Shown here: in pieces, positions 1-64,000 of the stretch
Layout of the letters: the number at the start of each line of letters is the position of its first letter
Numbering within the stretch: the stretch's first letter is position 1
DNA from: Gloeobacter violaceus PCC 7421
Lineage (GTDB): Bacteria; Cyanobacteriota; Cyanobacteriia; Gloeobacterales; Gloeobacteraceae
Direction of reading: 5' to 3'
NCBI RefSeq assembly: GCF_000011385.1
Contig: NC_005125.1
Location: 3,968,001 to 4,032,000 of the forward strand
DNA length: 64,000 nt
Notes under the pieces: model-generated
Databases searched by the model: none
What the model saw: the letters and a program-made list of their open reading frames with translations, nothing else
What the model was told of the DNA's origin: nothing
Position numbers and translations under genes: made by a program

Positions 1-399
1 CAGATCGAGCTTCGCATCCGTGAGCAGCAGTTCGAGCCTGAGTTGCGGGAATGACGAGCGCAATTGCGGCAGCAGCGGCACCAGGCATCTTTGACCAAAA
101 GCCACCGAGGCAGTGAGGCGCAATGTGCCGATAGGACCGGTACTGAGGACCAGGACTGCTTCGCGCGCGCGGTCCAGTTCGTCCACCAGAGGCTCGATGC
201 GGCCCAGGTAGCGCTCCCCGGCTTCGGTCAGGGCGAGCCGCCGGGTGGTGCGTTGCAACAGACGCACACCCAGATCGTGCTCCAGCGAAGCCACCGCCCG
301 CGACACCAGCGACGGATCGATACGGCGGTCTCTGGCGACGGCGGCAAAGCTGCCGCGACGGGTCACCTCGACAAACAGACGCAACGCTTCGGTTTCCAT
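1..399 (-). CDS. LysR-family transcriptional regulator, N-terminal part (runs off window)
   Basis: The minus strand from the ATG at 397-399 reads continuously to the window edge, giving 133 residues with no stop. Residues 1-60 form a classic LysR winged helix-turn-helix: METEALRLFVEV at the start, then SLVSRAVASLE in the recognition helix and RRLALTEAGERYL in the wing. The linker helix and the start of the effector-binding domain follow. It diverges from the dehydrogenase gene at 496, the usual arrangement in which a LysR protein controls its neighbour. The inducer cannot be predicted. The C-terminal effector domain lies outside the window. Confidence 0.9.
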   Translation of the reverse strand, partial: METEALRLFVEVTRRGSFAAVARDRRIDPSLVSRAVASLEHDLGVRLLQRTTRRLALTEAGERYLGRIEPLVDELDRAREAVLVLSTGPIGTLRLTASVAFGQRCLVPLLPQLRSSFPQLRLELLLTDAKLDL

Positions 400-495
400 T
401 GCTGCATTAGCTGCACGAATACAATGCTTGGATCCTAGTTTATTTGTCTGCATGCACAGGATTAGGATGGCTTCGAGAAGCAACGGAGCAAGCAC
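400..495. promoter_or_regulatory. divergent LysR/dehydrogenase intergenic control region
   Basis: These 96 bp separate the divergent starts of the LysR gene and the dehydrogenase. The stretch around 405-450 is more AT-rich than the flanks. LysR proteins commonly bind such divergent regions at T-N11-A motifs, but no single box can be assigned with certainty. A GGAG Shine-Dalgarno lies about 8 nt before the dehydrogenase ATG. Confidence 0.4.
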
Positions 496-1368
496 ATGTC
501 GAAAGCCGCCGTTTTGGGAATGGGTGCCATGGGCTCGCGTATGGCCGCAGCGCTACTGAAGGCAGGTCATCAAGTGACCGTCTGGAACCGCAATTCGCAG
601 AAAACCGCTCCGCTAGCCGAAATGGGAGCAAAAGCCGCCCAGACTCCTCGGGCGGCCGTGGAGGAAGTCGATTTTGCCGTTTGCATGGTCCGCGACGACG
701 CGGCCTCGCGCTTCGTCTGGCTCGATTTTGAGACCGGGGCGCTTGCAGGTCTTCCGGCAGATGCTGTGGCCATCGAAAGCTCGACGCTGAGTGTCGCCGG
801 GGTGCAGGAGCTTGCTGAACACTTCCAGGCAAGGGGGAAGACTTTGCTGGACGCTCCGGTCTCGGGCTCCCGGCCCCAGGCGGAGGCGGGGCAGCTGATT
901 TTTCTTGTCGGCGGCGACGCCGGTGCGGTTGCGAAGGCGGGACCGATACTAAACGCCATGGGTGGGACAGTCCACCACGCCGGACCGCTTGGCAACGGGG
1001 CTGCCGTCAAGCTTGCAATCAACGCCCTGTTAGGAGTACAGGTGGCGGCCATGGGCGAACTGATCGCACTGCTGCGCCACTGTGGGATCGACGAGGTCCG
1101 GGCTGTCGAAATCATTGGCTCGACCTCCGTTTGCAGCCCCGCGGCCAGAGGTGCCGCAAGCGCTATGGCAGTGGGCAATTACGCGCCCTTATTTCCAAGC
1201 GCCCTGATGGAGAAAGATCTCGGTTACTTGCAGAATATGGCTGCAGCGCACCGGGCGCGCGCTCCGCTGACCCAAGCTGCCCGAAGCGTATTTGGCGAAG
1301 CGATGAGCCGGGGGTACGGCGAAGACAACATGACCGGTGTAGCCCAGCTGTACTGGCAAGGACCGTGA
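496..1368 (+). CDS. beta-hydroxyacid dehydrogenase / imine-reductase-like NAD(P)-binding protein
   Basis: A 290-aa protein of the 6-phosphogluconate/3-hydroxyisobutyrate dehydrogenase superfamily, at its usual length. The N-terminus carries the Rossmann motif GMGAMG (residues 8-13) and an NRN segment after beta-2 that favours NADP over NAD. The substrate-side motif DAPVSGS is present, and the GAAVKLAINALL helix near residue 172 supplies the catalytic lysine. The C-terminal all-helical dimerisation domain is complete. Family members reduce or oxidise small beta-hydroxyacids, succinic semialdehyde or cyclic imines; the actual substrate cannot be told from sequence. It is probably regulated by the divergent LysR protein. 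The ATG at 496 has a GGAG ribosome site. Confidence 0.85.
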   Translation: MSKAAVLGMGAMGSRMAAALLKAGHQVTVWNRNSQKTAPLAEMGAKAAQTPRAAVEEVDFAVCMVRDDAASRFVWLDFETGALAGLPADAVAIESSTLSVAGVQELAEHFQARGKTLLDAPVSGSRPQAEAGQLIFLVGGDAGAVAKAGPILNAMGGTVHHAGPLGNGAAVKLAINALLGVQVAAMGELIALLRHCGIDEVRAVEIIGSTSVCSPAARGAASAMAVGNYAPLFPSALMEKDLGYLQNMAAAHRARAPLTQAARSVFGEAMSRGYGEDNMTGVAQLYWQGP

Positions 1369-1399
1369 GCAGCGGTTGGAGACCAACAAAGAAGATGTT

Positions 1400-1735
1400 T
1401 TAAGGCCGTTTGCCGGCCGAGCTTGTGATCCAATCAGCTACATCATCGACGACAACCTGCACGACGTGACTGCTCGTCAGGTACTCCGAGGGCAAAATCT
1501 GGCCCTCGCCCGCCATGAACAGGTGGTTGAGCTGCGAGTAAAGGTTGAACTTGACGTTCGACCGCCCAGCCAGAGCCTGTTTCCAAAGCTCGAAATCGGT
1601 GCGGGTCACCTGGTAATCGCGTTCGCCCTGGAGAATGAGCATTGGAGTTTTCAGAGTGCGGGCGGCGGCGAGCGGGTCGTAGGCGCGCAAATCCGGCCAA
1701 TCGCGCCGCAATCAGCGCGTCGGCAGGCCGCCTGA
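1400..1735 (-). pseudogene. C-terminal remnant of an alpha/beta hydrolase
   Basis: About 104 codons after a TTG at 1711 encode the end of an alpha/beta hydrolase: DLRAYDPLAAARTLKTPMLI, then ILQGERDYQV with the acid residue and QLNHLFM with the catalytic histidine. The nucleophile-elbow half is absent. Directly before the TTG is an in-frame TGA; still in the same frame the preceding codons read SGGLPTR, which resembles the text expected upstream in this family. Homology then ends at the neighbouring esterase's stop. I read it as a 5'-deleted gene with a nonsense codon rather than a short functional enzyme. Confidence 0.7.
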
Positions 1736-1743
1736 GGCATGGT

Positions 1744-2388
1744 TTACTGAATTTTACCCGCCCTCAGACCGAGGGTGTGCTGCAAAAAGTCCCGCACAAG
1801 CTCGATTTCGGCCTGGTTGATCTGATGTCCCATGGCAAATTCGTGGTACTGCACCGGGAAACCTTTACCGGCCAGGGCGGCGGCGGCGGCCTGGCCGGCC
1901 CGCACCGGGATGATCGGATCCTGACTGCCGTGGGCGATCAGGACAGCCGGCGGGGCGAGATCCCGGGGACGCTTCGCCCAGAGCGCCTCAGGCTCGAATA
2001 GATATCCACTGAGGGCGACGATCGCAGCGGGCGGCGGCTCGAAAAGGAGACCGGCACCTAGGGCCATCACCGCCCCCTGCGAAAAGCCCATAAACGCGTA
2101 GGGCAACTGTGGACAAGCTTCGCGCTCCCGTTCAACCAGCGCTTTGAGCAACACGGCGCTTTGGGCTACCCCCTCGGCGTGCTTCGGGCCGAAAGCGTAC
2201 CACTGGCTGCCAGGGCTATAGCCTTCGACGCCGAACGGGGCGTTCGGGAAGCAGTAGCGCACCCCCGGTAGTTCCAAAGCTTCAGCAAGGGGCACCAGGT
2301 CGGTGCAATCGGCTCCCCGGCCGTGCAGCATAAACACGGTGGCCTGCGGAGCACCGCAGGAGGCTTCGAGGGTGTCGCATTTGAGCAT
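1744..2388 (-). CDS. carboxylesterase/phospholipase-type alpha/beta hydrolase
   Basis: A 214-aa single-domain alpha/beta hydrolase of the small carboxylesterase (YpfH/PF02230) type. The oxyanion segment is MLHGRGAD near residue 22, the nucleophile elbow is GFSQGA with Ser103, the acid is in HGSQDPIIP, and the histidine is in FAMGHQI. The catalytic triad is therefore complete. Such enzymes hydrolyse short acyl esters or lysophospholipids in the cytoplasm, and no signal peptide is seen. Its ATG sits directly against the T-tract of the upstream sigA terminator, so readthrough from sigA may be its main source of transcription, or it has a promoter inside the sigA end. Confidence 0.87.
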   Translation of the reverse strand: MLKCDTLEASCGAPQATVFMLHGRGADCTDLVPLAEALELPGVRYCFPNAPFGVEGYSPGSQWYAFGPKHAEGVAQSAVLLKALVEREREACPQLPYAFMGFSQGAVMALGAGLLFEPPPAAIVALSGYLFEPEALWAKRPRDLAPPAVLIAHGSQDPIIPVRAGQAAAAALAGKGFPVQYHEFAMGHQINQAEIELVRDFLQHTLGLRAGKIQ

Positions 2389-2419
2389 AAAAAGCAGGGC
2401 CGCCCGACGGGACGGCCCT
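2389..2419 (-). terminator. Rho-independent terminator of sigA
   Basis: On the minus strand a GC-rich stem (AGGGCCG paired with CGGCCCT, extended by two further pairs after one mismatch, with a GACG-type loop) is followed by GC and five T residues at 2389-2393. It lies 26 nt beyond the sigA stop. The T-tract ends exactly at the ATG of the next minus-strand gene. Confidence 0.8.
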
Positions 2420-2444
2420 CAATGTAACACCCTGAGCGCAGGGC

Positions 2445-3533
2445 TTATTCCATCAGCTCCAGATAATCGCGCACCTTGGCGCGCCGGCGCGGCTGGCGCA
2501 ATTTCTGCAGCGCCTTCGATTCGATCTGGCGCACGCGCTCGCGCGAGAGATCCAGAGCCCGGCCAATCTCAGAGAGCGAGTAGGTGCGGCCGTCCAATAG
2601 CCCGTAGCGCATCGTGATCACATCGCGCTCGCGCAGGGTCAGATCGTCGAGCAGCTCTTTGACGTCGCGGCGCAGCGATTCTTGGACGGCGCTCTCTTCG
2701 GGGGAGACCTCCTCCGCTTCGAGCAACTCGCCCAGTTCGGTATCCTTGTCCTTACCCACGCGGGTCTCCAGCGAGACCGAGCGGGGCACGCGGCTCATCA
2801 ACTCGCGCACATGGGCCGGCTCCATTTCCAGTTCTTCGGCAATTTCGGAGATGGTCGGCGTGCGGCCCAGGTTCTGCGAAAGCTTGCGCTGGGTCTTCTT
2901 GATGCGGTTGAGCTTTTCGGTGATGTGCACCGGCAGGCGAATGGTGCGCGACTGGGTGGCGATGGCGCGGGTGATCCCCTGGCGAATCCACCAGTAGGCG
3001 TAGGTCGAGAAGCGGTAGCCCTTGGTCGGGTCGAATTTCTCGACCGCCCGCTCCAAGCCAAGCGTGCCCTCCTGCACCAGATCCAGCAGCTCCAGACCGC
3101 GGTTCTGGTACTTTTTGGCCACCGAGACCACCAGACGCAAGTTGGCCTCGATCATCTTCTTTTTGGCCCGGCTGCCGGCCAGCACCTGTCGTTTGAGTTC
3201 GAACAGGCCGACCTTGGCCGCCTCGGCCCACTGCTCGTCGCTGTATTCGCTGCCCAAAGAAGTCTGGAGCGACTCTTTGAGGGCCGTGAGCTTCATGAGC
3301 TTCTGGACCTGCTGGGCCAGTTCGACTTCTTCGTCGCGACCCAACAGCGGCACGCGGCCGATCTCCTGCAGGTAAACGCGCACCAGATCCGTGGAGCTAC
3401 CCGGGCGAGCCGGACGTTCGTCAGTGATGTCCACCTGCACAAAGGCTTCGAGCGTCTGGGGATCAAGCACCGGGTCCGGACCCCCCTCCAGCTCGTCCGG
3501 GGTCGCCATTCTATCGATATCGACAATGTGCAT
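2445..3533 (-). CDS. sigA: principal RNA polymerase sigma factor (group 1, SigA/RpoD)
   Basis: A 362-aa sigma-70 factor. Region 1.2 is at DLVRVYLQEIGRVPLL. Region 2 contains GTLGLERAVEKFD and the -10-melting motif YAYWWIRQ. Region 3 follows, and region 4 ends with the -35-binding helix-turn-helix SRERVRQIESKALQ. Group-1 character is inferred from the strong match to the cyanobacterial SigA consensus in regions 2.4 and 4.2. The acidic region 1.1 is short, as in cyanobacteria. The ATG at 3533 has a GAAGG element about 11 nt upstream; a second ATG at residue 9 is possible. It is transcribed alone, with a long leader from a promoter near 3763 and a clear terminator at its end. Confidence 0.95.
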   Translation of the reverse strand: MHIVDIDRMATPDELEGGPDPVLDPQTLEAFVQVDITDERPARPGSSTDLVRVYLQEIGRVPLLGRDEEVELAQQVQKLMKLTALKESLQTSLGSEYSDEQWAEAAKVGLFELKRQVLAGSRAKKKMIEANLRLVVSVAKKYQNRGLELLDLVQEGTLGLERAVEKFDPTKGYRFSTYAYWWIRQGITRAIATQSRTIRLPVHITEKLNRIKKTQRKLSQNLGRTPTISEIAEELEMEPAHVRELMSRVPRSVSLETRVGKDKDTELGELLEAEEVSPEESAVQESLRRDVKELLDDLTLRERDVITMRYGLLDGRTYSLSEIGRALDLSRERVRQIESKALQKLRQPRRRAKVRDYLELME

Positions 3534-3738
3534 TTTTCGTTCAACCTTCGGTAACGTGATTGCCTTGAAAACAAACCGGGGAAACTGGAAACGGTTTGGT
3601 GCACACCCGTGGGAGCCATCGCTCTATCTGTCTAGACCATCGAAGCGGCCCGCCGTGTTCCTGCTTTGCATTCCCCGACTGTGGGCCGGGGGAGACCGGC
3701 CAAAAATCTCTATCTTGAGTGCATGTGCTTAAGTTCAA

Positions 3739-3767
3739 TTGCTCTCTAACCTCTCAAATTTTATTAT
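3739..3767 (+). promoter_or_regulatory. candidate sigma-70 promoter for the gene at 3855
   Basis: TTGCTC at 3739-3744 and TATTAT at 3762-3767 are separated by 17 bp, a near-ideal vegetative promoter reading right. The predicted start site is around 3774, leaving a leader of about 80 nt. Confidence 0.5.
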
Positions 3768-3791
3768 ACCCCTAATATCAAGTCCAAGAAA
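3763..3791 (-). promoter_or_regulatory. sigA: candidate sigA promoter, -10 shared with the rightward promoter
   Basis: On the minus strand a perfect TATAAT occupies 3763-3768, with TTTCTT 17 bp upstream (3786-3791) as a weak -35. It would give sigA a leader of about 220 nt. Its -10 overlaps the -10 of the opposite promoter base for base, so the two cannot be open together. Confidence 0.45.
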
Positions 3792-3854
3792 AGACTTTGT
3801 CTAAACAAGCGGGTGACTGGGCAAAACGGTTTTCCCGGGGCGATAATAGTAGCC

Positions 3855-4364
3855 ATGCAGCAGGTGACCATCCTCTCGACCCTTGTGCTGACGCTGCTGA
3901 TGCTGGTGGGACTGTTCTTTTTCCTGCGCGCCTCGGTCAAAGATCGTACCGAAGAGGCAGAATTGGACTTCAGTTCCCAGCCGCAGCAACTCGCCCACTC
4001 TCTGCGCGCTTACCTCGAAGGTCGGTCCTACCGCTTGGTCGAGGAGCAGGAGCGCCGTCTGGTCTTCTCGGGCGTGGTCGCCCCAAGCCGTTTTCTGGCC
4101 GTGTTTTTGACGCTCCTTGCGCTTTTGGGTCTGATCTGCTTGGCGCTGGTGCTTGCCGTTTTGCTGCCTGCAGGGGGATGGGCCTTTGCCCTGTTGCCCC
4201 TGCTGAGTCCCCTGGCGGGGCTGTTCTACTGGAGCAGAGCCCGACGTCCCGAACAAGTGGTTGCCCGAATCGTCGCTACCTCCCAGGGCGCAAAGTTGGT
4301 CATCCAGGCTCACCGTGACGAAATCCTGGTCTTGAAGGACACTCTGGAAACCGTTAACGGCTGA
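3855..4364 (+). CDS. two-TM cyanobacterial membrane protein, cofactor assembly of complex C subunit B-like
   Basis: From the ATG at 3855 (MQQVTILSTL) this gives 169 residues; an upstream in-frame ATG at 3813 would add 14 unlikely residues. A TM helix at residues 5-22 is followed by the charged motif RASVKDRTEE. A soluble segment comes next, then a hydrophobic hairpin (about 82-132) and a short hydrophilic tail. The RASVKDRT motif and layout match a cyanobacterial family annotated as cofactor assembly of complex C subunit B, linked to haem attachment on cytochrome b6. I recall this family from memory, so the functional name is tentative. The gene stands alone, divergent from sigA. Confidence 0.6.
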   Translation: MQQVTILSTLVLTLLMLVGLFFFLRASVKDRTEEAELDFSSQPQQLAHSLRAYLEGRSYRLVEEQERRLVFSGVVAPSRFLAVFLTLLALLGLICLALVLAVLLPAGGWAFALLPLLSPLAGLFYWSRARRPEQVVARIVATSQGAKLVIQAHRDEILVLKDTLETVNG

Positions 4365-4515
4365 CCTCACCCGTTCTGCACTGCACATCCTGCAATCTTC
4401 TAATGTAGCATTATACACTGGCTTCTTCACCTGTTCACTAAGCAGTTAACATCTGGTAATGCGACCCTTGCGGGACTAGGGGAGAGCAGTGGTAGCATAG
4501 GAAATGGCCGACCGC

Positions 4516-4589
4516 GGCGGGCGTAGCCAAGGGGTTAAGGCAGAGGATTGTGGATCCTCTATTCGTGGGTTCAAGTCCCATCGTCCGCC
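4516..4589 (+). tRNA. tRNA-His (GTG anticodon)
   Basis: A full cloverleaf: acceptor GCGGGCG (4517-4523) pairs with CGTCCGC (4582-4588) with one G-T pair, and the D-arm, a GAGGA/TCCTC anticodon stem with GTG, and a GTGGG/CCCAT T-stem with TTCAAGT follow. The extra G at 4516 opposite C at 4589 is the G-1:C73 pair diagnostic of tRNA-His. The 3' CCA is not encoded. Confidence 0.95.
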
Positions 4590-4750
4590 CTACACTAATC
4601 TTGTCCCCACAATTTTAGGCTAGCTTGCTTCTGCTAGGGGAGCGTCGCCATTTGGTTAGAGATCTGTGTGGTAAAAATTTTCGCTCGGCAGACTGGCTTC
4701 CGGGGACCGTAAAAGATAGGGCCAACTAGATTGAACGGGCAGCCGCGCTG

Positions 4751-5407
4751 ATGCTTGTGAAACTTTGGCTATTTTCTCACCGATGCCCTCTGTGCGACCG
4801 GCGCGCCAGCACTTATCTGTGCGCCGGTTGCGGTTCGGCCATCGAGCAGTGCCGCCGTCCGCAGTCGCCGGTAGAAATCTGCGCTTCTGTACGTGTTCAT
4901 GCTTGGGGAAGCTACACCGGTGCGCTTCGACGCGCCCTCGAAGTGCTCAAGTACGGACAGCGGCCGGAGTTGGGTGATTGGTTAGGAGAGCGCCTTGGGC
5001 GCTGGTGGTTGAATCAAGACAAGCCGCCGCACGACTTTCAGGTGGTGGCTGTGCCCCTGCACCCGAGTCGGCAGGCCCAGCGCGGCTACAACCAGGCGGA
5101 TCGCATTGCCCGCGCCTTTTGCAAGCGCACCGGGTTTATCTATCGGCCCCATGGGCTGCGGCGGATCGTCGCCACCCCCGCTTTACACGGGCTCGACCCC
5201 GAGCGGCGGGCCCGAGAACTGGAGCAGGCTTTTGCTGTCGGTGCTGCACCTGCAGCACGACCGGTCTTGCTGGTCGACGACATCTGTACCACCGGCTCGA
5301 CCTTGGCGCGCTGCGCCGCCGCCTTGGTCAAGGCAGGAAGCGGAGCGGTCCAGGCCGCAGTCGTCGCCCGACCGGCGTTAGACCGCAAGCCCCGGGCCAA
5401 TGCCTGA
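4751..5407 (+). CDS. comF: ComF-family phosphoribosyltransferase-like protein
   Basis: A 218-aa ComF homologue. The N-terminal zinc-ribbon-like part holds CPLCDR and CAGC. The middle has VPLHPSRQAQRGYNQAD, the typical ComF signature, and the C-terminus has the PRPP-binding loop VLLVDDICTTGST. In naturally transformable bacteria ComF acts in the cytoplasm on incoming single-stranded DNA, possibly as an ATP-dependent partner of recombination proteins; cyanobacteria keep it for transformation. Its last 30 bp overlap the end of pgeF on the other strand, so the transcripts converge. Confidence 0.9.
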   Translation: MLVKLWLFSHRCPLCDRRASTYLCAGCGSAIEQCRRPQSPVEICASVRVHAWGSYTGALRRALEVLKYGQRPELGDWLGERLGRWWLNQDKPPHDFQVVAVPLHPSRQAQRGYNQADRIARAFCKRTGFIYRPHGLRRIVATPALHGLDPERRARELEQAFAVGAAPAARPVLLVDDICTTGSTLARCAAALVKAGSGAVQAAVVARPALDRKPRANA

Positions 5408-6088
5408 GAACTGAATTTTGCCCCCCCCTTCGCGCCGGTAGGAGTGGAGCCAATCGGGCGAGCTGAATGTGCAGGCCGGACAGATGGCAATGCGCTCGGC
5501 CCGCAGACCGCTTTGCAACGCCTGCTGGCGGTTGACTTCGCGCACATCGAGGCGCACCTTCCCAAGCTCAGCGTCCGGCAGCAAAGCCAGTTCCGCCTGC
5601 TTTACCGTGCCGGTCACCTCGAAAGCGACGGGTTCTGAGACCTGATAAGCCCGGCCGCTGATGGCCGGCCCCATCGCACACAGCAGGTCCGCCGGATCCG
5701 CCCCCGCCTGCCGCAGCTGCTCGATCGTGAAGGGCAAGATGGCTTGGGCGGTGCCGCGCCAACCGGCGTGGATGGCCGCGACTGTCCCCGAAACCGGGTC
5801 GGCCAGCAAAATCGGCGTGCAATCGGCGCTTCCCACCCAGACCGATTCACCCGCCCGTCCGGTCCAAAGCGCATCCCCCGATGCGTCCGGTTCCACCGGC
5901 GTCGGGTGCACCAGGGCGCTGTGGATCTGTTTGAGGCGATAGGCTCTGTGCGGCTCCAAGCCAAGGGCCGAGGCCAGTTCGCCCGGGGGCGCCCCCCGGG
6001 CGTGGCGCGTGAAAAAACCGTGGGGCCAATCGCAGAGCAAATTGCACTGCCAGCGGCTCCACGGTCCATCTTCAATCAACTGCCACAC
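5378..6088 (-). CDS. pgeF: peptidoglycan editing factor PgeF / laccase-domain YfiH-YlmD family
   Basis: A 236-aa protein of the multicopper-oxidase-like YfiH/PgeF family. Key metal-ligand segments are present: KQIHSALV early, SADCTPILLAD with the catalytic cysteine, IHAGWRGTAQAILP, and CAMGPAISGRAYQVSE. A late CPACTFSSPDWLHSYRR matches the family C-terminus. PgeF hydrolyses UDP-MurNAc carrying L-Ser instead of L-Ala, cleaning the cell-wall precursor pool; purine nucleoside activity is known for close relatives. It starts with GTG 4 nt after the clpP stop, so it is probably translated from the clp transcript. Confidence 0.88.
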   Translation of the reverse strand: MWQLIEDGPWSRWQCNLLCDWPHGFFTRHARGAPPGELASALGLEPHRAYRLKQIHSALVHPTPVEPDASGDALWTGRAGESVWVGSADCTPILLADPVSGTVAAIHAGWRGTAQAILPFTIEQLRQAGADPADLLCAMGPAISGRAYQVSEPVAFEVTGTVKQAELALLPDAELGKVRLDVREVNRQQALQSGLRAERIAICPACTFSSPDWLHSYRREGGGKIQFSGIGPGLAV

Positions 6089-6092
6089 AGAT

Positions 6093-6686
6093 TCAGACCG
6101 GGCGGTGCTGGACGACCTGATCGATCAGGCCGTACTGCTTGGCATCCTCGGCGGACATGAAAAAGTCGCGATCGGTGTCGCGCTCGATGCGCTCGAGAGG
6201 CTGGCCGGTCCGTTCGGAGAGAATCTGGTTGAGGCGATCTTTGGTGTACAGGATCTCTTTGGCCTGGATGCCGATGTCGGTGGCCTGGCCCTGGGCGCCG
6301 CCCAGGGGCTGGTGGATCATGATGCGCGAGTGGGGCAGGCTGGTGCGCTTGCCCTTGGCGCCTGCGGTGAGCAAAAAGGAACCCATGCTCGCCGCAAGAC
6401 CCACGCACATGGTGGCAACGTCGGCGCGCACGTGCTGCATGGTGTCATAGATGGCCAACCCCGCCGACACCGAACCGCCGGGGCTGTTGATGTAGAGGAA
6501 GATGTCCTTTTCGGGGTCTTCGGAGTCGAGGTAGAGCATCGAGGCGATGATCGCATTGGCGATTTCGTCGTCGACCTCGCGGCCCAAAAAGATGATCCGA
6601 TCGAGGGCCAGACGGTTAAAAATGTCAATCCACTGGCTCTGGCCACCCGGCAGGCGGTAGGGAACTTTGGGAATACCGATGGGCAT
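6093..6686 (-). CDS. clpP: ATP-dependent Clp protease proteolytic subunit ClpP
   Basis: The ATG at 6686 follows an AAAGGAG Shine-Dalgarno and gives 197 residues, typical for ClpP; an in-frame start 27 nt earlier lacks such a site. The serine-protease triad is complete: Ser100 in GLAASMG, His125 in IMIHQP, and Asp170 in ERDTDRD. ClpP heptamers stack into a degradation chamber served by ClpC or ClpX. Pairing with the catalytically dead ClpR just upstream matches the essential ClpP3/ClpR core of other cyanobacteria, which forms mixed rings. Confidence 0.95.
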
Positions 6687-6713
6687 GGCAAATCTCCTTT
6701 GAGGTGGCTTCAA

Positions 6714-7370
6714 CTAGACCGGGGCGCCGACCGCTTTGAGCTTGGCGAGCTTGTTCGCACTCGGTTCGAGCACCTTGTCGATCAGGCCGTAGGAAACGGC
6801 TTCCTGCGGGGACATGTAAAAAAGGCGCTCAGTGTCCTTGTCGATCTGCTCGACGGTCTTGCCGGTATGGATACTCAGCAGCTGGTTGAGGGTGCGCTTG
6901 GTGGTGAGGAGTTCCTGGGCGCGGATGTTGATGTCGGTGGCCTGGCCGCGCGCACCGCCGTAGGGTTGGTAAAGAATGATGCGTGAATTGGGCAGGCTCA
7001 TGCGCTGACCCTTGGTGCCCGCCGCCATCAGCAGCGCCGAGAAGCCGCCCGCCAGGCCCAAGCAGATGGTCTTGATCGGCATGCGCACGTGGCGCATCGT
7101 GTCGTAGACCGCGAAGGCGCTGGTCTCGAAGCCGGCCACGCCGGGGCTGTTGATGTAAATCTCGATCGGTTTGGCGTTGTCCTCCGACTCGAGATAGAGC
7201 AGCTGGGCAATCAATAGTTCGGCCACCACGTCGTTAATCGGGGTGCCGAGATAGACGATGCGCTCGTTGAGCAGCAAAGAGGGCAGGTCCGGGGGAGGCG
7301 TGCGAAAGCCGTAGTCCCCGGAGTAAGCGGCCCGGATCGCACCAGGCCCGTAGTTGGCAAGTTCGCTCAT
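6714..7370 (-). CDS. clpR: ClpR, non-catalytic ClpP-like subunit
   Basis: A 218-aa ClpP paralogue starting at the ATG at 7370 behind a GGGGAG site. The reading frame is open far upstream, but that part is antisense-shadow text inside ycf45. The ClpP fold is clear (IYINSPG, VYDTMRHV, RGQATDINI), yet the catalytic serine position reads GLAGGFS (Gly109) and the histidine position reads IILYQP (Tyr134); only the aspartate in KDTERL remains. This is the ClpR signature. It should form a mixed Clp core with the ClpP 27 nt downstream, probably tuning ring activity or adaptor binding. Confidence 0.93.
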   Translation of the reverse strand: MSELANYGPGAIRAAYSGDYGFRTPPPDLPSLLLNERIVYLGTPINDVVAELLIAQLLYLESEDNAKPIEIYINSPGVAGFETSAFAVYDTMRHVRMPIKTICLGLAGGFSALLMAAGTKGQRMSLPNSRIILYQPYGGARGQATDINIRAQELLTTKRTLNQLLSIHTGKTVEQIDKDTERLFYMSPQEAVSYGLIDKVLEPSANKLAKLKAVGAPV

Positions 7371-7458
7371 TGGTGACTCCCCAGCCTTTTTTGCCAATAT
7401 AACAGCTGGGCTGGACCCCCGCAGGTGCGGAGATCCGCCCTTGACAGTCCCCTGGGAC

Positions 7459-9108
7459 TTACTCCGGATAGATACGCAGCCTTCGGTTGGGCTCCTGGCC
7501 GAAGCTCTCGGATTTGAGCCGGTAGTGCTCCACCAGTTCGTGCTGCATCTTGCGGATGTGCGGGGCTCTGGGCAAAAGTTCGACCGGCTGGCCCTTGGGC
7601 AGTACGATCTGCTCGACCGCCAGGCGGGCCTCCTCCATCGCCTCCAGTTCGTCCTCCGAATCGAGCGAACCGAATAAACCGGCGTCCAGATCGCCCGGGA
7701 TGCCGGGTTCGTCGATCTGCAAGATGCGCCGCAGCGCCCGGGTGATGTGGGGGATGGTGTTGGCCTTGACCGTGTGCACGGGGATCTGGCGGTTCTGGGC
7801 GACGGCGGCGATTTTGCCCTTGTCGCGCACATGGGAGCGCAAAGCGAGCACCACGTCCGCTTCGTCGATCTCTTTGGTGAGCAGCACCGGGTAGCCCAGG
7901 GTGTTGACGATGCGCTCCAGGTGGCTGCGCGAGACCGCATAGGGATAGATGCGCACGCGGCTGCCGTCAAAATCGGCCTCCATCTCCATCGCCCCCAAAG
8001 GCACCACCGGCACCGGACTGTGCCAGGAGCCGGTGCGGGTGGTGAGCGGTTCGTCCCACTCCGCCTCGGAGAGTTCGCGCGTGACGCTCACTTTGCCGGC
8101 GCCGTTGAGGGCACGGGTCTCGGGCAGGGGCTTGCGGTCGCGCAGCAAGTAGTCGACCGTCTCGGCGACATCCTTGTGGACGATCCACTTGTAGCGCTCC
8201 TGCATCTCGACGGCGATCTCGAAGGTGGGCGGCGCCTTGCGCTCGAGCACGCTTTTTTGGGTGCCGCGGCGGCGCGCTTCTTCGTCGCCCAGGGTCACCG
8301 TCTGGATGCCGCCAATCAAGTCGCTTAGGGTCGGATTTTTGATCAGGTTATCGAGCTTGTTGCCGTGGGCGGTACCGACCAGTTGCACGCCGCGCTCGGC
8401 GATCGTGCGCGCCGCCAGGGCCTCCAGTTCGGTGCCGATTTCGTCGATGACGATCACCTCGGGCATGTGGTTTTCGACCGCCTCGATCATCACCTGGTGC
8501 TGGTACTCGGGTCGGGCCACCTGCATGCGCCGCGCCCGGCCGATGGCCGGGTGCGGAATGTCGCCGTCGCCGGCGATTTCGTTGCTGGTGTCGATAATCA
8601 CGACGCGTTTGTGCAGATCGTCCGCCAGCACGCGGGCGATCTCGCGCAGGGCGGTGGTCTTGCCGACGCCGGGGCGACCCAACAGCAAAATCGAGCGTCC
8701 CGATTCGACCAGATCGCGGATCATGCCGATGGTGCCGAAGACCGCCCGGCCCACCCGGCAGGTCAGACCGATGATTTTGCCGTGGCGGTTGCGCATCGCA
8801 CTGATGCGGTGGAGGGTCCGCTCGATGCCCGCGCGGTTGTCGCCGGAAAATTCGCCCACCCGGGCGGTGCACCCGTCCAGTTCGTCCTGGGTGACCGGGA
8901 TCTCGGAAAGATAATCGCTGCCTTCGCGAAAGCGCGCCTCCGGCCGCCGTCCCAGATCCAGTACCACCTCGACCAGTTCGTCGAGGCGCTCGTGGGCGTG
9001 CAGACGCTCCTGCAGCGGTACCGGCAGGATGGCCAGAAGCTTCTCCAGGTCGTCGGTGACGCGCATTTCGTTGTGATTCATCGAAGTTGCGGTGTCGTCG
9101 TAAGCCAT
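7459..9108 (-). CDS. ycf45: Ycf45-family AAA ATPase with C-terminal R3H-type nucleic-acid-binding region
   Basis: A 549-aa homologue of the plastid/cyanobacterial Ycf45 protein. Walker A is GRPGVGKTT near residue 145, Walker B is VIVIDEIG near 220, and GTAHGN follows as a sensor-like motif, as in SpoIIIAA-type ATPases. The C-terminal third ends in an R3H-like segment (RKMQHELVEHYRLKSESFGQEPNRRLRIYPE) expected to bind single-stranded nucleic acid. The cellular role is unknown. It overlaps the end of ldpA by 31 bp, indicating translational coupling. Confidence 0.9.
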   Translation of the reverse strand: MAYDDTATSMNHNEMRVTDDLEKLLAILPVPLQERLHAHERLDELVEVVLDLGRRPEARFREGSDYLSEIPVTQDELDGCTARVGEFSGDNRAGIERTLHRISAMRNRHGKIIGLTCRVGRAVFGTIGMIRDLVESGRSILLLGRPGVGKTTALREIARVLADDLHKRVVIIDTSNEIAGDGDIPHPAIGRARRMQVARPEYQHQVMIEAVENHMPEVIVIDEIGTELEALAARTIAERGVQLVGTAHGNKLDNLIKNPTLSDLIGGIQTVTLGDEEARRRGTQKSVLERKAPPTFEIAVEMQERYKWIVHKDVAETVDYLLRDRKPLPETRALNGAGKVSVTRELSEAEWDEPLTTRTGSWHSPVPVVPLGAMEMEADFDGSRVRIYPYAVSRSHLERIVNTLGYPVLLTKEIDEADVVLALRSHVRDKGKIAAVAQNRQIPVHTVKANTIPHITRALRRILQIDEPGIPGDLDAGLFGSLDSEDELEAMEEARLAVEQIVLPKGQPVELLPRAPHIRKMQHELVEHYRLKSESFGQEPNRRLRIYPE

Positions 9109-10133
9109 GGGGCGGCACCCTCCTGTTGAAGATGGGGTTTGAGTTGGCAGACAAGCGCTCGGGCCTGCTCCACGGCCCGTCGCAAGCGCTCGGGCTCCTC
9201 GGCGAGCGGACCCGTTTCGGTCTCAGCCTGGACCAGTTGGCGGGCATAGGAACCGTAGCCGATGCCGCCTATTGCCAGCCCGGCGGCCCGGGCCAGTTCG
9301 ACGCTCGCGTCGTTGGTGCCCCCCGCCAGCTGCAAATACCCCGGCAGTCGCCAGGTACTCACTTCGCGGGCAAAGCGCACCGAGGCTCTGGCCGTACCGC
9401 GGGCCAGATCGCCGCTCATCGGTATGCCGTCTATCTGCCAGACGATGTGCGAACGGGCGGCATCCGAGAGTGGACCGGCGCGCATCACCTCCCAAAGGTC
9501 CGCCAAGTGCTCACGCATGCCCGGTTCATCGGGAAAGCTCACCGCCACCAGCTTCAAGCGGGGCAACACGGGCGCAAGCCCCCTCCACAGCCGCTTGAAA
9601 CCTTCGAGGTTGCCCCGGTGGGTGTGAATCTCGACGGCATCCACCGGACAGTCCGCAAGCAGCGCACCGATGGTGGCCACCTCGGCCTGCCAGGCGCGAA
9701 ACTCAATCAATCCCAGCGGGCAGACCGGTGCGCAACGCCCGCAACCGTAGCAGCGCAAGGCCTCGATGCCGCCCGCGGCAATGGCGTCCACCGGGCAGAT
9801 GCGCAGGCAGGGACGCGGACAGTCGCTCGGACAGCGCTCGGCATCGAAATGGGCCTTGCGAAAATGGGGATCGTCTCCATCGCTGAGGCTCACCATCAAA
9901 AACGGCCCCGCATCCGGGGAGAAGCCCGCCAAACGGTGACCATGGACCATTGCCTCACCGACTGCCGCGATCACCGCCGGATCGGCGGAGACGTCGATGC
10001 AGTCCGCCCCGGCCAGGGTGTACACAAGTGCCAGATTGGACAGGGTCGGAAGATTCTGGAGACTGGCTCCTCCAATGAGCTTGAACCAGCTACCGGCAGC
10101 TAAAGAACCATAGGGACGGGCCAGGCATTCCAC
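9078..10133 (-). CDS. ldpA: LdpA, iron-sulfur light/redox input protein of the circadian system
   Basis: A 351-aa protein matching LdpA. The N-terminus (SWFKLIGGASLQNLPTLSNL, then YTLAGADCIDVSADPAVI) is family-specific. Two ferredoxin-like clusters follow: CPSDCPRPCLRICP and CYGCGRCAPVCP, enough for two 4Fe-4S centres. The C-terminal half is the LdpA-specific domain. In Synechococcus LdpA senses cellular redox state and adjusts clock period through CikA and KaiA. The GTG start lies 9 nt after the ndhN stop. Gloeobacter species are reported to lack kaiABC, so if this is such a genome the protein must do something else. Confidence 0.88.
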   Translation of the reverse strand: MECLARPYGSLAAGSWFKLIGGASLQNLPTLSNLALVYTLAGADCIDVSADPAVIAAVGEAMVHGHRLAGFSPDAGPFLMVSLSDGDDPHFRKAHFDAERCPSDCPRPCLRICPVDAIAAGGIEALRCYGCGRCAPVCPLGLIEFRAWQAEVATIGALLADCPVDAVEIHTHRGNLEGFKRLWRGLAPVLPRLKLVAVSFPDEPGMREHLADLWEVMRAGPLSDAARSHIVWQIDGIPMSGDLARGTARASVRFAREVSTWRLPGYLQLAGGTNDASVELARAAGLAIGGIGYGSYARQLVQAETETGPLAEEPERLRRAVEQARALVCQLKPHLQQEGAAPWLTTTPQLR

Positions 10134-10142
10134 GTCCGTATT

Positions 10143-10622
10143 CTAACGCCCCTCCGCCATCTTGGACACCGCCTGTTCCAGCGGCATCCAGCGGATGTTG
10201 TAGTCGCTGCCCACCTCGACGATCACTTTCAGTTTCGGGACCGCCGCCGGCAGCCCGACCAGAGACTCCAGCTCAAAAAGCGAGAGCACTTTGCCTTCGA
10301 TGATCCAGAGCACGAAACCTTTGGCGCTCGCCGGCAGTGTGTCCATGTAGATCGCCAGTTCCGGCGGCAAAGTAAATACGCGCTTGTCCTTTTTGCCCAG
10401 ATGGGCCGGGCGAACGCCATGGCTCTCGAGCAAAAAACGCGAAATATCCCCCAATCCCTTGGCGGTAATGATCTGCGTGCGGTAGCCGATTCCCCGCAAC
10501 CGGCGCTGGTAGTTGCCTTCGATGCCACCCTCGGGGGGCGCCCAGAGGGCGATGGAACTATGTTTCTCGACATCCGCCACAAAGCGGCTGCCGTTGTCGA
10601 GCACCAGGTTGAGCAGAGGCAT
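10143..10622 (-). CDS. ndhN: NAD(P)H-quinone oxidoreductase subunit N (NdhN)
   Basis: The start chosen is the ATG at 10622 (MPLLNLVLDNGSRF), giving 159 aa, the usual NdhN length; an upstream in-frame start would overlap the radical SAM gene. Diagnostic text includes GGIEGNYQRRLRGIGYRT, KGLGDISRFLLESHGVRPAHLGKK, FVLWIIEGKVLS and RWMPLEQ. NdhN is a peripheral oxygenic-photosynthesis-specific subunit of the NDH-1 complex, lying on the cytoplasmic arm near the ferredoxin-binding site and serving respiration and cyclic electron flow. The LPPELAIYMD region is shorter than in many relatives. Confidence 0.9.
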   Translation of the reverse strand: MPLLNLVLDNGSRFVADVEKHSSIALWAPPEGGIEGNYQRRLRGIGYRTQIITAKGLGDISRFLLESHGVRPAHLGKKDKRVFTLPPELAIYMDTLPASAKGFVLWIIEGKVLSLFELESLVGLPAAVPKLKVIVEVGSDYNIRWMPLEQAVSKMAEGR

Positions 10623-10641
10623 ACCGGCGGGCAATGAATTG

Positions 10642-11646
10642 TTAATTTGAGTGTAGCACCGCTCGCGCGGCCACCCCGCGCCGCCCCCGGCGGCGCGAAA
10701 AGAACTCGTCGGCATAGGTGAAGCCGTTGAGGAGCGTGTAGCGGTCGAGTCCCTTGAAAAAGCTCGGGATCAAGTAGCACCAGACTGTGCAGCCTTCGCA
10801 GACTTTGAGCTTGCCCTGGGAAGCCCGGTACTCCTGGACTTTTTCGCCTTCGGTGTAGAGATCGTAAAGCCGACCGCCGATGGGAGCCGCGTGCTGGGCG
10901 AAGTGGTAACAAGGCAGCAGTAACTTGTCGTCCGGGGAAATGACGATCACCGCATCGACCGCTTTGCAGCGGGGTTTGGCGGTGTCGTTGCCCCCGGCTT
11001 CGATCAAGGCGAGGGCGGCGCGGTTGTAGCCCACCGTCCCCCGGTAGCCCTCGGCCGCGCCGCGGATGGCCGCCACGATCTCGGGTGTCGGATTTTTGGC
11101 GCTGTTGTAATGTTCGTGGGCGGTAAAAGCCGGGTTGAGCCAGACGCGCACCTCCAGGCCGCGGGCCAGTTCGGCCGCCTCGCCGATGCGGGCGAAATTT
11201 TGGGCGGTGACGGTGAAGTTGAGCGTCGGGTACTCGCCCAGAGCGCGCGCCAGATGCACCGATTCGATCAGCCGCTCAAAGATGTCCACCCCCCGCGACT
11301 GGTTGTGGGAAGCGGCGTCGGGACCGTCCAAAGAAAAATTCAAAAAGTCGACCAACCCCCGCAGCGCCTCGGCTTTTTTGGGGTAGAGGATCGTGTTGGT
11401 GGTTAGGGTGGTCATCAGGCCCAGGCGCTTGGCTTCGGCGTAAAGTTCGACGATATCGGGCCGCAGGAGCGGCTCGCCGCCGGTAAAGTCGACGTACTTG
11501 ACTCCAAGGCGCTTGAGATCGCGCAGGTTGGCGCAAATGGTCTGGTAGCTCGACTCCGGCGGCGGCGTCAGCGCCCAGATATCGCAAAAGTGGCAACGGG
11601 CGTTGCACTTGTAGGTGACGTAGTAGTTGCAGACCAGCGGAGCCAT
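10642..11646 (-). CDS. radical SAM protein with C-terminal cysteine cluster
   Basis: A 334-aa radical SAM enzyme. The AdoMet-cluster motif CNARCHFC gives Cys14, Cys18 and Cys21. The GGEPLLRPD motif and the (beta/alpha) barrel pattern follow. Additional cysteines near the end (KPRCKAVD, LLPCYHF, VCEGCTVWC) resemble a SPASM/twitch-type auxiliary Fe-S site. The substrate is unknown; no precursor-peptide gene is visible next to it. It is followed 19 nt later by ndhN and preceded 16 nt away by the nucleotidyltransferase, so it sits inside an apparent operon whose members share no obvious pathway. Confidence 0.85.
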   Translation of the reverse strand: MAPLVCNYYVTYKCNARCHFCDIWALTPPPESSYQTICANLRDLKRLGVKYVDFTGGEPLLRPDIVELYAEAKRLGLMTTLTTNTILYPKKAEALRGLVDFLNFSLDGPDAASHNQSRGVDIFERLIESVHLARALGEYPTLNFTVTAQNFARIGEAAELARGLEVRVWLNPAFTAHEHYNSAKNPTPEIVAAIRGAAEGYRGTVGYNRAALALIEAGGNDTAKPRCKAVDAVIVISPDDKLLLPCYHFAQHAAPIGGRLYDLYTEGEKVQEYRASQGKLKVCEGCTVWCYLIPSFFKGLDRYTLLNGFTYADEFFSRRRGRRGVAARAVLHSN

Positions 11647-11662
11647 CCGAGCACCTGGCGGG

Positions 11663-12598
11663 TTACTTTACGCAGTCTACCCCGCCCCCGGCGTCGGAGG
11701 AACCGAAAAGGGCGTAGGGGTGCTGGTACTTGCGCACCAGTTCGACGCGCGCCAGGGCTTCGGGGTTGTGCCGCCGCGTCCACATCACCCACCGCCAGCC
11801 CGCGTAGGCGGCGGCGTAGCTGAAGCGCTCGCGCCAGCGGCACCAGGGACTCGTCCGGTGCGACCGGGCTGCCGGGCACAAAAAATCCGCTGCCCCAAAT
11901 TGCGGAAAATAGCCATCGAGCCAGCGGTTGCAACCCAGCACACTGCGGTAGTAATCGTCCCCCCACAGCGGTCGGCTCAAAAACAGCTCCAACGCCATCG
12001 CCCCGTCCTGGCGCACAAACGGACGCACTTCACCGTCGGCCCAGATGACGTTGATGCTCATGAGCTTGGGCAAAAACGGCCGACGGGTGTGGGCGTCGGT
12101 GGGCCGCCTGCGGTGGCGGGCGCTAAAACCCAGGGCGATCACGTTTGCCTGCAGGTAGGTGGTGTAGCGGGTGTCGTCCTCGACAAACAAATTGAAATCG
12201 ACATCGTCGGTCTCGACGAAGCCGCCCGCGGCCATCGAGCCTGCCAGCGCCACGCAGCGGATCTGTGGGCAGTGCGACACCAACTGTTCGACGTACGCTT
12301 CGACTGTGGACCACCAGCGACGGGCGGCCTCCGGGTGGGCCTGCTGGCGCTCCAGGGCGCGGCGCACCGCAGTCGGATCGAGCCGGTCGGTGTGCACCAG
12401 GTCGCCACTGATGTGCAGGCCCTCGGTGCGCTCGACGGCGGCGCGCAGTTCGCCCGCCGCCACCGCTCCGCCCACCAGCCACCCCGCCAGGCAGCCCAAC
12501 TCGACGCAGAAGCCCCGGCGCTCGATCAGCGCCAGCGTGGCAAAGATGCGCTCCGCCAGGCTCAAATGCTCAAAGGCCGGGGGCACCGGTTCACGCAT
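11663..12598 (-). CDS. nucleotidyltransferase-fold protein (unknown substrate)
   Basis: A 311-aa protein with the polymerase-beta-type nucleotidyltransferase signature: [21 protein letters not shown] around residue 125, giving the GS motif followed by a DxD pair. The rest has no domain I can name; it is rich in Trp and Arg and ends with a region resembling large MNT-like proteins. The transferred nucleotide and acceptor are unknown. Its start overlaps the end of the UDP-xylose-synthase-like gene by 8 bp, which suggests a sugar or glycan context, whereas the genes downstream point to photosynthesis. Confidence 0.7.
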
Positions 12599-13526
12599 GC
12601 TGCATCAGCCGGGCGCGAAAATCCGCCGCTGTGCGCGCGAGCCCCTCGCCCAGGGCCACCGTCGGCTGCCAGCCCAAAATCCGCCGCGCCCGGCCGATGT
12701 CGGGGCAGCGCTGGCGCGGGTCGTCCGACGGTAGCGGGTTGAAGAGCACCGGCAGTTGCGGGTCGACCAGGGAGCGCACCTGATTGGCCAGTTCCAGAAT
12801 CGTAAATTCGTCCGGATTGCCGACGTTCATCGGGCCGATATAGTTGCTGTCCATCAGGCGGATCATCCCCTCCACCAGATCGTCGATGTAGCAAAAGCTG
12901 CGGGTCTGTTTGCCTTCGCCATAGATAGTAAGCGCCTCGCCGCGCAGCGCCTGGAACAAAAAGTTGCTGACCACCCGCCCGTCCCCCTCGTTCATGCGGG
13001 GGCCGTAGGTGTTGAAGATGCGGATAATCCGGATGTCGACGTGGTTCTGGCGGTGATAATCCATCATCAGGGTCTCCGCGAGGCGCTTCGACTCGTCGTA
13101 GCAGCTGCGGATGCCCACGGGGTTGACATTTCCCCAATAATCTTCGTTCTGCGGGTGCACCAGCGGGTCGCCGTAAACTTCGGAGGTCGAAGCGAGCAAA
13201 ATGCGCGCCTTGACCCGCTTGGCGAGGCCCAGCATGTTAAGGGTTCCCAGCACGCTGGTCTTGACCGTCTTGACCGGGTTGTACTGGTAGTGGATCGGAG
13301 AAGCCGGACAGGCCAGATGGTACACCCGGTCCACCTCCAGGCGAATCGGTTCGGTAACGTCGTGGCGGATAAATTCGAAATTGGCGCAATCGCGCAGGTG
13401 GGCGATGTTGGTGCGCGCCCCGGTAAAATAATTGTCCAGACAAATTACTTCGTCTCCGGCTTTGACCAACCGATCGCACAGGTGCGATCCGATAAACCCT
13501 GCCCCCCCTGTAATCAGAACACGCAT
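12591..13526 (-). CDS. UDP-glucuronate decarboxylase-like NAD-dependent sugar epimerase/dehydratase
   Basis: The preferred start is the ATG at 13526 (MRVLITGG), 6 nt after an AGGGAAG element; ATGs at 13532 and 13544 are alternatives. The 311-aa extended SDR has the NAD motif GGAGFIGSH, the catalytic Ser in [15 protein letters not shown] for Tyr/Lys, and [18 protein letters not shown] and SFCYIDDLV, all typical of UDP-xylose synthase. The reaction would be UDP-glucuronate to UDP-xylose plus CO2 in the cytoplasm. It is a likely nucleotide-sugar supplier for the exopolysaccharide genes across the intergenic gap. Confidence 0.85.
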
Positions 13527-13986
13527 TGGCATCTTCCCTGGCATCGCACGTCATGCTAGCTCATCGGTAGCGGCCTTCTGCCGATTTTTCCCCACCGGTG
13601 AACCTGGTGGGTGTGGGCGGCGTCTGCACTGCCGTCTGGAGCTTGAGAGCCTGTAGCCTCGCTCCTGGCCCGGGAGGCTTTGCACCTCGGCGAGCGGGCC
13701 AAATCACGCCAATACAGTGATGCTGTTTGCGCAAAATCTGTAACAATGCTTGTGGATGGGCTCCGGGATGGTCAGGTTTTCCTGACATGAAAGTCAAAAA
13801 GCTCTCCCGGCGTCTGCGGTCGCTCCCCTTCTCTCCCCACGGCTTGAGAGTGTTTCACCTCGCCTGGCGGACATTGAGATCCAGGATTACTCTACGCGGG
13901 TATTTTCCTGGTCGAATCGGGCTACAGCGGCGGCAGGCTGCCTTGATCGTCTTCAACTAAATGCCGCTTTTTGTTCGGAAAAGCCC
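13527..13986. other. 460-bp gene-free gap at the left border of the exopolysaccharide locus
   Basis: This gap separates the divergent UDP-xylose-synthase-like gene and the first glycosyltransferase. A CCCACC/GGTGGG hairpin with a 9-nt loop lies near 13592-13612 without a T-tract. A 77-codon frame at 13727-13960 has an Arg-rich composition and no recognisable similarity, and I do not call it. Promoters for both flanking operons are expected here, but none is convincing by eye. Confidence 0.5.
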
Positions 13987-14964
13987 ATGTTGGTGAGTGT
14001 CATTGTCCGCACCTTCAACGAAGAGCGCTATCTGCCGCAGTTGCTCGGAGCCGTCGCCTCCCAGCGCACCGATGGATTTGCCTGTGAGGTGATTGTCGTC
14101 GATTCAGGCTCGACCGACGACACCGTCGCTATCGCCCGCGCCCACGGCTGCCGGTTGGAGTTTATTCCTAAAGCCGAGTTTTCCTTTGGCCGCTCGCTCA
14201 ATATCGGCTGCGCGGCAGCCCATGGCCGGGTGTTGGTGTTTGTGAGCGGGCACTGTATCCCCGTGCACGAATGTTGGCTTGCCAACCTAGTGGCCCCGGT
14301 GAGTGAGCAGATGCCCCTGTGCTACGGTCGCCAGGTCGGAGGCGAAGCGACCCGCTTCAGCGAGCACCAACTGTTTGCCAAGTTCTTTGCGTCCACCAGC
14401 TGCCTTCCCCAGGAGGGGTTTTTCTGCAACAACGCCAATGCCGCCCTGCTTGCTTCTGTCTGGGAGCGCTACCGCTTCGACGAAGCGCTCACCGGTCTGG
14501 AGGACATGGACCTGGCCAAGCGCCTGTATACGGCCGGATTGCGCGTCGGTTACGTGGCGGAGGCGCCGGTGATCCACCACCACCACGAATCATGGGCGCA
14601 GGTGCGCAGACGCTACGAGCGCGAGGCGATTGCCCTACAGCACATCCTGCCGGAGGTACACATCAGTTTGTTTGATTTTGGCCGGTATCTATTGAGCGCT
14701 CTGTGGCTCGACGGCACCCGCGCCCTGGTTCAGGGGCGGCTGGGGGATCTGGCCGGCGAGATTTTCATGTTCCGCCTGATGCAGTTCTGGGGCTCCTACC
14801 GTGGCAACCACGAACACCAGAAACTCTCCAAGGCCAAAAAAGAACGCTATTTTTACCCGGGCAAGCCCGCCGGTCCGACCCCCGCGGCTGTCCCTCCAGG
14901 AGAGAACCATGCCGCCATCGCCACCCGCGTCGATCGTCGCTCTGCTACCCATGAAAGCCCATAG
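13987..14964 (+). CDS. family 2 glycosyltransferase
   Basis: A 325-aa GT-A glycosyltransferase. The N-terminus SVIVRTFNEERYLPQLL leads to the VDSGSTDDT nucleotide-sugar motif and an SGHCIP segment where the metal-binding motif normally lies. GLEDMDLAKRLYTAG carries the ED catalytic-base motif of GT2 enzymes. No TM helices are obvious, so it probably acts on a lipid-linked glycan at the cytoplasmic membrane face. Its last 56 bp overlap the CMP-sugar gene in another frame, and the tail after about residue 285 is low-complexity Pro-rich. Donor and acceptor sugars cannot be predicted. Confidence 0.85.
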   Translation: MLVSVIVRTFNEERYLPQLLGAVASQRTDGFACEVIVVDSGSTDDTVAIARAHGCRLEFIPKAEFSFGRSLNIGCAAAHGRVLVFVSGHCIPVHECWLANLVAPVSEQMPLCYGRQVGGEATRFSEHQLFAKFFASTSCLPQEGFFCNNANAALLASVWERYRFDEALTGLEDMDLAKRLYTAGLRVGYVAEAPVIHHHHESWAQVRRRYEREAIALQHILPEVHISLFDFGRYLLSALWLDGTRALVQGRLGDLAGEIFMFRLMQFWGSYRGNHEHQKLSKAKKERYFYPGKPAGPTPAAVPPGENHAAIATRVDRRSATHESP

Positions 14965-15610
14965 CGCCCGGGTGACGGGCAAAAACTTCCGGGCTTTCAA
15001 CGGCAAACCGTTGTTTCGCTGGATCCTCGATACGCTCCTGTCTATGCCGGAAGTGGACCAGGTCGTCATCAACACCGACGCGCGGGCGATCCTGGCCGAA
15101 CACGGTCTGGTGAACTCCCAGCGAGTCCTGATTCGCGATCGCAAAGCCAAGATCTGCGGCGATTTTGTGAGCATGAACCTGGTACTCGAAGACGATGTCG
15201 CGAATGTGCCCGCCGATATTTATCTCATGACCCACACGACCAATCCGCTACTGAGCGCCCAGACCATTCGCGGGGCACTTGCCGCCTACCAGCAAGCCAA
15301 AGCCGCCGGTCGCGCCGATTCGCTCTTTGCAGTCAACCGCTTCCAGACGCGCTTCTACCGGGCTGATGGCAGCCCCGTCAATCACGATCCGGACAAACTT
15401 CTGCGCACCCAGGATCTAGAAGCCTGGTTCGAGGAAAATTCCAATCTTTATATCTTTAGTGCCGAGAGTTTTGCCGCCACCCGGGCGCGCATCGGTACGC
15501 GGCCGACAATGTTCGAGACGCCCCGGCGCGAGTCCGCCGACATCGACGATCAAGAAGGCTGGGACATTGCCGAGATGATCGCCCGCACCCTGTACCCTGC
15601 CGTTGTCTAA
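14909..15610 (+). CDS. CMP-sugar (acylneuraminate/KDO-type) cytidylyltransferase
   Basis: The ATG at 14909 follows an AGGAGAG site inside the previous gene; an earlier in-frame ATG at 14801 would add 36 implausible residues. The 233-aa protein has the nucleotide-binding start IVALLPMKAHSARVTGKNFR, which replaces the strict LPARGGSKRIPxKN of NeuA but keeps its shape. VINTDARAI and the MTHTTNPLLS acceptor motif follow. NeuA-like enzymes form CMP-activated sugar acids from CTP. Neighbouring D-2-hydroxyacid dehydrogenase and SDR genes suggest a modified sugar acid rather than ordinary sialate. Confidence 0.8.
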   Translation: MPPSPPASIVALLPMKAHSARVTGKNFRAFNGKPLFRWILDTLLSMPEVDQVVINTDARAILAEHGLVNSQRVLIRDRKAKICGDFVSMNLVLEDDVANVPADIYLMTHTTNPLLSAQTIRGALAAYQQAKAAGRADSLFAVNRFQTRFYRADGSPVNHDPDKLLRTQDLEAWFEENSNLYIFSAESFAATRARIGTRPTMFETPRRESADIDDQEGWDIAEMIARTLYPAVV

Positions 15611-15611
15611 A

Positions 15612-16544
15612 ATGCGCGTCCTGGTCACCTGCCCGCCGATGCTGCGGCGCATCGAGCACTTTAAAGACCACTTCGAAGCGCGAGGGGCCGAGGTGTATTG
15701 CCCGCCGGTAGTACAGACACTCTCGGTTGCTGAACTGGTCGATCTATTGCCCGGCTTCGACGGCTGGATCATCGGCGACGACCCGGCGACGCGGGCAGTC
15801 TTCGCAGCCGGAGTGCGCGGGCGGCTCAAGGCGGCGGTCAAGTGGGGCGTGGGTGTCGACAACGTCGATTTTGCCGCCGCCCGCGCTCTGGGCATTCCGA
15901 TTGCCAACACCCCGGCGATGTTCGGGGCCGAAGTGGCGGATGTGGCCGTCTCCTACGTGACGGCCCTGGCGCGCGAGACGTTTTCTGTCGACCGGGAGGT
16001 GCGCGCCGGTGGCTGGCCGAAGCCCTGCGGCGTCTCACTGGCGGGCAAAACCGTCGCTCTGGTCGGGTTTGGGGATATCGGCAAAGCCACTGCCCGGCGT
16101 CTTGTCGCAGCCGAGATGCGCGTCATCGCCTACGACCCGCGCTATGTCCCGGAGGCGGGTTCTGAGGCGGTCGAGCCGGCCCTGTGGCCCGAGCGCCTCG
16201 GCGAGGCCGATTTTATCGTCTTCACCTGCGCCCTCACCCCCGAAAACCGTCACATGCTCGGGGTCGCAGCGTTTGGGCTGACCAAGCCCGGTGTGCGCGT
16301 CGTCAATGTCGCCCGCGGACCGCTCATCGACGAGCAGGCGCTGATTGTGGCCCTGGCAAGCGGCCGGGTGCATTCGGCCGCTCTCGATGTCTTCGAAGTG
16401 GAACCGCTCGCGGCCGATTCGCCCCTGCGCGCTCACGAGCGCTGCATTTTCGGCTCCCACAACGCCTCGAACACCGCCGATGCCGTCGAGCGCGCAAGCT
16501 TCAAGGCGATGGCGCTGCTGTTCGGTTTTTTGGGGATCGACTGA
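15612..16544 (+). CDS. D-isomer-specific 2-hydroxyacid dehydrogenase
   Basis: The ATG at 15612 lies 1 nt after the previous stop; an overlapping in-frame TTG at 15603 is an alternative. The 310-aa protein has the family pattern: a catalytic domain with KWGVGVDNVD, the NAD motif VGFGDIGKATARRL, the Arg motif VNVARGPLIDE, and Asp/Glu plus His residues near LDVFEVEPL and FGSHNAS. It oxidises or reduces a D-2-hydroxyacid, as in phosphoglycerate dehydrogenase, but lacks the ACT domain. In this operon it may handle the carbon skeleton of the CMP-activated sugar acid. Confidence 0.87.
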   Translation: MRVLVTCPPMLRRIEHFKDHFEARGAEVYCPPVVQTLSVAELVDLLPGFDGWIIGDDPATRAVFAAGVRGRLKAAVKWGVGVDNVDFAAARALGIPIANTPAMFGAEVADVAVSYVTALARETFSVDREVRAGGWPKPCGVSLAGKTVALVGFGDIGKATARRLVAAEMRVIAYDPRYVPEAGSEAVEPALWPERLGEADFIVFTCALTPENRHMLGVAAFGLTKPGVRVVNVARGPLIDEQALIVALASGRVHSAALDVFEVEPLAADSPLRAHERCIFGSHNASNTADAVERASFKAMALLFGFLGID

Positions 16545-17282
16545 GTGCCGACGACCGCAGTGATCACCGGCGCCAACGGCGGTATCGGACGGGCGCTCTG
16601 CTCGGTCTTCAAGGCCGCCGGCCACCGGGTGGTGGCTCTCGATGTGCAGGAGGGTGAGTGCGAGTGCGATCACTTCGTGCCGGTGGATTTGCAAAAACTA
16701 TGTCTGGAGGAGAGCTACCGGGATGACTTTCTGGACCGATTGCGCGCCGAGTTGCCCCCTGAGGGGCTCCACGCCCTGATCAACAACGCCGCTGTCCAAC
16801 GGCTCGGTGCAACCGGGCAAATCACCCTGGCCGATTGGCGTGAGACCCTCGATGTCAATCTGACGGCACCGTTTTTGCTCATCCAGGGATTGCTTGGCGA
16901 GTTGGAGCGGGCGGGCGGCTCGGTGGTCAATATCGCCAGCGTGCACGCCAAAGCGACCAAACCCGGCTTCGTCAGCTACGCCACCAGCAAAGCCGCCCTA
17001 GTGGGGCTCACCCACAGCCTCGCAGTCGATCTTGGTGCGCGCGTGCGCGTCAACGCCGTCTGCCCGGCAGCAGTGGCTACACCGATGCTCAAAGCCGGCT
17101 TCGAGGGCAAAGACCAGCAGTGGCGGGATTTGGCCCGCATGCACCCGCTGGGCCGCATTGCCGAACCCGAAGAAGTAGCCCGTGCGGCGTTGTTTTTAGC
17201 CTCGCCGCAGGCAGCATTTGTGAGCGGAACAGCCCTCGACCTCGACGGCGGCATCAGCCACCGCCTGCACGACCCGGTTTAA
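16545..17282 (+). CDS. short-chain dehydrogenase/reductase
   Basis: A 245-aa classical SDR that starts with GTG immediately after the previous TGA. TGANGGIG is the cofactor-binding glycine motif near residues 8-15, INNAAV replaces NNAG, and the catalytic Ser sits in VNIASVHA with YATSK supplying Tyr and Lys. The C-terminus FVSGTALDLDGG is typical of 3-oxoacyl-ACP-reductase-like members. It probably reduces or oxidises a keto group on the sugar made by its neighbours, and it is fully coupled to the preceding dehydrogenase. Confidence 0.87.
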   Translation: MPTTAVITGANGGIGRALCSVFKAAGHRVVALDVQEGECECDHFVPVDLQKLCLEESYRDDFLDRLRAELPPEGLHALINNAAVQRLGATGQITLADWRETLDVNLTAPFLLIQGLLGELERAGGSVVNIASVHAKATKPGFVSYATSKAALVGLTHSLAVDLGARVRVNAVCPAAVATPMLKAGFEGKDQQWRDLARMHPLGRIAEPEEVARAALFLASPQAAFVSGTALDLDGGISHRLHDPV

Positions 17283-17286
17283 AGCG

Positions 17287-18099
17287 ATGCATGCTACTCC
17301 TAAAATCAACCTTATCGATATCGGTGCAGTGGGCGGCCTTGGTCTGCCCTGGCAAGGTCACCAGGACAAGTTGGACTGGGTGTTGAGCTTCGAGCTCAAC
17401 GAACCGCCGCAACTGACCGGCAAGCGGTTGCGCTATGACTGCGCGGTGTGGAACTTCGATGGCGAGGCGACATTTCATGTCTCGGGCATCCACGGCACGG
17501 GTTCCTCGCTGCTCAAACAAAATATTGACTGGGTGCGGCAAAATTATTAGCGCATCGCCAAAGAGGGCGATCCTCAGCTCAACCGCAGTTGGTTCGAACG
17601 TTCGGAGGTGACTTGCCAGATTCCCTGTCAGGTCAAAAAACTCGACACCATACTGCAGGAACTCTACCGCTCGCTCGAGCGAAAAATCGACTTCGCCTTT
17701 CTAAAAAGTGACACCCAAAGTGGCGAAGGCTTTGTTCTGCAGGGAGCCGAGCAGTATCTGCGCGAGGATTGCCTAGCTTTGGAGCTGGAACTTAACCGCT
17801 ATCCCCTTTGCAAGGGGATGTTTCTAGAGAACGAAATCAAAACCTTTCTGGCCGAGCGTGGTTTTCGTGTTGCCGGTTGGACCGGCTATCAAAATTCCTT
17901 TGCCTCCCAGGCAGACTATCTGTTTGTGCGCGAAACGCCGTGCTCGCCCCGCGAGCGTGCCACGATTGCGCTCATCGAATCGATTTACAACCCTTCCCGT
18001 CCACAGCGCAAGATCAAACAGCCCTCATTGAAGGCCAGACTTGCCGCCCGGGTACGCAGGGCAACGGGAAGCCTTTCTGCCCACCTCGGTCGCCAGTAG
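17287..18099 (+). pseudogene. FkbM-type methyltransferase-like gene with an in-frame TAG
   Basis: From the ATG at 17287 a single frame runs to 18099 except for one TAG at 17548-17550, after codon 87. The text on both sides belongs together: INLIDIGAVGGLGLPW and VWNFDGEATFHVSG before it; TCQIPCQVKKLDTIL, then IDFAFLKSDTQSGEGFVLQGAEQYL after it, where FLKSDTQ matches the IKxDxxG region of FkbM methyltransferases. No frameshift is needed. Either the gene is recently inactivated, or the TAG is read through or is a sequencing error. The downstream part has no obvious start with a Shine-Dalgarno. Confidence 0.75.
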
Positions 18100-18104
18100 T
18101 TACG

Positions 18105-19091
18105 ATGACACCCATGATCGAACAGATTGCCCTGGCCATTCGCGATGCCCAGTCGGAAGGCCCACTGCTGCAAGCGGGCAAGGATGTGTTGACCGGTTTT
18201 TCCGGCGACAAACTTGTCGGCGCTCTCCAGCGGCTGGCCCTGCTTTTCGAGCGCGACAGCGCCGGGTGCTACCTGGAAGTGGGCGTCTTTCAGGGATTGA
18301 CCCTGCTGTCGGTGGCAAGCGCCTGCCGCTCACTGCAATGCTACGGAATCGACAATTTTGCCTTTTTTGACCCTGAGGGGCAGAACCTGCGCATCGTCAG
18401 GGAGCGGGCGGCAAAACTCGCCGTCGGGAATGCTACGGTCATCAACAAAGATTATGAAGATGCTTTGGAGAGCCTTGCCCAGACTACTGGCGGGCGCAAG
18501 GTCGGAGTGTACTTTGTGGACGGCCCCCACGACTACCGCAGCCAGCTGATGTGCCTGGAACTGGTGCTACCCCATTTGCATCGCGACGCCGTGATCGTGG
18601 TGGACGACAGCAACTACCGCCACGTCCGCCAGGCCAACCGCGATTTTTTGATGACCCATCCGGAGTTTAAGCTGGTCTTTGATGCCTACACCGCCTGTCA
18701 TCCGGCCAACGCGACGCCAGCGCAACGCCGCGCGGCGCAGGAGGGCTGGTGGAATGGGGTCAACATTCTGGTGCGTGATCCCGAGGGCCTGCTGCCGCCG
18801 GCGTACCCACCAACCGAACGTAGCCGCCAGTTATACGAGAACGAGCACATTGTGCACGCAGGGGCTGTTGCAGAACTGGCTCCCCAGGCTACCGAACTGT
18901 TGCAACTGCTGCTGCGCAATCCTCTGCGATTTGTAGCTTCCTCTCTAAGGCTTTATCAGCGCCTGCACGCAAACCGCACAGCCCTTGCAAGCCGCTATCC
19001 CCAAATGAATACCTACAGCGCAGATCTTCCTGCTTCCCGTTTCAACACCGCTGTGTTGGCCCCCGAATCCAGGACACGTCCAAACAAATGA
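18105..19091 (+). CDS. class I SAM-dependent methyltransferase (cephalosporin-hydroxylase/TylF-like type)
   Basis: The start is the ATG at 18105 or 18114 (MTPMIEQIALAI), 6 nt or more after the preceding stop; the open frame upstream overlaps the FkbM-like gene and is not coding. The 328-aa protein has the AdoMet motif YLEVGVFQGLTLLSVA, then YGIDNF and VYFVDGPHDY and VIVVDDSNY. Such proteins O-methylate sugars or aglycones; the C-terminal 90 residues are extra and helical. It lies between two FkbM-like genes, so it probably decorates the same polysaccharide. Confidence 0.8.
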   Translation: MTPMIEQIALAIRDAQSEGPLLQAGKDVLTGFSGDKLVGALQRLALLFERDSAGCYLEVGVFQGLTLLSVASACRSLQCYGIDNFAFFDPEGQNLRIVRERAAKLAVGNATVINKDYEDALESLAQTTGGRKVGVYFVDGPHDYRSQLMCLELVLPHLHRDAVIVVDDSNYRHVRQANRDFLMTHPEFKLVFDAYTACHPANATPAQRRAAQEGWWNGVNILVRDPEGLLPPAYPPTERSRQLYENEHIVHAGAVAELAPQATELLQLLLRNPLRFVASSLRLYQRLHANRTALASRYPQMNTYSADLPASRFNTAVLAPESRTRPNK

Positions 19092-19972
19092 TTTACCCAT
19101 TGGCTCACAAAGCCTATAGGCACCTGAAGCGGATTGTCTCTACATGTGAGACCGTCGATTTTGGCAAATTCAAGCTCACCATCGATCCACGCGATCCGGG
19201 CGGGCTTGCCTACCATCAAAAACATTACTTCGGCGACCTGCTCTGTCCCCTCGAAAATGAAATTGTTGCGCGCTTCCGCCCGTCTGTCTATTTGGATGTG
19301 GGGGCCAACTATGGATTTACGGCCCTGGCTCATGCCGCCCGTAACCCCGGTTGCTTAATTATCGCCGTCGAGCCGTCGCCCACTCTGTTGCCCTATTTAA
19401 AGCAAAATCTTGAAGCTGCAGGTTGCAACTTTCGACTGGTTGATGCTGTGTGCTCCGATCGGCCTGGCCGGATGCCGTTTTCCCTCAATTTGGCGGGTAG
19501 CCAGGACAACCGGGTCTTTGAAGACCACCAGTCAACCCCGGCCCGGGCCTGGAAAACTGTCGCGGCGGCGGCCACCACCGTCACCGAGCTGCTGCAATCG
19601 GTGGCTGTCGATGCCTTTGCGTATATTAAAGTTGACACCCAGGGCTTTGAAGAAAGAGTGTTCCAGGGTGCCGACGCATTTTTGCGCTCGCACAATCGCT
19701 GGCTGGTGCGCACCGAATTTGCCCCCAAATGGTTGGCTTCTCAGGGTACAGATCCATTGATGCACCTCAAAAACCTGGTAGAGCGCTACGTCGTTGCGGA
19801 GTTGCCCAAACGCACCCGCTTTCGGGGAGATTCGCTTTCTACAGTGCTGGACGATGCGCTGGACCCGGAACACTGTCAGGCTTTTGTCCAGTACCTCCGT
19901 GGCCTTGCAGACGGAGACGGATGGTGCGATTTGCTCGTCGTTCCGCCTACCAGTCCCCTACTCAGACACTAA
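19088..19972 (+). CDS. FkbM-family methyltransferase
   Basis: A 294-aa methyltransferase whose ATG overlaps the preceding TGA (ATGA). The AdoMet-binding loop is VYLDVGANYGFTALAHA, followed by IIAVEPSPTLLPYLKQN and the FkbM-typical AFAYIKVDTQGFEERVFQGA. Domain boundaries match the family from about residue 60 to 230. FkbM proteins O-methylate hydroxyls of polyketides and cell-surface sugars. It appears intact, in contrast to the FkbM-like gene at 17287, and may cover a similar function. Confidence 0.88.
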   Translation: MIYPLAHKAYRHLKRIVSTCETVDFGKFKLTIDPRDPGGLAYHQKHYFGDLLCPLENEIVARFRPSVYLDVGANYGFTALAHAARNPGCLIIAVEPSPTLLPYLKQNLEAAGCNFRLVDAVCSDRPGRMPFSLNLAGSQDNRVFEDHQSTPARAWKTVAAAATTVTELLQSVAVDAFAYIKVDTQGFEERVFQGADAFLRSHNRWLVRTEFAPKWLASQGTDPLMHLKNLVERYVVAELPKRTRFRGDSLSTVLDDALDPEHCQAFVQYLRGLADGDGWCDLLVVPPTSPLLRH

Positions 19973-19979
19973 AACCACA

Positions 19980-21458
19980 GTGCGACCGACAGCCCGCCTT
20001 TCCCTTGCTGGTTTGCCGCTCAGGCTATGGCACTCACCGACGATCACGACTTGGGGCAGTTTTGCGGCGCGCACATTGAGTCTGGTCGCTGTTTTTCCAC
20101 TGGTGCTGGCCCGCTTCAGCGCTGAACAGGTGGTCGTCTGGTCGTTGCTCAACAGCATTATTGGATTGCAGATGCTCGCCGATCTGGGATTCGCCTCCAC
20201 CTTCTCGCGGGTAATTGCTTTTGCTATGGGCGGCGCCAAAGACCTTGTGGATTTTCGCAACCCCAAGCGCGTTCACGGCAGTGGTGAGCCTGATTGGGAG
20301 GTGATCGGCCGCATCAGCTCCACCATGGGTACTGTCTATGGGCGGCTTACGGTTGTATCCGTGATCGCCCTTGCCTCCTTCGGTACTTGGTCGCTTAACA
20401 AGCCGATCGAAGCTCTGCCGGATCGCACCGAGGCCTGGCTTGCGTGGGCGGTGGTGCTCGCCACCACTGCGATCACTTTCCGCGGCAATGCCTACAGCGC
20501 CTATTTGCAGGGCATCAACCAGATCGCTCTACTGCGCCGCTGGGAAATCGCGACCTCTGTGGGTGCGGTGATAACCAGCACTGCAGTGATGCTCGTAGAT
20601 GGGAGTTTGCTAGCGCTAGTGGTTGCCAACCAGATCTGGCTAGTCATTGCAACGTTGCGCAACCGCTGGCTGTGCAGTGTCGTCAAGCAAGGACGTTTTT
20701 TCTACGGCAGCGACCAGGGCCTGGATGGGCCGATCTTCCAGGCGGTATGGCCGAGTGCCTGGCGCAGCGGGGTGGGCATCGCCCTCACCGGCGGTCTGGT
20801 TCAGGTGAGCAATTTGCTGTACGCCCAGTGGGGACCGGTACAGCAGGTAGCTTCCTACCTCATCGCCCTTCGCCTTATCCAGGCGGTCAGTCAATTTTCT
20901 CAGGCGCCTTTTTACAGCAAGACCCCTCTGCTTGCCCGCCTGCGCAGCGAGGGCAAACTCGATGAACAGGTGTATGTCGCTCGCCGCGGCATGTTGCTTT
21001 CATACTGGGCATATAGTATTGGATTTGTGGCCATCGGAACTTCTGCTGGGCCGCTGCTCAAGTTACTCGATAGCCAGACCAGCTTCGTGGAACCGCAACT
21101 TTGGGCTTTGATGGGCCTGGTTTTCTTTTGCGAGCGCTACGGCGCTATGCACCTGCAGCTGTATACAACCACAAATCACATCATCTGGCACACAGTGGCT
21201 CTTGTTCACAGTGCCATTTTTATGGCGGTCAGCCTTGCAACGTTTAACTTTGTTGGCGCATATGCTATTCCCGGAGGCTTGCTGGCTGGCTACTTAGGCT
21301 TTTACTCCTGGTATTCTGCTGCCCATTCCTACAAAGCTTTCCACCTGCAGCTGTGGTCTTTCGAGAAGTCTACATCCCTGGTTCCCCTTTCGGTCACACT
21401 GGTCTACTCACTGGGGTCATTTTTATTTCCGATGTTGAGCAAAACATGGAACGGATGA
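19980..21458 (+). CDS. multi-pass membrane protein, probable polysaccharide flippase (Wzx-like)
   Basis: The start used is a GTG at 19980, 7 nt after the previous stop; the frame is open further upstream into the methyltransferase but that part is shadow. The 492-aa product has about 10-12 hydrophobic segments, beginning TWGSFAARTLSLVAVFPLVLA. A cytoplasmic-looking loop sits near residues 90-120 (VDFRNPKRVHGS). Overall shape and genomic position fit a polysaccharide exporter of the MOP/Wzx superfamily, which flips lipid-linked repeat units. Sequence similarity visible by eye is weak, so the assignment rests on topology and context. Confidence 0.65.
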   Translation: MRPTARLSLAGLPLRLWHSPTITTWGSFAARTLSLVAVFPLVLARFSAEQVVVWSLLNSIIGLQMLADLGFASTFSRVIAFAMGGAKDLVDFRNPKRVHGSGEPDWEVIGRISSTMGTVYGRLTVVSVIALASFGTWSLNKPIEALPDRTEAWLAWAVVLATTAITFRGNAYSAYLQGINQIALLRRWEIATSVGAVITSTAVMLVDGSLLALVVANQIWLVIATLRNRWLCSVVKQGRFFYGSDQGLDGPIFQAVWPSAWRSGVGIALTGGLVQVSNLLYAQWGPVQQVASYLIALRLIQAVSQFSQAPFYSKTPLLARLRSEGKLDEQVYVARRGMLLSYWAYSIGFVAIGTSAGPLLKLLDSQTSFVEPQLWALMGLVFFCERYGAMHLQLYTTTNHIIWHTVALVHSAIFMAVSLATFNFVGAYAIPGGLLAGYLGFYSWYSAAHSYKAFHLQLWSFEKSTSLVPLSVTLVYSLGSFLFPMLSKTWNG

Positions 21459-22285
21459 GCACGCAGAAGGTCGAAAATGTGAGACAAAGCAGTCCTGATA
21501 GTGATGGTTTTTCTCAGAGTGCAACCCTCAATCCTTACCGGTTCGCAGCCTTTGAATTACTCAATCGCTTGCGTTGGGATTTCAACCCAGAATCCTGGCG
21601 TTCGCGGGCTAAGCTTCGCGCCTGGAAAAACAAGTATGCCGACAAAAAAGCTGTCATTTTGTGCAACGGACCTAGCTTGTTAAAGTCGGATCTGTCCATG
21701 CTTGATGGTTATTTCACCTTCGGGCTCAATAAGATTAATCTTTTGTTCGATAAAACTACATTTCGTCCTTCCTGTATTGTATCTGTCAATCCTTTCGTCA
21801 TTGAGCAAAACGCCGACTTTTTCAACCAGACGGACATTCCTTTGTTCTTGGACCGAGTAGCCCTTAAGGACGTGCGGGCAAGGGACAATGTGACGATGTT
21901 GCACTCAGCGGGCCAGAGCAAGTTCGCCAGAGATTGTTCAATCAGTATTTACCAGGGCTCCACCGTGACGTTTGTGGCCATGCAACTCGCATTTCATATA
22001 GGTTTCCGGCAAGTCGCTTTGATCGGCTGCGATCACAATTTCACTACCACAGGCCCAGCCAATCAGACTGTCATAGCAGGTAAAAGGGACGACAACCATT
22101 TCGATCCCAACTACTTCGCCGGCGGTGTCAAATGGCAACTGCCGGACTTGCCCAATAGCGAAGCTGCTTACTCCCTTGCTCTGGTGGTTTACGAGACGGC
22201 GGGCAGAAAGCTCGTAAACTGTACAGAAGGAGGTCGTTTGGAACTGCTGCCCCGAATTTCGTTGGACAATTTTGTCCGCAGTTAA
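21446..22285 (+). CDS. MAF/DUF115 (MptE-like) family protein
   Basis: The ATG at 21446 overlaps the previous gene by 13 bp; an ATG at 21455 is also possible. The 279-aa protein has KKAVILCNGPSLLKSDLSML, a GNGPSL nucleotide-binding loop, then FGLNKINLLF, VSVNPFVIEQ and late VALIGCDHNF. This pattern is seen in the motility-accessory-factor/DUF115 proteins and in GT42 sialyltransferases, which share a fold. DUF115 members are thought to transfer nonulosonic acids. With a CMP-sugar synthetase in the same operon, transfer of a CMP-activated sugar acid is a reasonable inference. Confidence 0.7.
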   Translation: MERMSTQKVENVRQSSPDSDGFSQSATLNPYRFAAFELLNRLRWDFNPESWRSRAKLRAWKNKYADKKAVILCNGPSLLKSDLSMLDGYFTFGLNKINLLFDKTTFRPSCIVSVNPFVIEQNADFFNQTDIPLFLDRVALKDVRARDNVTMLHSAGQSKFARDCSISIYQGSTVTFVAMQLAFHIGFRQVALIGCDHNFTTTGPANQTVIAGKRDDNHFDPNYFAGGVKWQLPDLPNSEAAYSLALVVYETAGRKLVNCTEGGRLELLPRISLDNFVRS

Positions 22286-22395
22286 CTCTTGTGAGCGGTA
22301 AAGGGCTGCCGCAAGAAGATGAGGGTGTACCCTGTAGTGAGTTGTAAATCTGTCGATTGGTTTTTGATGACAACCTTGCAAAGGCTTACCAACCC

Positions 22396-23484
22396 ATGAA
22401 GTGTGCTTTCGTTTCTGACTTGCATCGCACTCTAACCTGGCTGCTTGTATTTACAAGCTGGCCTTGCCTGCCGGTGTTCGCGCAGCCGACGCCGTCCTTC
22501 GGGGTACCGAACTTTGCAGCCCAACTCACCGAAACGACTTACAGTCTAGGGCCGGGAGACGGCCTTCAAGTAACTTTCTACGACGTTCCCGAAATATCCG
22601 GTGCCAGGACTGTGCTGCCGGACGGCACCCTTTCGCTGCCGCTGATTGGCAGCATAGCGGCCGAGGGCCTTACAGCGGAGCAACTCTCGCAAAGGCTGGT
22701 GGAACTTTACCGTCCCTATCTGGCGCGCCCGCGGGTAGATGTGACCGTCGAGCGCCCGCGACCCATCACCCTTGTCGTCAGTGGGGAGGTCAACCGGCCG
22801 GGTCCCTATACCTTTCAACCGGTACAGAGTGTCACCTTCTCTGGAGGCACCAGCCCTGCGACACTGTATAACCGGATCACGGTCAGCACCGCCCTTATTC
22901 AGGCTGCTGGTTTAACCGAGCGTGCCAATGTCCGGCAGGTGACCCTTGTGCGGCGACTGCCAGGGGGAGCGACCGTCCGGCGCAATCTTGATCTGTGGGC
23001 ACTGTTGCAAAACGGGGATGTCTCACAAAACCCCAATCTCCAAGATGGAGACGCGATTTTGGTCCCGCGCTCCGAAGAAGGCAAGCCGGACTACGACTAC
23101 GATGTGGTTGCCCAATCGAGTCTTTCCCCCGAGCAGATTGAAGTGCAGGTCATTGGCGAGGTCGCAAAACCCGGTTCGGTTAAAATTCGCAGCGGCGCCC
23201 CTTTAACCAGTGCCCTGATAGGTGCCGGAGGACTTACGAATTTGTCCGATCCGACCCAGGTTGAACTCGTCCGTGCCAACCGCGACGGTACGGTGACACG
23301 CCGCGTAGTCAACGCCCGTCTTGAGCAGCCTACGGACATCAAGCTCAACCCTCCCCTCAGGCAATCCGACATGATTGTCGTGCGACGCTCCTTTGGTGGC
23401 GATGTAATTAATGGGGTGAGCACGGTTCTCGGGCCTTTTACCCAGCTTGCCAACGTCGTCGTCCTATTTAGAGCACTGCGCTAA
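22396..23484 (+). CDS. polysaccharide export protein (Wza/OPX type) with SLBB domains
   Basis: The ATG at 22396 begins a signal peptide (MKCAFVSDL, hydrophobic core to LPVFAQ) with probable cleavage near residue 29; the upstream in-frame start lacks a signal. The 362-aa protein then has the poly-export domain YSLGPGDGLQVTFYDVPE, a first SLBB domain (VSGEVNRPGPYTFQ) and a second (VQVIGEVAKPGSVKI). No lipobox cysteine is at the cleavage site. It should be periplasmic or outer-membrane, forming the export channel for the polysaccharide. Its stop overlaps the start of the Wzc-like kinase (TAATG). Confidence 0.9.
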   Translation: MKCAFVSDLHRTLTWLLVFTSWPCLPVFAQPTPSFGVPNFAAQLTETTYSLGPGDGLQVTFYDVPEISGARTVLPDGTLSLPLIGSIAAEGLTAEQLSQRLVELYRPYLARPRVDVTVERPRPITLVVSGEVNRPGPYTFQPVQSVTFSGGTSPATLYNRITVSTALIQAAGLTERANVRQVTLVRRLPGGATVRRNLDLWALLQNGDVSQNPNLQDGDAILVPRSEEGKPDYDYDVVAQSSLSPEQIEVQVIGEVAKPGSVKIRSGAPLTSALIGAGGLTNLSDPTQVELVRANRDGTVTRRVVNARLEQPTDIKLNPPLRQSDMIVVRRSFGGDVINGVSTVLGPFTQLANVVVLFRALR

Positions 23485-25796
23485 TGACAAAACAGCCGTT
23501 TGCAGACCCCGTCGACAAGCCCGCACAAGTCGTTGAGGAGTCGAGCTTCGATTGGCAAACGTACGCCAGGACCATATGGCGCCGACGCTACGCATTTATT
23601 GGGGTCTTCGTTGCCACCTTCTCTCTGGCGGCGGCTTATACATTTTTGAGCAATCCCGTCTACGAAGGCGAGATGCTTCTGCTGCTTGAGGACAGAAACT
23701 CCCAACCGAAGGTGCTGGCGGATGAAGCCAGCCCTATGAGCTATTTTGCCAGCAACTCGGCCGATATCAACACCCAGATTGAGGTGTTGCTGCGTCGACC
23801 CTTGATCGAGAAAGCTCTGCGGGTGCTACGTCCAAAATTTCCAGAACTTCTCGATCAGGATGCAGAGGATATCACCAAGCGTCTCGAGATTATCCGAGAA
23901 GAGCGAACGCAAGTCGCCGTCGTCAGCTTCGAAGACACAGATCCACAAGTGGTCAAAGCCATCCTCGACGAACTATCGCGCACTTACATTGATTACAGCC
24001 TTGAGATACAAAAATCGAAGCTCGATGGAGCTATTGCCTTTATTGAAAACGAATTGCCCCCTGTCCGCAAAGAGGTTGAACGCGCAGAGGAACAACTACG
24101 CACCTTCCGCCGCCAGTACAGCATTCTGGATCCGCAAGTGCAGGGAACGGAACTAGCTGCGACCTTGAATACCCTCAACCGTGACTACGAACAATCCAAA
24201 GCGGAACTGGAGGCTAGCAAGGAGCATTATTGGGCATTGAGTGAGAGACTAGGCATCTCTCCAGGTCAGGCGCTGGCGTCGGCAACATTAAGCAAGGACG
24301 GCCCATACCAGGAAAACCTGACCCAGCTGCAAAAAGTAGAAACCCAACTAGCTCTTGAGCAGGCGCGTTTCCGCGACGACTATCCGGCAGTCCAGAGCCT
24401 GAAATCGAAACGCGACCGGCTGCGCCAAGTTCTGGCCAGCCAAGCCCAGCAAATTCTGGGTGATCGCACAGTCCCAGCCATCGTCTCCGGCGGTGCCTCC
24501 TTGCAGGACAGCATTGCTGACAGCGTGAACAACACAGGTTCGCCAAAAGGGATTACAGATCGCCTCGGTGATCTACAAGTCAATCTCGCGGCGGAGCTCA
24601 TAAAAGCAGAAAATGCTTATCGAGTTCAAACTGCTAGAGTTGCAGGTCTGGAAAATGTCAAAAACCGCATGATCGGTCAATTTAAAGTTGTACCGAGCCT
24701 AGCGAAGCGGTATCAAGAATTGGTGCGAGATAGTAATCTTGCCTCAAACAGTCTCAACCGGCTACTCGAAAGGTTACAGGAATTACGAATTCAAGCTGCA
24801 CAGGAGTTGTCACCATGGCGGGTGATCGAACCGGCTGCAATTCCCGAAAAACCGATCTGGCCGAAACCGCTATTGACCCTCGGAGGCGGTGCACTGCTTG
24901 GCCTTGTCTTCGGTTTAGGGATAGCAAGTCTGCTGGAATCGGTCGATGACCGAGTCAAGTCAATCAGCCAGGCTAAAGAATTACTCAACTTGCCGTTGCT
25001 TGGAGCAATTCCATTTACAGAAGAAGAGGATTTGCAGGCGAGCAGCCAACCCCAATTTTCCAAGGAAAGGCAAAAGCCGGACCTACCAAAGTCGTCTTTA
25101 GAAAAATCGATGCTGCGGGAAGCTTTCCGATCGCTGCTGACCAATCTGCGCTTCTTGAGTTCCGATCGGAAGCTCAAAGTTTTTGTCGTTTCTTCGTCAA
25201 TGCCTGGGGAAGGTAAAAGTACCGTTGCAACCAACTTGGCCAAGGTAGTAGGCGGTCTCAACCGTAAAGCTTTACTCGTAGATGCCGATTTAAGACGGCC
25301 CACGGTTTCCAACAAACTCGAATTGTCAAATGGCCCCGGCCTTTCGACAGTGCTCGCAGGGGAGATGCACTGGAGCAATTGTGTCAACCAGATTGACGAA
25401 AATGTCCATGTCCTGACATCCGGTCCCCTGCCGCCCGATCCTGTAGCCTTGCTCGATTCACTACGCATGAAAGAATTAGTAAAGCAGTGGGGTGAAAGAT
25501 ATGACCTGGTGATCATTGACAGCCCCCCTATGATTGGCTTGGCCGATGCCACTATTCTGACAAAGTGCGCAGATGGTCTTGTCTTCGTGATTGGTCTAGA
25601 AGTGGCTAGAAGGGGTGGTGTCTTGAGCGCCCTTGAACGGTTGCGCTCCGCATCATTAGTACCAGTTGGTTTTGTCGCCAACGGGGTGCGAAAAGAAGCT
25701 GAAGGACGTTCCTACTACACCCAGCATTACTACCACTACTACGGTCAACCTACACCGGACAAGAATCAGACTGGTACCCGACAACGTAAGAAATAA
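23484..25796 (+). CDS. Wzc/CapB-like polysaccharide copolymerase with tyrosine autokinase domain
   Basis: A 770-aa fusion. A Wzz-type chain-length domain starts after a TM helix near residues 31-51; long coiled-coil stretches run from about 180 to 440, and a second TM lies near 460-482 after the Pro motif IPEKPIWPKP. The C-terminal BY-kinase has Walker A SSSMPGEGKST (about 572-582), Walker A' LLVDADLRRP and Walker B IIDSPPM. The tail is a tyrosine cluster (RSYYTQHYYHYYGQ), the autophosphorylation site typical of Wzc. It controls length and assembly of exported polysaccharide with the preceding Wza-like protein. Confidence 0.93.
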   Translation: MTKQPFADPVDKPAQVVEESSFDWQTYARTIWRRRYAFIGVFVATFSLAAAYTFLSNPVYEGEMLLLLEDRNSQPKVLADEASPMSYFASNSADINTQIEVLLRRPLIEKALRVLRPKFPELLDQDAEDITKRLEIIREERTQVAVVSFEDTDPQVVKAILDELSRTYIDYSLEIQKSKLDGAIAFIENELPPVRKEVERAEEQLRTFRRQYSILDPQVQGTELAATLNTLNRDYEQSKAELEASKEHYWALSERLGISPGQALASATLSKDGPYQENLTQLQKVETQLALEQARFRDDYPAVQSLKSKRDRLRQVLASQAQQILGDRTVPAIVSGGASLQDSIADSVNNTGSPKGITDRLGDLQVNLAAELIKAENAYRVQTARVAGLENVKNRMIGQFKVVPSLAKRYQELVRDSNLASNSLNRLLERLQELRIQAAQELSPWRVIEPAAIPEKPIWPKPLLTLGGGALLGLVFGLGIASLLESVDDRVKSISQAKELLNLPLLGAIPFTEEEDLQASSQPQFSKERQKPDLPKSSLEKSMLREAFRSLLTNLRFLSSDRKLKVFVVSSSMPGEGKSTVATNLAKVVGGLNRKALLVDADLRRPTVSNKLELSNGPGLSTVLAGEMHWSNCVNQIDENVHVLTSGPLPPDPVALLDSLRMKELVKQWGERYDLVIIDSPPMIGLADATILTKCADGLVFVIGLEVARRGGVLSALERLRSASLVPVGFVANGVRKEAEGRSYYTQHYYHYYGQPTPDKNQTGTRQRKK

Positions 25797-25813
25797 CAAT
25801 CGACATTGCATCC

Positions 25814-26938
25814 ATGGCCGCTGAAGTCAAAAGGATACTCGCAGCTGTTCTCAACTGGAAAGGAGTAGAGGACACAATTCATTGTTTTGAATCATTGTTG
25901 TCGTGTCGCTTGCCCGAGATGGTTCATTTGGAAATCCTCATCATGGACAACGACTCTAGAGATAATTCCTTTGAAATTCTCGAAAAATACGTTCAGAATC
26001 GCGGCGGTACCAAGGTATTCAAGACATACAAGCTCGACGAGTTCGAGAAGGCGGCCGATGTAGGCATGTCGATCTACCTTGTTCAAAACGGTGAAAACTT
26101 GGGTTTCGCAGGAGGTATAAACGTTGCCTTCAACTACGCCTTGAGAAGCAACTTCGACTACGTGCTTCTTGTGAACAACGATGCTGAGATCAAGCCGCAT
26201 AGCCTGTGTGCAGCCCTTGACGCGTTTACCACGGATAAGGATATTGGCGCCATAGCAGCGAAGATTATCGTAGCAGGGACAGCGATTATCGACTCGGCAG
26301 GAGACGGGTGTTTATATCCAGGGAAGTTCTACAAGAGACACCAGGCGGAACCTATGGGATCTGTCACGGCGCGCGAGTCAGTCTTCGGGTTTTGTGGAGG
26401 GGGGGCGTTGATTAGCACACAGATGCTAACTCAGGTGGGGGGATTCGACGAGGATTTTTTTATCAACCACGAAGATTCTGACCTTTCTTACCGAGCGCGG
26501 ATAGCTGGGTACAAAATCTTGCTGGAGCCGGACTTTGTTATTGAGCACAAAGTTTCAAGCTCGATGAGCAAAGCGGGTACCCTTCCGAATTACTACTCTA
26601 TCCTAAATGCCGATCGAGTGTACTTAAAGAATACACCCTGGTTAATCATGGCCCTGACATTTCATGAAAAGCTCTTATACGAGATAATTTCCTTTATGTA
26701 TTGGGTGCTGATATCCAAAAAAATGTCAGTTTACCTGAAAGCAAAGCGTGATTTTTTGTATGGTCTACAAGGGACTTTGCGCAAACGCAAACTGCTACAA
26801 AACCTACGCTGCTGTAACTCGTTCGAGCTATTGATAAATATGGATTCAATACTAAACAGTCCAGCAGCAAAAAAAAGGTTGAGTGATATAAAACTAAGGC
26901 TTCTTGGTGGCAACAGGCATGGACACGCTTTCTTCTAA
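25814..26938 (+). CDS. family 2 glycosyltransferase
   Basis: A 374-aa GT2 protein starting with ATG 17 nt after the kinase stop. The N-terminus AAVLNWKGVEDTIHC leads to ILIMDNDSRDNS and LVNNDAEIKP, the nucleotide-sugar and metal-binding motifs, and FINHEDSDLSYRARIAG gives the catalytic ED region. It resembles rhamnosyltransferase-type GT2 enzymes with a C-terminal amphipathic region. From here on the DNA is visibly more AT-rich than in the left part of the locus. Confidence 0.85.
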   Translation: MAAEVKRILAAVLNWKGVEDTIHCFESLLSCRLPEMVHLEILIMDNDSRDNSFEILEKYVQNRGGTKVFKTYKLDEFEKAADVGMSIYLVQNGENLGFAGGINVAFNYALRSNFDYVLLVNNDAEIKPHSLCAALDAFTTDKDIGAIAAKIIVAGTAIIDSAGDGCLYPGKFYKRHQAEPMGSVTARESVFGFCGGGALISTQMLTQVGGFDEDFFINHEDSDLSYRARIAGYKILLEPDFVIEHKVSSSMSKAGTLPNYYSILNADRVYLKNTPWLIMALTFHEKLLYEIISFMYWVLISKKMSVYLKAKRDFLYGLQGTLRKRKLLQNLRCCNSFELLINMDSILNSPAAKKRLSDIKLRLLGGNRHGHAFF

Positions 26939-27743
26939 AAATTCACCGGAAGGAGGCTACCGTCTAACCCAGACAGTAAAAGCAAGACCTCTAGTAAGCA
27001 TTATCACCGTAGTACGTAACGGCAGAAAAACCCTCGAAAAAACGATTACAAGTGTCATTCAACAAACATCCAATGATCTGGAACACATTGTTCTAGATGG
27101 AGGCTCCAAAGACGGAACAATTGAGTTGCTTCATGACTACAATTCCAGCATTGCCTACTGGCGTAGCGAAGAAGATATAGGGATTTACAACGCTATGAAT
27201 AAAGGGATTGAGTTGGCTTGGGGAGATTGGCTGTTTTTTTTGAACGCAGATGATTTGTTGCATGATAAACATGTAATCGCGGACATCGCACCTCACCTAC
27301 GTGGAGCAGCTGGCTGTGTATTTGGCACTGTGGTCTACGACACTGGAGAAGTTCATATCTCTCACGTCAGCTCTTCCATAAAAATGTATAATACAGTCCA
27401 TCATCAGTCAGCTTTTTACTCAGCACGTTTACTAAGGCAAATGGGGCTGCGTTACGACGAGAAATATGCTATTTGTGCTGACTATGAACTAAACCTAAGA
27501 CTCTGGCTGAACAGCACTCGCTTTGTGCCATTAGAAAGGGTGGTATCCTTCTGCGCCGATGATGGAACAAGCCGCAAAAACCCAATGCGAGCATTTCATG
27601 AGATGCAACTAATCCAAAAGAATGCACTCGGACTGGTTACGTCACTATTGAGCTTCGCACGAAATGTCAGCGTATATTTCCTTATTTCGAGGCAAAAAGC
27701 AAAAATTAGAGCAGTACAGCAACTGTTAAGAAACAAAAAATAG
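26919..27743 (+). CDS. family 2 glycosyltransferase
   Basis: The ATG at 26919 overlaps the previous gene by 20 bp; a TTG at 26904 would add five residues. The 274-aa enzyme shows VSIITVVRNGRKTLEKTI, VLDGGSKDGT and FLNADD, a WcaA-like arrangement common in colanic-acid-type loci, and ICADYELNLRLW as the acceptor-side motif. No TM helix is evident. Codon usage is AT-rich like its neighbours. The transferred sugar is unknown. Confidence 0.85.
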   Translation: MDTLSSKNSPEGGYRLTQTVKARPLVSIITVVRNGRKTLEKTITSVIQQTSNDLEHIVLDGGSKDGTIELLHDYNSSIAYWRSEEDIGIYNAMNKGIELAWGDWLFFLNADDLLHDKHVIADIAPHLRGAAGCVFGTVVYDTGEVHISHVSSSIKMYNTVHHQSAFYSARLLRQMGLRYDEKYAICADYELNLRLWLNSTRFVPLERVVSFCADDGTSRKNPMRAFHEMQLIQKNALGLVTSLLSFARNVSVYFLISRQKAKIRAVQQLLRNKK

Positions 27744-27767
27744 CTCTTCTTCAGAACAGGATGTGGA

Positions 27768-29132
27768 ATGTCGTCAATAAGCGATGCTTTTTCAGCAGCC
27801 AATTGGTTAGGCCGCCAACAATCGTTCAAGGCGATATTAGTATCAATTTTTGGAGCTGTGGTAGCTTTCTACTGGCTGTCTCCTTTCGCGACAGTAGAAT
27901 TTGGTTACGTAAGTGCAATCATTGCTTTGACAATGATTGTTCTGTTTCATCGATTGAATTACTTGCATCCGGTTGTAGCATTTGTCCTACCTTGGCTTGC
28001 AATTGTGGGACTGTCAAGCCTGGATATTAGTATTTACTCAACAATCCCAAATAAGGAGACCTACCTACTCATTCTCACAAATATTTGGTTAGCCTTTTTC
28101 TTCGATATCATTGCCACTTCGACGTTTGGATTGTTTCCAAAAGGTAAGTCGCGGAAGAAAGAGTGGAAAGTAGCGGCCATAAAAAAAGACTGGTTCAGAC
28201 TGTTTGCTTTGCTGTTCTTCTTGCTGACTACCGTAAACATTGCAATCGCTGGATATATTCCCCTTGTCAAGGGTATCACCGAAGGAGATACAGGTTACTT
28301 AAGCTTCGGAGTTAACGGGCTTTACGGTTTTTACTGTGCGTACGCGAATGCGTTTGCCCTCCTTGCTTTCTATACGTATTTGCTTACAGGGAAGAGAGGC
28401 TATCTTGTATTTTTTGCTATCGTCATTTTTACTTTTGTTCTATTTGTGACACGGCAAAATGTTTTGTCGTTGATTGTTGAGGCAATAGTTCTCTATGGAA
28501 TTGTAAAGAAACCCATACCCTTGACACGTATTGTGCTTCTTTCGGCGGTCTTCCTTGTAACTTTTTCGGTTCTTGGCGATTTTCGTAGTGGCGACATCAA
28601 GGTTCTTGCGGGTATTAAATCCGAGTACCAGTTTATTCCCAATCCATTTGTTTGGTTGTACAGTTACAGCTACTTCAACGTTCTGAATCTCGATAATCTG
28701 ATCAATTTGTCCCAGGCACCGTACTTTGATGGAACTTCAGTAATTAATCTGATCCCGTCGTTTTTGCGACCGTCGATTGTACGGGAGAGCTATCTGGAGG
28801 TAATTTACTTCAATGTTTCTTCCTATCTGTTTCCAGTCTATTACGATGCCGGTTATACCGGGACATGGCTGCTGACTGGTGGGGCGATTTTTTTAACGGT
28901 CAGGTACTACCGCCGAATCCAAAACTCACCTTCATTCACCGAACTTGGTACGTTCGCGGTTCTTTACTTCTGCGCTTTGCTTTCGTTCTTTGTTAATTTT
29001 TGGTTCTATCTACCGATCATATTTCAGGTCGCTATTTTTAGAATATTGTCGCTGAGCCTTCGTTACGAAAAGCTGAGTCCAAAGGTTCTGTCTGGGCAAG
29101 ATCGATTCGTTGAAGGAGCTAGAGTGACATGA
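27768..29132 (+). CDS. O-antigen/exopolysaccharide polymerase-like membrane protein (Wzy-like)
   Basis: A 454-aa polytopic protein with about 11 hydrophobic segments, starting QSFKAILVSIFGAVVAFYW. A large loop around residues 285-350 (NVLNLDNLINLSQAPYFDGTS) follows several TM helices, as expected for the periplasmic loop of Wzy-type polymerases. Such proteins are poorly conserved, so topology and its place between glycosyltransferases are the evidence. It has no recognisable catalytic motif that I can name. Its stop overlaps the next start (ATGA). Confidence 0.7.
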   Translation: MSSISDAFSAANWLGRQQSFKAILVSIFGAVVAFYWLSPFATVEFGYVSAIIALTMIVLFHRLNYLHPVVAFVLPWLAIVGLSSLDISIYSTIPNKETYLLILTNIWLAFFFDIIATSTFGLFPKGKSRKKEWKVAAIKKDWFRLFALLFFLLTTVNIAIAGYIPLVKGITEGDTGYLSFGVNGLYGFYCAYANAFALLAFYTYLLTGKRGYLVFFAIVIFTFVLFVTRQNVLSLIVEAIVLYGIVKKPIPLTRIVLLSAVFLVTFSVLGDFRSGDIKVLAGIKSEYQFIPNPFVWLYSYSYFNVLNLDNLINLSQAPYFDGTSVINLIPSFLRPSIVRESYLEVIYFNVSSYLFPVYYDAGYTGTWLLTGGAIFLTVRYYRRIQNSPSFTELGTFAVLYFCALLSFFVNFWFYLPIIFQVAIFRILSLSLRYEKLSPKVLSGQDRFVEGARVT

Positions 29133-30430
29133 GTAGTAAAAGAGCGATTTCGTGGATGTTTGTCTTTCTGTTGATGCTACTAGTCGTTTCCGAACGGTCG
29201 TTCAGTCAAACAACCCAAACCGAGGCGTCTCCAGAGGATTTTGGGGCGGCCGGTGATGGCGTCAAAGATGACACTACAAGCCTCCAAAAGGCTTTGCAGT
29301 CGGGCAAAAATATTGTACTGAAGAAAACTTACTTTACGAAAGACCTAAACGTTACCACCGCGAACCAGAAGATCTTTGGTGGCGGCAAACTGGTAGCTGC
29401 TCCTGGGACTGAGGCGCTACTTTCGATTCGGGCGCCTAACGTTGCCATCGAAGGCATAAACTTCGTTTTTAGTAACCGCAAAGTAAAATACGGTATCGTC
29501 ACTTCTGCCCCAGGCACCCGAGTAACCGGCAGTTCTTTTTCTGGCGATATTGGTCACTACATCCTGGGCAACAGTGCCACTGGGCTTACAATCTCTCGCA
29601 ATGTTTTTAATGGAGCGGGTTCTTCCCAGGGTGCACCCGTAGAGGTTAGCGCAGTTAAGCAGTTCTCCGTCATTGAGAATCAATTTAAGGATGTCACCGG
29701 ATTCAATCTACAGACACGTTGGTCCCAAGACGGCGAAATTCTGAGAAATAACTTCATTAACCCCAGTCATGTTTCGACGCTTACTGCTGTGCAAGGCCAA
29801 TCCACCTTTGAATTTTCCTTGCCCTACCCCACTGCCAGGCAAGGAATACGGCTCAACGACAAAGTCGTGCCTCCCCAGGGAGGCGTTCTGGGAGGCACAG
29901 TTTTTGCAACTGTGAAGGGTACCGGTAATAAGCGCACTGTTACTCTCGTTGATCGGCAGGGACAGCCCTACCCTTCGCAAGCTGGTGATCGTGTGACACT
30001 CGTGGGCTGGCGCTCTCTCGAAAATATCAATATCAATGCTGGCACATCGAGAGTAAAAATAATGGGAAACACGATCGATGGTTCGGGTGATGGAGGCATT
30101 GTAATTGCAAGTGATTACAATGTTCGACGCATTTTGGATCCCAAAAACCCAGCCGATTTCCCTCAAGACATTCTGATAGAGGGTAATAAGATCCGCAATA
30201 TCCACGCCGAAGGAATCGGAGTTCTATTCTCGAAATCTGAAGGCATTGTTATCCGCAACAACCAGATCGAAGACTGTGGACAAAGCCTTGGTGGATTTTT
30301 CTCGTCTTGTATTTTTCTAGCAGCTGACAATGTTCGACTGGAAAACAACGGCTGTCGGAATACATCTTCCGGCATCACTCTTTACAAAGTTTTCGTCAGT
30401 AAGTCTCCACAAAAGTCTCAACGTCTTTGA
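29129..30430 (+). CDS. secreted right-handed beta-helix (pectate-lyase-3-like) protein
   Basis: A 433-aa protein with a strong GAAGGAG site 10 nt before the ATG. A signal peptide (residues 1-26, cleavage near SFSQ) precedes SPEDFGAAGDGVKDDTTSLQKAL, the usual start of the Pectate_lyase_3/GH28-like fold. Short beta-helix rungs such as VKIMGNTIDGSG and IVIRNNQIEDCG follow. Proteins of this type in capsule loci cleave or modify the exported polysaccharide, or anchor it. After GITLYKVF the last dozen residues (VSKSPQKSQRL) no longer look like helix rungs, so the end may be truncated. Confidence 0.78.
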   Translation: MSSKRAISWMFVFLLMLLVVSERSFSQTTQTEASPEDFGAAGDGVKDDTTSLQKALQSGKNIVLKKTYFTKDLNVTTANQKIFGGGKLVAAPGTEALLSIRAPNVAIEGINFVFSNRKVKYGIVTSAPGTRVTGSSFSGDIGHYILGNSATGLTISRNVFNGAGSSQGAPVEVSAVKQFSVIENQFKDVTGFNLQTRWSQDGEILRNNFINPSHVSTLTAVQGQSTFEFSLPYPTARQGIRLNDKVVPPQGGVLGGTVFATVKGTGNKRTVTLVDRQGQPYPSQAGDRVTLVGWRSLENININAGTSRVKIMGNTIDGSGDGGIVIASDYNVRRILDPKNPADFPQDILIEGNKIRNIHAEGIGVLFSKSEGIVIRNNQIEDCGQSLGGFFSSCIFLAADNVRLENNGCRNTSSGITLYKVFVSKSPQKSQRL

Positions 30431-30464
30431 GGAAACTGATACAGGGAACTGATCCATTTGCTTG

Positions 30465-30500
30465 CGAGTAAGTGCCTGCATGTCCGTAGACACTTACTCG
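30465..30500. repeat. 10-bp perfect inverted repeat in the beta-helix/glycosyltransferase gap
   Basis: CGAGTAAGTG at 30465-30474 is answered by CACTTACTCG at 30491-30500 around a 16-nt loop. It is 35 nt past the beta-helix gene and 41 nt before the next ATG. The run after it (TGATTTG) is not a convincing T-tract, so it could be a weak terminator or an RNA processing hairpin. Confidence 0.55.
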
Positions 30501-30540
30501 TGATTTGTCGAATGTTTGCTACCAACACACGTGAGTTTTG

Positions 30541-31377
30541 ATGAGCCGTCAGCCGTCGCTTCAGATCGAGCCTTTCAAAGAGATAACTTTTGTTATCGTC
30601 ACCTATAATTCTGCGAAGACACTGACCGATTCGATCGAGTCTTGCCTGCAGACAATCCACCATCATTATGGATCGAGAGGCAGGCTTGTTGTTGTAGACA
30701 ATGCATCGCTTGACAGCTGCTCTTTGATTGTCGATCACTACCATCGAGCCTATCCAGACATTTTTATCGGGATCAATTCAAGTAACAACCTTGGGTTTGG
30801 CAAGGCCAATAATCTTGCCGTCGAGTACTTTCCAAGCCAGGTATACGCTCTTATCAATCCAGACGTTGTTTTTCAACCGGAGACCATTCTAAAGCTTCAC
30901 GGTATTCTAGTCGCGTCGAGAGATGTAGCAATTGTCTGTCCGAAATTGCTCTATCCTGACCATACTGTCCAGCCTTCAGTTCGAACTTTTCCGACTTTTA
31001 CTTACTTTCTGCTGCGCAGCCTTATCGGTGAAAAACTTCAGCGTAAACTTTACTCCTTCAGTTATTATTACGAGCACTTATACAACTTTGAAATACCCTG
31101 TGAAGTGGATTGGGGCATTGGCGCATTTATGATGGTTTCTGGAGACTACATTTCAAAATACGGTCTTTTCGATGAGCGATTCTTTCTATATTTTGAAGAT
31201 GTCAATCTTTGCTTGAATGCCTGGAGAAACGGGTTTCGGGTTTTGTTCGATCCCCAGGCAACAGCTATACACAAGTATCAGAGAGCCAGTACTCGCTCGC
31301 CGTTCAACTATTTGAGATTATTACATACTGTGTCCGCGTTTAAATTTTTTACAAGGCACCCCGAACTACTGTACTGA
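30541..31377 (+). CDS. family 2 glycosyltransferase, rhamnosyltransferase-like
   Basis: A 278-aa GT2 enzyme; a TTG directly before the ATG could also initiate. Features are ITFVIVTYNSAKTL, VVDNASLDS, the acceptor text NNLGFGKANN, LINPDVVFQP as metal motif, and FLYFEDVNLCLNAWRNG as the catalytic acidic region. This pattern is typical of WbbL/RfbF-like rhamnosyltransferases. It is the last rightward gene of the AT-rich segment; downstream the strand switches. Confidence 0.85.
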   Translation: MSRQPSLQIEPFKEITFVIVTYNSAKTLTDSIESCLQTIHHHYGSRGRLVVVDNASLDSCSLIVDHYHRAYPDIFIGINSSNNLGFGKANNLAVEYFPSQVYALINPDVVFQPETILKLHGILVASRDVAIVCPKLLYPDHTVQPSVRTFPTFTYFLLRSLIGEKLQRKLYSFSYYYEHLYNFEIPCEVDWGIGAFMMVSGDYISKYGLFDERFFLYFEDVNLCLNAWRNGFRVLFDPQATAIHKYQRASTRSPFNYLRLLHTVSAFKFFTRHPELLY

Positions 31378-31494
31378 ACCGATTTCTGATGGGTAGTGAG
31401 CAGCCCGATGCAACTTGCCGATAATCCTTCTTTTAATTCTCTTTGGGGGTGTGGCCTGCGCTGAAGAGATTGTTGCCGACTTGGCGTGTCCAGT

Positions 31495-32928
31495 TTAATA
31501 GGCGTCCTCGGGGTGGAACACTACTTGCAAGGCCGTAACCAAAATAATGCGCAAATCAAGCAGCAGCGACCAGTTTTCAATGTAATAAAGGTCGTAGCGC
31601 ACCCGATCGGGAATCGAAGTATCGCCGCGCAGGCCGTGGATCTGCGCCCAGCCGGTAATCCCCGTCTTGGCCAGATGCCGGTCGGGGTACTTGGGAATGT
31701 CCTGGCTGAAGCGTTCGACATAGATAGGCCGCTCGGGTCTGGGACCAACCAGGCTCATCTCGCCCACTAGTACGTTCCAAAGTTGCGGCAATTCGTCGAG
31801 GCTGGTGCGCCGCAAAAACGCTCCCACCACTGTGCGGCGCGGATCGTCGCGGGTCGTCCAACCTGGTCCTTGCCCCTCGGCACCCTCCCGCATCGTGCGG
31901 AACTTATAAATCCAGAACACGGCCCCGTCGCGGCCGATGCGTTCCTGCTTGTAGAACACCGGTCCCGGGCTGCTGAACTTGACCGCCGCAGCGATCAGCA
32001 CCAGCAGAGGAGCCCCGAGTACCAGGCCGAACCCGGAGAGCACAATGTCCAGAAATCGCTTGGTAAAACGATTGGAGGCACGTCTGAGCGGCGTATCCTG
32101 CAGCGTGAGCAGCGCCGTTCCCCCTAGCACATCCACCTGCATACGGGCGGTCACATACTCGAGAATGCCAGGCACCAGCCGGATCTGCACCGGCCGCACG
32201 GCAGTAATTACCTGCAACAGTTCAAGCAGCTGCCTGCGTGGGTAGTCGGGCAGCGCCACCCAGACTTCGGCCACCTCGTGGGTTGTAAGGTAACGTCCCA
32301 ACGTCGCGACCGAGGCAATCACCTCACCGCTTGCGGCCGCCGCCTCAGGCTCCTCGGCCACCAGACCGACCAGATGTAGACCCCACTGGGGATTCATCGC
32401 CAGCAACGCCTTGAGCGATTCGGCCGGTGCTCCGGTGCCGACGATGAGGACCGGCTGCAATCCGAAGCCGCGCCCCCGGAGGCTGCGGTTGATCTGCTGC
32501 AGCGCCAACCGCCCCGCCACGATCGACACCGCCGCCACTGCCCAGGCATAAAGCAGCACGAAGCGCGAAAAAGAAGCCTCGCGGAAGAAAAACACCCCCG
32601 CCACCACGATCGCAAAGGCGAGCACAAGACCGATGAGTGCCTTGGCCACTTCGTCGAAGCGCGACTGATAGCCCGGTGCCCGGTACAGGCCTGAAGCGGC
32701 AAAGACCAGCAGTGTGGAAATCACGCTAAATTGCGCGAGCGCCCAATAAAATTCCGGTCCGTACAGCGTATTGGGACTGGAGGCGCGTACTTCGTAGGCC
32801 ATCCAGTAGGCAAACAACACCGATAGTGCATCCCAACAAAGGGTCGAGACGACAATGAGTACAGTCAGTCCGTTCGCCAGACCCTCCAGCCAGGGCCGTC
32901 CGAAGCGGGGTACGGTTTGTTGGCGCAT
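31495..32928 (-). CDS. undecaprenyl-phosphate sugar phosphotransferase (WbaP/WcaJ type)
   Basis: A 477-aa polyprenol sugar-1-phosphate transferase. Four N-terminal TM helices (residues 20-130) lead to a CoA-binding-like Rossmann domain ([15 protein letters not shown]) and then to the bacterial-sugar-transferase catalytic domain with [36 protein letters not shown] and VGPRPERP. It transfers a sugar-1-phosphate from a UDP-sugar to undecaprenyl phosphate, the first committed step of repeat-unit synthesis. It faces the rest of the locus and is GC-rich, so it may be the older initiating enzyme. Confidence 0.93.
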
Positions 32929-33042
32929 CCTGCGTATTCAAAGACCTACCGATGCTACGACATTCCCGCCCGCTTGGTAAACTCGGCCGCCCACGGCCGC
33001 GCACGGTACACTGATCTACGACCTGAGAGGGGCCTCTTCGCG

Positions 33043-33999
33043 ATGCAAACGGACTTCGAGCGCGCCAAGATCCTGGTGAGCGGCGCGGGCGGCTTTCTCG
33101 GACGCCACGTCGTCGAACAACTGCTGGCCCGGGGCGCCCGGGCGCAGAACCTGGTGACCCCGCGCTCGGGCGAACTGGACCTGCGCGAGCCGGACGCCTG
33201 CGCGCGGGCCGTCGAAGGCATGGACCTGGTAATCCACCTGGCGGCCAAGGTGGGCGGTATCGGCCTCAACCGCGAAAAACCGGCCGAACTCTACTACGAC
33301 AACCTGATGATGGGTACCCATCTCATCCACCAGAGCTACAAAGCCGGTGTGGGCAAATTTGTCTGTGTGGGCACGATCTGCGCCTACCCGAAGTTCACCC
33401 CGGTGCCCTTCCGCGAGGACGATCTCTGGAACGGCTACCCCGAGGAGACCAACGCCCCCTACGGCGTCGCCAAAAAAGCCCTGCTGGTGCAGTTGCAGGC
33501 CTACCGGGCGCAGTACGGCTTCAACGGCATCTACCTGCTGCCGGTCAACCTCTACGGCCCCTGGGACAATTTCGACCCGAAAAGCTCCCACGTCATCCCG
33601 GCGCTCATTTACAAAATCGCCCAGGCCAAACAGGCGGGACAGAAGACGTTGCCCGTGTGGGGCGACGGCAGTCCGACGCGGGAGTTTCTCTATGTCGATG
33701 ATGCGGCGGCCGGTATCGTCGAAGCCGCCCGCACTTACGACGGAGCGGAGCCGGTCAACCTGGGCACCGGCGCAGAGATTTCCATCCGGGATCTGGTGGA
33801 GATGCTGTGCGAGCTGATGGATTTCAAAGGCGAAATTCTCTGGGAGACCGACAAGCCCAACGGCCAGCCCCGCCGCTGCCTCGACACCTCCCGGGCTCGC
33901 GCCGAGTTCGGCTTTGCCGCCAGCACCGGCCTGGCCGAGGGCCTGCGGCGCACCCTCGAATGGTACGCCCGCCACGGCGAGCGCCTGAGCCTCGTCTAG
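33043..33999 (+). CDS. fcl: GDP-L-fucose synthase-like epimerase/reductase
   Basis: The start is the ATG at 33043 with a GAGAGGGG element upstream; the open frame before it is non-coding. The 318-aa extended SDR has [19 protein letters not shown], the catalytic triad in [11 protein letters not shown] and YGVAKK, and [10 protein letters not shown], all matching GDP-4-keto-6-deoxy-mannose epimerase/reductase. It forms GDP-L-fucose with NADPH. No GDP-mannose dehydratase is next to it here. The gene is followed by a strong terminator. A close alternative is another WcaG-type NDP-sugar epimerase. Confidence 0.87.
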
Positions 34000-34036
34000 C
34001 GCTATCTATTTGCATCTATAGGAACTTTCTGAAGGT

Positions 34037-34061
34037 CCGCGCCAGGCGCGGGCTTTTTTTT
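34037..34061 (+). terminator. strong Rho-independent terminator after fcl
   Basis: CCGCGC (34037-34042) and GCGCGG (34046-34051) pair around a CAG loop, followed by GC and eight T residues (34054-34061). It isolates the GDP-fucose gene from the TPR gene 28 bp further on. Confidence 0.88.
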
Positions 34062-34089
34062 CACGATTACCGTTATCGACAGGCCAACT

Positions 34090-35298
34090 ATGGAACCGAC
34101 CGAACTCGCGGCGCTCTGGAGCGCAGTGCAACAGGAGCCTGACGAGCCGGCCGCGCTCGCTGCGCTCGCGGCTCACCTCGAGCACAGCGAGTCGCCCGAT
34201 CCGGGTCTGGGGATGGTGCTGGATTTGAGCCTGCCGCGGGCAACAGGAAACTGGCAGGCGCTCCAGCGGCGCTACACCCCGGTGGTCGAGCATCTGATCG
34301 AACTGGTGGTCGAATCGGCCAAAGGGTTGGCCCACGAGCGCTCCCCAGGACTGGGTCTTGCGTTTGAGAAATTGGAGCAGGCCCGAGAGTTGGCCTGGCG
34401 CTTTCATCTGCCGGTGCGCGAAATCCACTGTCTGCTCGAAGGGGCGCTGCTGTTGCAGCGCAGCGAACAGCCCACCCGGGCGATGGTCTACTGCCGGCGG
34501 GTGCTGCTGTTGTGCAGTGCGCTCGAAGCCGGCTTCTCGCGCTCGCTGCTCGAAGGCCGCACGTATACCCAGATGGCCGCTTTGCAGCAACCGCTCCACC
34601 TGGAGCAGGCGATGGCGAGTTTGCGGTTGGCGATTCGGGCGTTTATAGAAGCCGAGTCGGCCCCCAGCGCGGTGGGTACCTGGGACCAGCTCGCCCAGCT
34701 GCACGAAGAAAACGGCGATCTGCAGGCGGCCATCTACGCCCGCGCCCAGGCGATTGCACTGTTGGAATTGACCAACCGGGAAGCGGAGCTGTTGCAGCAG
34801 TTGTTGCGCCAGGCCAACTTGCTCATCGAAATTTCCGCCACCAACAAAGCCGAGAGTCTGTGCGCCCAGGGCATTCGCCTGGCCGAACGGCTGGGCGAAG
34901 ATTCGGAGTTGGGCCTTGGGTATTTGCTGTTGGGCAACATCTCCTACCAGAGCCGGCAGTGGACCGTGGCCGAGGCGCAGTACCTGCAGGCGTGCGAGTG
35001 TTTTCGCCGCGCCCAGGCGGTGGGCCTGCTGCGCCACGCGCTGCTGTCGCTTTTTGAAGCGCACCGTCAACAACAAGACTGGACAGCGGCGCAGCAATCC
35101 CTGGTGGAGGCGATCCGGCTGGGTTACCAGGCGGGGGAGCGCGTCGAGCAGGTGGATGTGGCGATGGCGGGCGTGCTGTGGATGGAGGTGCTGACCGGCG
35201 GCGGGACGGCGGAGGTGGACCGGGTGCGCTCCGGTCTGGTTGCCCTTGCAGAAGAGTTGAGCAGCGGCGAACTATTCGATATTCTCGCCAGCGGCTAA
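34090..35298 (+). CDS. TPR-repeat protein, function unknown
   Basis: A 402-aa, mostly helical protein built of degenerate tetratricopeptide-type repeats, for example LEQARELAWRFHLPVREIHCLLEGALLL, YLLLGNISYQSRQWTVAEAQYLQA and LSLFEAHRQQQDWTAAQQSLVEA. It has no signal peptide, TM helix or enzymatic motif, and an unusually high Leu/Ala/Gln content. It probably acts as a scaffold for protein contacts. The following VOC gene is only 33 bp downstream, so the two may be co-transcribed. Confidence 0.75.
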   Translation: MEPTELAALWSAVQQEPDEPAALAALAAHLEHSESPDPGLGMVLDLSLPRATGNWQALQRRYTPVVEHLIELVVESAKGLAHERSPGLGLAFEKLEQARELAWRFHLPVREIHCLLEGALLLQRSEQPTRAMVYCRRVLLLCSALEAGFSRSLLEGRTYTQMAALQQPLHLEQAMASLRLAIRAFIEAESAPSAVGTWDQLAQLHEENGDLQAAIYARAQAIALLELTNREAELLQQLLRQANLLIEISATNKAESLCAQGIRLAERLGEDSELGLGYLLLGNISYQSRQWTVAEAQYLQACECFRRAQAVGLLRHALLSLFEAHRQQQDWTAAQQSLVEAIRLGYQAGERVEQVDVAMAGVLWMEVLTGGGTAEVDRVRSGLVALAEELSSGELFDILASG

Positions 35299-35331
35299 GG
35301 TAGTGGCCAAACTGTCTCGGGAGCCCCGCCA

Positions 35332-35802
35332 GTGTCCGCTGTATCTGCAAAAGTGCTCACCCCCGGTGCGCTGCGCCGGGTGCACCATCTCGCCTTCAAC
35401 GTGCGGGATCTGGCCGCCTCGCGCCGCTTCTACGCAGAGGTGCTGGGCCTGGAGGAACTCACGGGCGAGGCGGTACCCTCGACGTTGCGCGCTCAGGTGG
35501 CGGCGGGCAAAATTGCTAATTTCGTCACCCCGGACGGCACGGTCATCGATCTATTCTTCGAGCCCGAACTGGGACCGCCCGACCCGGATCCGCACAAAGC
35601 CTTCACCCGCGCCAACCACCTGGCCTTCGACATCGCCCCGGAGGCCTTCGACGAGGCAGTGGCGGTGCTGTTGGCCCACGGTGTGCCCATCGACCACGGA
35701 CCGGTCAGCCGTCCCACCGGCCGGGGCATCTATTTTTTTGACCCGGACGGATTCATGCTCGAAATCCGCTGCAATCCACCGGCGAGCGGAGCGGAAGTCT
35801 AA
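35332..35802 (+). CDS. glyoxalase/VOC-superfamily protein
   Basis: A 156-aa vicinal-oxygen-chelate protein, GTG start. Two beta-alpha-beta modules are seen: RRVHHLAFNVRDLAASRRFYAEVLGLEE and ANHLAFDIAPEAFDEAVAVLLAHGV, then GIYFFDPDGFMLEIRC. His17 in HHLAF, His in NHLAF and Glu in LEIRC match the usual metal ligands. Members include lactoylglutathione lyase, dioxygenases and antibiotic-binding proteins; substrate is unknown. Confidence 0.83.
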   Translation: MSAVSAKVLTPGALRRVHHLAFNVRDLAASRRFYAEVLGLEELTGEAVPSTLRAQVAAGKIANFVTPDGTVIDLFFEPELGPPDPDPHKAFTRANHLAFDIAPEAFDEAVAVLLAHGVPIDHGPVSRPTGRGIYFFDPDGFMLEIRCNPPASGAEV

Positions 35803-35834
35803 CATAGACAACGAAGCTCTCAGGTGAGACGCCC

Positions 35835-36380
35835 ATGGACCTGATCGGCACCTCTTTACCGCTCGTCTTGCTCGGCATCGCCCTTGCCGCCCTCGCCGGA
35901 ACCGCCCTCGGGGCCTACGCGGGCGCCTCCATCCGCACCCTCACCCGGGCGGCAAGCACTCCGGTGGCCGCCGGTATCGGCGTGGGCAGCGCCCTGGTGG
36001 CCACCGTCGGCACCGGCTTTCTGGTGGCGGCGCTGTTCTGGCTGCGGCTGGGCAATCTCCCGGTCGGCTGGCTTGCCGCCGGGGTAGCCTTCGGTCTAGT
36101 GGTCGCTCTGGTCACTGTCGATTGGGCCGGTGCGGCCCTAGCCGCCGCCTTCGTGGGCACTTACACAGCGGTGGCCGTGGGTGGGCTGGTTGCTTTTTCC
36201 TACCTGGGGCCGTTCCTGCGCTTTATTCCGCCCTTTGTGACCAATTTGCTCCTCTCGACCCTCATCTCGCTGGTCGGTCTGGCGCTGCTGTTGATAGTCG
36301 GTTTTACCGCCGCCCTGCTGGTGCGTTTGCTCAACCAGTACGTGCTCACCGAGCCTACCCAGTCGCGCATCGACACCTGA
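35835..36380 (+). CDS. hypothetical polytopic membrane protein
   Basis: A 181-aa protein with about four to five TM segments: LPLVLLGIALAALAGTALGAY, VAAGIGVGSALVATVGTGFL, a third and fourth around residues 80-125, and a last one (LLLSTLISLVGLALLLIVGF). Gly and Ala are abundant. No family is recognised. It stands between the VOC gene and a DUF3493 gene, with 32- and 70-bp gaps. Confidence 0.65.
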   Translation: MDLIGTSLPLVLLGIALAALAGTALGAYAGASIRTLTRAASTPVAAGIGVGSALVATVGTGFLVAALFWLRLGNLPVGWLAAGVAFGLVVALVTVDWAGAALAAAFVGTYTAVAVGGLVAFSYLGPFLRFIPPFVTNLLLSTLISLVGLALLLIVGFTAALLVRLLNQYVLTEPTQSRIDT

Positions 36381-36450
36381 GCCCGGCTTGCGGACGCGCC
36401 ATGGCGACGCTTCCCAGCCATAATTGGTAAAGTTCCGTTACGAGCGCGCC

Positions 36451-36747
36451 ATGAACGCAGAAGAAATCGCTCGCCGTCGGGCTTCGCTGCGCGTCGAATC
36501 GCGCCATCCCTGGCGCAAGCTGCGGCTGGGGCTGTATCTGGCCTTCGGTGCGAGCGGCGTGGTCGGCTTTTTCGTCGCCTTTTTTCGGGTGCTGGCGGGG
36601 CGGGAGTTGCCGGTGAGCCTCACCAACCTGGCCGTGCAATCCGGGGTGATTGCGTTGATGGTCTTTTTGTGGCGGCTGGAGACGCGCAAAGAGAACGCGT
36701 TGTTCGAGCGCTATCTGGCCCAGGAAACCCGCCGCCCCGGAGCCTGA
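36451..36747 (+). CDS. DUF3493-type cyanobacterial membrane protein
   Basis: From the ATG at 36451, 98 residues: a basic N-terminus (RRASLRVESRHPWRKLRLGLY), then two TM helices (about 28-48 and 60-77) and a charged tail. The pattern PWRKLR...YLAFGASGVVGFFVAFFRVLAG matches DUF3493, a small family of oxygenic phototrophs with unknown function. Its stop lies 2 nt before the next gene's ATG. Confidence 0.75.
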   Translation: MNAEEIARRRASLRVESRHPWRKLRLGLYLAFGASGVVGFFVAFFRVLAGRELPVSLTNLAVQSGVIALMVFLWRLETRKENALFERYLAQETRRPGA

Positions 36748-36749
36748 CG

Positions 36750-37790
36750 ATGCGACCCTACCGCGCTCCCTGGTACTTTCAGGACGGTTTTGTGCAAACT
36801 ATCGCGGTGAGCTTGCTGCACAGCAACGCCTGGCAGCAGTACGGCGAGCGCTCGCCCCTGGCGCCGCCGCTGCCGGTGCCGCCGTGGCAAGAACACGTCT
36901 TTGCCGGAGCTGAAGGGGTGCCGATTGCCGGGCGCTACGCCCGCCAGACAGCGGGCCGCCCGCGCGGAACGCTCATCGGTTGCTATGGGATCGTCGGTTC
37001 GCTGGAGGGCAGCTGGTACGTGCACTATCTGGCGCGCAAGGCTTACGCCCGCGGCTACGACGTGGTGCTCTACGACTGGCGCGGCCACGGCAAGACGGCG
37101 GAACTCTCGCCAGTACCGCCCTCCGACGGCTGGCGCGACGGTGAAGATATCGTGCGCATCGCCGAGCAGGCACTTGCGCTGGGATGCGCTGCGCCGGCCG
37201 TCGCCTTCGGCGTCTCGCTCGGGGGGCAGCTGGTCCTCTGGTCGCTGAAGGCGGCCCGCGATCTGCACAGCGACGTCCTGGCGGGAGCGGTCGTCCTCTG
37301 TCCGAACCTCGAATCGAACTGGTCCCTTGCCAATTTGCAAAAAACCTGGACCGGTCGGCTGATCGAAGAGGCCCTGGTGCAGGAGTTGCGCCGCGAGGTG
37401 GCCCGGCGCCTGCGACTCTACCCCGAGACCGTTCCGGCCGGAGTGCTCGATCGAGTTCGCTTCATCCGCGACTTTGACGACGAGATGGTGATTGGCTACT
37501 ACGGCTTTGCCTCGGTCGAGGAGTACTACCGCAAAACCAGCGGGCTGTATCTGCTCGAAGAGCTGGCGCTGCCGCATTTGATTATTTATGCCGCCGACGA
37601 CCCGATGTTCGATCCGCGTATCGTGGGCGAACTGGAGCAGCGCAGCGCCGCCAACCGCTGCGCGCGCCTGGTGATCACTGCTCAAGGCGGCCACGTCGCC
37701 CATATCGGCCGGCCCAGTGGCGAGGAAGACGAATTTTGGGCCCTCAACCGCACACTGGAATTTTGTGATGAGCTGACCGCTGCCCGCTAG
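36750..37790 (+). CDS. YheT-type alpha/beta hydrolase
   Basis: The ATG at 36750 gives 346 residues beginning MRPYRAPWYFQDGFVQTI, as in YheT/COG0429 proteins; the longer frame overlaps the DUF3493 gene. The nucleophile elbow is AFGVSLGGQ, with the acid in YAADDPMFD and the His in AQGGHVAHI. VLYDWRGHGKT marks the strand before the active site. Members hydrolyse esters of unknown nature. It is coupled to the preceding membrane-protein gene. Confidence 0.85.
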   Translation: MRPYRAPWYFQDGFVQTIAVSLLHSNAWQQYGERSPLAPPLPVPPWQEHVFAGAEGVPIAGRYARQTAGRPRGTLIGCYGIVGSLEGSWYVHYLARKAYARGYDVVLYDWRGHGKTAELSPVPPSDGWRDGEDIVRIAEQALALGCAAPAVAFGVSLGGQLVLWSLKAARDLHSDVLAGAVVLCPNLESNWSLANLQKTWTGRLIEEALVQELRREVARRLRLYPETVPAGVLDRVRFIRDFDDEMVIGYYGFASVEEYYRKTSGLYLLEELALPHLIIYAADDPMFDPRIVGELEQRSAANRCARLVITAQGGHVAHIGRPSGEEDEFWALNRTLEFCDELTAAR

Positions 37791-37846
37791 GGGGGTCTGC
37801 TCCTTTTGGACCATTTTGGGGTGCAGACCAACGCCGCAGGGTTTGC

Positions 37847-38272
37847 TCAGCAAGGCAGAACCTGCAAATAGCCCTCCTGGGCATAGGCGAGGATCTTGGC
37901 ATCTCTTGTGGCCAGTGCGATGTTCTTCACCCGGGCGCAAGCGACCAATATCCGATCCGCCGGATCGCCGTGAAACTGGCCCGGCAGTTCGGCCGCCTCC
38001 ACCGCTATCTGGGCAGACAGGTCCAGCACAGACAGACCGGGAGCACTCAGGGATTGGGCTATCCATTCCTGACAGGGCATCCCCAGGTGGACGCGACCCC
38101 GAGCAGCCAGCATGGCGACTTCCCAACAGGTGATCGGCGACACCCGCAGCCCCCCCGACGCGGCGGCGGATGCAAGGGTTCGTACTGGAGCCTCCTTAAG
38201 GTGCGCGCAGCCGAGCATTAACCACAAAAAAACATGGGTATCCAACAAATACCCCTTAATCATGTTCGGCAT
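37847..38272 (-). CDS. PIN-domain ribonuclease toxin (VapC-like)
   Basis: A 141-aa PIN protein. The four acidic active-site positions are visible: Asp in YLLDTHVFLW, Glu in ITCWEVAML, Asp in GDPADRILVA and Asp in LATRDAKIL. These match the common bacterial PIN family acting on tRNA or mRNA. It overlaps the antitoxin by 17 bp; an inner ATG at 38263 would shorten it by three codons. It probably cleaves RNA when its partner is degraded. Confidence 0.88.
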   Translation of the reverse strand: MPNMIKGYLLDTHVFLWLMLGCAHLKEAPVRTLASAAASGGLRVSPITCWEVAMLAARGRVHLGMPCQEWIAQSLSAPGLSVLDLSAQIAVEAAELPGQFHGDPADRILVACARVKNIALATRDAKILAYAQEGYLQVLPC

Positions 38273-38498
38273 CCCATGGACCCCCGATGGGAGCCTCGAT
38301 GTCGCCCCGGATGACCCCCGTGCCGGCCATGAATCCGAAGACCGACGGTGCTTCTGCCGTGAACGGGACCAGCTTCGCCACCGGCTTGCCCCGCTTGGTA
38401 ATCACCACTTCCGTGCGCTCCTGCTCGACTTGATCCATCAGTTTCAGGCACCGGGCCTTAAAGTCGGCCGCAGAAATTTCTTCGGGGGTGCGCGCCAT
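38256..38498 (-). CDS. Phd/YefM-type antitoxin
   Basis: An 80-aa antitoxin with an AGGAGG site 6 nt before the ATG. The N-terminal Phd/YefM DNA-binding fold is seen in ISAADFKARCLKLMDQVEQ and VVITKRGKPVAKLVPF. The C-terminal part, ending GDIEAPIGGPWDAEHD, should wrap the PIN toxin. It and the toxin probably repress their own promoter through the palindrome at 38521. The order antitoxin then toxin is standard. Confidence 0.88.
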   Translation of the reverse strand: MARTPEEISAADFKARCLKLMDQVEQERTEVVITKRGKPVAKLVPFTAEAPSVFGFMAGTGVIRGDIEAPIGGPWDAEHD

Positions 38499-38520
38499 CG
38501 GAAGCCTCCTGTATGGTCAT

Positions 38521-38534
38521 GTGACTATAGTCAC
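38521..38534. promoter_or_regulatory. 14-bp perfect palindrome, probable toxin-antitoxin operator
   Basis: GTGACTATAGTCAC is perfectly self-complementary and lies 22 bp upstream of the antitoxin ATG. Its centre, CTATAG, could overlap the -10 region. This is the position expected for a Phd dimer to repress the operon. Confidence 0.7.
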
Positions 38535-38676
38535 AATACTATCTTGAGTGCTTCGCGGCAAGTTTGGCCACAAGGTCCAGTACCCCGATGATGGGGCGTG
38601 TGCCCGGCGACATCGGCCTGTATCCGCCAATGCGCTATGACGGGAGCGCGACTATCACCACCGCGGGAGCACACCG

Positions 38677-39861
38677 ATGAAATTGCCGGGAAGCGTTCCC
38701 CGTCCCATCTGGATCTTGGGATTTGTCAGCTTGCTGACCGATTCCAGTTCCGAGATGATTCACGCATTGCTGCCGCTGTTTCTGGTGGCCGAGCTGGGCG
38801 CAAGTGTCCTGGTATTGGGAATGATCGAGGGCATCGCCGAGGCGACCGCCTCGCTGGTCAAAGTCTTCTCCGGCGCCCTGAGCGACTATCTTGGCCAACG
38901 CAAGAACCTGGCGGTGGCGGGCTATGCCCTCTCGGCAGCGGCCAAACCCCTTTTCGCTTTGGCCACCAGCCCCGTCTGGGTGCTGGTGGCCCGCTTCGCG
39001 GATCGGCTGGGCAAGGGCGTTCGCGGGGCGCCGCGCGACGCACTGATGGCGGATCTAACCCCGCCGCCCCTGCGCGGAGCGGCTTTTGGACTGCGCCAAT
39101 CTCTCGATACAGTCGGAGCCTGCATCGGACCGCTCGTTGCCGCCGTTCTGATGGCCGCTTCGGGGGACAATTTTCGGCTGGTGTTTCTGGTGGCTCTGGT
39201 GCCCGGGTTTGCGGCGGTGGCCTTGCTCGTTTTCGGGGTGCGCGAGCCGGAAAGGCCGGCGGTCGCTTCCCGGCTGAATCGGCCGTTGCGTTGGGCGGAT
39301 CTGGGGGCGCTGGGCCGCCCTTACTGGCTCCTGGTGCTGGCAGCGCTGCTCTTCAGCCTCGGCAATTCCAGCGACGCCTTTTTGCTGTTGCGCTCGCAGC
39401 AGCTCGGAGTTGCCGCGGCGCTGCTGCCGCTGTTGCTGTTGGTGATGAACGTTGTCTACGCCCTGAGCGCCTACCCGGTGGGGGTCTTGTCGGACCGCAT
39501 CGGCAGGCCGGGGTTGCTTGCGGCCGGCTGGCTGCTTTACGCACTGGTGTACCTGGGGTTTGCCTTTGCCGCCCTCCCCTGGCAGGTGTGGGGGCTTTTT
39601 GCCCTCTACGGCCTCTATCTGGGCATCACCCAGGGCATCCTCTCCGCCCTGATTGCCGACCGCGTTCCGGCCCATCTGCGCGGCACCGCCTTCGGTTTTT
39701 TTAACCTGGCCACGGGAGTGGCGCTGCTGCCTGCGAGTCTGCTGGCGGGTGCTCTGTGGCAGGGACTGGGTGGTGCGGCTCCGTTTGTGGTCGGGGGAGG
39801 CTGCGCCCTGGCCGCAACCCTCCTGCTGGTCCTATCGGGAATAGTTCGAGTTAGAAACTAA
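38677..39861 (+). CDS. MFS transporter
   Basis: A 394-aa 12-TM major facilitator. The N-half has RPIWILGFVSLLTDSSSEMIHAL and ARFADRLGKGVRGAPRDALMADL, the DRxGKGxRxxPRDAL signature of a distinct MFS group seen next to oxidoreductase genes. The second half starts near residue 205 (RPYWLLVLAALLF). The substrate is unknown. It is followed at 284 bp by a cytochrome c peroxidase-like gene in the same direction. The ATG at 38677 lacks a strong Shine-Dalgarno. Confidence 0.87.
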   Translation: MKLPGSVPRPIWILGFVSLLTDSSSEMIHALLPLFLVAELGASVLVLGMIEGIAEATASLVKVFSGALSDYLGQRKNLAVAGYALSAAAKPLFALATSPVWVLVARFADRLGKGVRGAPRDALMADLTPPPLRGAAFGLRQSLDTVGACIGPLVAAVLMAASGDNFRLVFLVALVPGFAAVALLVFGVREPERPAVASRLNRPLRWADLGALGRPYWLLVLAALLFSLGNSSDAFLLLRSQQLGVAAALLPLLLLVMNVVYALSAYPVGVLSDRIGRPGLLAAGWLLYALVYLGFAFAALPWQVWGLFALYGLYLGITQGILSALIADRVPAHLRGTAFGFFNLATGVALLPASLLAGALWQGLGGAAPFVVGGGCALAATLLLVLSGIVRVRN

Positions 39862-39973
39862 CAGGTGATTTTGGAACCTAATTGAGCACAGCGAGAGGTT
39901 TGCAAGGCATCTATATGTCATCGATTTTGGCTGCGCCGGTTGCCTCCCCTTAATCAGTGAATATATTGCGAGT

Positions 39974-40005
39974 CTCGGCAAACAATCGTGGTAGACTCTG
40001 CCGAG
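39974..40005. repeat. 7-bp inverted repeat upstream of the cytochrome gene
   Basis: CTCGGCA (39974-39980) and TGCCGAG (39999-40005) flank an 18-nt spacer that contains TAGACT, a possible -10. It may be an operator or a hairpin for the gene at 40146. The 284-bp gap otherwise shows no gene. Confidence 0.35.
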
Positions 40006-40145
40006 CGTCCCCCAAGATACTCGTTGTCTAAGTTCAATAATGCGCCGCGGTCAGATCTGTAGGCGCGGTAATTCTACGCGATCACTCGCCGATTTCGCTC
40101 GATGAATCGGCAGTGGGAATCGCTCTGCGAAGGAGAAACAATCGA

Positions 40146-41870
40146 ATGACTCGACTCAATTCCCACGCCTTGCGCTTGGTGGGTCTGGCGGCGCTGCTTG
40201 CCACCGCCGGAATCTTTGCAAAAGCGATGGATATCAGTGCGCAACCGCCGTCCCCCGCGCGGCAAAGTGCCGAAGCTGAGGAGGCTGAACCTGCGGAAGT
40301 TCTAGTTGGCGAACGGCTATTTGAAGAGACGCGATTCGCTCAGTTTTATTTTGCCAATAGCGGCGGGGATGCCAATGCCGAGCCGTTGCCCGGTGGCGGC
40401 GATCCGGTGGTGGCGACCCTGATGACCCCCGACGGACCGATTGCCGGTCCCTTCGCAGGTAAATCGATGAGTTGCAGGCAATGCCATCTCGAATCGCAGG
40501 CCGCCGAGACCCCGGGCGGCGGGTTTCGCACCTACGCCGATTTCGCCGTGCGCAGCCCCGTGCCGGACCGGGGGGACGGCGAGAAGGTCACCGTCCGCAA
40601 CAGTCCCTCCCTGGTCAATCTGGCCCTCAACACCACCGCCCCGGCGGAACTTTATCACTTGGACGGCCAGTTTCCGAATCTGGAGAAACTGGTGGCCGAT
40701 ACCCTGACGGACCGCAACTTCGGCTGGAAACTCACCGAGCGCCAGGCCGCCATCCGCCACGTCGCCTCGATCGTCCGCAACGACAACGGCCAGGGCGAAC
40801 TTGCCCAGCAAAACGGCGGGGCCTACGCGCTGGTATTGGCCGGCAAGAGCCCCGATCCGCGCTTCGTGCTGCCGGAGTCCTACCGCCTCGATGTCGCCAG
40901 AGCGACCGACGAGCAGATTCTCTACGCGGTCGGCCGGTTGATGGCGGCCTACATGGATTCGCTGTTCTTTGCCCGCGACGAAGAAGGGGCCTTCGCAGGT
41001 TCGCCCTACGACGTGTTCTTGCAAAAGAACGGCCTGCCGCGCCGGCCCGCCCCCGGCGAATCGGACCTTGCCTACAGCCGCCGCCTGCGGGGGCTTCTCG
41101 CCAATCTCAAGCAGCCGCGCTTTGTGACACCCGCGGACGGCGCTTTTGAGCTGAGCGATCAACCCTTTGCCTTTGGGGCGCAGGAACTGGTCGGCTTGCA
41201 GATCTTCCTGGCCGAACCGCAGGGCCGCGCGGTCGGTGCCACGGAGTTGCAGCAGGGAAAGGTGGGCAACTGCATGGTCTGCCACGTAGCACCCAAATTC
41301 ACCGACTTCAGCCTGCACAACACCGGGGCCAGCCAGCAGGAGTACGACGACGCCCACGGCGAAGGGGCCTTCGCCAATCTGCCGATCCCTGCACTCAAGG
41401 AACGCAACACCAACTACGACGCCTATTTGCCCCCGACCTCCCTTCACCCCAACGCCTCGGGTGTCTTTCGCAAGCCCGCCGACTCGGCCAACCCGGCCCT
41501 GGCGGATCTCGGAGCCTGGAACGTCTATCTCAATCCCGATTTCAAGGTGCCCCCCGAGAAGCTCGAAGCACTGATGGGGTTGGCTAAAGTGCCCAATAGC
41601 GGTAAAGACGCCGCCCTCACCCAGTCCCTCGGCCGCTTCAAGACTCCGGGCCTCAGGGATCTGGCGGACTCGGCTCCCTACCTGCACAACGGCAGCAAAG
41701 GCACGCTCGAAGAAGTCGCCGAATTCTATCGGTCGTTCTCGCAAAAGACCCGTGCCGCTCAAGTGCGCAATGCCGATCTCGAAATCGGGCGCATCGCCCT
41801 GGTGCAGGACGATGTGGCGGCGCTCGCGGCCTTTATGCGCTCGCTCAAGGAGGATTACGGCCTGGACTAG
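40146..41870 (+). CDS. di-heme cytochrome c peroxidase-like (MauG/CcpA superfamily) secreted protein
   Basis: The ATG at 40146 (GGAG site upstream) gives 574 aa with a signal peptide to about residue 28. Two haem motifs are present, CRQCH at 110-114 and CMVCH at 376-380. LYHLDGQFPNLEKLV and the C-terminal FKTPGLRDLADSAPYLHNGS resemble the bacterial di-haem peroxidase domain. It should act in the periplasm, reducing H2O2 or oxidising a protein or organic partner. It is longer than ordinary CcpA (about 330 aa), with a large insert between the haems, so it belongs to a divergent branch. Confidence 0.87.
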   Translation: MTRLNSHALRLVGLAALLATAGIFAKAMDISAQPPSPARQSAEAEEAEPAEVLVGERLFEETRFAQFYFANSGGDANAEPLPGGGDPVVATLMTPDGPIAGPFAGKSMSCRQCHLESQAAETPGGGFRTYADFAVRSPVPDRGDGEKVTVRNSPSLVNLALNTTAPAELYHLDGQFPNLEKLVADTLTDRNFGWKLTERQAAIRHVASIVRNDNGQGELAQQNGGAYALVLAGKSPDPRFVLPESYRLDVARATDEQILYAVGRLMAAYMDSLFFARDEEGAFAGSPYDVFLQKNGLPRRPAPGESDLAYSRRLRGLLANLKQPRFVTPADGAFELSDQPFAFGAQELVGLQIFLAEPQGRAVGATELQQGKVGNCMVCHVAPKFTDFSLHNTGASQQEYDDAHGEGAFANLPIPALKERNTNYDAYLPPTSLHPNASGVFRKPADSANPALADLGAWNVYLNPDFKVPPEKLEALMGLAKVPNSGKDAALTQSLGRFKTPGLRDLADSAPYLHNGSKGTLEEVAEFYRSFSQKTRAAQVRNADLEIGRIALVQDDVAALAAFMRSLKEDYGLD

Positions 41871-41882
41871 GGGCAGGAGCGC

Positions 41883-43418
41883 TTATTTCAGCCGGCCGGC
41901 CGGTTGCTCGTCGACGAGCAACCGGCCGGTGGACAGATCCCGCACCGTCACCCGCAGCGTGCGGGTGCCATCGACGGCGAAGCGCACTTCCAAGCGGTCC
42001 ACCCCAGCCACCCCGGGCGGATCGAGGGTGAAATTCACCTGATTGCGTTTGCCCAAAGGCCGGAAGCTGCCGTCGGCACTGCCTGGGCGGGTGCGCAGCA
42101 TGCCGGCGGCATCTTCGTAGACTTCGGTGGTCGTCCCGGCGCTCAATTCGCCCAGGACCAGGCTCACCTCCTTCTGGCCGGCGGCGTTGGCCTGCAGCAA
42201 AATCGGTTCGCCCGCCACCGGGTAGGGGGTGCCGCCTGTGAACAGGGGCAGGTATTCGTAGGCCTTGGCATAGGGATTCCAGTGGCGCAGGGCGTAGGTG
42301 TGGCGCAGGTGGTCCTCCACCGCGCCGTAGCGCGCCAGGGTGAGCGCGCCGTGGGCCACCGCCTCAAAGGGTTTGCCGAACCGGACTTTCTCGCGGCCGA
42401 ACAGGCCGATTAGCTGCTTGCGGACCGCCGGGATCAAGCCGGTGCCCCCCACCAGCACGACGTGGGCGATCTCCTTTTTGGCCACCCCCCGGCCGTAGGC
42501 CTGATCGAGCACTTCGTCGACCGCCTCGCGCAGGCGATCCAGGAGCTGTTGCCGCTCCAGGATCGCCTCCAGGCCGTCGCGATCGAGGCGCAACTCGTGG
42601 GTCTCGAAGCTCTGCTCGTCAAACCAGCTCTCGGCGGCGAAGCGCTGAGCGGAAAGCCGGATCTTCACCGCTTCGGCTACCAGGAGCAAATTCTGCCAGG
42701 CGGTTTCGCCGATACTGCGGCGGGTAAGACCGGCTCTATCCAGATAATCCTCGGCGATCCACTGATCGATATCGGCGCCCCCGCAACCCCAGGGCCGGTC
42801 GGATTTGGCGATCACCTCCGCCCGTTGCTCGCGCGCTCCTGTGGGCAGGGGGCTTGTGCGCACCAGCGAGAGATCGAGGGTGCCGCCGCCTAGATCGACC
42901 ACCAGCACCAGCGCTCCCGGCGCCTCGATGGCGTACCCCAGCGCCGCCGCCGTCGATTCGTCCACCACCAGCGGCTCGGGAAGGGCAAGCCGGAAGCAGG
43001 CTTCGCGCAACCAGTTGAGATAGTGTTCGTAGGCCCCGACCGGTGCGCTCAAAATCAGTTGTGAAGGCAGGACGCCCTGGGCGTTGAGGGCGGCGTACAG
43101 ACGATCCAAAAAGATTTCGCCCACCCGCGCCGAGGTGTAGCTCGCTCCGTCCACCAGCCGGGGCGAGGGTTCGAATTCCTGGGACAGGTCGCGCTTGAAC
43201 CCTCGAAAGAGCCGGCTTTTGTCGGTGGCGGCGGCGGCCGGCCGGCCGATGAGCGCTTCGCCCCGGCTGTCGATATAGACCGCCGAGGGCACCAGGGGCG
43301 GTCCGCCCGGGTAGTGGGCGCTAAACGGAAAGACGAGGGTTTCGGGGGTGCCCCTGGCCCGGTTTTCGAGGCATACCACCGTGTTGGAGGTGCCGAAATC
43401 GACGGCGACGATGCTCAC
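41883..43418 (-). CDS. short Hsp70/DnaK-like chaperone
   Basis: A 511-aa Hsp70-family protein with a GTG start that overlaps the preceding TGA. ATPase signatures are intact: VAVDFGTSNTVV at residues 4-15, LVVDLGGGTLDLSLV, and HVVLVGGTGLIPAVRKQL. After about residue 370 comes a reduced beta-sandwich-like substrate domain, and the helical lid and EEVD-like tail are absent. A 34-bp perfect palindrome lies in its last codons. In this operon it sits last after a GrpE-like protein, suggesting a specialised chaperone pair. Confidence 0.9.
   Translation of the reverse strand: MSIVAVDFGTSNTVVCLENRARGTPETLVFPFSAHYPGGPPLVPSAVYIDSRGEALIGRPAAAATDKSRLFRGFKRDLSQEFEPSPRLVDGASYTSARVGEIFLDRLYAALNAQGVLPSQLILSAPVGAYEHYLNWLREACFRLALPEPLVVDESTAAALGYAIEAPGALVLVVDLGGGTLDLSLVRTSPLPTGAREQRAEVIAKSDRPWGCGGADIDQWIAEDYLDRAGLTRRSIGETAWQNLLLVAEAVKIRLSAQRFAAESWFDEQSFETHELRLDRDGLEAILERQQLLDRLREAVDEVLDQAYGRGVAKKEIAHVVLVGGTGLIPAVRKQLIGLFGREKVRFGKPFEAVAHGALTLARYGAVEDHLRHTYALRHWNPYAKAYEYLPLFTGGTPYPVAGEPILLQANAAGQKEVSLVLGELSAGTTTEVYEDAAGMLRTRPGSADGSFRPLGKRNQVNFTLDPPGVAGVDRLEVRFAVDGTRTLRVTVRDLSTGRLLVDEQPAGRLK
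41896..41929. repeat. 34-bp perfect palindrome within the Hsp70 3' end
   Basis: The two 17-bp halves match without a mismatch around the centre GTC/GAC at 41912/41913. It covers codons for GRLLVDEQPAG near the Hsp70 C-terminus and lies 26 bp from the convergent cytochrome stop. There is no T-tract on either side, so it is not a standard terminator. Confidence 0.9.
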
Positions 43419-44062
43419 GATCCGCTCCCCGCGGGCAACGTCCGGCTCACCTTCGCCCGGCAGAGCACCTCCGCTTGGTCCCGGTAGCCCAAAAAGCGCA
43501 CGTAGACGGTCTCGCCCGGTGCGATGTCCGCCGCGTCCGGCAGGTGCAGCTCGGGATCGAAGGCCACCGGCTCCCAGACAGCACCGATAGGTTCGAAGCC
43601 CCAGTCGGCCAGCAGGCCCTCCAGCGGCGAGAGCAAGCGCAGGGCGCCCGCCGCTCCCAGCGTCGGGTTGCCCTGGGCGGCCCGCCTGAGGGTCGGCGCC
43701 TGGATGAGCAGCGGCAGCAGCCGTTGGAGAGTTTCACGGCGAAAATGCGCTTCTGCCACCGCCTGCTGCGCTTCGAGCTGTTTCTGCAGCCGCAGGCATT
43801 CTGAGCGCCATTGCCCGCACTCGCGCTCGGCACGGCTCTCGAGGTGTACCCCTGCGAAGGTCTGCAAAAAAGCCGCCGGCTCCACCTCCAAACAGGCGGC
43901 AAGCTTTTGGGCCGTCTCCACCCTGAGCCGAAAGGCTTCTCCCCGGCGCACCGCACCCACCGCCGCGGGCGACACCCCGGCCTGCCTGGCCAATCCCCGC
44001 CAACTGCCGATCCCCACCGCCTCCATGAAGCTGCGCAACAGCGGTTCGCAGTGCTCAGGCAT
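43415..44062 (-). CDS. HTH domain fused to a GrpE-like nucleotide-exchange region
   Basis: The ATG at 44062 (MPEHCEPLLRSFMEAV) gives 215 aa. Residues about 14-66 form a Cro/C1-type helix-turn-helix (WRGLARQAGVSPAAVGAVRRGEAF). A coiled-coil follows (SECLRLQKQLEAQQAVAEAHF). The last 90 residues end in VAFDPELHLPDAADIAPGETVYVRFLGYRD and VLCRAKV, which parallels the beta-domain of GrpE (FDPxxH, GYxxxxxVLRPAxV). It overlaps DUF2997 by 8 bp and the Hsp70 gene by 4 bp. I infer a dedicated exchange factor for that Hsp70, with possible DNA or peptide recognition by the HTH. Confidence 0.75.
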   Translation of the reverse strand: MPEHCEPLLRSFMEAVGIGSWRGLARQAGVSPAAVGAVRRGEAFRLRVETAQKLAACLEVEPAAFLQTFAGVHLESRAERECGQWRSECLRLQKQLEAQQAVAEAHFRRETLQRLLPLLIQAPTLRRAAQGNPTLGAAGALRLLSPLEGLLADWGFEPIGAVWEPVAFDPELHLPDAADIAPGETVYVRFLGYRDQAEVLCRAKVSRTLPAGSGS

Positions 44063-44258
44063 GGCCCTGGTCGAGTCGGCGTTGCACCTCGCCTTCGAGG
44101 GGCGGCGCACCGTCGCTCTCGCGCCGTTCGATCCGACCCAGGGCGGCCTCAAGCTCAGCGGTTATCTCGGTGCAGTGCCCGCCTTCGACGCCGCTGACCC
44201 GCTCGGTGATCTTGCCGTCTTTGCCGATGACGTACTCGATGCGCTGGTACTCGGCCAT
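44055..44258 (-). CDS. DUF2997 small protein
   Basis: A 67-aa protein whose ATG overlaps the Ycf35 stop (ATGA). The first half, QRIEYVIGKDGKITERVSG, and GxxCxEIT (GGHCTEITAELEAALG) match DUF2997. This domain almost always lies beside DUF1257/Ycf35, which supports the call. The single Cys could bind metal or a partner. Function is unknown. Confidence 0.85.
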   Translation of the reverse strand: MAEYQRIEYVIGKDGKITERVSGVEGGHCTEITAELEAALGRIERRESDGAPPLEGEVQRRLDQGHA

Positions 44259-44632
44259 CACGCCCACCTTGCGATCACGACGCGCACCTCGCCCGCCTCG
44301 CCCACCTGCTCGCTTTCGACCGTAAAGCCCTGGGCGGCGGCCGTTTCGATAAGCACGTTGCGGGCGTAGCGCTGGCGGATAGGTGCAAGCAGCCGCTCGG
44401 CGCTGCTGCCTACACCCCAGAAGTCGGCCACCATCTCCAGGTGGTCGCCTACCCGGCGAAAGCCGATGTCGTAGCCGCCGGGGCGGCGCACGACCAGATC
44501 GGCGCGGGTGGTCTCGCCCTTGTAGCCGCGCACGGCGGCGTCGAGGGCGACCGTAAAGCCCAATTGCTCAAGGGTGGCCTTGAGGACGGCGCGGTTTTTC
44601 AGTTCGAGGCGGACGGTGGTGAAGTGGGACAT
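44258..44632 (-). CDS. ycf35: Ycf35/DUF1257 family protein
   Basis: The ATG at 44632 (MSHFTTVRLEL) gives 124 aa, the usual Ycf35 length. The start, NRAVLKATLEQLGF and the final TVESEQVGEAGEVRVVIAR fit the family known from plastid genomes and cyanobacteria. Its function is unknown. It lies 13 nt after the Ycf46-like gene and is translationally coupled to DUF2997. Confidence 0.88.
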   Translation of the reverse strand: MSHFTTVRLELKNRAVLKATLEQLGFTVALDAAVRGYKGETTRADLVVRRPGGYDIGFRRVGDHLEMVADFWGVGSSAERLLAPIRQRYARNVLIETAAAQGFTVESEQVGEAGEVRVVIARWA

Positions 44633-44645
44633 GTTCCGGTGTCGC

Positions 44646-46256
44646 TTATCCAAGGTCAGTGTCGTCGATTTCGAGCGCGTCGAGGCCGCGGCGGGCGGCG
44701 ATGGCCCGGATTTCTTGGCTCAGCTCGGTGTCGATCGAGGCGGTGCGCGCCCCCGATTCGGCGGCCCAGCGCTTCAATTCGGCGATCTGTTCGCGGGCGA
44801 TCGAAGCGAGGGGCACGCTCTGCTCGACACTATGGAAGATATCTTCCATCGAGAATTCGCGGCTCGGGCTGCTGTTGTAGGCCAGATGCATCGCATCGAC
44901 GATCGCCTGCTCGATTTCAGCACCGCTGAATTGTGGGGTGTGGCCGGCCAGGGCCACAAGGTCAAATTCGCGCAGGCGCTGGGGTCTGAGGCGCTCCAGG
45001 TGCACCCGGAAGATGGCCTGGCGCTCGGCGGTATTGGGCAGGTTCAAGAAAAAAATCTCGTCGAAGCGGCCCTTGCGCAAAAATTCCGCCGGCAGCACCC
45101 GGACGTTGTTGGCGGTGGCGACGATGAAGACCGGGGCGGTCTTCTCCTGCATCCAGGTCATCAGGCTGCCGAAGACGCGCTTGCTGGTGCCCGAATCGCC
45201 CGCGCCGCTCTCGCCCACCCCGCCGAAAGCTTTATCCGCCTCGTCGACCCAGAGCACGCAGGGGGCCATCGCCTCGGCAATCTGGATCATCTGGCGCACC
45301 CGCGCCTCCGATTCGCCCACCAGGCCGCCGAACAGGCGCCCGGCATCGAGCCTCAGTAGCGGCATGCGCCACTCGCAGGCGATCGTGCGCGCCGAGAGCG
45401 ACTTACCGGTGCCCTGGATGCCCACCAGCAGCACCCCCTTGGGGTTGGGCAGGCCGTAGCGGCGCGCCCCTTCGCCAAAGCTGCCCCGCCGCTCTCGCAC
45501 CCAAGCTTTGAGGTTTTCGAGGCCGCCGATATTTCTAAGGGAGGCGCGGGCCGGAAAAAATTCGAGTACTTCGCTCTGACGGACGTACTGTTTTTTTTCT
45601 TCGAGCACCAGATCGATGTCCGCTTCGCTCACTTTTTCGCGCTCGGCGAGGGCGCGGGCGAGGATGCGGCGGATGCGCGTGCGGGTGAGCCCCAGGCAGG
45701 CGCGCACCAGTTGCTCCTCCGCCAGTCCCTGGAGGGTGAGTTGCGCGGGCGGCACGGCGGCTTTGAGCATTTTGCGGATTTCGGCGGGGCCGGGTAGGGG
45801 AAAGTCGATGACTACCATCTCCTCGCGCAATTCGGCGGGTACCGCCGCCGTGTGGCTGAGCACGATGACCGTCTTGCGCTTGTCTTTGAGATCGATGGCG
45901 AGCTTTTTGAGGGCGCGCACCACCGGGTAATTCTGGGCGAGGGTGGGATTGAGCAAAGGCGGGTGCAAGTCGCGCAACACAAAGAGCACCGCTTCGTCCG
46001 GGGCGGCGCGCACCTGCTCCAGCGCCTGGATGGCCGAACCCTTGGCCTGGCCGCTATCCTCCCAACCGGCCACCACGTCCCAGCGGCGGATCTTGCGCGT
46101 TGGCTGCAGGGTGGTCGCCACCTGCTCCAGCACCTCCTCTACCGGTCCTTCCTCCGCCGAGACAATGTAAAGCAGCGGATAACGCGCCCGGATGAGCAGG
46201 CCGAGGTGGGCGGCGATGCCCCCGTAGTCCCAGGCGGTCAAGCGGAGATCGGACAT
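44646..46256 (-). CDS. ycf46: Ycf46-type AAA+ ATPase
   Basis: From the ATG at 46256, 536 aa. An N-terminal half of RarA-like degenerate AAA fold (LYIVSAEEGPVEEVLEQV, VLFVLRDLHP) is followed by a canonical AAA+ module: Walker A GIQGTGKSLSA, Walker B CVLWVDEADKA, and FIVATANN as sensor 1, with a late PQFSGAEIEQAI sensor-2 helix. This is the Ycf46 arrangement. It leads the five-gene operon with Ycf35, DUF2997, HTH-GrpE-like and Hsp70, pointing to a remodelling function. Ycf46 has been linked to CO2-responsive photosynthesis regulation in Synechocystis. Confidence 0.9.
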   Translation of the reverse strand: MSDLRLTAWDYGGIAAHLGLLIRARYPLLYIVSAEEGPVEEVLEQVATTLQPTRKIRRWDVVAGWEDSGQAKGSAIQALEQVRAAPDEAVLFVLRDLHPPLLNPTLAQNYPVVRALKKLAIDLKDKRKTVIVLSHTAAVPAELREEMVVIDFPLPGPAEIRKMLKAAVPPAQLTLQGLAEEQLVRACLGLTRTRIRRILARALAEREKVSEADIDLVLEEKKQYVRQSEVLEFFPARASLRNIGGLENLKAWVRERRGSFGEGARRYGLPNPKGVLLVGIQGTGKSLSARTIACEWRMPLLRLDAGRLFGGLVGESEARVRQMIQIAEAMAPCVLWVDEADKAFGGVGESGAGDSGTSKRVFGSLMTWMQEKTAPVFIVATANNVRVLPAEFLRKGRFDEIFFLNLPNTAERQAIFRVHLERLRPQRLREFDLVALAGHTPQFSGAEIEQAIVDAMHLAYNSSPSREFSMEDIFHSVEQSVPLASIAREQIAELKRWAAESGARTASIDTELSQEIRAIAARRGLDALEIDDTDLG

Positions 46257-46316
46257 CGAAGCGGCGGTTTGCAAGCGGTACGGTGGGCGTGCCCCCGTTC
46301 ATTCTAGGGGCAACCC

Positions 46317-46417
46317 GGTACCCGGAAGGCCGCCCACGATCCGCGCCACGGTGTCAGCCTGCAAGCCAATCGCTCCCAGTCGCGGCCCATCCACGGCCCG
46401 CGGCCCTTCCGGGTACC
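46317..46417. repeat. 13-bp inverted repeat in the Ycf46/BON intergenic region
   Basis: GGTACCCGGAAGG (46317-46329) and CCTTCCGGGTACC (46405-46417) are perfect reverse complements, 75 bp apart. The 307-bp gap between the divergent Ycf46 and BON genes holds this repeat, an AT-richer stretch near 46440-46470 that may house the BON promoter, and no other gene. Confidence 0.7.
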
Positions 46418-46563
46418 CGGTGCGTTGGACAACCCATGGGTATGTAGCTATGCATATGTATCCACGAGGGTTTCCCGACATGTTCATATCTGTCCTGGGG
46501 GGCATTTTTCCGGTGGGGACGGTTACTATGCTGATTGGGTAGTTACGCATGGACAAGTGCAAT

Positions 46564-46905
46564 ATGGGATGGCTTCAACGTCTTTTTGGCTTGGAAAAAC
46601 CGCAGCAGACCGCCCAGGCACCTGCGCAGCCCGCCCAGACGCCCACCGGTGAGCCGGTGCCGCCGGAGCGCGTCGGTTTGAACGGGGAGTACGATCAAAG
46701 CGGCCTGGCCAAGCGCGTCGCGCTCGCCTTCGACAACGATCCTGAACTTGACGATGTCGACACGCTCTACGTGGCCCAGACGGGCACCACCGTCGTGCTC
46801 AAGGGCAAAGTGCCCAGCCAGGCGATCCTCACGAAGATGGTGACCGTGGCCAAGACCGTCAACGGTGCCACGGCCGTCGAGACCAATCAGGTGACTGTCG
46901 GCTAA
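46564..46905 (+). CDS. BON-domain protein
   Basis: A 113-aa protein from the ATG at 46564 (MGWLQRLFGL); an ATG five codons earlier is an alternative. A Pro/Gln-rich linker (about 12-40) precedes a BON domain: LAKRVALAFDNDPELDDVDTLYVAQTGTTVVLKGKVPS and then VNGATAVETNQV. BON domains bind membranes or phospholipid and occur in OsmY-like proteins. No signal peptide is seen, so a cytoplasmic role, as in YgaU/LysM-BON relatives, is likely. Confidence 0.78.
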   Translation: MGWLQRLFGLEKPQQTAQAPAQPAQTPTGEPVPPERVGLNGEYDQSGLAKRVALAFDNDPELDDVDTLYVAQTGTTVVLKGKVPSQAILTKMVTVAKTVNGATAVETNQVTVG

Positions 46906-46941
46906 TTCCGGTGGGTCGAGCATTGTGGAAATGATGAGGCT

Positions 46942-46969
46942 GGGGGAGAGGGCCATAGCTCTTTCCCCC
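46942..46969 (+). terminator. 12-bp stem-loop after the BON gene
   Basis: A 12-bp stem including two G-T pairs, starting GGGGGAGAGGGC, closes a CATA loop and is followed by GGTCCTATTTG, a weak T-tract. It lies 36 nt past the BON stop and 43 nt before the convergent AraC gene end, so it may stop both transcripts. Confidence 0.55.
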
Positions 46970-47011
46970 GGTCCTATTTGTGCAGGTTTTTGAACAGTGA
47001 GAAGCCGGACC

Positions 47012-47893
47012 TCATCGGTCCTCCCGGTTGCGGATGCGGGCGGGCGTCAGGCCGTAAAGGCGCGACAGGACATTGGTCATGTGGGCCTGGTGCGCAAAAC
47101 CGGCCAGCAGAGCCACCTCGGCCAGGGGCAGGTCTCCCGAGCGCAGCAGCGCTACGGCCCGCTCCGCCCGCCGCCTAAGAATGTACTGGTGGGGCGACTG
47201 CCCGGTAGCCGCCCGAAAGGCACCCAAAAATGCACTCCGCCCCATCCCCGCACTCTGGGCCAACTCCGATAGCAACAACGGTTCGGCCAATCGCGCTTCG
47301 ATAAGCTCCAGGCAGCGGGCGATTGTCCGATGGGCAACTGGGGCCGTGGGCGCGGCGGTGCCGACGGGTTGCTTCGCCAGAAACAACAACTCGGCCACTG
47401 CAGCGGTAACGGTCGCCTCTGCGAACGTTGCACCCCGCAGCCCGCCGTTGTCGGCCTCCTCGCCCAGCGCAAGGCACAGCGAGGTGAGCAATCCGCTGCG
47501 CAGCGGGCTTTGCAGCAAGGGGCCAAGGTCCCCGGGATTGGCCCCCTGTTCATTGAGAAGCGGCAGTACGAGCGCCTCGCTCAGCGAAACGATAAGCATC
47601 TGCCGCTGTGATTCGATGGCGAACCGGGTTGCCGTCCCGGCCGGATTGAACAGCAAGTCACCAGAACGGGTGTAGGCATCGAACACTCCCGCCCCCAGTT
47701 CCAGGCGCGCGGGAGAATGTCCCCGGCGGACCAGCCGCAAGACGAAAGCGGCCGCTGCACCGTGGCGGTATTCGCCCGCCGGACAGAGCGCTTCGACAAC
47801 CTCAATCCCGGTGGATCCGTGTATCCGTTTGGAGGTGAGGACCGGAGCCCTCTCGGTATCGTATTCGAATTCTCCGGGTATGGGGGCAGCCAT
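47012..47893 (-). CDS. AraC-family transcriptional regulator
   Basis: A 293-aa regulator. The N-terminal 180 residues are a cupin-like or related ligand domain (STGIEVVEALCPAGEYRHGAAAAF). The C-terminal 100 hold two helix-turn-helices: LLLSELAQSAGMGRSAFLGAFRAATGQSPHQYI and LPLAEVALLAGFAHQAHMTNVLSRLYGLTPARIR. It is divergent from the DJ-1/propeller fusion gene and probably controls it. The inducer is not predictable. Confidence 0.9.
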   Translation of the reverse strand: MAAPIPGEFEYDTERAPVLTSKRIHGSTGIEVVEALCPAGEYRHGAAAAFVLRLVRRGHSPARLELGAGVFDAYTRSGDLLFNPAGTATRFAIESQRQMLIVSLSEALVLPLLNEQGANPGDLGPLLQSPLRSGLLTSLCLALGEEADNGGLRGATFAEATVTAAVAELLFLAKQPVGTAAPTAPVAHRTIARCLELIEARLAEPLLLSELAQSAGMGRSAFLGAFRAATGQSPHQYILRRRAERAVALLRSGDLPLAEVALLAGFAHQAHMTNVLSRLYGLTPARIRNREDR

Positions 47894-48074
47894 CGATGCT
47901 ATTCTTGCCGGGACGCATCGATTCTACAGCGCCCCCCAGCTTTGCAGAAAAAGCGCGGTGCCTGCTGTAGGCGGACGATCGTGCAAGACGGCGGTAACCA
48001 CCCCTGGATACTGTGGATCTCACCGGCGTGTTTCTATCTCCATAGCCGGGTATTGCCGGTACAAAGACCGAAAA

Positions 48075-49655
48075 ATGATGAAAACCATCTTGATGGTCAC
48101 CAGCAGCCACGATCGCTTCGAAGGGCCGGACCCCCGACCGACCGGGGTCTGGCTTGAGGAGTTCGCGGTCCCCTACATGGAACTGCTCGCCCGCAAAATC
48201 GGGATCACGGTGGCAAGCCCCAGGGGCGGAGCGATGCCCGTCGACCCGCGCAGCAATCCGACTCCTGAGCAGCAACAGCAGTGGCAAGCGGCGATCGAAG
48301 CCTCGCGAGCGACCCTGCCGCTGGCGGGTATGGCCTCGGAGAATTTCGACGCCATCTTCCTGCCGGGCGGGCATGGTCCCATGTTCGACCTGCCCGACAA
48401 CCCGGATCTCGCCCGTCTGCTCACCGAATTTTATAAGGCGGGCAAGATCATTGCCGCCATCTGCCACGGCCCGGCCGGGTTGGTGGGTGCCAGACGTCCC
48501 GACGGCGCGCCCCTGGTCGCGGGAGTGACCTTGACTTCTTACACCGCTTCTGAGGAAGTGGCGGCCGAACTCGACAAGGAAGTGCCCTTCATCCTCGAAG
48601 ACCGGTTGCGCGCGTTGGGGGCGCATTTCATTGCCCGCGAAAACAAGGCCGATCATATCGAGCGCGACGGACAGTTCATCACCGGCCAGAACCCCAATTC
48701 CAGCACCAGCATCGCCCGGGCGATCGTCGCCGCCCTCGACAAAGCGCTGCAACCCGAGTTTGCGGCGGTGCCCCGCCAGATAGCAGCAGCGCAGGAGATC
48801 GCTACTTTCCCTGTGCCCACATTCTTGGAAAACATTGTCATTGGCGAGGGCGGGGATCTGTTCGTGACCAGTTACGACGACGGCCGCCTCTTCCGGATCT
48901 CACCGCAGGGAGACATCGCGGAACTTGCCCGGTTGGACGGCAACGCCGCAGGCATCGGTTTTGCTGCGGACGGCAGCTTGCTCGTGGCCGGTTCCGCGGG
49001 TAAGACTCAGACGCTCTACCGGGTCGGTCTAGATGGCACAGTCGAGTGCTGGATTGAGATGCAAGAAGCGGTCTTTCTGAACGGACTGACCCATCTGGTG
49101 GGTGAGCGGTATCTGGTTGCCGACTCCTACAAAAGTGCCATTTGGGAGGTGGATCTGGCGGCTCGGACGGCGGCGCTCTGGCTTAGCCACGAGCGGTTGG
49201 CCCACGCAAAAGATCCCTTCCATCCGGTACCGATGTTTCCGGGGGCGAACGGACTCAAAATTCACGACGACACTCTCTACGTGTCCAGTACGCAGCAGCA
49301 GATGCTCCTCCGTGTCCCACTGGGTGTTGACTATTCGCCGGGGGAGCTGGAGGTGTTTATGACCAACCTCAACCTCGACGATTTTGCCTTCGATATCGAG
49401 GGCAATATCTTCGGCACCACCCACGTCTACAGCAGCGTGGTGCGGATCAGCCCCGACCGGCGGGTGAGCGTCGTGGCCGAGGCAGAACAGGGACTCACTG
49501 GCAGCACGGCCGTAGCTTTTGGACGCACAGTCGAAGATCACCGATCGCTCTACGTGACTACCAACGGCGGGGTCAGCTTTTTGAGCGCGGATGCCGTCCA
49601 GCCGGGCCGCATTGTGCGCCTCGATGTTGGGATTGCAGGGTACCGGCGGCCATAA
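48075..49655 (+). CDS. DJ-1/PfpI glyoxalase-III-like domain fused to an SMP-30-type beta-propeller
   Basis: A 526-aa two-domain protein from the ATG at 48075 (or 48078). Residues 1-230 are a DJ-1/PfpI enzyme of the Hsp31 class: an EEFAVPYMELL segment with acid, LPGGHGPMFDL and the nucleophile elbow AAICHGPAGL with its Cys. Residues about 245-526 form a beta-propeller of the SMP-30/gluconolactonase type, with blades such as GEGGDLFVTSYDDGRLFRIS and ANGLKIHDDTLYVSS. Glyoxalase III converts methylglyoxal to lactate without glutathione. The fusion would join aldehyde removal to lactone or sugar-acid hydrolysis. The following YciI gene is 19 bp away. Confidence 0.85.
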   Translation: MMKTILMVTSSHDRFEGPDPRPTGVWLEEFAVPYMELLARKIGITVASPRGGAMPVDPRSNPTPEQQQQWQAAIEASRATLPLAGMASENFDAIFLPGGHGPMFDLPDNPDLARLLTEFYKAGKIIAAICHGPAGLVGARRPDGAPLVAGVTLTSYTASEEVAAELDKEVPFILEDRLRALGAHFIARENKADHIERDGQFITGQNPNSSTSIARAIVAALDKALQPEFAAVPRQIAAAQEIATFPVPTFLENIVIGEGGDLFVTSYDDGRLFRISPQGDIAELARLDGNAAGIGFAADGSLLVAGSAGKTQTLYRVGLDGTVECWIEMQEAVFLNGLTHLVGERYLVADSYKSAIWEVDLAARTAALWLSHERLAHAKDPFHPVPMFPGANGLKIHDDTLYVSSTQQQMLLRVPLGVDYSPGELEVFMTNLNLDDFAFDIEGNIFGTTHVYSSVVRISPDRRVSVVAEAEQGLTGSTAVAFGRTVEDHRSLYVTTNGGVSFLSADAVQPGRIVRLDVGIAGYRRP

Positions 49656-49674
49656 CTAGCTAGGGAGAACATCA

Positions 49675-49944
49675 ATGCGCTTTGCAATCCTCTGCACCCT
49701 GCGCAAAGACAGCGATCCCGCCCGGATGGCGCTGCGGTTGCGGCATCTTGAGTACATCCGTGATCACCGGGAAATGATTGTCTTTGGTGGGCCGACCATC
49801 GATGCGCAGGGCAAGCCCGAGGTGATGGTACTGGTGATCGACGCGGCCGATGCGCTCGGGGCGGAGCGCTTTATTGCAAAGGAGCCCTATACCGCCTCGG
49901 GTCAGGTTTTCGCCTCGACCGTCATACGCCCCTGGCGCAGGTGA
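49675..49944 (+). CDS. YciI-family protein
   Basis: An 89-aa YCII protein with a GGGAG site. The typical MRFAILCTLRKDSD, LRLRHLEYIRDHRE, and IVFGGPTIDAQG and YTASGQVF segments are present, including the His-Asp pair proposed as active in the family. It probably belongs to the same operon as the DJ-1 fusion. Confidence 0.83.
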   Translation: MRFAILCTLRKDSDPARMALRLRHLEYIRDHREMIVFGGPTIDAQGKPEVMVLVIDAADALGAERFIAKEPYTASGQVFASTVIRPWRR

Positions 49945-50130
49945 TGCCGGAGCCGAGTGCCGGTGCGCTTGCCGGAGAAATCGCACGAGAACAGCAAAAA
50001 CGGCAACGCGGGATGTAGCTTGCCTGTAGCTACCCGCACCGCTTCCAATCGTTGGTTCTTCCGCCGGGATGCCTGCACCCGACTGGAGCAATAGCTTCAG
50101 TTCCGACACCGGGTGTCCCATGATAAGTCC

Positions 50131-50912
50131 ATGGCCTACGACGATGCTTGCAAAGAACTTGCCCGGCAAGATCCGCTCGCTTTTGCCTCCTGGCTTTTAG
50201 GCCGTACCCTCCGCCAGACCACTGTCCTGCCCACAGAACTGGGCCTTGACCCGATCCGCCCCTGCCGTTGCGTATGGCCGACTACTATATCCGCCTGATG
50301 CGGCTGTACCGGGAGCCGTTGCGCGAGGTCGAGCAGTTTATCGTTCTTTTGAAGCGACCTTCAGTGAGCACGACGATCCAGGAGGAGTACCGTACCGGTC
50401 GGATGGTACATCGCTACCGGGTGGTGCGCCTGTGGGAAAAAGATCCGGTGCCGCTATTGCAGCGCCCGGCGTTGCTGCCGCTGGCCGCCCTTGCCCGGAC
50501 AGATTCAGCCGAAGCACTTCTGGAGCGGGTTGCAGAGCGCATCGGTAGTATAGAAGAACCGGGGTTGCGGGCGAATACGCTGGGGTATGCAAAGATTCTG
50601 GCGGGTCTACGCTTCTCGGAAGCAATCATCGATGCGCTGCTGCGGGAGGAACTGATGCGTGAGTCTGTGATTTACCAACGCATTTTGCGCGAGGGCGAAC
50701 AGCGCGGTCGTGAGGAAGGCCGCGAGGAAGGCCGAGCGCAGGAGGCCCGCAATATTGTGCTCCGTCAGCTGGTGCGACGGATAGGAACGTTGGAAGCTTC
50801 TGAGCGCGAGCAAGTCGAAGGGCTGTCGGTTGATCAGTTGGAGCGGCTAGGCGAAGCGTTGCTGGATTTTAACGGCCCGGAGTCGCTCAGCCAGTGGTTG
50901 AGCGAGCGGTAG
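50131..50912 (+). pseudogene. Rpn-family nuclease/transposase-like (DUF4351) gene with internal deletion
   Basis: The 5' part from ATG 50131 reads MAYDDACKELARQDPLAFASWLLGR to LGLDPIRP, the usual family start. The 3' part in another frame reads LPLRMADYYIRLMRLYREP and runs to a DUF4351-like end (EQVEGLSVDQLERLGEALLDF). The segment of about 25-30 residues that normally joins DPIR to the PFRMADY motif, including the conserved HLEFQT active-site region, is missing, and the frame changes at about 50258. The gene is therefore a deletion derivative. A free C-terminal product from 50268 could still be made. Confidence 0.78.
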
Positions 50913-50976
50913 TCCGGTCGATTCAACTTACCTTCGCCAAGGCAGGTGGAGGGCAAACGGGCTTGAAGATTGTTGT

Positions 50977-52350
50977 TCACAGGGGCACCAACTGTTCAGC
51001 AATTGCCTGTTGCTCCTCTGCCGTCTTGAAGCCGCGCTCCGCATCGAGTAAGCGCATCTGCGGACTGTCACCAAGTCCCGAGAGAGCCTGGTAGATTTCG
51101 TATTCCCGCTGCTGCGGCGCGTCCCATGCGACCAGGGTAACGTCCGACCAGTAATTGAGAGGTTGGGACCGCACCAGATCCCCGATCACTCCCAACCTGA
51201 CGATCCCAAAGTTCTCGCGCAGCATCGCGGCGGCCTGGCGGACCAGATGCCACCATTGGGCCTTATGCTCGGTATCCTGCTGCTCCTGGGCGATGCGCTC
51301 CTGCAGAGCCTCAATCCAACTTTGGGGTGGTAGTACATTCAGAACGTCGACAAGACCGAACGTTGCCAACAACATACCGAGGAGGTTGCGGACTCCGGCG
51401 GCTCCACCGATCTGCGGTCTATCTTCCCAATACTCGAATTTTGCCTCCGGGCACCAGCTGATGTACTGGTCAAAGCCGATGGGAGCCGGCTCCAACTGCA
51501 AATCCGGCACAAAAGGTAGACTGCCCCATCCCGCTCCCTCTTGGATGTGAGGGATAGATTCGAAAGGCTGCTGGGAGCCTTCGAGAAAGAACAATTCCTC
51601 CAGACTGCCACCATACCAGTTGGCATCTTGCCATAGCGGTTCTGGACGGAATGCTAATCCGGCAACGCTGCCGGGGCGATACAGGCCATCGCGATCTGGA
51701 AATTGGGACAAGTAGACGCCATCCCGTCGACTCCAGAACTCGACGCTCCGAGAACGGGGATCGACAATCCAATATTCCGGTACACCGGCCGCTTGGTAGT
51801 AGTTGCGTTTGATAACGCGATCGGCATGTTCGTGGCCAGGTCGCAAAACTTCGATTACAAGCTCTGCCGGACCGTTCAGGTAATAATTGCACAAACGGTT
51901 GAGCCCTGTGCCGGTAAAAAACATGGCATCCGGTGTGAAGCCGTTTTCACCCAGACGCATTGCAAAATCGCGGCCCAGGGCATTGCCTCCGACTTCCCGG
52001 GCAACCCGGAACAAACTGGTATTCAAATACTGGCGGACGCCATTGTGACTATGTTCATCGCCTCTGTACCCACCCCTTAAATCCTCAAGCTCGTATCCGA
52101 TATTGTGCAACGAAAGGTCGGCAATGTCGTCGTTGCCTACAGTCACTCCGTAACGCATCTTCAACGCTTGCAACCACAGTTGCACAGGAGCGAGGGCCAC
52201 CGCGGCAGCTGGGCTCCAGCCTTGCAGGAGTTGTCGCAACAAAAGCCGACTGCCGAGGAGCGAATTGCCGACCACAAGACGCGATTCGATCAGTTCCAGC
52301 TTGTTCTCCGGACCGTGCTCGACATACTCATCAAATAGTTCGCTACTCAT
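50977..52350 (-). CDS. Uma2-type (DUF820) endonuclease-fold protein with extra C-terminal domain
   Basis: The ATG at 52350 (MSSELFDEYVEHG) gives 457 aa; the longer frame upstream overlaps the divergent Uma2 gene. The Uma2 PD-(D/E)xK core is seen in GFTPDAMFF, AELVIEVLRPG, VIKRNYYQAAGVPEYWIVDP. The C-terminal 150 residues are not part of the standard 190-aa family: FGIVRLGVIGDLVRSQPLNYWSDVTLVAWD looks like a nucleotidyltransferase-style GDL..DVTL motif. It faces a second, ordinary Uma2 gene. Such genes are abundant in cyanobacteria and of unknown function. Confidence 0.75.
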   Translation of the reverse strand: MSSELFDEYVEHGPENKLELIESRLVVGNSLLGSRLLLRQLLQGWSPAAAVALAPVQLWLQALKMRYGVTVGNDDIADLSLHNIGYELEDLRGGYRGDEHSHNGVRQYLNTSLFRVAREVGGNALGRDFAMRLGENGFTPDAMFFTGTGLNRLCNYYLNGPAELVIEVLRPGHEHADRVIKRNYYQAAGVPEYWIVDPRSRSVEFWSRRDGVYLSQFPDRDGLYRPGSVAGLAFRPEPLWQDANWYGGSLEELFFLEGSQQPFESIPHIQEGAGWGSLPFVPDLQLEPAPIGFDQYISWCPEAKFEYWEDRPQIGGAAGVRNLLGMLLATFGLVDVLNVLPPQSWIEALQERIAQEQQDTEHKAQWWHLVRQAAAMLRENFGIVRLGVIGDLVRSQPLNYWSDVTLVAWDAPQQREYEIYQALSGLGDSPQMRLLDAERGFKTAEEQQAIAEQLVPL

Positions 52351-52482
52351 CGTGTTATCCCGCTTGCAGTACAACAGGTGTTTCAGGTAGTACCAGTCCC
52401 CGGATGCCTGTTCGCAAAACCGGCGCGCAGAAGGGGTACGCACCAGAAAACCTTGTGAAGTCTCCACGTCTAGTATGGAAGC

Positions 52483-53061
52483 ATGGCAACGACGCGCAGC
52501 GATCTCACACTGGAGCAATTTTTTGCCCTGCCCGAGGGCGAGACGGCCTTCGAACTGGTAGACGGACAGGCGGTTGCCAAAGTGTCTCCTCAGTTTTTTC
52601 ACGCTTCGCTGCAAAGGGTGCTGCTCCAACTGCTGGACGGTTGGGCGATGGACCATGGCAGGTTGGGGCCGGAATGGGCCGTCGTTTTGAGGCGGCGCGG
52701 CGTCGATTGGGTGCCGGTACCGGATCTGACCTATGTCAGTTACGAGCGCTTAGGCAGAGAGTGGGACGAAGATGCCCCCTGCCCGGTGCCTGCGGACCTG
52801 GTAGTCGAAATCATTTCTCCCGACCAGACCTCCAAAGAATTCGAAGAAAAAGCCGGCGACTATTTGCAGGCAGGTGTGGGCAGCGTCTGGGTTGTAGATC
52901 CGCGCGCCGAGACAGTCACCCTCTTCAGCCCGAACCAGAAAACCGTTTACCAGAATGCGACTCCCCTCGCCGAGCCGATGACCCCGGGGCTGAGCCTGAG
53001 TGCACTGCAAATTTTCGATCGCGCCCGCGAAGTTCGCCGGGGTGGCTCCAGCCGTCAGTGA
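52483..53061 (+). CDS. Uma2-family endonuclease-like protein
   Basis: A 192-aa standard-length DUF820/Uma2 protein. [16 protein letters not shown] opens the fold; catalytic-type residues are in VPVPDLTYV (Asp), [13 protein letters not shown] (Glu) and [21 protein letters not shown] (Lys). This is a restriction-endonuclease-like nuclease fold whose members spread in cyanobacterial genomes. It is divergent from the larger Uma2 gene and its last 7 bp overlap the opposite-strand ferredoxin gene. Confidence 0.85.
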
Positions 53062-53429
53062 CTTTCTTCCAGCAGAGGGTTTGTGGCAAACAGAAATTCT
53101 GCGACCGGCACCCCGCCTATCAGGTGCTCCTGGATGACGCGCTCGAGCACCTCAGGGGTGGCGCTGTGGTACCAGAAACCACCCGGATAGACCAGCAGAA
53201 TCGGGCCATCGCGGCAGACGCGCAGGCAGTTGGCCTTGGTGCGAAAGACGGCCGCCTCGCCCCGGTCGAGTCCCAGGGCTTTGAGCCGCCCTTTGAGATA
53301 GTCCCAGCTGACCAGGCTTGCCGCTTTATCGCAGCAGGCGGGTTTGGTCTGGTCGGCGCACAAAAACAAATGCCGGCGGTAGGAACCGATGGAGAGATTC
53401 CTGGCCACCTCGGTCAAGTTCGAGCCCAT
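53055..53429 (-). CDS. thioredoxin-like 2Fe-2S ferredoxin domain protein
   Basis: The ATG at 53429 gives 124 aa. [16 protein letters not shown] holds the first Cys pair region and [16 protein letters not shown] the second, matching thioredoxin-fold 2Fe-2S ferredoxins found alone in cyanobacteria and as NuoE-like subunits. It would be a cytoplasmic electron carrier. The gene is 24 bp from the membrane-protein gene at its start side and may be co-transcribed with it. Confidence 0.82.
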
Positions 53430-53453
53430 TTCAGCAAGTGCCTGCAACTGGCT

Positions 53454-53891
53454 CTAGCGTAACCGTAGAGGGGAGCGCGAAGGGCTCAAGGGCGCATCGG
53501 GGGTGAGGGTGGGAAGCCCGCCGTCGCCGCTGGAGGAGCGCGCCAGCAACAAAAACAAAATGAGCAGCAAACCGGCGTAAGCGAGTTGCACCAGACCCGC
53601 CGGCACCTGCGGCAACACCAGGGCCGTGCAGCGCGATACTAATCCGCCCGCCTCACCGATGGCCACCCCGAGCCAGAGCAAACGGGCCACAAAGCCGCCA
53701 GCCTGGATCATCGCCGAGGCGACACCAATGACCAGGATCATCCGGTCGAGGTACTGCCAGACGTCGTTGCCGCTGAAGGTCAGGTTCAACACTACACACA
53801 ACAAGGCGTAGACGCCGATGTGCAACAGCAGCGGGCGCCAACACAGACCCAGACTTCGCCACTGTGCAGCAAACAGCCTTTCAAAACCCAT
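53454..53891 (-). CDS. small polytopic membrane protein, unknown
   Basis: A 145-aa protein with about four TM helices (LLLHIGVYALLCVVLNL, MILVIGVASAMIQAGGFVA, a third to LVLPQVPAG, and LVQLAYAGLLLILFLLLA) followed by a Ser/Pro tail. No family recognised. It precedes the ferredoxin gene by 24 bp. Confidence 0.65.
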   Translation of the reverse strand: MGFERLFAAQWRSLGLCWRPLLLHIGVYALLCVVLNLTFSGNDVWQYLDRMILVIGVASAMIQAGGFVARLLWLGVAIGEAGGLVSRCTALVLPQVPAGLVQLAYAGLLLILFLLLARSSSGDGGLPTLTPDAPLSPSRSPLRLR

Positions 53892-54033
53892 AGCGATCCA
53901 GTGCAGTGAGTGGTGAGTGTGTGGGATCCAGCGGTCGGACCGGCCCAGATGGAATTGTGATCCATTGTTCCTGCCCTATGCGCAATATTACTCGCTTCCG
54001 AACAATTGGGAACGCACCACCCCCGGATCCGCA

Positions 54034-55092
54034 TCAGCGCACCACTGCAAGCAGACGTTCGGCCACCTGTTGGGCGCCATGGGCCGGGACCGGGGGACGA
54101 CAAGCGAGCGAGCCGTCCAGAAAGTCCCACCTCTGCGCCAAGAACGCTTCGGTGGTGAGCACGCGGCAATCGATCAGGCGCGACATGCCGTCGATGAGGA
54201 GATCGGCTTCGGCGAATCCCGGCCTGGCCAGGCAAGCCACCGGCAGACCCAGGGCGCAGCACTCGGCGACGGTGCTGTAGCCGGGTTTGATGATGGCCAG
54301 GTCCACCGCTGCCAGTAGTTCGATCAGCCGCCAGGCGCCCGGCTCGACCGTCGTGAGGTTGGGGGCCGGGGGAGCGGCGGCGGTGACCACGAACTGCCAG
54401 TCGGGGTGCTCGGCCACCCGCTCAGCCGGAAAAGCAGCCATCCCCAAACCGCCGAAGGTCATCAAGGCGGTGGGCCGATCGGGGGCGATCCCGAGCCTGT
54501 GGCGGACGTGGTCGCGCCCGAAGCGCGCTTCGTTGACCACCAGGGGCACCGGCTCGACGGCGGCAAAGGCGTCCATCGCCTCGGCAAAGGGCAATCGGAA
54601 CAATCCCGAGTACCCGCGGTAGAGTTGCGCGGACCAGGCGGCCAGCGGCGCAAAGCGTTCGTCTTCGATATGGCGGTAGATAAAATCCCAGCCGAAATTG
54701 CTCATGCCCCACACCGGCCGCTTTGCGTCCGCAAGCCTGCCTGCCAGAGGCGGAATGTCCGCCAGGACGATATCGAAATCCTCTTGCTCCAGCCACTCGC
54801 GCTCGGCGCACACCAGTTCCTCCGAGCGCGCCCGCAGGGCGCGGATGCGTTCGAGGGTGGCGTCCCGGTCGGTGGTGAAGCTGTCGGATTGGACCAGCCC
54901 GACATCGAGGAGCGTACCGCGCCGTTCGAGGCCCTTGGCCATGTGCACCGCGACCAGCCAGTCGGGCACATGGGAATGCAGCACGATGCGCGAGTGCGCT
55001 TCAAGTTCGCGCAGGCGGCTAGCCACCGCCAGAAGCCGGGTCGTATGGCCGAAGCCGTGGGCGGAGCTGTACAGGCAGAGCTTGAGGGGCAT
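54034..55092 (-). CDS. GT-B glycosyltransferase-like protein
   Basis: A 352-aa GT-B-type protein. It opens LCLYSSAHGFGHTTRLL, a MurG-like GxGH acceptor loop; the C-terminal donor half shows LMTFGGLGM, and AAVDLAIIKPGYSTVAECCALGLPVACLARPGFAE, the Gly-rich donor-binding region of UDP-glycosyltransferases. A similar architecture is found in predicted glycosyltransferases linked to capsule or in galactokinase-like neighbours. Donor and acceptor are unknown. Confidence 0.78.
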   Translation of the reverse strand: MPLKLCLYSSAHGFGHTTRLLAVASRLRELEAHSRIVLHSHVPDWLVAVHMAKGLERRGTLLDVGLVQSDSFTTDRDATLERIRALRARSEELVCAEREWLEQEDFDIVLADIPPLAGRLADAKRPVWGMSNFGWDFIYRHIEDERFAPLAAWSAQLYRGYSGLFRLPFAEAMDAFAAVEPVPLVVNEARFGRDHVRHRLGIAPDRPTALMTFGGLGMAAFPAERVAEHPDWQFVVTAAAPPAPNLTTVEPGAWRLIELLAAVDLAIIKPGYSTVAECCALGLPVACLARPGFAEADLLIDGMSRLIDCRVLTTEAFLAQRWDFLDGSLACRPPVPAHGAQQVAERLLAVVR

Positions 55093-55204
55093 CGAAGGTG
55101 CCGCGCGACCCTTTCAGGGTAACCGCCGGGGGCGGTCTGCGAAGCGACGGCGGGCCGGTGCATACTAAAGAGAGGGCGAAGCGAAGCACCCTGAGGAATC
55201 CCAC

Positions 55205-56242
55205 ATGCAGATTCAAGAGCGTGGCCTACCTGTCACGGTAATCACCGGATTTTTGGGCAGCGGCAAGACGACGCTGGTCAACCACATCCTGCGCAACAAC
55301 CAGGGCATCAAAACGGCCGTAATCGTCAACGAATTCGGCGATATCGGCATCGACAGCGAACTGATCGTCTCCACCGAAGAAGACATGGTCGAACTGGAGA
55401 ACGGCTGTATCTGCTGCACCGTCCGCGACGACCTGGTGCAGGCCACCCTGCGCATTCTGGAGCGTGATCAAAAAGTCGACTATCTGGTGGTCGAGACCAC
55501 GGGCCTTGCTGATCCGCTGCCGGTGGCGATGACGTTTTTGGGTCCCGAACTGCGCAACGTCACCCGCCTCGACGGCATCATCGGCGTCGTGGACGCCGAG
55601 AATTTTGCCCCGACGCTGTTCAATTCCGAGACCGCCGCCAACCAGATCGCCTACTCGGATATTATTTTGCTCAACAAGACCGACTGCGTCGAACACGAAG
55701 CGCTCGAACGGCTCGAAGGGCAGATCCGCGAACTCAAAGAGGACGGTCCTATCCTGCGCACCGAATACGGCCGAGTGGATCTACGCATGATCCTCGATGT
55801 GGGCGTCTTCAAGCTCGAAGAGCAATTCGCCGAAGCCGAGACGGAGGAGCACGGGCACGTCCACGGTCCCGACTGCGGCCACGATCACCACGAGCATGAC
55901 CACGGGCATAGCCACGACCACCATGACCACGATCACGACCATCACCACCACAACCACATCGAGGCGGAAGGCTTTACCTCGATCTCGCTGGTATCCGAGC
56001 GGCCCCTTGCCGCCAAGCAATTCGAGCAGTTCCTCAAAGATCTGCCCCAGGGTGTTTTTCGAGGCAAGGGCATCCTGTGGCTGGCGGAGTCGCCGGAAAA
56101 AGTGATCTTTCACCTGGTGGGCAGCCGCATCCGCATCGACCGCGAAACCTGGGACGGCGCACGCAAGAATCAGGCGGTCTTCATCGGCAAGGATTTTGAC
56201 CGCGAGGCGCTCAAGGCCCGCTGGTCGGAGTGTCTGGCTTGA
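55205..56242 (+). CDS. CobW/COG0523 G3E-family GTPase with His-rich metal loop
   Basis: A 345-aa CobW-type GTPase. Walker A is GFLGSGKTT at 15-23, the metal site is CICC at residues 68-71, and NKTDC gives guanine specificity. A strikingly His/Asp-rich stretch lies at about residues 215-255, before the CobW C-terminal domain. Zn-binding COG0523 members act as metallochaperones in zinc limitation; the CxCC plus His loop strongly suggests metal binding. Cobalamin synthesis is an alternative, but no cob genes are near. Confidence 0.9.
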   Translation: MQIQERGLPVTVITGFLGSGKTTLVNHILRNNQGIKTAVIVNEFGDIGIDSELIVSTEEDMVELENGCICCTVRDDLVQATLRILERDQKVDYLVVETTGLADPLPVAMTFLGPELRNVTRLDGIIGVVDAENFAPTLFNSETAANQIAYSDIILLNKTDCVEHEALERLEGQIRELKEDGPILRTEYGRVDLRMILDVGVFKLEEQFAEAETEEHGHVHGPDCGHDHHEHDHGHSHDHHDHDHDHHHHNHIEAEGFTSISLVSERPLAAKQFEQFLKDLPQGVFRGKGILWLAESPEKVIFHLVGSRIRIDRETWDGARKNQAVFIGKDFDREALKARWSECLA

Positions 56243-56368
56243 GGAACCGGGGGATGGCCCTTTCCCTCTGCCTGTGGAGATCGCCCTGATGGACCTGCTG
56301 TTACACTGACATCCAAGATCGCGCGACAAACGGGTTTTGCCCGGCGCGCCAAGGTGGGTGAGTGAGCA

Positions 56369-57514
56369 GTGGACGGGTTTGATGCGACGCGACGCGCCTG
56401 GGTGGAGATCGACCTCGATGCCCTCAGGCACAATGTTCAACAAATCAGACAAAGATTGCGGTCCCATTGCCGGGTGATGGCGGTGGTCAAAGCCGACGCC
56501 TACGGCCACGGCGCCCTGAGTGCCGGCCGCGCCGCCCTGGAGGCGGGGGCCGCCTGCCTGGGGGTGGCCACCCTCGAAGAAGGTGCGCAGTTGCGCGAGA
56601 GCGGCCTGGGTTGTCCGATCGTCGTCCTGGGACCCATCCACACCGGCGCCGAAGTTGCCGCAGTCGAGCACTGGCGGTTGGAACCGACGCTTTGCACGCC
56701 GCGCCAGGTGCTCGTCTGTGCGGAACACCTGAGTGCTCCCCATCCGGTGCACCTCAAAATCGACACGGGCATGACCCGCCTGGGCGCACCCTGGCAGGAT
56801 GCCGTCGAATTTGTGCGCCTGGCCTACCGGCTACCCCGCCTGCAGGTGGCCTCGGTCTACTCGCACCTGGCCACCGCCGATGAGCCGGACTCCGCCGCCC
56901 TGGGCGAGCAACACCGCCGCTTCGAGCGGGTGCTGGGCGAACTGGAAGCCGCCGGGGTGCGTCCCGAGTGTGTGCACCTGGCCAATTCCGCCGCCGCCCT
57001 GGGCGATCCCGGATTGCACTACGACCTGGTGCGCGTGGGTGTGGCCCTCTACGGCCTCTACCCCGCCCCCGAATTTTATGGAGCCGCCGAACTGCGGCCG
57101 GTGATGCAGGTCAGGGCGCGGGTCACCCAGGTGCGGGAAGTGCCGGCGGACACCGGCGTGAGCTACGGCCACTTCTGGCGTACCCCGACCCCGAGCCGCC
57201 TGGCCACCGTCGCCATCGGCTACGCCGACGGGGTGCCGCGGCGGCTCTCGGGCCAACTGCAGGTGCTGGTGCACGGGAGACGGGCTCCCCAGGTAGGTGC
57301 GATCACCATGGACCAGATCGTCATCGACTGCACCCACCTGAGCGCGGTGGAGGAGGGCGATGTGGTGACGCTGCTGGGCCGCGACGGCAACGAAGCAATC
57401 GGCGCCGCCGACTGGGCCGACCCCCTGGGTACCATTGCTTACGAAATTCTTTGCGGTTTTAAGCACCGCCTGCCACGGGTGGTGCGCTCCACGGCACCGG
57501 TATTTAACGTTTAG
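56369..57514 (+). CDS. alr: alanine racemase
   Basis: A 381-aa PLP enzyme with GTG start. VVKADAYGHGA carries the PLP lysine at residue 41, and VHLKIDTGMTRLG and CVHLANSAAAL follow. The C-terminal domain has GVSYGHFW with the second catalytic Tyr, RLATVAIGYADGVPRRLS and GAITMDQIVIDC. It supplies D-alanine for peptidoglycan. Length and motifs are complete. A possible terminator lies 12 nt past the stop. Confidence 0.95.
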   Translation: MDGFDATRRAWVEIDLDALRHNVQQIRQRLRSHCRVMAVVKADAYGHGALSAGRAALEAGAACLGVATLEEGAQLRESGLGCPIVVLGPIHTGAEVAAVEHWRLEPTLCTPRQVLVCAEHLSAPHPVHLKIDTGMTRLGAPWQDAVEFVRLAYRLPRLQVASVYSHLATADEPDSAALGEQHRRFERVLGELEAAGVRPECVHLANSAAALGDPGLHYDLVRVGVALYGLYPAPEFYGAAELRPVMQVRARVTQVREVPADTGVSYGHFWRTPTPSRLATVAIGYADGVPRRLSGQLQVLVHGRRAPQVGAITMDQIVIDCTHLSAVEEGDVVTLLGRDGNEAIGAADWADPLGTIAYEILCGFKHRLPRVVRSTAPVFNV

Positions 57515-57525
57515 CGACCGCCAGT

Positions 57526-57559
57526 TACCACAAAGAAGGGCATCTTGGCGCTTGTGGTA
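57526..57559 (+). terminator. stem-loop after alr, probable terminator
   Basis: TACCACAA (57526-57533) pairs with TTGTGGTA (57552-57559), followed by GCTTTGTTCT. The T-tract is interrupted, so efficiency may be modest. Confidence 0.5.
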
Positions 57560-57601
57560 GCTTTGTTCTACGGTCTGCCGACTGTGGAGCGATAGAAGAC
57601 C

Positions 57602-57889
57602 ATGACCTACGATTTTCCTGGGTACGATGAGGCACAATTTGATCCCGACGAACTTGAAGGTGTTCTCAGTTACCTGCGTGAATGGGCTTACGGCCATCCT
57701 GGGTCGAATCGGCCTTTTTTGGTCGAGATGGGACGAACGCTGACACCTGTCGAGTTTTTTTATGAAGTCGAAAAGCGTACCGAATTCGGCCTGGGCTTTT
57801 TGCGATTTTTATTCGCACAGGCGCGTCGAGCCGAGGAACGGCCTGTCGATGCGGTCTCGCGTGCTATCAAGGCGAACGGGCAGGGATGA
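57602..57889 (+). CDS. small acidic hypothetical protein, first gene of a three-gene cassette
   Basis: A 95-aa protein of unknown family. It is acidic at the N-terminus (YDEAQFDPDELEG) and helical thereafter; the last 30 residues are basic. No TM helix or motif is seen. Its TGA overlaps the next ATG (ATGA), so it is co-translated with the caspase-like gene. A role as an adaptor for that protein is a guess from context. Confidence 0.7.
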   Translation: MTYDFPGYDEAQFDPDELEGVLSYLREWAYGHPGSNRPFLVEMGRTLTPVEFFYEVEKRTEFGLGFLRFLFAQARRAEERPVDAVSRAIKANGQG

Positions 57890-58506
57890 CGGCGAGTGTG
57901 CTGGTCCTGGCGACAAACTACGACTGCGGCTCCTATTCCACCAGCACATGGGCTGCAACTTTGCAGGCGGATCTGATCGGCTTGGGCCACATTTGTCTAT
58001 TGCTCGACGCAACAGCCCTGTGCAGGGGAGGCTTGTCTCTGCAAGATGCCGTCGAGTGCGTCGACTATGTCGTCTACTGCGGACATGGTCTGCAGGATGA
58101 ATGGACCGCGCTGCCGGCTCTGGGTAACCGCCCCTCGATACCGCTGGTCGATAGCAGTTCGGTCAATATTTTGAGCGGCCGCAAGGTCTACGCCTGCTGC
58201 TGCTGGTCTGTAACCGGTTTGGGGGCGGCTTACGCCAACCGATTCAGCCATGGCGAGTACATCGGCTACGATCGACCCTTTGGTTTTGAAAAGGACAATG
58301 AAAGCGAGTTTCGCAACGTCGTCATCGATTCCGTAGCCGCCTTCGTGCAAGGGGATCCCGCCGCCAAGGTCGTCAACGATCTGGCCTATGAGTGGGACAG
58401 GTTGAGCAATGCCTTTAGCCAGGGCAAACTCAAATACCGCAGAAACGCCATCCAGGCGGCCTACGTGGCAAACAACAACAAGCAGAGAATTCGGCACGTT
58501 CCTTGA
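57886..58506 (+). CDS. caspase/CHAT-fold protease-like protein
   Basis: A 206-aa protein. VDYVVYCGHG (His67) is followed about 40 residues later by KVYACCCWSVTGLG with Cys104-106. This His-then-Cys spacing, each after a hydrophobic strand, is the caspase-fold (CHAT/metacaspase) active-site pattern; SVLVLATNYDCGSY and LIGLGH form the first strand and helix. The Cys triplet makes the precise nucleophile uncertain. Length is close to a bare CHAT domain without fused repeats. Without a search I cannot exclude another alpha/beta fold. Confidence 0.65.
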   Translation: MTASVLVLATNYDCGSYSTSTWAATLQADLIGLGHICLLLDATALCRGGLSLQDAVECVDYVVYCGHGLQDEWTALPALGNRPSIPLVDSSSVNILSGRKVYACCCWSVTGLGAAYANRFSHGEYIGYDRPFGFEKDNESEFRNVVIDSVAAFVQGDPAAKVVNDLAYEWDRLSNAFSQGKLKYRRNAIQAAYVANNNKQRIRHVP

Positions 58507-58559
58507 TGGGGTGCCCCTAAAGGTCCTTGTCCGAGCGCTGGAGGAGCAAAAGCTATTCA

Positions 58560-59045
58560 ATGGCGGAACTGGACGCACAGGTTGTTCAACTGATCGAACA
58601 AATCCAAGAAGCCCTGGCGATCGTGCGCAGGCGCAGCAATCAAGAGTTGGGAATCGTGCTGCAGTCGGCCCAACTGCATTTGAAGCTTGTCGAAGAGACC
58701 AAAGCAAAGGCAGGAGGTGACTTTGATGTCGCCTTCATGCCGATCAAGGCTTCGATGGAGCGGACAGGAACCAGGGTGTACGAGTTTGTTTTGACCCTGG
58801 TGCCCTCGGCGGGCATTCTGGAACTGGGTAAAGCACCCAGTGAGCAGTTGGCGCAGAAAATCTTTGAGCTGTCGGCTGCCATGGATCAGGCTCGGCGGGC
58901 GGCTTTACCACTGTTCAAGCTGGATGGCGCCAGTATCGATGTCGGTATCGAAATCACCCAGGAAGCGGGAGTCCAGATCATCGTGGGTGGAAGTTCCAAA
59001 GACCAATCTGCTCACAAGATCAAACTGAATTTTCGACCGAAATAG
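58560..59045 (+). CDS. protein with trypco2-like C-terminus, third gene of the cassette
   Basis: The ATG at 58560 gives 161 aa; a TTG at 58527 would add 11. The N-terminus is a helix (LDAQVVQLIEQIQEALAIVR), and the C-terminus (SIDVGIEITQEAGVQIIVGG then HKIKLNFRP) resembles the trypsin-co-occurring domain 2, which is linked with trypsin and caspase-like effectors in bacterial conflict systems. An inserted segment of about 60 residues (KASMERTGTRVYEFVL) is extra. It lies 54 nt after the caspase-like gene. Confidence 0.6.
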   Translation: MAELDAQVVQLIEQIQEALAIVRRRSNQELGIVLQSAQLHLKLVEETKAKAGGDFDVAFMPIKASMERTGTRVYEFVLTLVPSAGILELGKAPSEQLAQKIFELSAAMDQARRAALPLFKLDGASIDVGIEITQEAGVQIIVGGSSKDQSAHKIKLNFRPK

Positions 59046-59080
59046 GGCGGGTTTACGTGCATTGATATTCGCAGGTGCCA

Positions 59081-60304
59081 TCAAAAGACTTCGAGTACCC
59101 TGCCCTGCACCGTTCGGCCCAGCCAGGCGGTCGCCAGCGAGCGGCTGTGGAGGGTGTCGGTTCCGGGAACCCAGGTCTTGTCCGGGTCGAAGAGCACGAG
59201 GACCTGGGGATGTTTAAGCGCCAGGATGCGGCGCGGTGCGCTGCTGAGGGCTTCCCAGGCGCGCAAAGGAGTAAGTCGGCCCTCTCGCACCAGATTCCAC
59301 ACCAGCGGTAGAACCAGTTCGAGGGCGATGGCACCGGGGGGAGCCTGGGAAAAGGGAAGCGTCTTCTCTTCATAGGTCCAGGGGGTATGGTCGGAGGCGA
59401 CCGCGTCGATGATCCCTGCCTCCAGAGCGGCCACCAGGGCCGCGCGATCCGCCGGGTTGCCCAGGGGCGGCTCGAAGCGCAGGTTCGGGTCGTACTCGGC
59501 CAAATCGGGGCTCGCGTGGACCAGATGATGAACGGTAGTACTCGCGGTGACGGGCAACCCGTCGGCCTTCGCCTGTGCCGCCATCTCGACGGAACGGGCG
59601 GTGGAGAGGCGCATCAGGTGCACGGCTGTGCCCGTGAGGCGCACCAGTTCGAGTACACCGGCCAGGGCAATGCCCTCGGCCTGGGGCGGGCGGCCCGCAA
59701 GCCCCAGGCGAATGGCCCAGTCGCCTTCGAGGGCAATCCCGGTTGCCAGTGGAGCAAAGCAGGGCCAGACGAGCACCGGCCGCTCCAGCACCGCGGCGTA
59801 ATCGAGAAAGCGCCTCAGGAGCGCCCAGTTGGCGAGCGGCCTCGCGTCGGTAAAGCCGACCACGCCCGCCTCCAGCAAACTACTCACTTCCGCCAGGGCT
59901 TCCCCTGCGCAATTGCGGCTGATCGCCCCGAGTACCAGGGCTTCTACCGGTCCTGCAGGAAAGTGCCTGCGCAGAAAATCGACCTGGGCAGGGTCGTCGA
60001 CAGGCGGCTCGGTGTGGGGCAAAATCGCCACCTGGCTGTAGCCGCCGGCCGCCGCCGCCGCGGCGAGCGATGCGAGATCTTCGCGCTCCTCGTGCCCCGG
60101 CTCGCCCGAGCGGACGTACAGATCGCACAGGGTCGGGGCAAGAATCAAGCGGCCGGCGCCATCGATCGCGCGGTCGGCCCGGACGGCGGGATCGCCCGTA
60201 GGCTCAGCCCGACCTGTCGCACTGTCCCAGAGCCAATCGGCGATCGAGTCGGTCCCGGTATCCGGATCGAGTCTGCGGACCTGCCGAAAGAGAACGCGGC
60301 TCAC
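59081..60304 (-). CDS. pyrC: dihydroorotase-like protein lacking the HxH metal site
   Basis: A 407-aa amidohydrolase-fold protein with GTG start overlapping the previous stop by 1 nt. Overall order is that of dihydroorotase: ILAPTLCDLYVRSGEPGHEERE, VAILPHTEPPVD, VTASTTVHHLVHASPDL, AVASDHTPW. The expected metal pair in DxHxHxREPG is absent: residues 63 and 65 are Tyr and Arg. The later HH and SDHTPW remain. Non-catalytic dihydroorotase homologues that scaffold aspartate carbamoyltransferase are known, and this one probably belongs there. It shares an operon with a 39-aa membrane peptide. Confidence 0.82.
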   Translation of the reverse strand: MSRVLFRQVRRLDPDTGTDSIADWLWDSATGRAEPTGDPAVRADRAIDGAGRLILAPTLCDLYVRSGEPGHEEREDLASLAAAAAAGGYSQVAILPHTEPPVDDPAQVDFLRRHFPAGPVEALVLGAISRNCAGEALAEVSSLLEAGVVGFTDARPLANWALLRRFLDYAAVLERPVLVWPCFAPLATGIALEGDWAIRLGLAGRPPQAEGIALAGVLELVRLTGTAVHLMRLSTARSVEMAAQAKADGLPVTASTTVHHLVHASPDLAEYDPNLRFEPPLGNPADRAALVAALEAGIIDAVASDHTPWTYEEKTLPFSQAPPGAIALELVLPLVWNLVREGRLTPLRAWEALSSAPRRILALKHPQVLVLFDPDKTWVPGTDTLHSRSLATAWLGRTVQGRVLEVF

Positions 60305-60423
60305 TAGTGGGCGGAACCGTTGCCGTGGTAGCGATCGGTGTTGTAGAAGCCGTTGCGCGTGGCAAAGAACAGCGCCAGCGGAATAAAGGCAATGGCAATA
60401 ACCAAAATGACGAGCTTGACCAT
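60304..60423 (-). CDS. 39-aa single-TM membrane protein
   Basis: The ATG at 60421-60423 encodes 39 residues: a TM helix (VKLVILVIAIAFIPLALFFA), then TRNGFYNTDRYHGNGSAH, ending with a TAG that shares a base with the GTG of the dihydroorotase-like gene. The polar, aromatic tail looks conserved in style, but I do not recognise the family. Small TM proteins in cyanobacteria are often photosystem or NDH-1 accessories. No convincing Shine-Dalgarno is present. Confidence 0.65.
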   Translation of the reverse strand: MVKLVILVIAIAFIPLALFFATRNGFYNTDRYHGNGSAH

Positions 60424-60507
60424 GATGGGTTCGATAACTTCGGCTTTTTCAAACAGGATAACGTCCGCGGGCAACCGGCCGCTTGGGTCTTTGGTTTTGT
60501 TTTTGCT

Positions 60508-61326
60508 TCACAGCCCACGGACGACCGGGTTGGTGAGGGTGCCGACGCCGTCTATGGTGACGCCCACCTCGTCGCCGGGCTGCATGGGACCGATCCCCGC
60601 CGGGGTGCCGGTGAGGATCACATCCCCCGGCTGCAGGGTCATCACCGCGCTGATGTAGGAGATCAAAACCGCAGGCGGGAAGACCATCCGGTCGATGCTG
60701 CTCGACTGGACGGTCTTGCCGTTGAGGGTGGTGCTCAGGTGGGCGTCGGGAGCAAGTTCTGTGGCGATGAGAGGCCCCAAAGGACAGAAGCTGTCGAAAC
60801 CCTTGGCGCGGGTCCACTGCTTGTCCTTGCCCTGCAGGTCGCGGGCGGTGACGTCGTTGGCGGCGGTGTAGCCGAATAGATAATCCAGAGCCCGCTCCAC
60901 CGGCACCCGGCGGCAGGTGCGGCCGATGACCAGAGCCAGTTCGCCCTCGTAATCGACGCGCTCCGACTGGGGCGGATAGACGATGGATTCGCCGGGAGCC
61001 GCGAGGGCCGAGGGGGGTTTGAGAAAGAGCAGCGGTTCAGGAGGCACCCCGGCGTCGCCGCGCAACTGGGCCATCTCGGCGGCGTGATCGCGGTAGTTTT
61101 TGCCGACGCAGACAATTTTGCCCGGCAGGCAGGGGGCGAGCAGTTGTCCTTGCTCGACATCGAACCAGATGCCGGTGGGTTGTCCCCCCAGCCAGGGGGC
61201 ACCGTCGAGCCGCTCGATAGTCCCGGCAGGGTGTAACAGGCCGTAGTGAGGAGCGTGGTCGGGAAGCTGCGGGTGGCAAAAACGCACGGTGTGCATCGGG
61301 CGGCTGAGAATTTCTATGTCTTGCAT
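60508..61326 (-). CDS. fumarylacetoacetate-hydrolase-family protein
   Basis: A 272-aa FAH-superfamily enzyme. KIVCVGKNYRDHAAEM opens the catalytic domain, followed by FLKPPSAL, VDYEGELALVIGRTC with acidic metal ligands, GYTAANDVTARDLQ and ILTGTPAGIGPMQPGDEV. The family includes ureidoglycolate lyase, oxaloacetate decarboxylase and acylpyruvate hydrolase; which of these cannot be said. Start ATG at 61326; an inner ATG follows at residue 11. Confidence 0.88.
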   Translation of the reverse strand: MQDIEILSRPMHTVRFCHPQLPDHAPHYGLLHPAGTIERLDGAPWLGGQPTGIWFDVEQGQLLAPCLPGKIVCVGKNYRDHAAEMAQLRGDAGVPPEPLLFLKPPSALAAPGESIVYPPQSERVDYEGELALVIGRTCRRVPVERALDYLFGYTAANDVTARDLQGKDKQWTRAKGFDSFCPLGPLIATELAPDAHLSTTLNGKTVQSSSIDRMVFPPAVLISYISAVMTLQPGDVILTGTPAGIGPMQPGDEVGVTIDGVGTLTNPVVRGL

Positions 61327-61389
61327 TCAATCACACCCCAACCACCGGCGGAAACGCGGCTCACGGCCGGTATGGCATCTTGAAGGAGC

Positions 61390-61422
61390 GCACCCACCCA
61401 CCCACCCAACCAACCACCAACC
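61390..61422. repeat. tetranucleotide (CACC/CAAC) tract between Shine-Dalgarno and start of phoD-like gene
   Basis: Four CACC units, two CAAC units and a CACCAAC end run from 61390 to 61422. A GAAGGAG site at 61382-61388 lies before the tract and the ATG is at 61426, so the repeat sits in the spacer. No alternative start is available in the tract. Confidence 0.75.
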
Positions 61423-61425
61423 GCC

Positions 61426-63066
61426 ATGAAACTCCTGCTTGGGCCACTGTTGCGCTATGTGGGCGAGAGCGACGCGACTTTGTGGGTCGAGACGGACGGT
61501 CCCTGCACAGTCGAAGTGCTCGGCCACGCCACTCGCACCTTTCACGTCGAGGGTCACCACTACGCGGTGGTCTGCGTGAGCGGCCTGGAGCCTGGTCGGG
61601 CATACCCTTACGAAGTGCGTCTCGACGACCGCAAAGTCTGGCCGGCGCCGGATTCGCCCTTTCCGGCAAGCGCCGTCCGCACGCTCGATCCGGCCGGTCC
61701 GTTCAAGCTGGTCTTCGGCTCCTGCCGGGTGACCCTGCCCCACGCCCCCCCCTACACCCTTGCCAAGGACGCGGACGGTTGCGGGCGGGGCATCGACGCC
61801 CTGTACGCCCTCGCTTTTCGCATGTCCCGCGAAGCGCCCGATACCTGGCCGCAGGTGCTACTGCTATTGGGAGATCAGATCTACGCCGATGAAGTCTCCC
61901 CCGAGACGCGCAAATTCATCCGCTCCCGGCGCGATCCCCAAACGCCTCCGGGCGAGCAGGTGGCCGATTTCGAGGAATACACGCACCTCTACTGGGACGC
62001 CTGGAGCGACCCGGTGTTGCGCTGGCTGTTCTCGACGGTTTCGACGCTGATGATTTTTGACGACCACGACATGCACGACGACTGGAACATCTCTGCGTCG
62101 TGGGTCGCCGAGATGCGCGCAAAACCCTGGTGGGACGCGCGGATCGTAGGGGGGTTCATGTCGTACTGGATCTATCAGCACCTGGGCAATCTCGCACCGG
62201 CGGAATTGGAGGCGGATAGTTTGTTTGGGCGGGTGCGCGCGGAGGCGGACGCCGGGCCGCTGCTGCGCAAATTTGCTTTCCGTAGCGACCGGGAGGTGCA
62301 GGGGACGCGCTGGAGCTACTGCCGCAGCTTTGGGGGAGTGCGGTTGGTGGTGGCCGACGCGCGGGCGGGGCGAGTGGTGGAGGGCACCAAGCGCTCGATG
62401 CTCGACGAACAGGAATGGCAATGGCTCGAAAGCCAGGTCAGTGCTCCTTGTGAGCACCTGCTGATTGCCACCTCGCTGCCATTGTTGATGGCGCCGGGAA
62501 TTCACCATCTGGAAGCCTGGAACGAAGCGCTGTGCGCAGGCGCCTGGGGCAAGACGGCGGCGAAACTCTCCGAAAAACTGCGCCGTGCCGTCGATCTGGA
62601 GCACTGGCCCGCCTTCGAAGCCTCTTTTCATCGCCTGGTCGGACTGTTGCGCTCGGTGGCGGCCGGTGAGCGCGGCCGGGCGCCGGCTTCGATGGTGGTG
62701 CTCTCCGGCGATGTGCACCATGCCTACCTGGCGCGGGCCGCCTTTGAAAGCGCCGCAGTGCAGAGCGCTGTCTACCAGGCGGTGTGCTCACCCATGCGCA
62801 ACGCCCTCGAAGTGCGGGAGCGCACCGTTTTTCGGATCGCCTGGTCGCGGTGGGCGGAATCGGTGGGCAAACGCTTATCCCGCGCGGCCGGAGTCGCCCC
62901 GCCACCTGTCGCCTGGCAGCTGACCCACCACGAACCCTGGTTCGACAATCAGATAGCCACGCTGGCCTTCGAACGACGCGAGGGTCACTTTTTACTCGAA
63001 AAAACGGCTCCGGACGACGCTGAAGGTTTTCACTTCGAGAGCATCCTTGTGCACCGGCTGGTCTAA
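61426..63066 (+). CDS. PhoD-type alkaline phosphatase/phosphodiesterase-like protein
   Basis: A 546-aa metallophosphatase of the PhoD family. An N-terminal domain (VGESDATLWVETDGPCTVEV) precedes the catalytic domain: LVFGSCRV, LLLGDQIYADEV, IFDDHDMHDDWN and SGDVHHAYLA, with metal-ligand Asp, Asn/His residues in order. No signal peptide or Tat motif is present at the ATG used, unlike secreted PhoD, so it may be cytoplasmic. Substrate might be a phosphodiester. Confidence 0.87.
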   Translation: MKLLLGPLLRYVGESDATLWVETDGPCTVEVLGHATRTFHVEGHHYAVVCVSGLEPGRAYPYEVRLDDRKVWPAPDSPFPASAVRTLDPAGPFKLVFGSCRVTLPHAPPYTLAKDADGCGRGIDALYALAFRMSREAPDTWPQVLLLLGDQIYADEVSPETRKFIRSRRDPQTPPGEQVADFEEYTHLYWDAWSDPVLRWLFSTVSTLMIFDDHDMHDDWNISASWVAEMRAKPWWDARIVGGFMSYWIYQHLGNLAPAELEADSLFGRVRAEADAGPLLRKFAFRSDREVQGTRWSYCRSFGGVRLVVADARAGRVVEGTKRSMLDEQEWQWLESQVSAPCEHLLIATSLPLLMAPGIHHLEAWNEALCAGAWGKTAAKLSEKLRRAVDLEHWPAFEASFHRLVGLLRSVAAGERGRAPASMVVLSGDVHHAYLARAAFESAAVQSAVYQAVCSPMRNALEVRERTVFRIAWSRWAESVGKRLSRAAGVAPPPVAWQLTHHEPWFDNQIATLAFERREGHFLLEKTAPDDAEGFHFESILVHRLV

Positions 63067-63094
63067 TGCCGTTGGCCTGCGCTCCCTGGTGCAC

Positions 63095-63718
63095 TCAGGA
63101 AGAGGGTTTAAGGAGCATTCCGAAGACAAAATCCATAAATAACTGCAGCGGTTCGGTGCTCTTGGTGATCTTCATCTGGGTGATTGCCCCTTCCCAGCTA
63201 TTGACCAGAAAGGCCGCAAGGCTGTCGGGGCTCAGGTGCGCCGGGATCTCGCGCGCCTTCTGGGCCTCTTTGAGGCAACCGGCCAGAGCCGCGCACCAAT
63301 CGGCAAAAAACCGCTCGATGCGCACCCGAAAGGTCTCGTTTTGATCGGCAAGCTCCTGGCCGAGATTGCCGAGCAGACAACCCTCGCGGTGCCGGCGCGA
63401 CTCGAAATAGCGGCATTTGGCTTCAAAGTACCGGCGCAACCGCTCGACGGCACCACAGGAAGTATCGCCTAAAAAGCGCTCCATCTCCCGCTGGTGCTCG
63501 CCCGCGTCGTATTCGATGATGGCCAGGCCAAAATCTTCTTTGCTGGCAAAAAAGTGATAAAACGAGCCCTTGGGCACGCCGCTCGCCTGCAAAATCTCCT
63601 GAAGGCCGGAATTGTTGAAACCCTTTTCGCGGATAATGCCCAGCCCCGTACGAATCAGGGTCAACCGCGTGGTTTCCCTGATTTTTGCAGTTCCGGTGGT
63701 TTCTACGCTTCTGGTCAT
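63095..63718 (-). CDS. TetR/AcrR-family repressor (NemR-like)
   Basis: From the ATG at 63718 (MTRSVE), 207 aa; an ATG at 63745 would add nine residues. The N-terminal helix-turn-helix is IIREKGFNNSGLQEILQASGVPKGSFYHFFASKEDF. The C-terminal domain has CRYFESRRHREGCLLGNLGQELAD, with a Cys near position 120 as in NemR/AcuR sensors that respond to electrophiles. It diverges from an iron-containing alcohol dehydrogenase, with three similar operator sites between them. Confidence 0.88.
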   Translation of the reverse strand: MTRSVETTGTAKIRETTRLTLIRTGLGIIREKGFNNSGLQEILQASGVPKGSFYHFFASKEDFGLAIIEYDAGEHQREMERFLGDTSCGAVERLRRYFEAKCRYFESRRHREGCLLGNLGQELADQNETFRVRIERFFADWCAALAGCLKEAQKAREIPAHLSPDSLAAFLVNSWEGAITQMKITKSTEPLQLFMDFVFGMLLKPSS

Positions 63719-63764
63719 GGGCTGCAGGTAGGGCTGCTCCATCAATCGCTAATCTCCCTCTAAA

Positions 63765-63926
63765 TTAGACTGGTCGTCTCATTTTTGCAAGGGTCGCAAG
63801 CACACTCCCCCGCCCAAAGACTCTCTGTCAGTACTTTGCAGCAGGCAGACGCGAATCTTGGCCGCCGGGATTGACTTTTCAGAGACGACTGGTCTAATCT
63901 GAGGGCAGTTGAGACGACTGGTCTAT
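63765..63926. promoter_or_regulatory. three TetR-type operator repeats between the divergent genes
   Basis: A 16-bp element GAGACGACTGGTCTAA occurs at 63882-63897 and, with the last A as T, at 63911-63926, spaced 29 bp start to start. An inverted copy (TTAGACTGGTCGTCTC) lies at 63765-63780, matching in 14 of 16 positions when reversed. These should bind the TetR protein and regulate both directions. Confidence 0.75.
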
Positions 63927-63956
63927 TCGAGACCTTCTGGAGCAAGCCACAGCCCT

Positions 63957-64000
63957 ATGAAAAATTTCACGTTCTACAATCCGGTCAAGATTCTTTTCGG
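63957..64000 (+). CDS. iron-containing alcohol dehydrogenase, N-terminus only
   Basis: The last 44 bases encode MKNFTFYNPVKILF, the typical first 14 residues of YqhD/BDH-type iron alcohol dehydrogenases (FYNPTKILFG). It is divergent from the TetR regulator. Reduction of toxic aldehydes by NADPH is the usual role. The rest is outside the window. Confidence 0.7.
   Translation, partial: MKNFTFYNPVKILF

Follow-up and report, generated by a model that had tools for sequence, protein, structure and literature searches.

A five-gene operon of Gloeobacter violaceus with Ycf46, Ycf35, DUF2997, a GrpE-like protein and a lid-less Hsp70 as a candidate chaperone–remodelling system

Five adjoining genes in a 64,000-nucleotide stretch of the Gloeobacter violaceus PCC 7421 genome (NC_005125.1, positions 3,968,001 to 4,032,000, hereafter the window) probably encode one dedicated Hsp70/GrpE chaperone–remodelling system that works with the AAA+ ATPase Ycf46. 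The initial annotation of the window had proposed such a machine with its own exchange factor, and the proposal is supported by the recurrence of the gene set and by the GrpE model described below, while physical assembly and clients remain inferred in the absence of biochemistry. The genes ycf46 and ycf35 are retained in many plastid genomes, and to our knowledge neither product has an established biochemical function. That both are tied, across several phyla, to a pair of Hsp70 and GrpE yields a testable hypothesis, namely that of a specialised chaperone with an exchange factor of its own. No description of the five-gene set was found in the literature on Ycf46, on DUF1257/DUF2997/Ycf35 or on chaperone–radical-SAM clusters, as far as it could be covered without most subscription papers.

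All five genes are encoded on the minus strand, in the order ycf46, ycf35 (DUF1257), DUF2997, HTH/GrpE-like and short Hsp70. The gene for the Ycf46-family AAA+ ATPase (536 aa, 46256..44646) runs from an ATG start to a TAA stop and is followed, after a gap of 13 nt, by that for the Ycf35/DUF1257 protein (124 aa, 44632..44258), which overlaps by one base, within TGATG, with the DUF2997 gene (67 aa, 44258..44055). The latter shares 8 nt with the gene for the HTH–GrpE-like protein (215 aa, 44062..43415), and the lid-less Hsp70 (511 aa, 43418..41883) starts at a GTG within a GTGA overlap of 4 nt. This arrangement agrees to the base with the gap and overlaps first reported, and the families then assigned by eye were borne out by Pfam for Ycf46 (PF00004, 1.1e-28, together with AAA_lid_3), DUF1257 (PF06868, 1.8e-29, 102.4 bits, above cut-off), DUF2997 (PF11211, 1.1e-15, 57.6 bits, above cut-off) and Hsp70 (PF00012, 1.5e-26). 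No GTPase family was matched by the five operon proteins and five flanking proteins scanned. A tRNA at position 4517 was the sole match of an Rfam search, and predictions of promoters (no match) and terminators (three matches) did not rise above shuffled sequences.

Judged from its sequence, the window Hsp70 belongs to a subfamily of its own kind and is not a DnaK, because the helical lid is absent and the VLLLDV-type linker differs. Its residues 3-499 align with residues 4-489 of the DnaK of the same genome, covering NBD and SBDβ, and the protein ends where the DnaK beta domain ends; the alignment thus stops ahead of the final ~150 DnaK residues that form the lid (SBD-alpha), in line with the earlier description of the protein as lid-less. 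The ATPase motifs are kept (DFGTSNT, DLGGGT and DESTAAA, the actin-type phosphate and adenosine motifs), and the linker is replaced by the signature D-x-L-x-H-x-Y-x-x-R (42285..42314, minus strand), a pattern present in 99 of 105 family members and not in the genome's own DnaK. Canonical GrpE and DnaK are also encoded elsewhere in the Gloeobacter violaceus genome.

A GrpE fold in the C-terminal half of the preceding gene product is supported by modelling; nucleotide exchange on the Hsp70 is inferred, and the adjacency of the two genes is only circumstantial evidence for it. The AlphaFold2 model (pLDDT 92) consists of an HTH (about 44047-43892), a long helix (about 43879-43670), small helices and a GrpE-type beta domain (about 43597-43445; all minus strand). 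Its top solved matches in Foldseek were GrpE chains (1dkg, 3a6m, 9bls), and the family profile reached the PDB GrpE entries 4ani, 3a6m and 8gb3 at 6e-9 to 5e-7. By itself the GrpE half of the window protein remained below the Pfam cut-off, which was passed by five orthologues (L050, L120, L128, L139, L172). The proposed machine would have fallen had this region failed to model as a GrpE beta domain, which was not the case. The HTH half resembles the folds of C.BclI and HigA (Foldseek), with Pfam matches that are sub-threshold in the window protein and above threshold in a paralogue (L039) and an orthologue (L042). However, most GrpE-like relatives in set B, as we call the close relatives of the window Hsp70 and their partners, have an N-terminal hydrophobic, membrane-anchor-like segment besides or in place of the HTH, with a constant GrpE half. 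This rules out the HTH as the core of the protein, so that of its original description as an HTH–GrpE-like protein the C-terminus stands and the HTH as defining part does not.

Ycf46 has a Walker A motif at residue 279, a Walker B motif at 337 and an RxGRFDE-type arginine-finger motif at 394, and among solved AAA domains it comes closest to those of the Cdc48/p97 kind (NVL, 4.5e-48). Over residues 14-509 it is 54% identical to a paralogue in its own genome, which has not been shown to be the plastid-type Ycf46. A degenerate AAA domain in its N-terminal 235 residues is not claimed, since no solved relative was found by sequence. The DUF1257 protein has the conserved MSHFT start; its structure model (pLDDT 90.7) had no confident relative among solved structures (best Foldseek E 7e-3), and a sequence search against the PDB returned nothing significant. 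Likenesses to KA1, TBP-like and helix-grip domains were middling only (Z 5-6.5) and were left uninterpreted. Alignment of DUF2997 proteins revealed a near-invariant Cys, and the window member has the conserved G-x-x-C and lacks the LPEYY-type tail of other set-B members.

Since paralogues of all five operon proteins are scattered over the genome, the operon is an accessory second set beside dispersed housekeeping copies. Set B forms a clean clade in the Hsp70 tree (support 1.0) and the Ycf46 tree (0.96) and groups weakly in those of DUF1257 (0.65) and DUF2997 (0.39); in the GrpE-like tree the window protein and that of L042 fall outside it. Among the 26 cyanobacterial set-B Hsp70 loci tallied, a GrpE-like gene is found beside the Hsp70 in 25, DUF2997 is present at 22, DUF1257 at 14 and Ycf46 at 12, with all four partners near the Hsp70 in 12, whereas 51 of the 54 paralogous set-A Hsp70 loci in cyanobacteria have none of them nearby. 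DUF1257, DUF2997 and Ycf46 are each encoded in all 64 oxyphotobacterial genomes surveyed, and set B occurs patchily, in 14. In this survey Hsp70-B co-occurs with Ycf46-B (11/14, p 1.5e-7) and with DUF1257-B (12/14, p 2e-9), without correction for kinship.

Complete sets with other gene orders were identified on a Pseudanabaena plasmid and, among the best 80 matches of an Hsp70-anchored non-cyanobacterial scan, in Chloroflexota and Planctomycetota, which rules out a purely photosynthetic system; 3–4-gene sets were present, again among these 80, in Verrucomicrobiota, Acidobacteriota and Pseudomonadota. The complete sets in independent orders (L078, L084, L120, L128, L129, L131, L136) and the set-B neighbourhoods in several cyanobacterial families remove the concern that the Hsp70 and HTH/GrpE genes might adjoin ycf46/ycf35 in this genome only. 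In these complete and smaller sets the usual additional members are a protein of the radical-SAM type and one of the HEAT/WD40 type. The GrpE-like protein was undetected in four non-cyanobacterial sets (L133, L134, L137, L140), and a motif search confined to the neighbourhoods found no J-domain gene beside the sets, the sole J-like match (L103) not being next to an Hsp70. In several set-B loci the group is reduced to DUF2997–GrpE–Hsp70 and Ycf46 is encoded elsewhere, so the five proteins need not form a permanent complex; gut relatives combine Ycf46, DUF2997 and radical SAM without Hsp70, and the Hsp70 half is therefore dispensable.

In the dedicated chaperone–remodelling system that we favour, the Hsp70 beta domain would bind a specific rather than a general client, which for lack of a lid may be bound loosely or in the form of a folded segment. 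Nucleotide exchange by the adjacent GrpE-like protein would reset the Hsp70, and the same protein might position it, via the HTH here and via the hydrophobic segment in most relatives. The Cdc48-like Ycf46 could pull on or remodel the client, with the small proteins DUF1257 and DUF2997 as putative adaptors or cofactors that connect the ATPase to the client.

The initial annotation could not reveal a further partner that recurs with these genes, either a ferredoxin (Fed7) or a radical-SAM protein. A second locus of the same genome (L079) has ycf35–DUF2997 followed by fed7. Radical-SAM proteins (PF13353/PF04055) are encoded in eleven loci (L078, L128, L129, L131, L133, L134, L136, L137, L139, L142, L172) and beside Ycf46/DUF2997 in the gut relatives (L093, L094, L096, L097). 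A link of the client to an iron–sulphur or redox protein is probable, because one of these genes adjoins DUF1257/DUF2997 elsewhere. Two-hybrid tests showed binding of Fed7 to a DnaJ-like protein, and Fed7 is required to withstand iron starvation and oxidative stress (PMC4284462); for J-ferredoxin fusions, binding to chloroplast Hsp70B has been described (PMC3564930). The tie of Ycf35 and Ycf46 to an Hsp70–GrpE pair brings together the hitherto unconnected published facts that Fed7 is encoded beside Ycf35, that it binds a DnaJ protein and that plants have J-ferredoxin fusions. It remains a tentative idea that an undescribed machine, spread over several phyla, puts Hsp70/GrpE and Ycf46 at the service of a ferredoxin or radical-SAM partner by way of DUF1257 and DUF2997, and that the Ycf35 and Ycf46 of algal plastids would be its relics.

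The same partners, the near-invariant Cys of DUF2997 and the stress phenotypes of Fed7 could also be read as a protein-modification or repair system, in which DUF2997 or a client is acted on chemically by the iron–sulphur protein (Fed7 in cyanobacteria, otherwise radical SAM), while Hsp70/GrpE and Ycf46 present this substrate and release it. We regard this as possible but rather doubtful, given that set B, including the window operon, contains neither radical-SAM genes nor fed7 and that no modified product is known. That the genes are merely a co-regulated stress operon, expressed jointly and acting separately, seems improbable: ycf35, ssl1263 and fed7 of Synechocystis are SigD-dependent (PMC8875361) and many kinds of stress elicit a response of the slr0374 (ycf46) operon (PMC7496141), but the same families come together again in several phyla and gene orders and form parallel clades, which is explained better by a common function than by common timing. 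Least credible is a GrpE-like protein that acts as transcription repressor of the operon rather than as exchange factor; its Cro/C1-type HTH with C.BclI and HigA likeness would suit such a role, which is hard to reconcile with the variable N-termini and constant GrpE half of the set-B relatives and with the near-universal adjacency to Hsp70.

A different origin is conceivable for the accessory sets B, C and D, which might be a conflict or mobile-element module (e.g. one that senses and remodels invader or effector proteins) whose genes were recruited from those of the housekeeping chaperones. HEAT, WD40 and FGE partners are like the effector types of described conflict systems (PMC7159879). 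Besides the patchiness of set B, plasmids carry copies of the full set (L120) and of a trio (L124), and cyanophages carry the DUF2997/DUF1257 pair. OLD-type ATPase pairs, candidate PADLOC matches, lie within the operon in L120 and L063, and by reading a similar pair was recognised in L053 and an adjoining RloA/RloB-like pair in L088. Nevertheless, the five genes as a system had no PADLOC match beyond general AAA/Hsp70 similarity, and the presence of DUF1257, DUF2997 and Ycf46 throughout the oxyphotobacteria surveyed and of ycf46/ycf35 in plastids makes the core function look like housekeeping. We therefore consider a conflict module somewhat unlikely and retain the dedicated chaperone–remodelling system.

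The operon shares features with several known systems. The HSP70/GrpE-linked GAP1-N2 conflict systems likewise have Hsp70 and GrpE in an NTPase-rich neighbourhood, but they are GTPase-centred with FNIII proteins (PMC7159879), whereas the window operon lacks a GTPase and has the Ycf46 AAA+ protein with DUF1257/DUF2997. In the cyanobacterial cluster g (DUF2997–ycf35–fed7), present at L079, DUF2997 and DUF1257 are adjacent as in the window, which has Ycf46, Hsp70 and the GrpE-like protein in place of Fed7; in the portion of the source accessible to us the cluster is not linked to Hsp70/GrpE genes (PMC4284462). Ycf46 of Synechocystis (slr0374), whose mutation reportedly affects the carbonic anhydrase EcaB and the use of CO2 (Jiang et al., 2015, cited in PMC7496141), belongs to the same AAA+ family, while the window copy is found in the distinct, chaperone-linked clade. 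With DnaK–DnaJ–GrpE, finally, the operon has in common the adjoining genes for an Hsp70 with ATPase motifs and a GrpE-fold protein. It differs in an Hsp70 without lid and with another linker, in a GrpE-like protein that carries an HTH (or a hydrophobic segment in relatives), and in having no J gene and, in addition, Ycf46, DUF1257 and DUF2997.

In Gloeobacter violaceus PCC 7421, a cyanobacterium without thylakoids, the five-gene arrangement of the initial annotation can be read directly from the window sequence, which spans positions 3968001-4032000 of a single contig. All genes lie on the minus strand, ycf46 (46256..44646) being separated by a 13-nt gap from ycf35/DUF1257 (44632..44258), which overlaps the DUF2997 gene (44258..44055) by 1 nt, followed by an HTH/GrpE-like gene (44062..43415, overlap 8 nt) and an Hsp70 gene with a GTG start (43418..41883, overlap 4 nt). 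The flanking plus-strand genes, encoding a MauG/cytochrome-peroxidase-like protein (40113..41870, convergent with Hsp70) and a BON-domain protein (46549..46905, divergent from ycf46), are outside the conserved set. In the alignment, the window DUF2997 (44055-44120) lacks the LPEYY-type tail kept in nearly all other copies of set B (the window Hsp70 and its close relatives). Elsewhere, G+C content is 47% in window 24001-32000, possibly an acquired region, vs. 60-65% across most of the window, and two genes at 37847-38498 on the minus strand were recognized, by reading only, as a likely pair of PIN-domain toxin with Phd-type antitoxin.

The window Hsp70 is 25% identical to the DnaK of the same genome over residues 3-499 vs. 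4-489 and stops there, and DnaK extends about 150 residues further, corresponding to the lid, which Hsp70 was correctly described as lacking. ATPase motifs are retained, and a D-x-L-x-H-x-Y-x-x-R motif, absent in DnaK, stands in place of the interdomain linker in 99 of 105 family members. The proposed GrpE-like C-terminus of the neighboring protein also found support, although by itself this protein remains below the Pfam GrpE cut-off (25.8 bits). Its AlphaFold2 model (pLDDT 92, pTM 0.61) predicts an HTH bundle, a single helix (62-131), small helices and a beta domain (156-206); among solved structures, this model best matches GrpE bound to DnaK (1dkg) and GrpE of Thermus (3a6m), followed by HTH proteins, which match the N-terminus. 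A family profile (59-row alignment) hits solved GrpE at 6e-9 (4ani, 3a6m) and 5e-7 (8gb3), and the cut-off is exceeded by relatives in the same context (L050 28.1 bits, L128 30.2, L172 27.4, L139 32.2) and by the protein of plasmid locus L120, annotated as grpE in the record (43.5 bits). Since the genome already encodes a single canonical GrpE (164 bits) as well as another HTH/GrpE-like paralogue at contig positions 386932-387525, the window protein represents an extra factor. N-termini vary: the proteins of the window and of its orthologue locus L042 have an HTH there, and the remaining set-B members mostly have a hydrophobic segment, in some cases together with an HTH.

Each component was searched for in 146 genomes drawn from the phylum, 64 of them oxyphotobacteria and 82 from other groups. 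In fetched loci, open reading frames served as gene calls and were scored against profiles made for this analysis. Relatives of DUF1257, DUF2997 and Ycf46 occur in 64/64 oxyphotobacteria and of Hsp70 (at 1e-30) in 63/64, the majority of component relatives being dispersed paralogues (set A). Hsp70 scores separate cleanly: 14 genomes, including that of the window, reach at least 427 bits (set B), the rest at most 315. Near the 26 set-B Hsp70 genes counted in survey and named genomes we find GrpE-like genes in 25, DUF2997 in 22, DUF1257 in 14, Ycf46 in 12 and all four in 12, so that the proximity of Hsp70/GrpE genes to ycf46/ycf35, taken initially as the sign of one machine, is not confined to this genome (co-occurrence p 1.5e-7 to 3e-13, kinship ignored). 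Among 54 cyanobacterial set-A Hsp70 genes, 51 have no partner nearby, two only a low-scoring AAA gene (L160, L164) and one DUF1257 and DUF2997 (L195). With set labels given by locus before tree building, set B forms a single clade in the Hsp70 (support 1.0) and Ycf46 (0.96) trees and groups weakly in those of DUF1257 (0.65) and DUF2997 (0.39); in the GrpE-like tree, the window and L042 fall outside the set-B group. A further Ycf46 paralogue with its own DUF1257 gene exists in this and other cyanobacteria (L081, L214, L219, L223).

An Hsp70-anchored scan of 84,980 species genomes, with L078 first, yielded the best 80 loci. Partner genes were counted in 23 loci from this branch and from other phyla (L078, L084 and L120 among them), some on short contigs; phylum names follow the record titles. 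The complete set is present in seven: L084 of genome G076 (GrpE–Hsp70–DUF1257–DUF2997–Ycf46 in transcription order), L078 of G016 from a different class of the phylum (GrpE–Hsp70–Ycf46–DUF2997–radical SAM–DUF1257), L120 on the Pseudanabaena galeata plasmid pPg_01 (grpE–Hsp70–DUF1257–two inserted genes–DUF2997–AAA), Chloroflexota L128/L129/L131 and Planctomycetota L136. Three partners occur in five (Verrucomicrobiota L133/L137, Chloroflexota L134/L138, Acidobacteriota L172), two in one (Pseudomonadota L139), one in four and none in six. Repeated neighbors in these loci are a radical-SAM protein (PF13353, PF04055; L078, L128, L129, L131, L133, L134, L136, L137, L139, L142, L172) and a HEAT protein that in many cases also has WD40 repeats; L140 contains an FGE-sulfatase gene. 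Four loci of the same phylum (L093, L094, L096, L097) combine Ycf46, DUF2997 and the radical-SAM protein without this Hsp70. They belong to small-genome, non-photosynthetic cyanobacterial relatives, which we read as gut lineages from the small genomes alone, and their DUF1257 is absent or highly divergent.

A DUF2997–ycf35–fed7 cluster has been published, and Fed7 interacts with the DnaJ-like Sll1384 in two-hybrid assays and is important under iron and oxidative stress (PMC4284462); we found this cluster in the same genome as the window (L079). J-ferredoxin fusions, their ferredoxin domain being traced to cyanobacteria, occur in plants and Thaumarchaeota, and two of three from Chlamydomonas bind chloroplast Hsp70B (PMC3564930). 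Many red algal plastids keep ycf46 and ycf35 (PMC5940233), and a reduced carbonic anhydrase activity of EcaB has been reported on loss of Ycf46 (PMC7496141).

The anatomy, domains and recurrent association of the five genes are established by these observations; gene adjacency does not imply physical interaction, and the following steps are inferred. Hsp70 with its own GrpE would run a client-specific cycle, Ycf46 might supply mechanical work, DUF1257 and DUF2997 would link the two, and the client may be connected to an Fe–S protein. Alternatively, it is possible that the accessory sets have a role in conflict, as their distribution is patchy, some lie on plasmids, and OLD-type ATPase pairs interrupt the operon in L120, L053 and L063. 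Such OLD/RloA-type ATPases with small partner genes lie in or beside operons of unrelated cyanobacterial loci; PADLOC matches the pair at L120:9010-10583 to HEC-02A/B and the ATPase at L063:4670-6375 to AbiLi/HEC-01/AriA-like models, and those at L053:4307-5931 and L088:9911-11841 were identified by reading only. Overlapping DUF2997–DUF1257 pairs are also carried by cyanophages P-SSM7 (L125:4772-5384, directly upstream of psbA) and P-SSM5 (L121:4802-5381). Among Hsp70/GrpE gene systems described so far, the GAP1-N2 GTPase systems (PMC7159879) come closest, but they differ from the window set.
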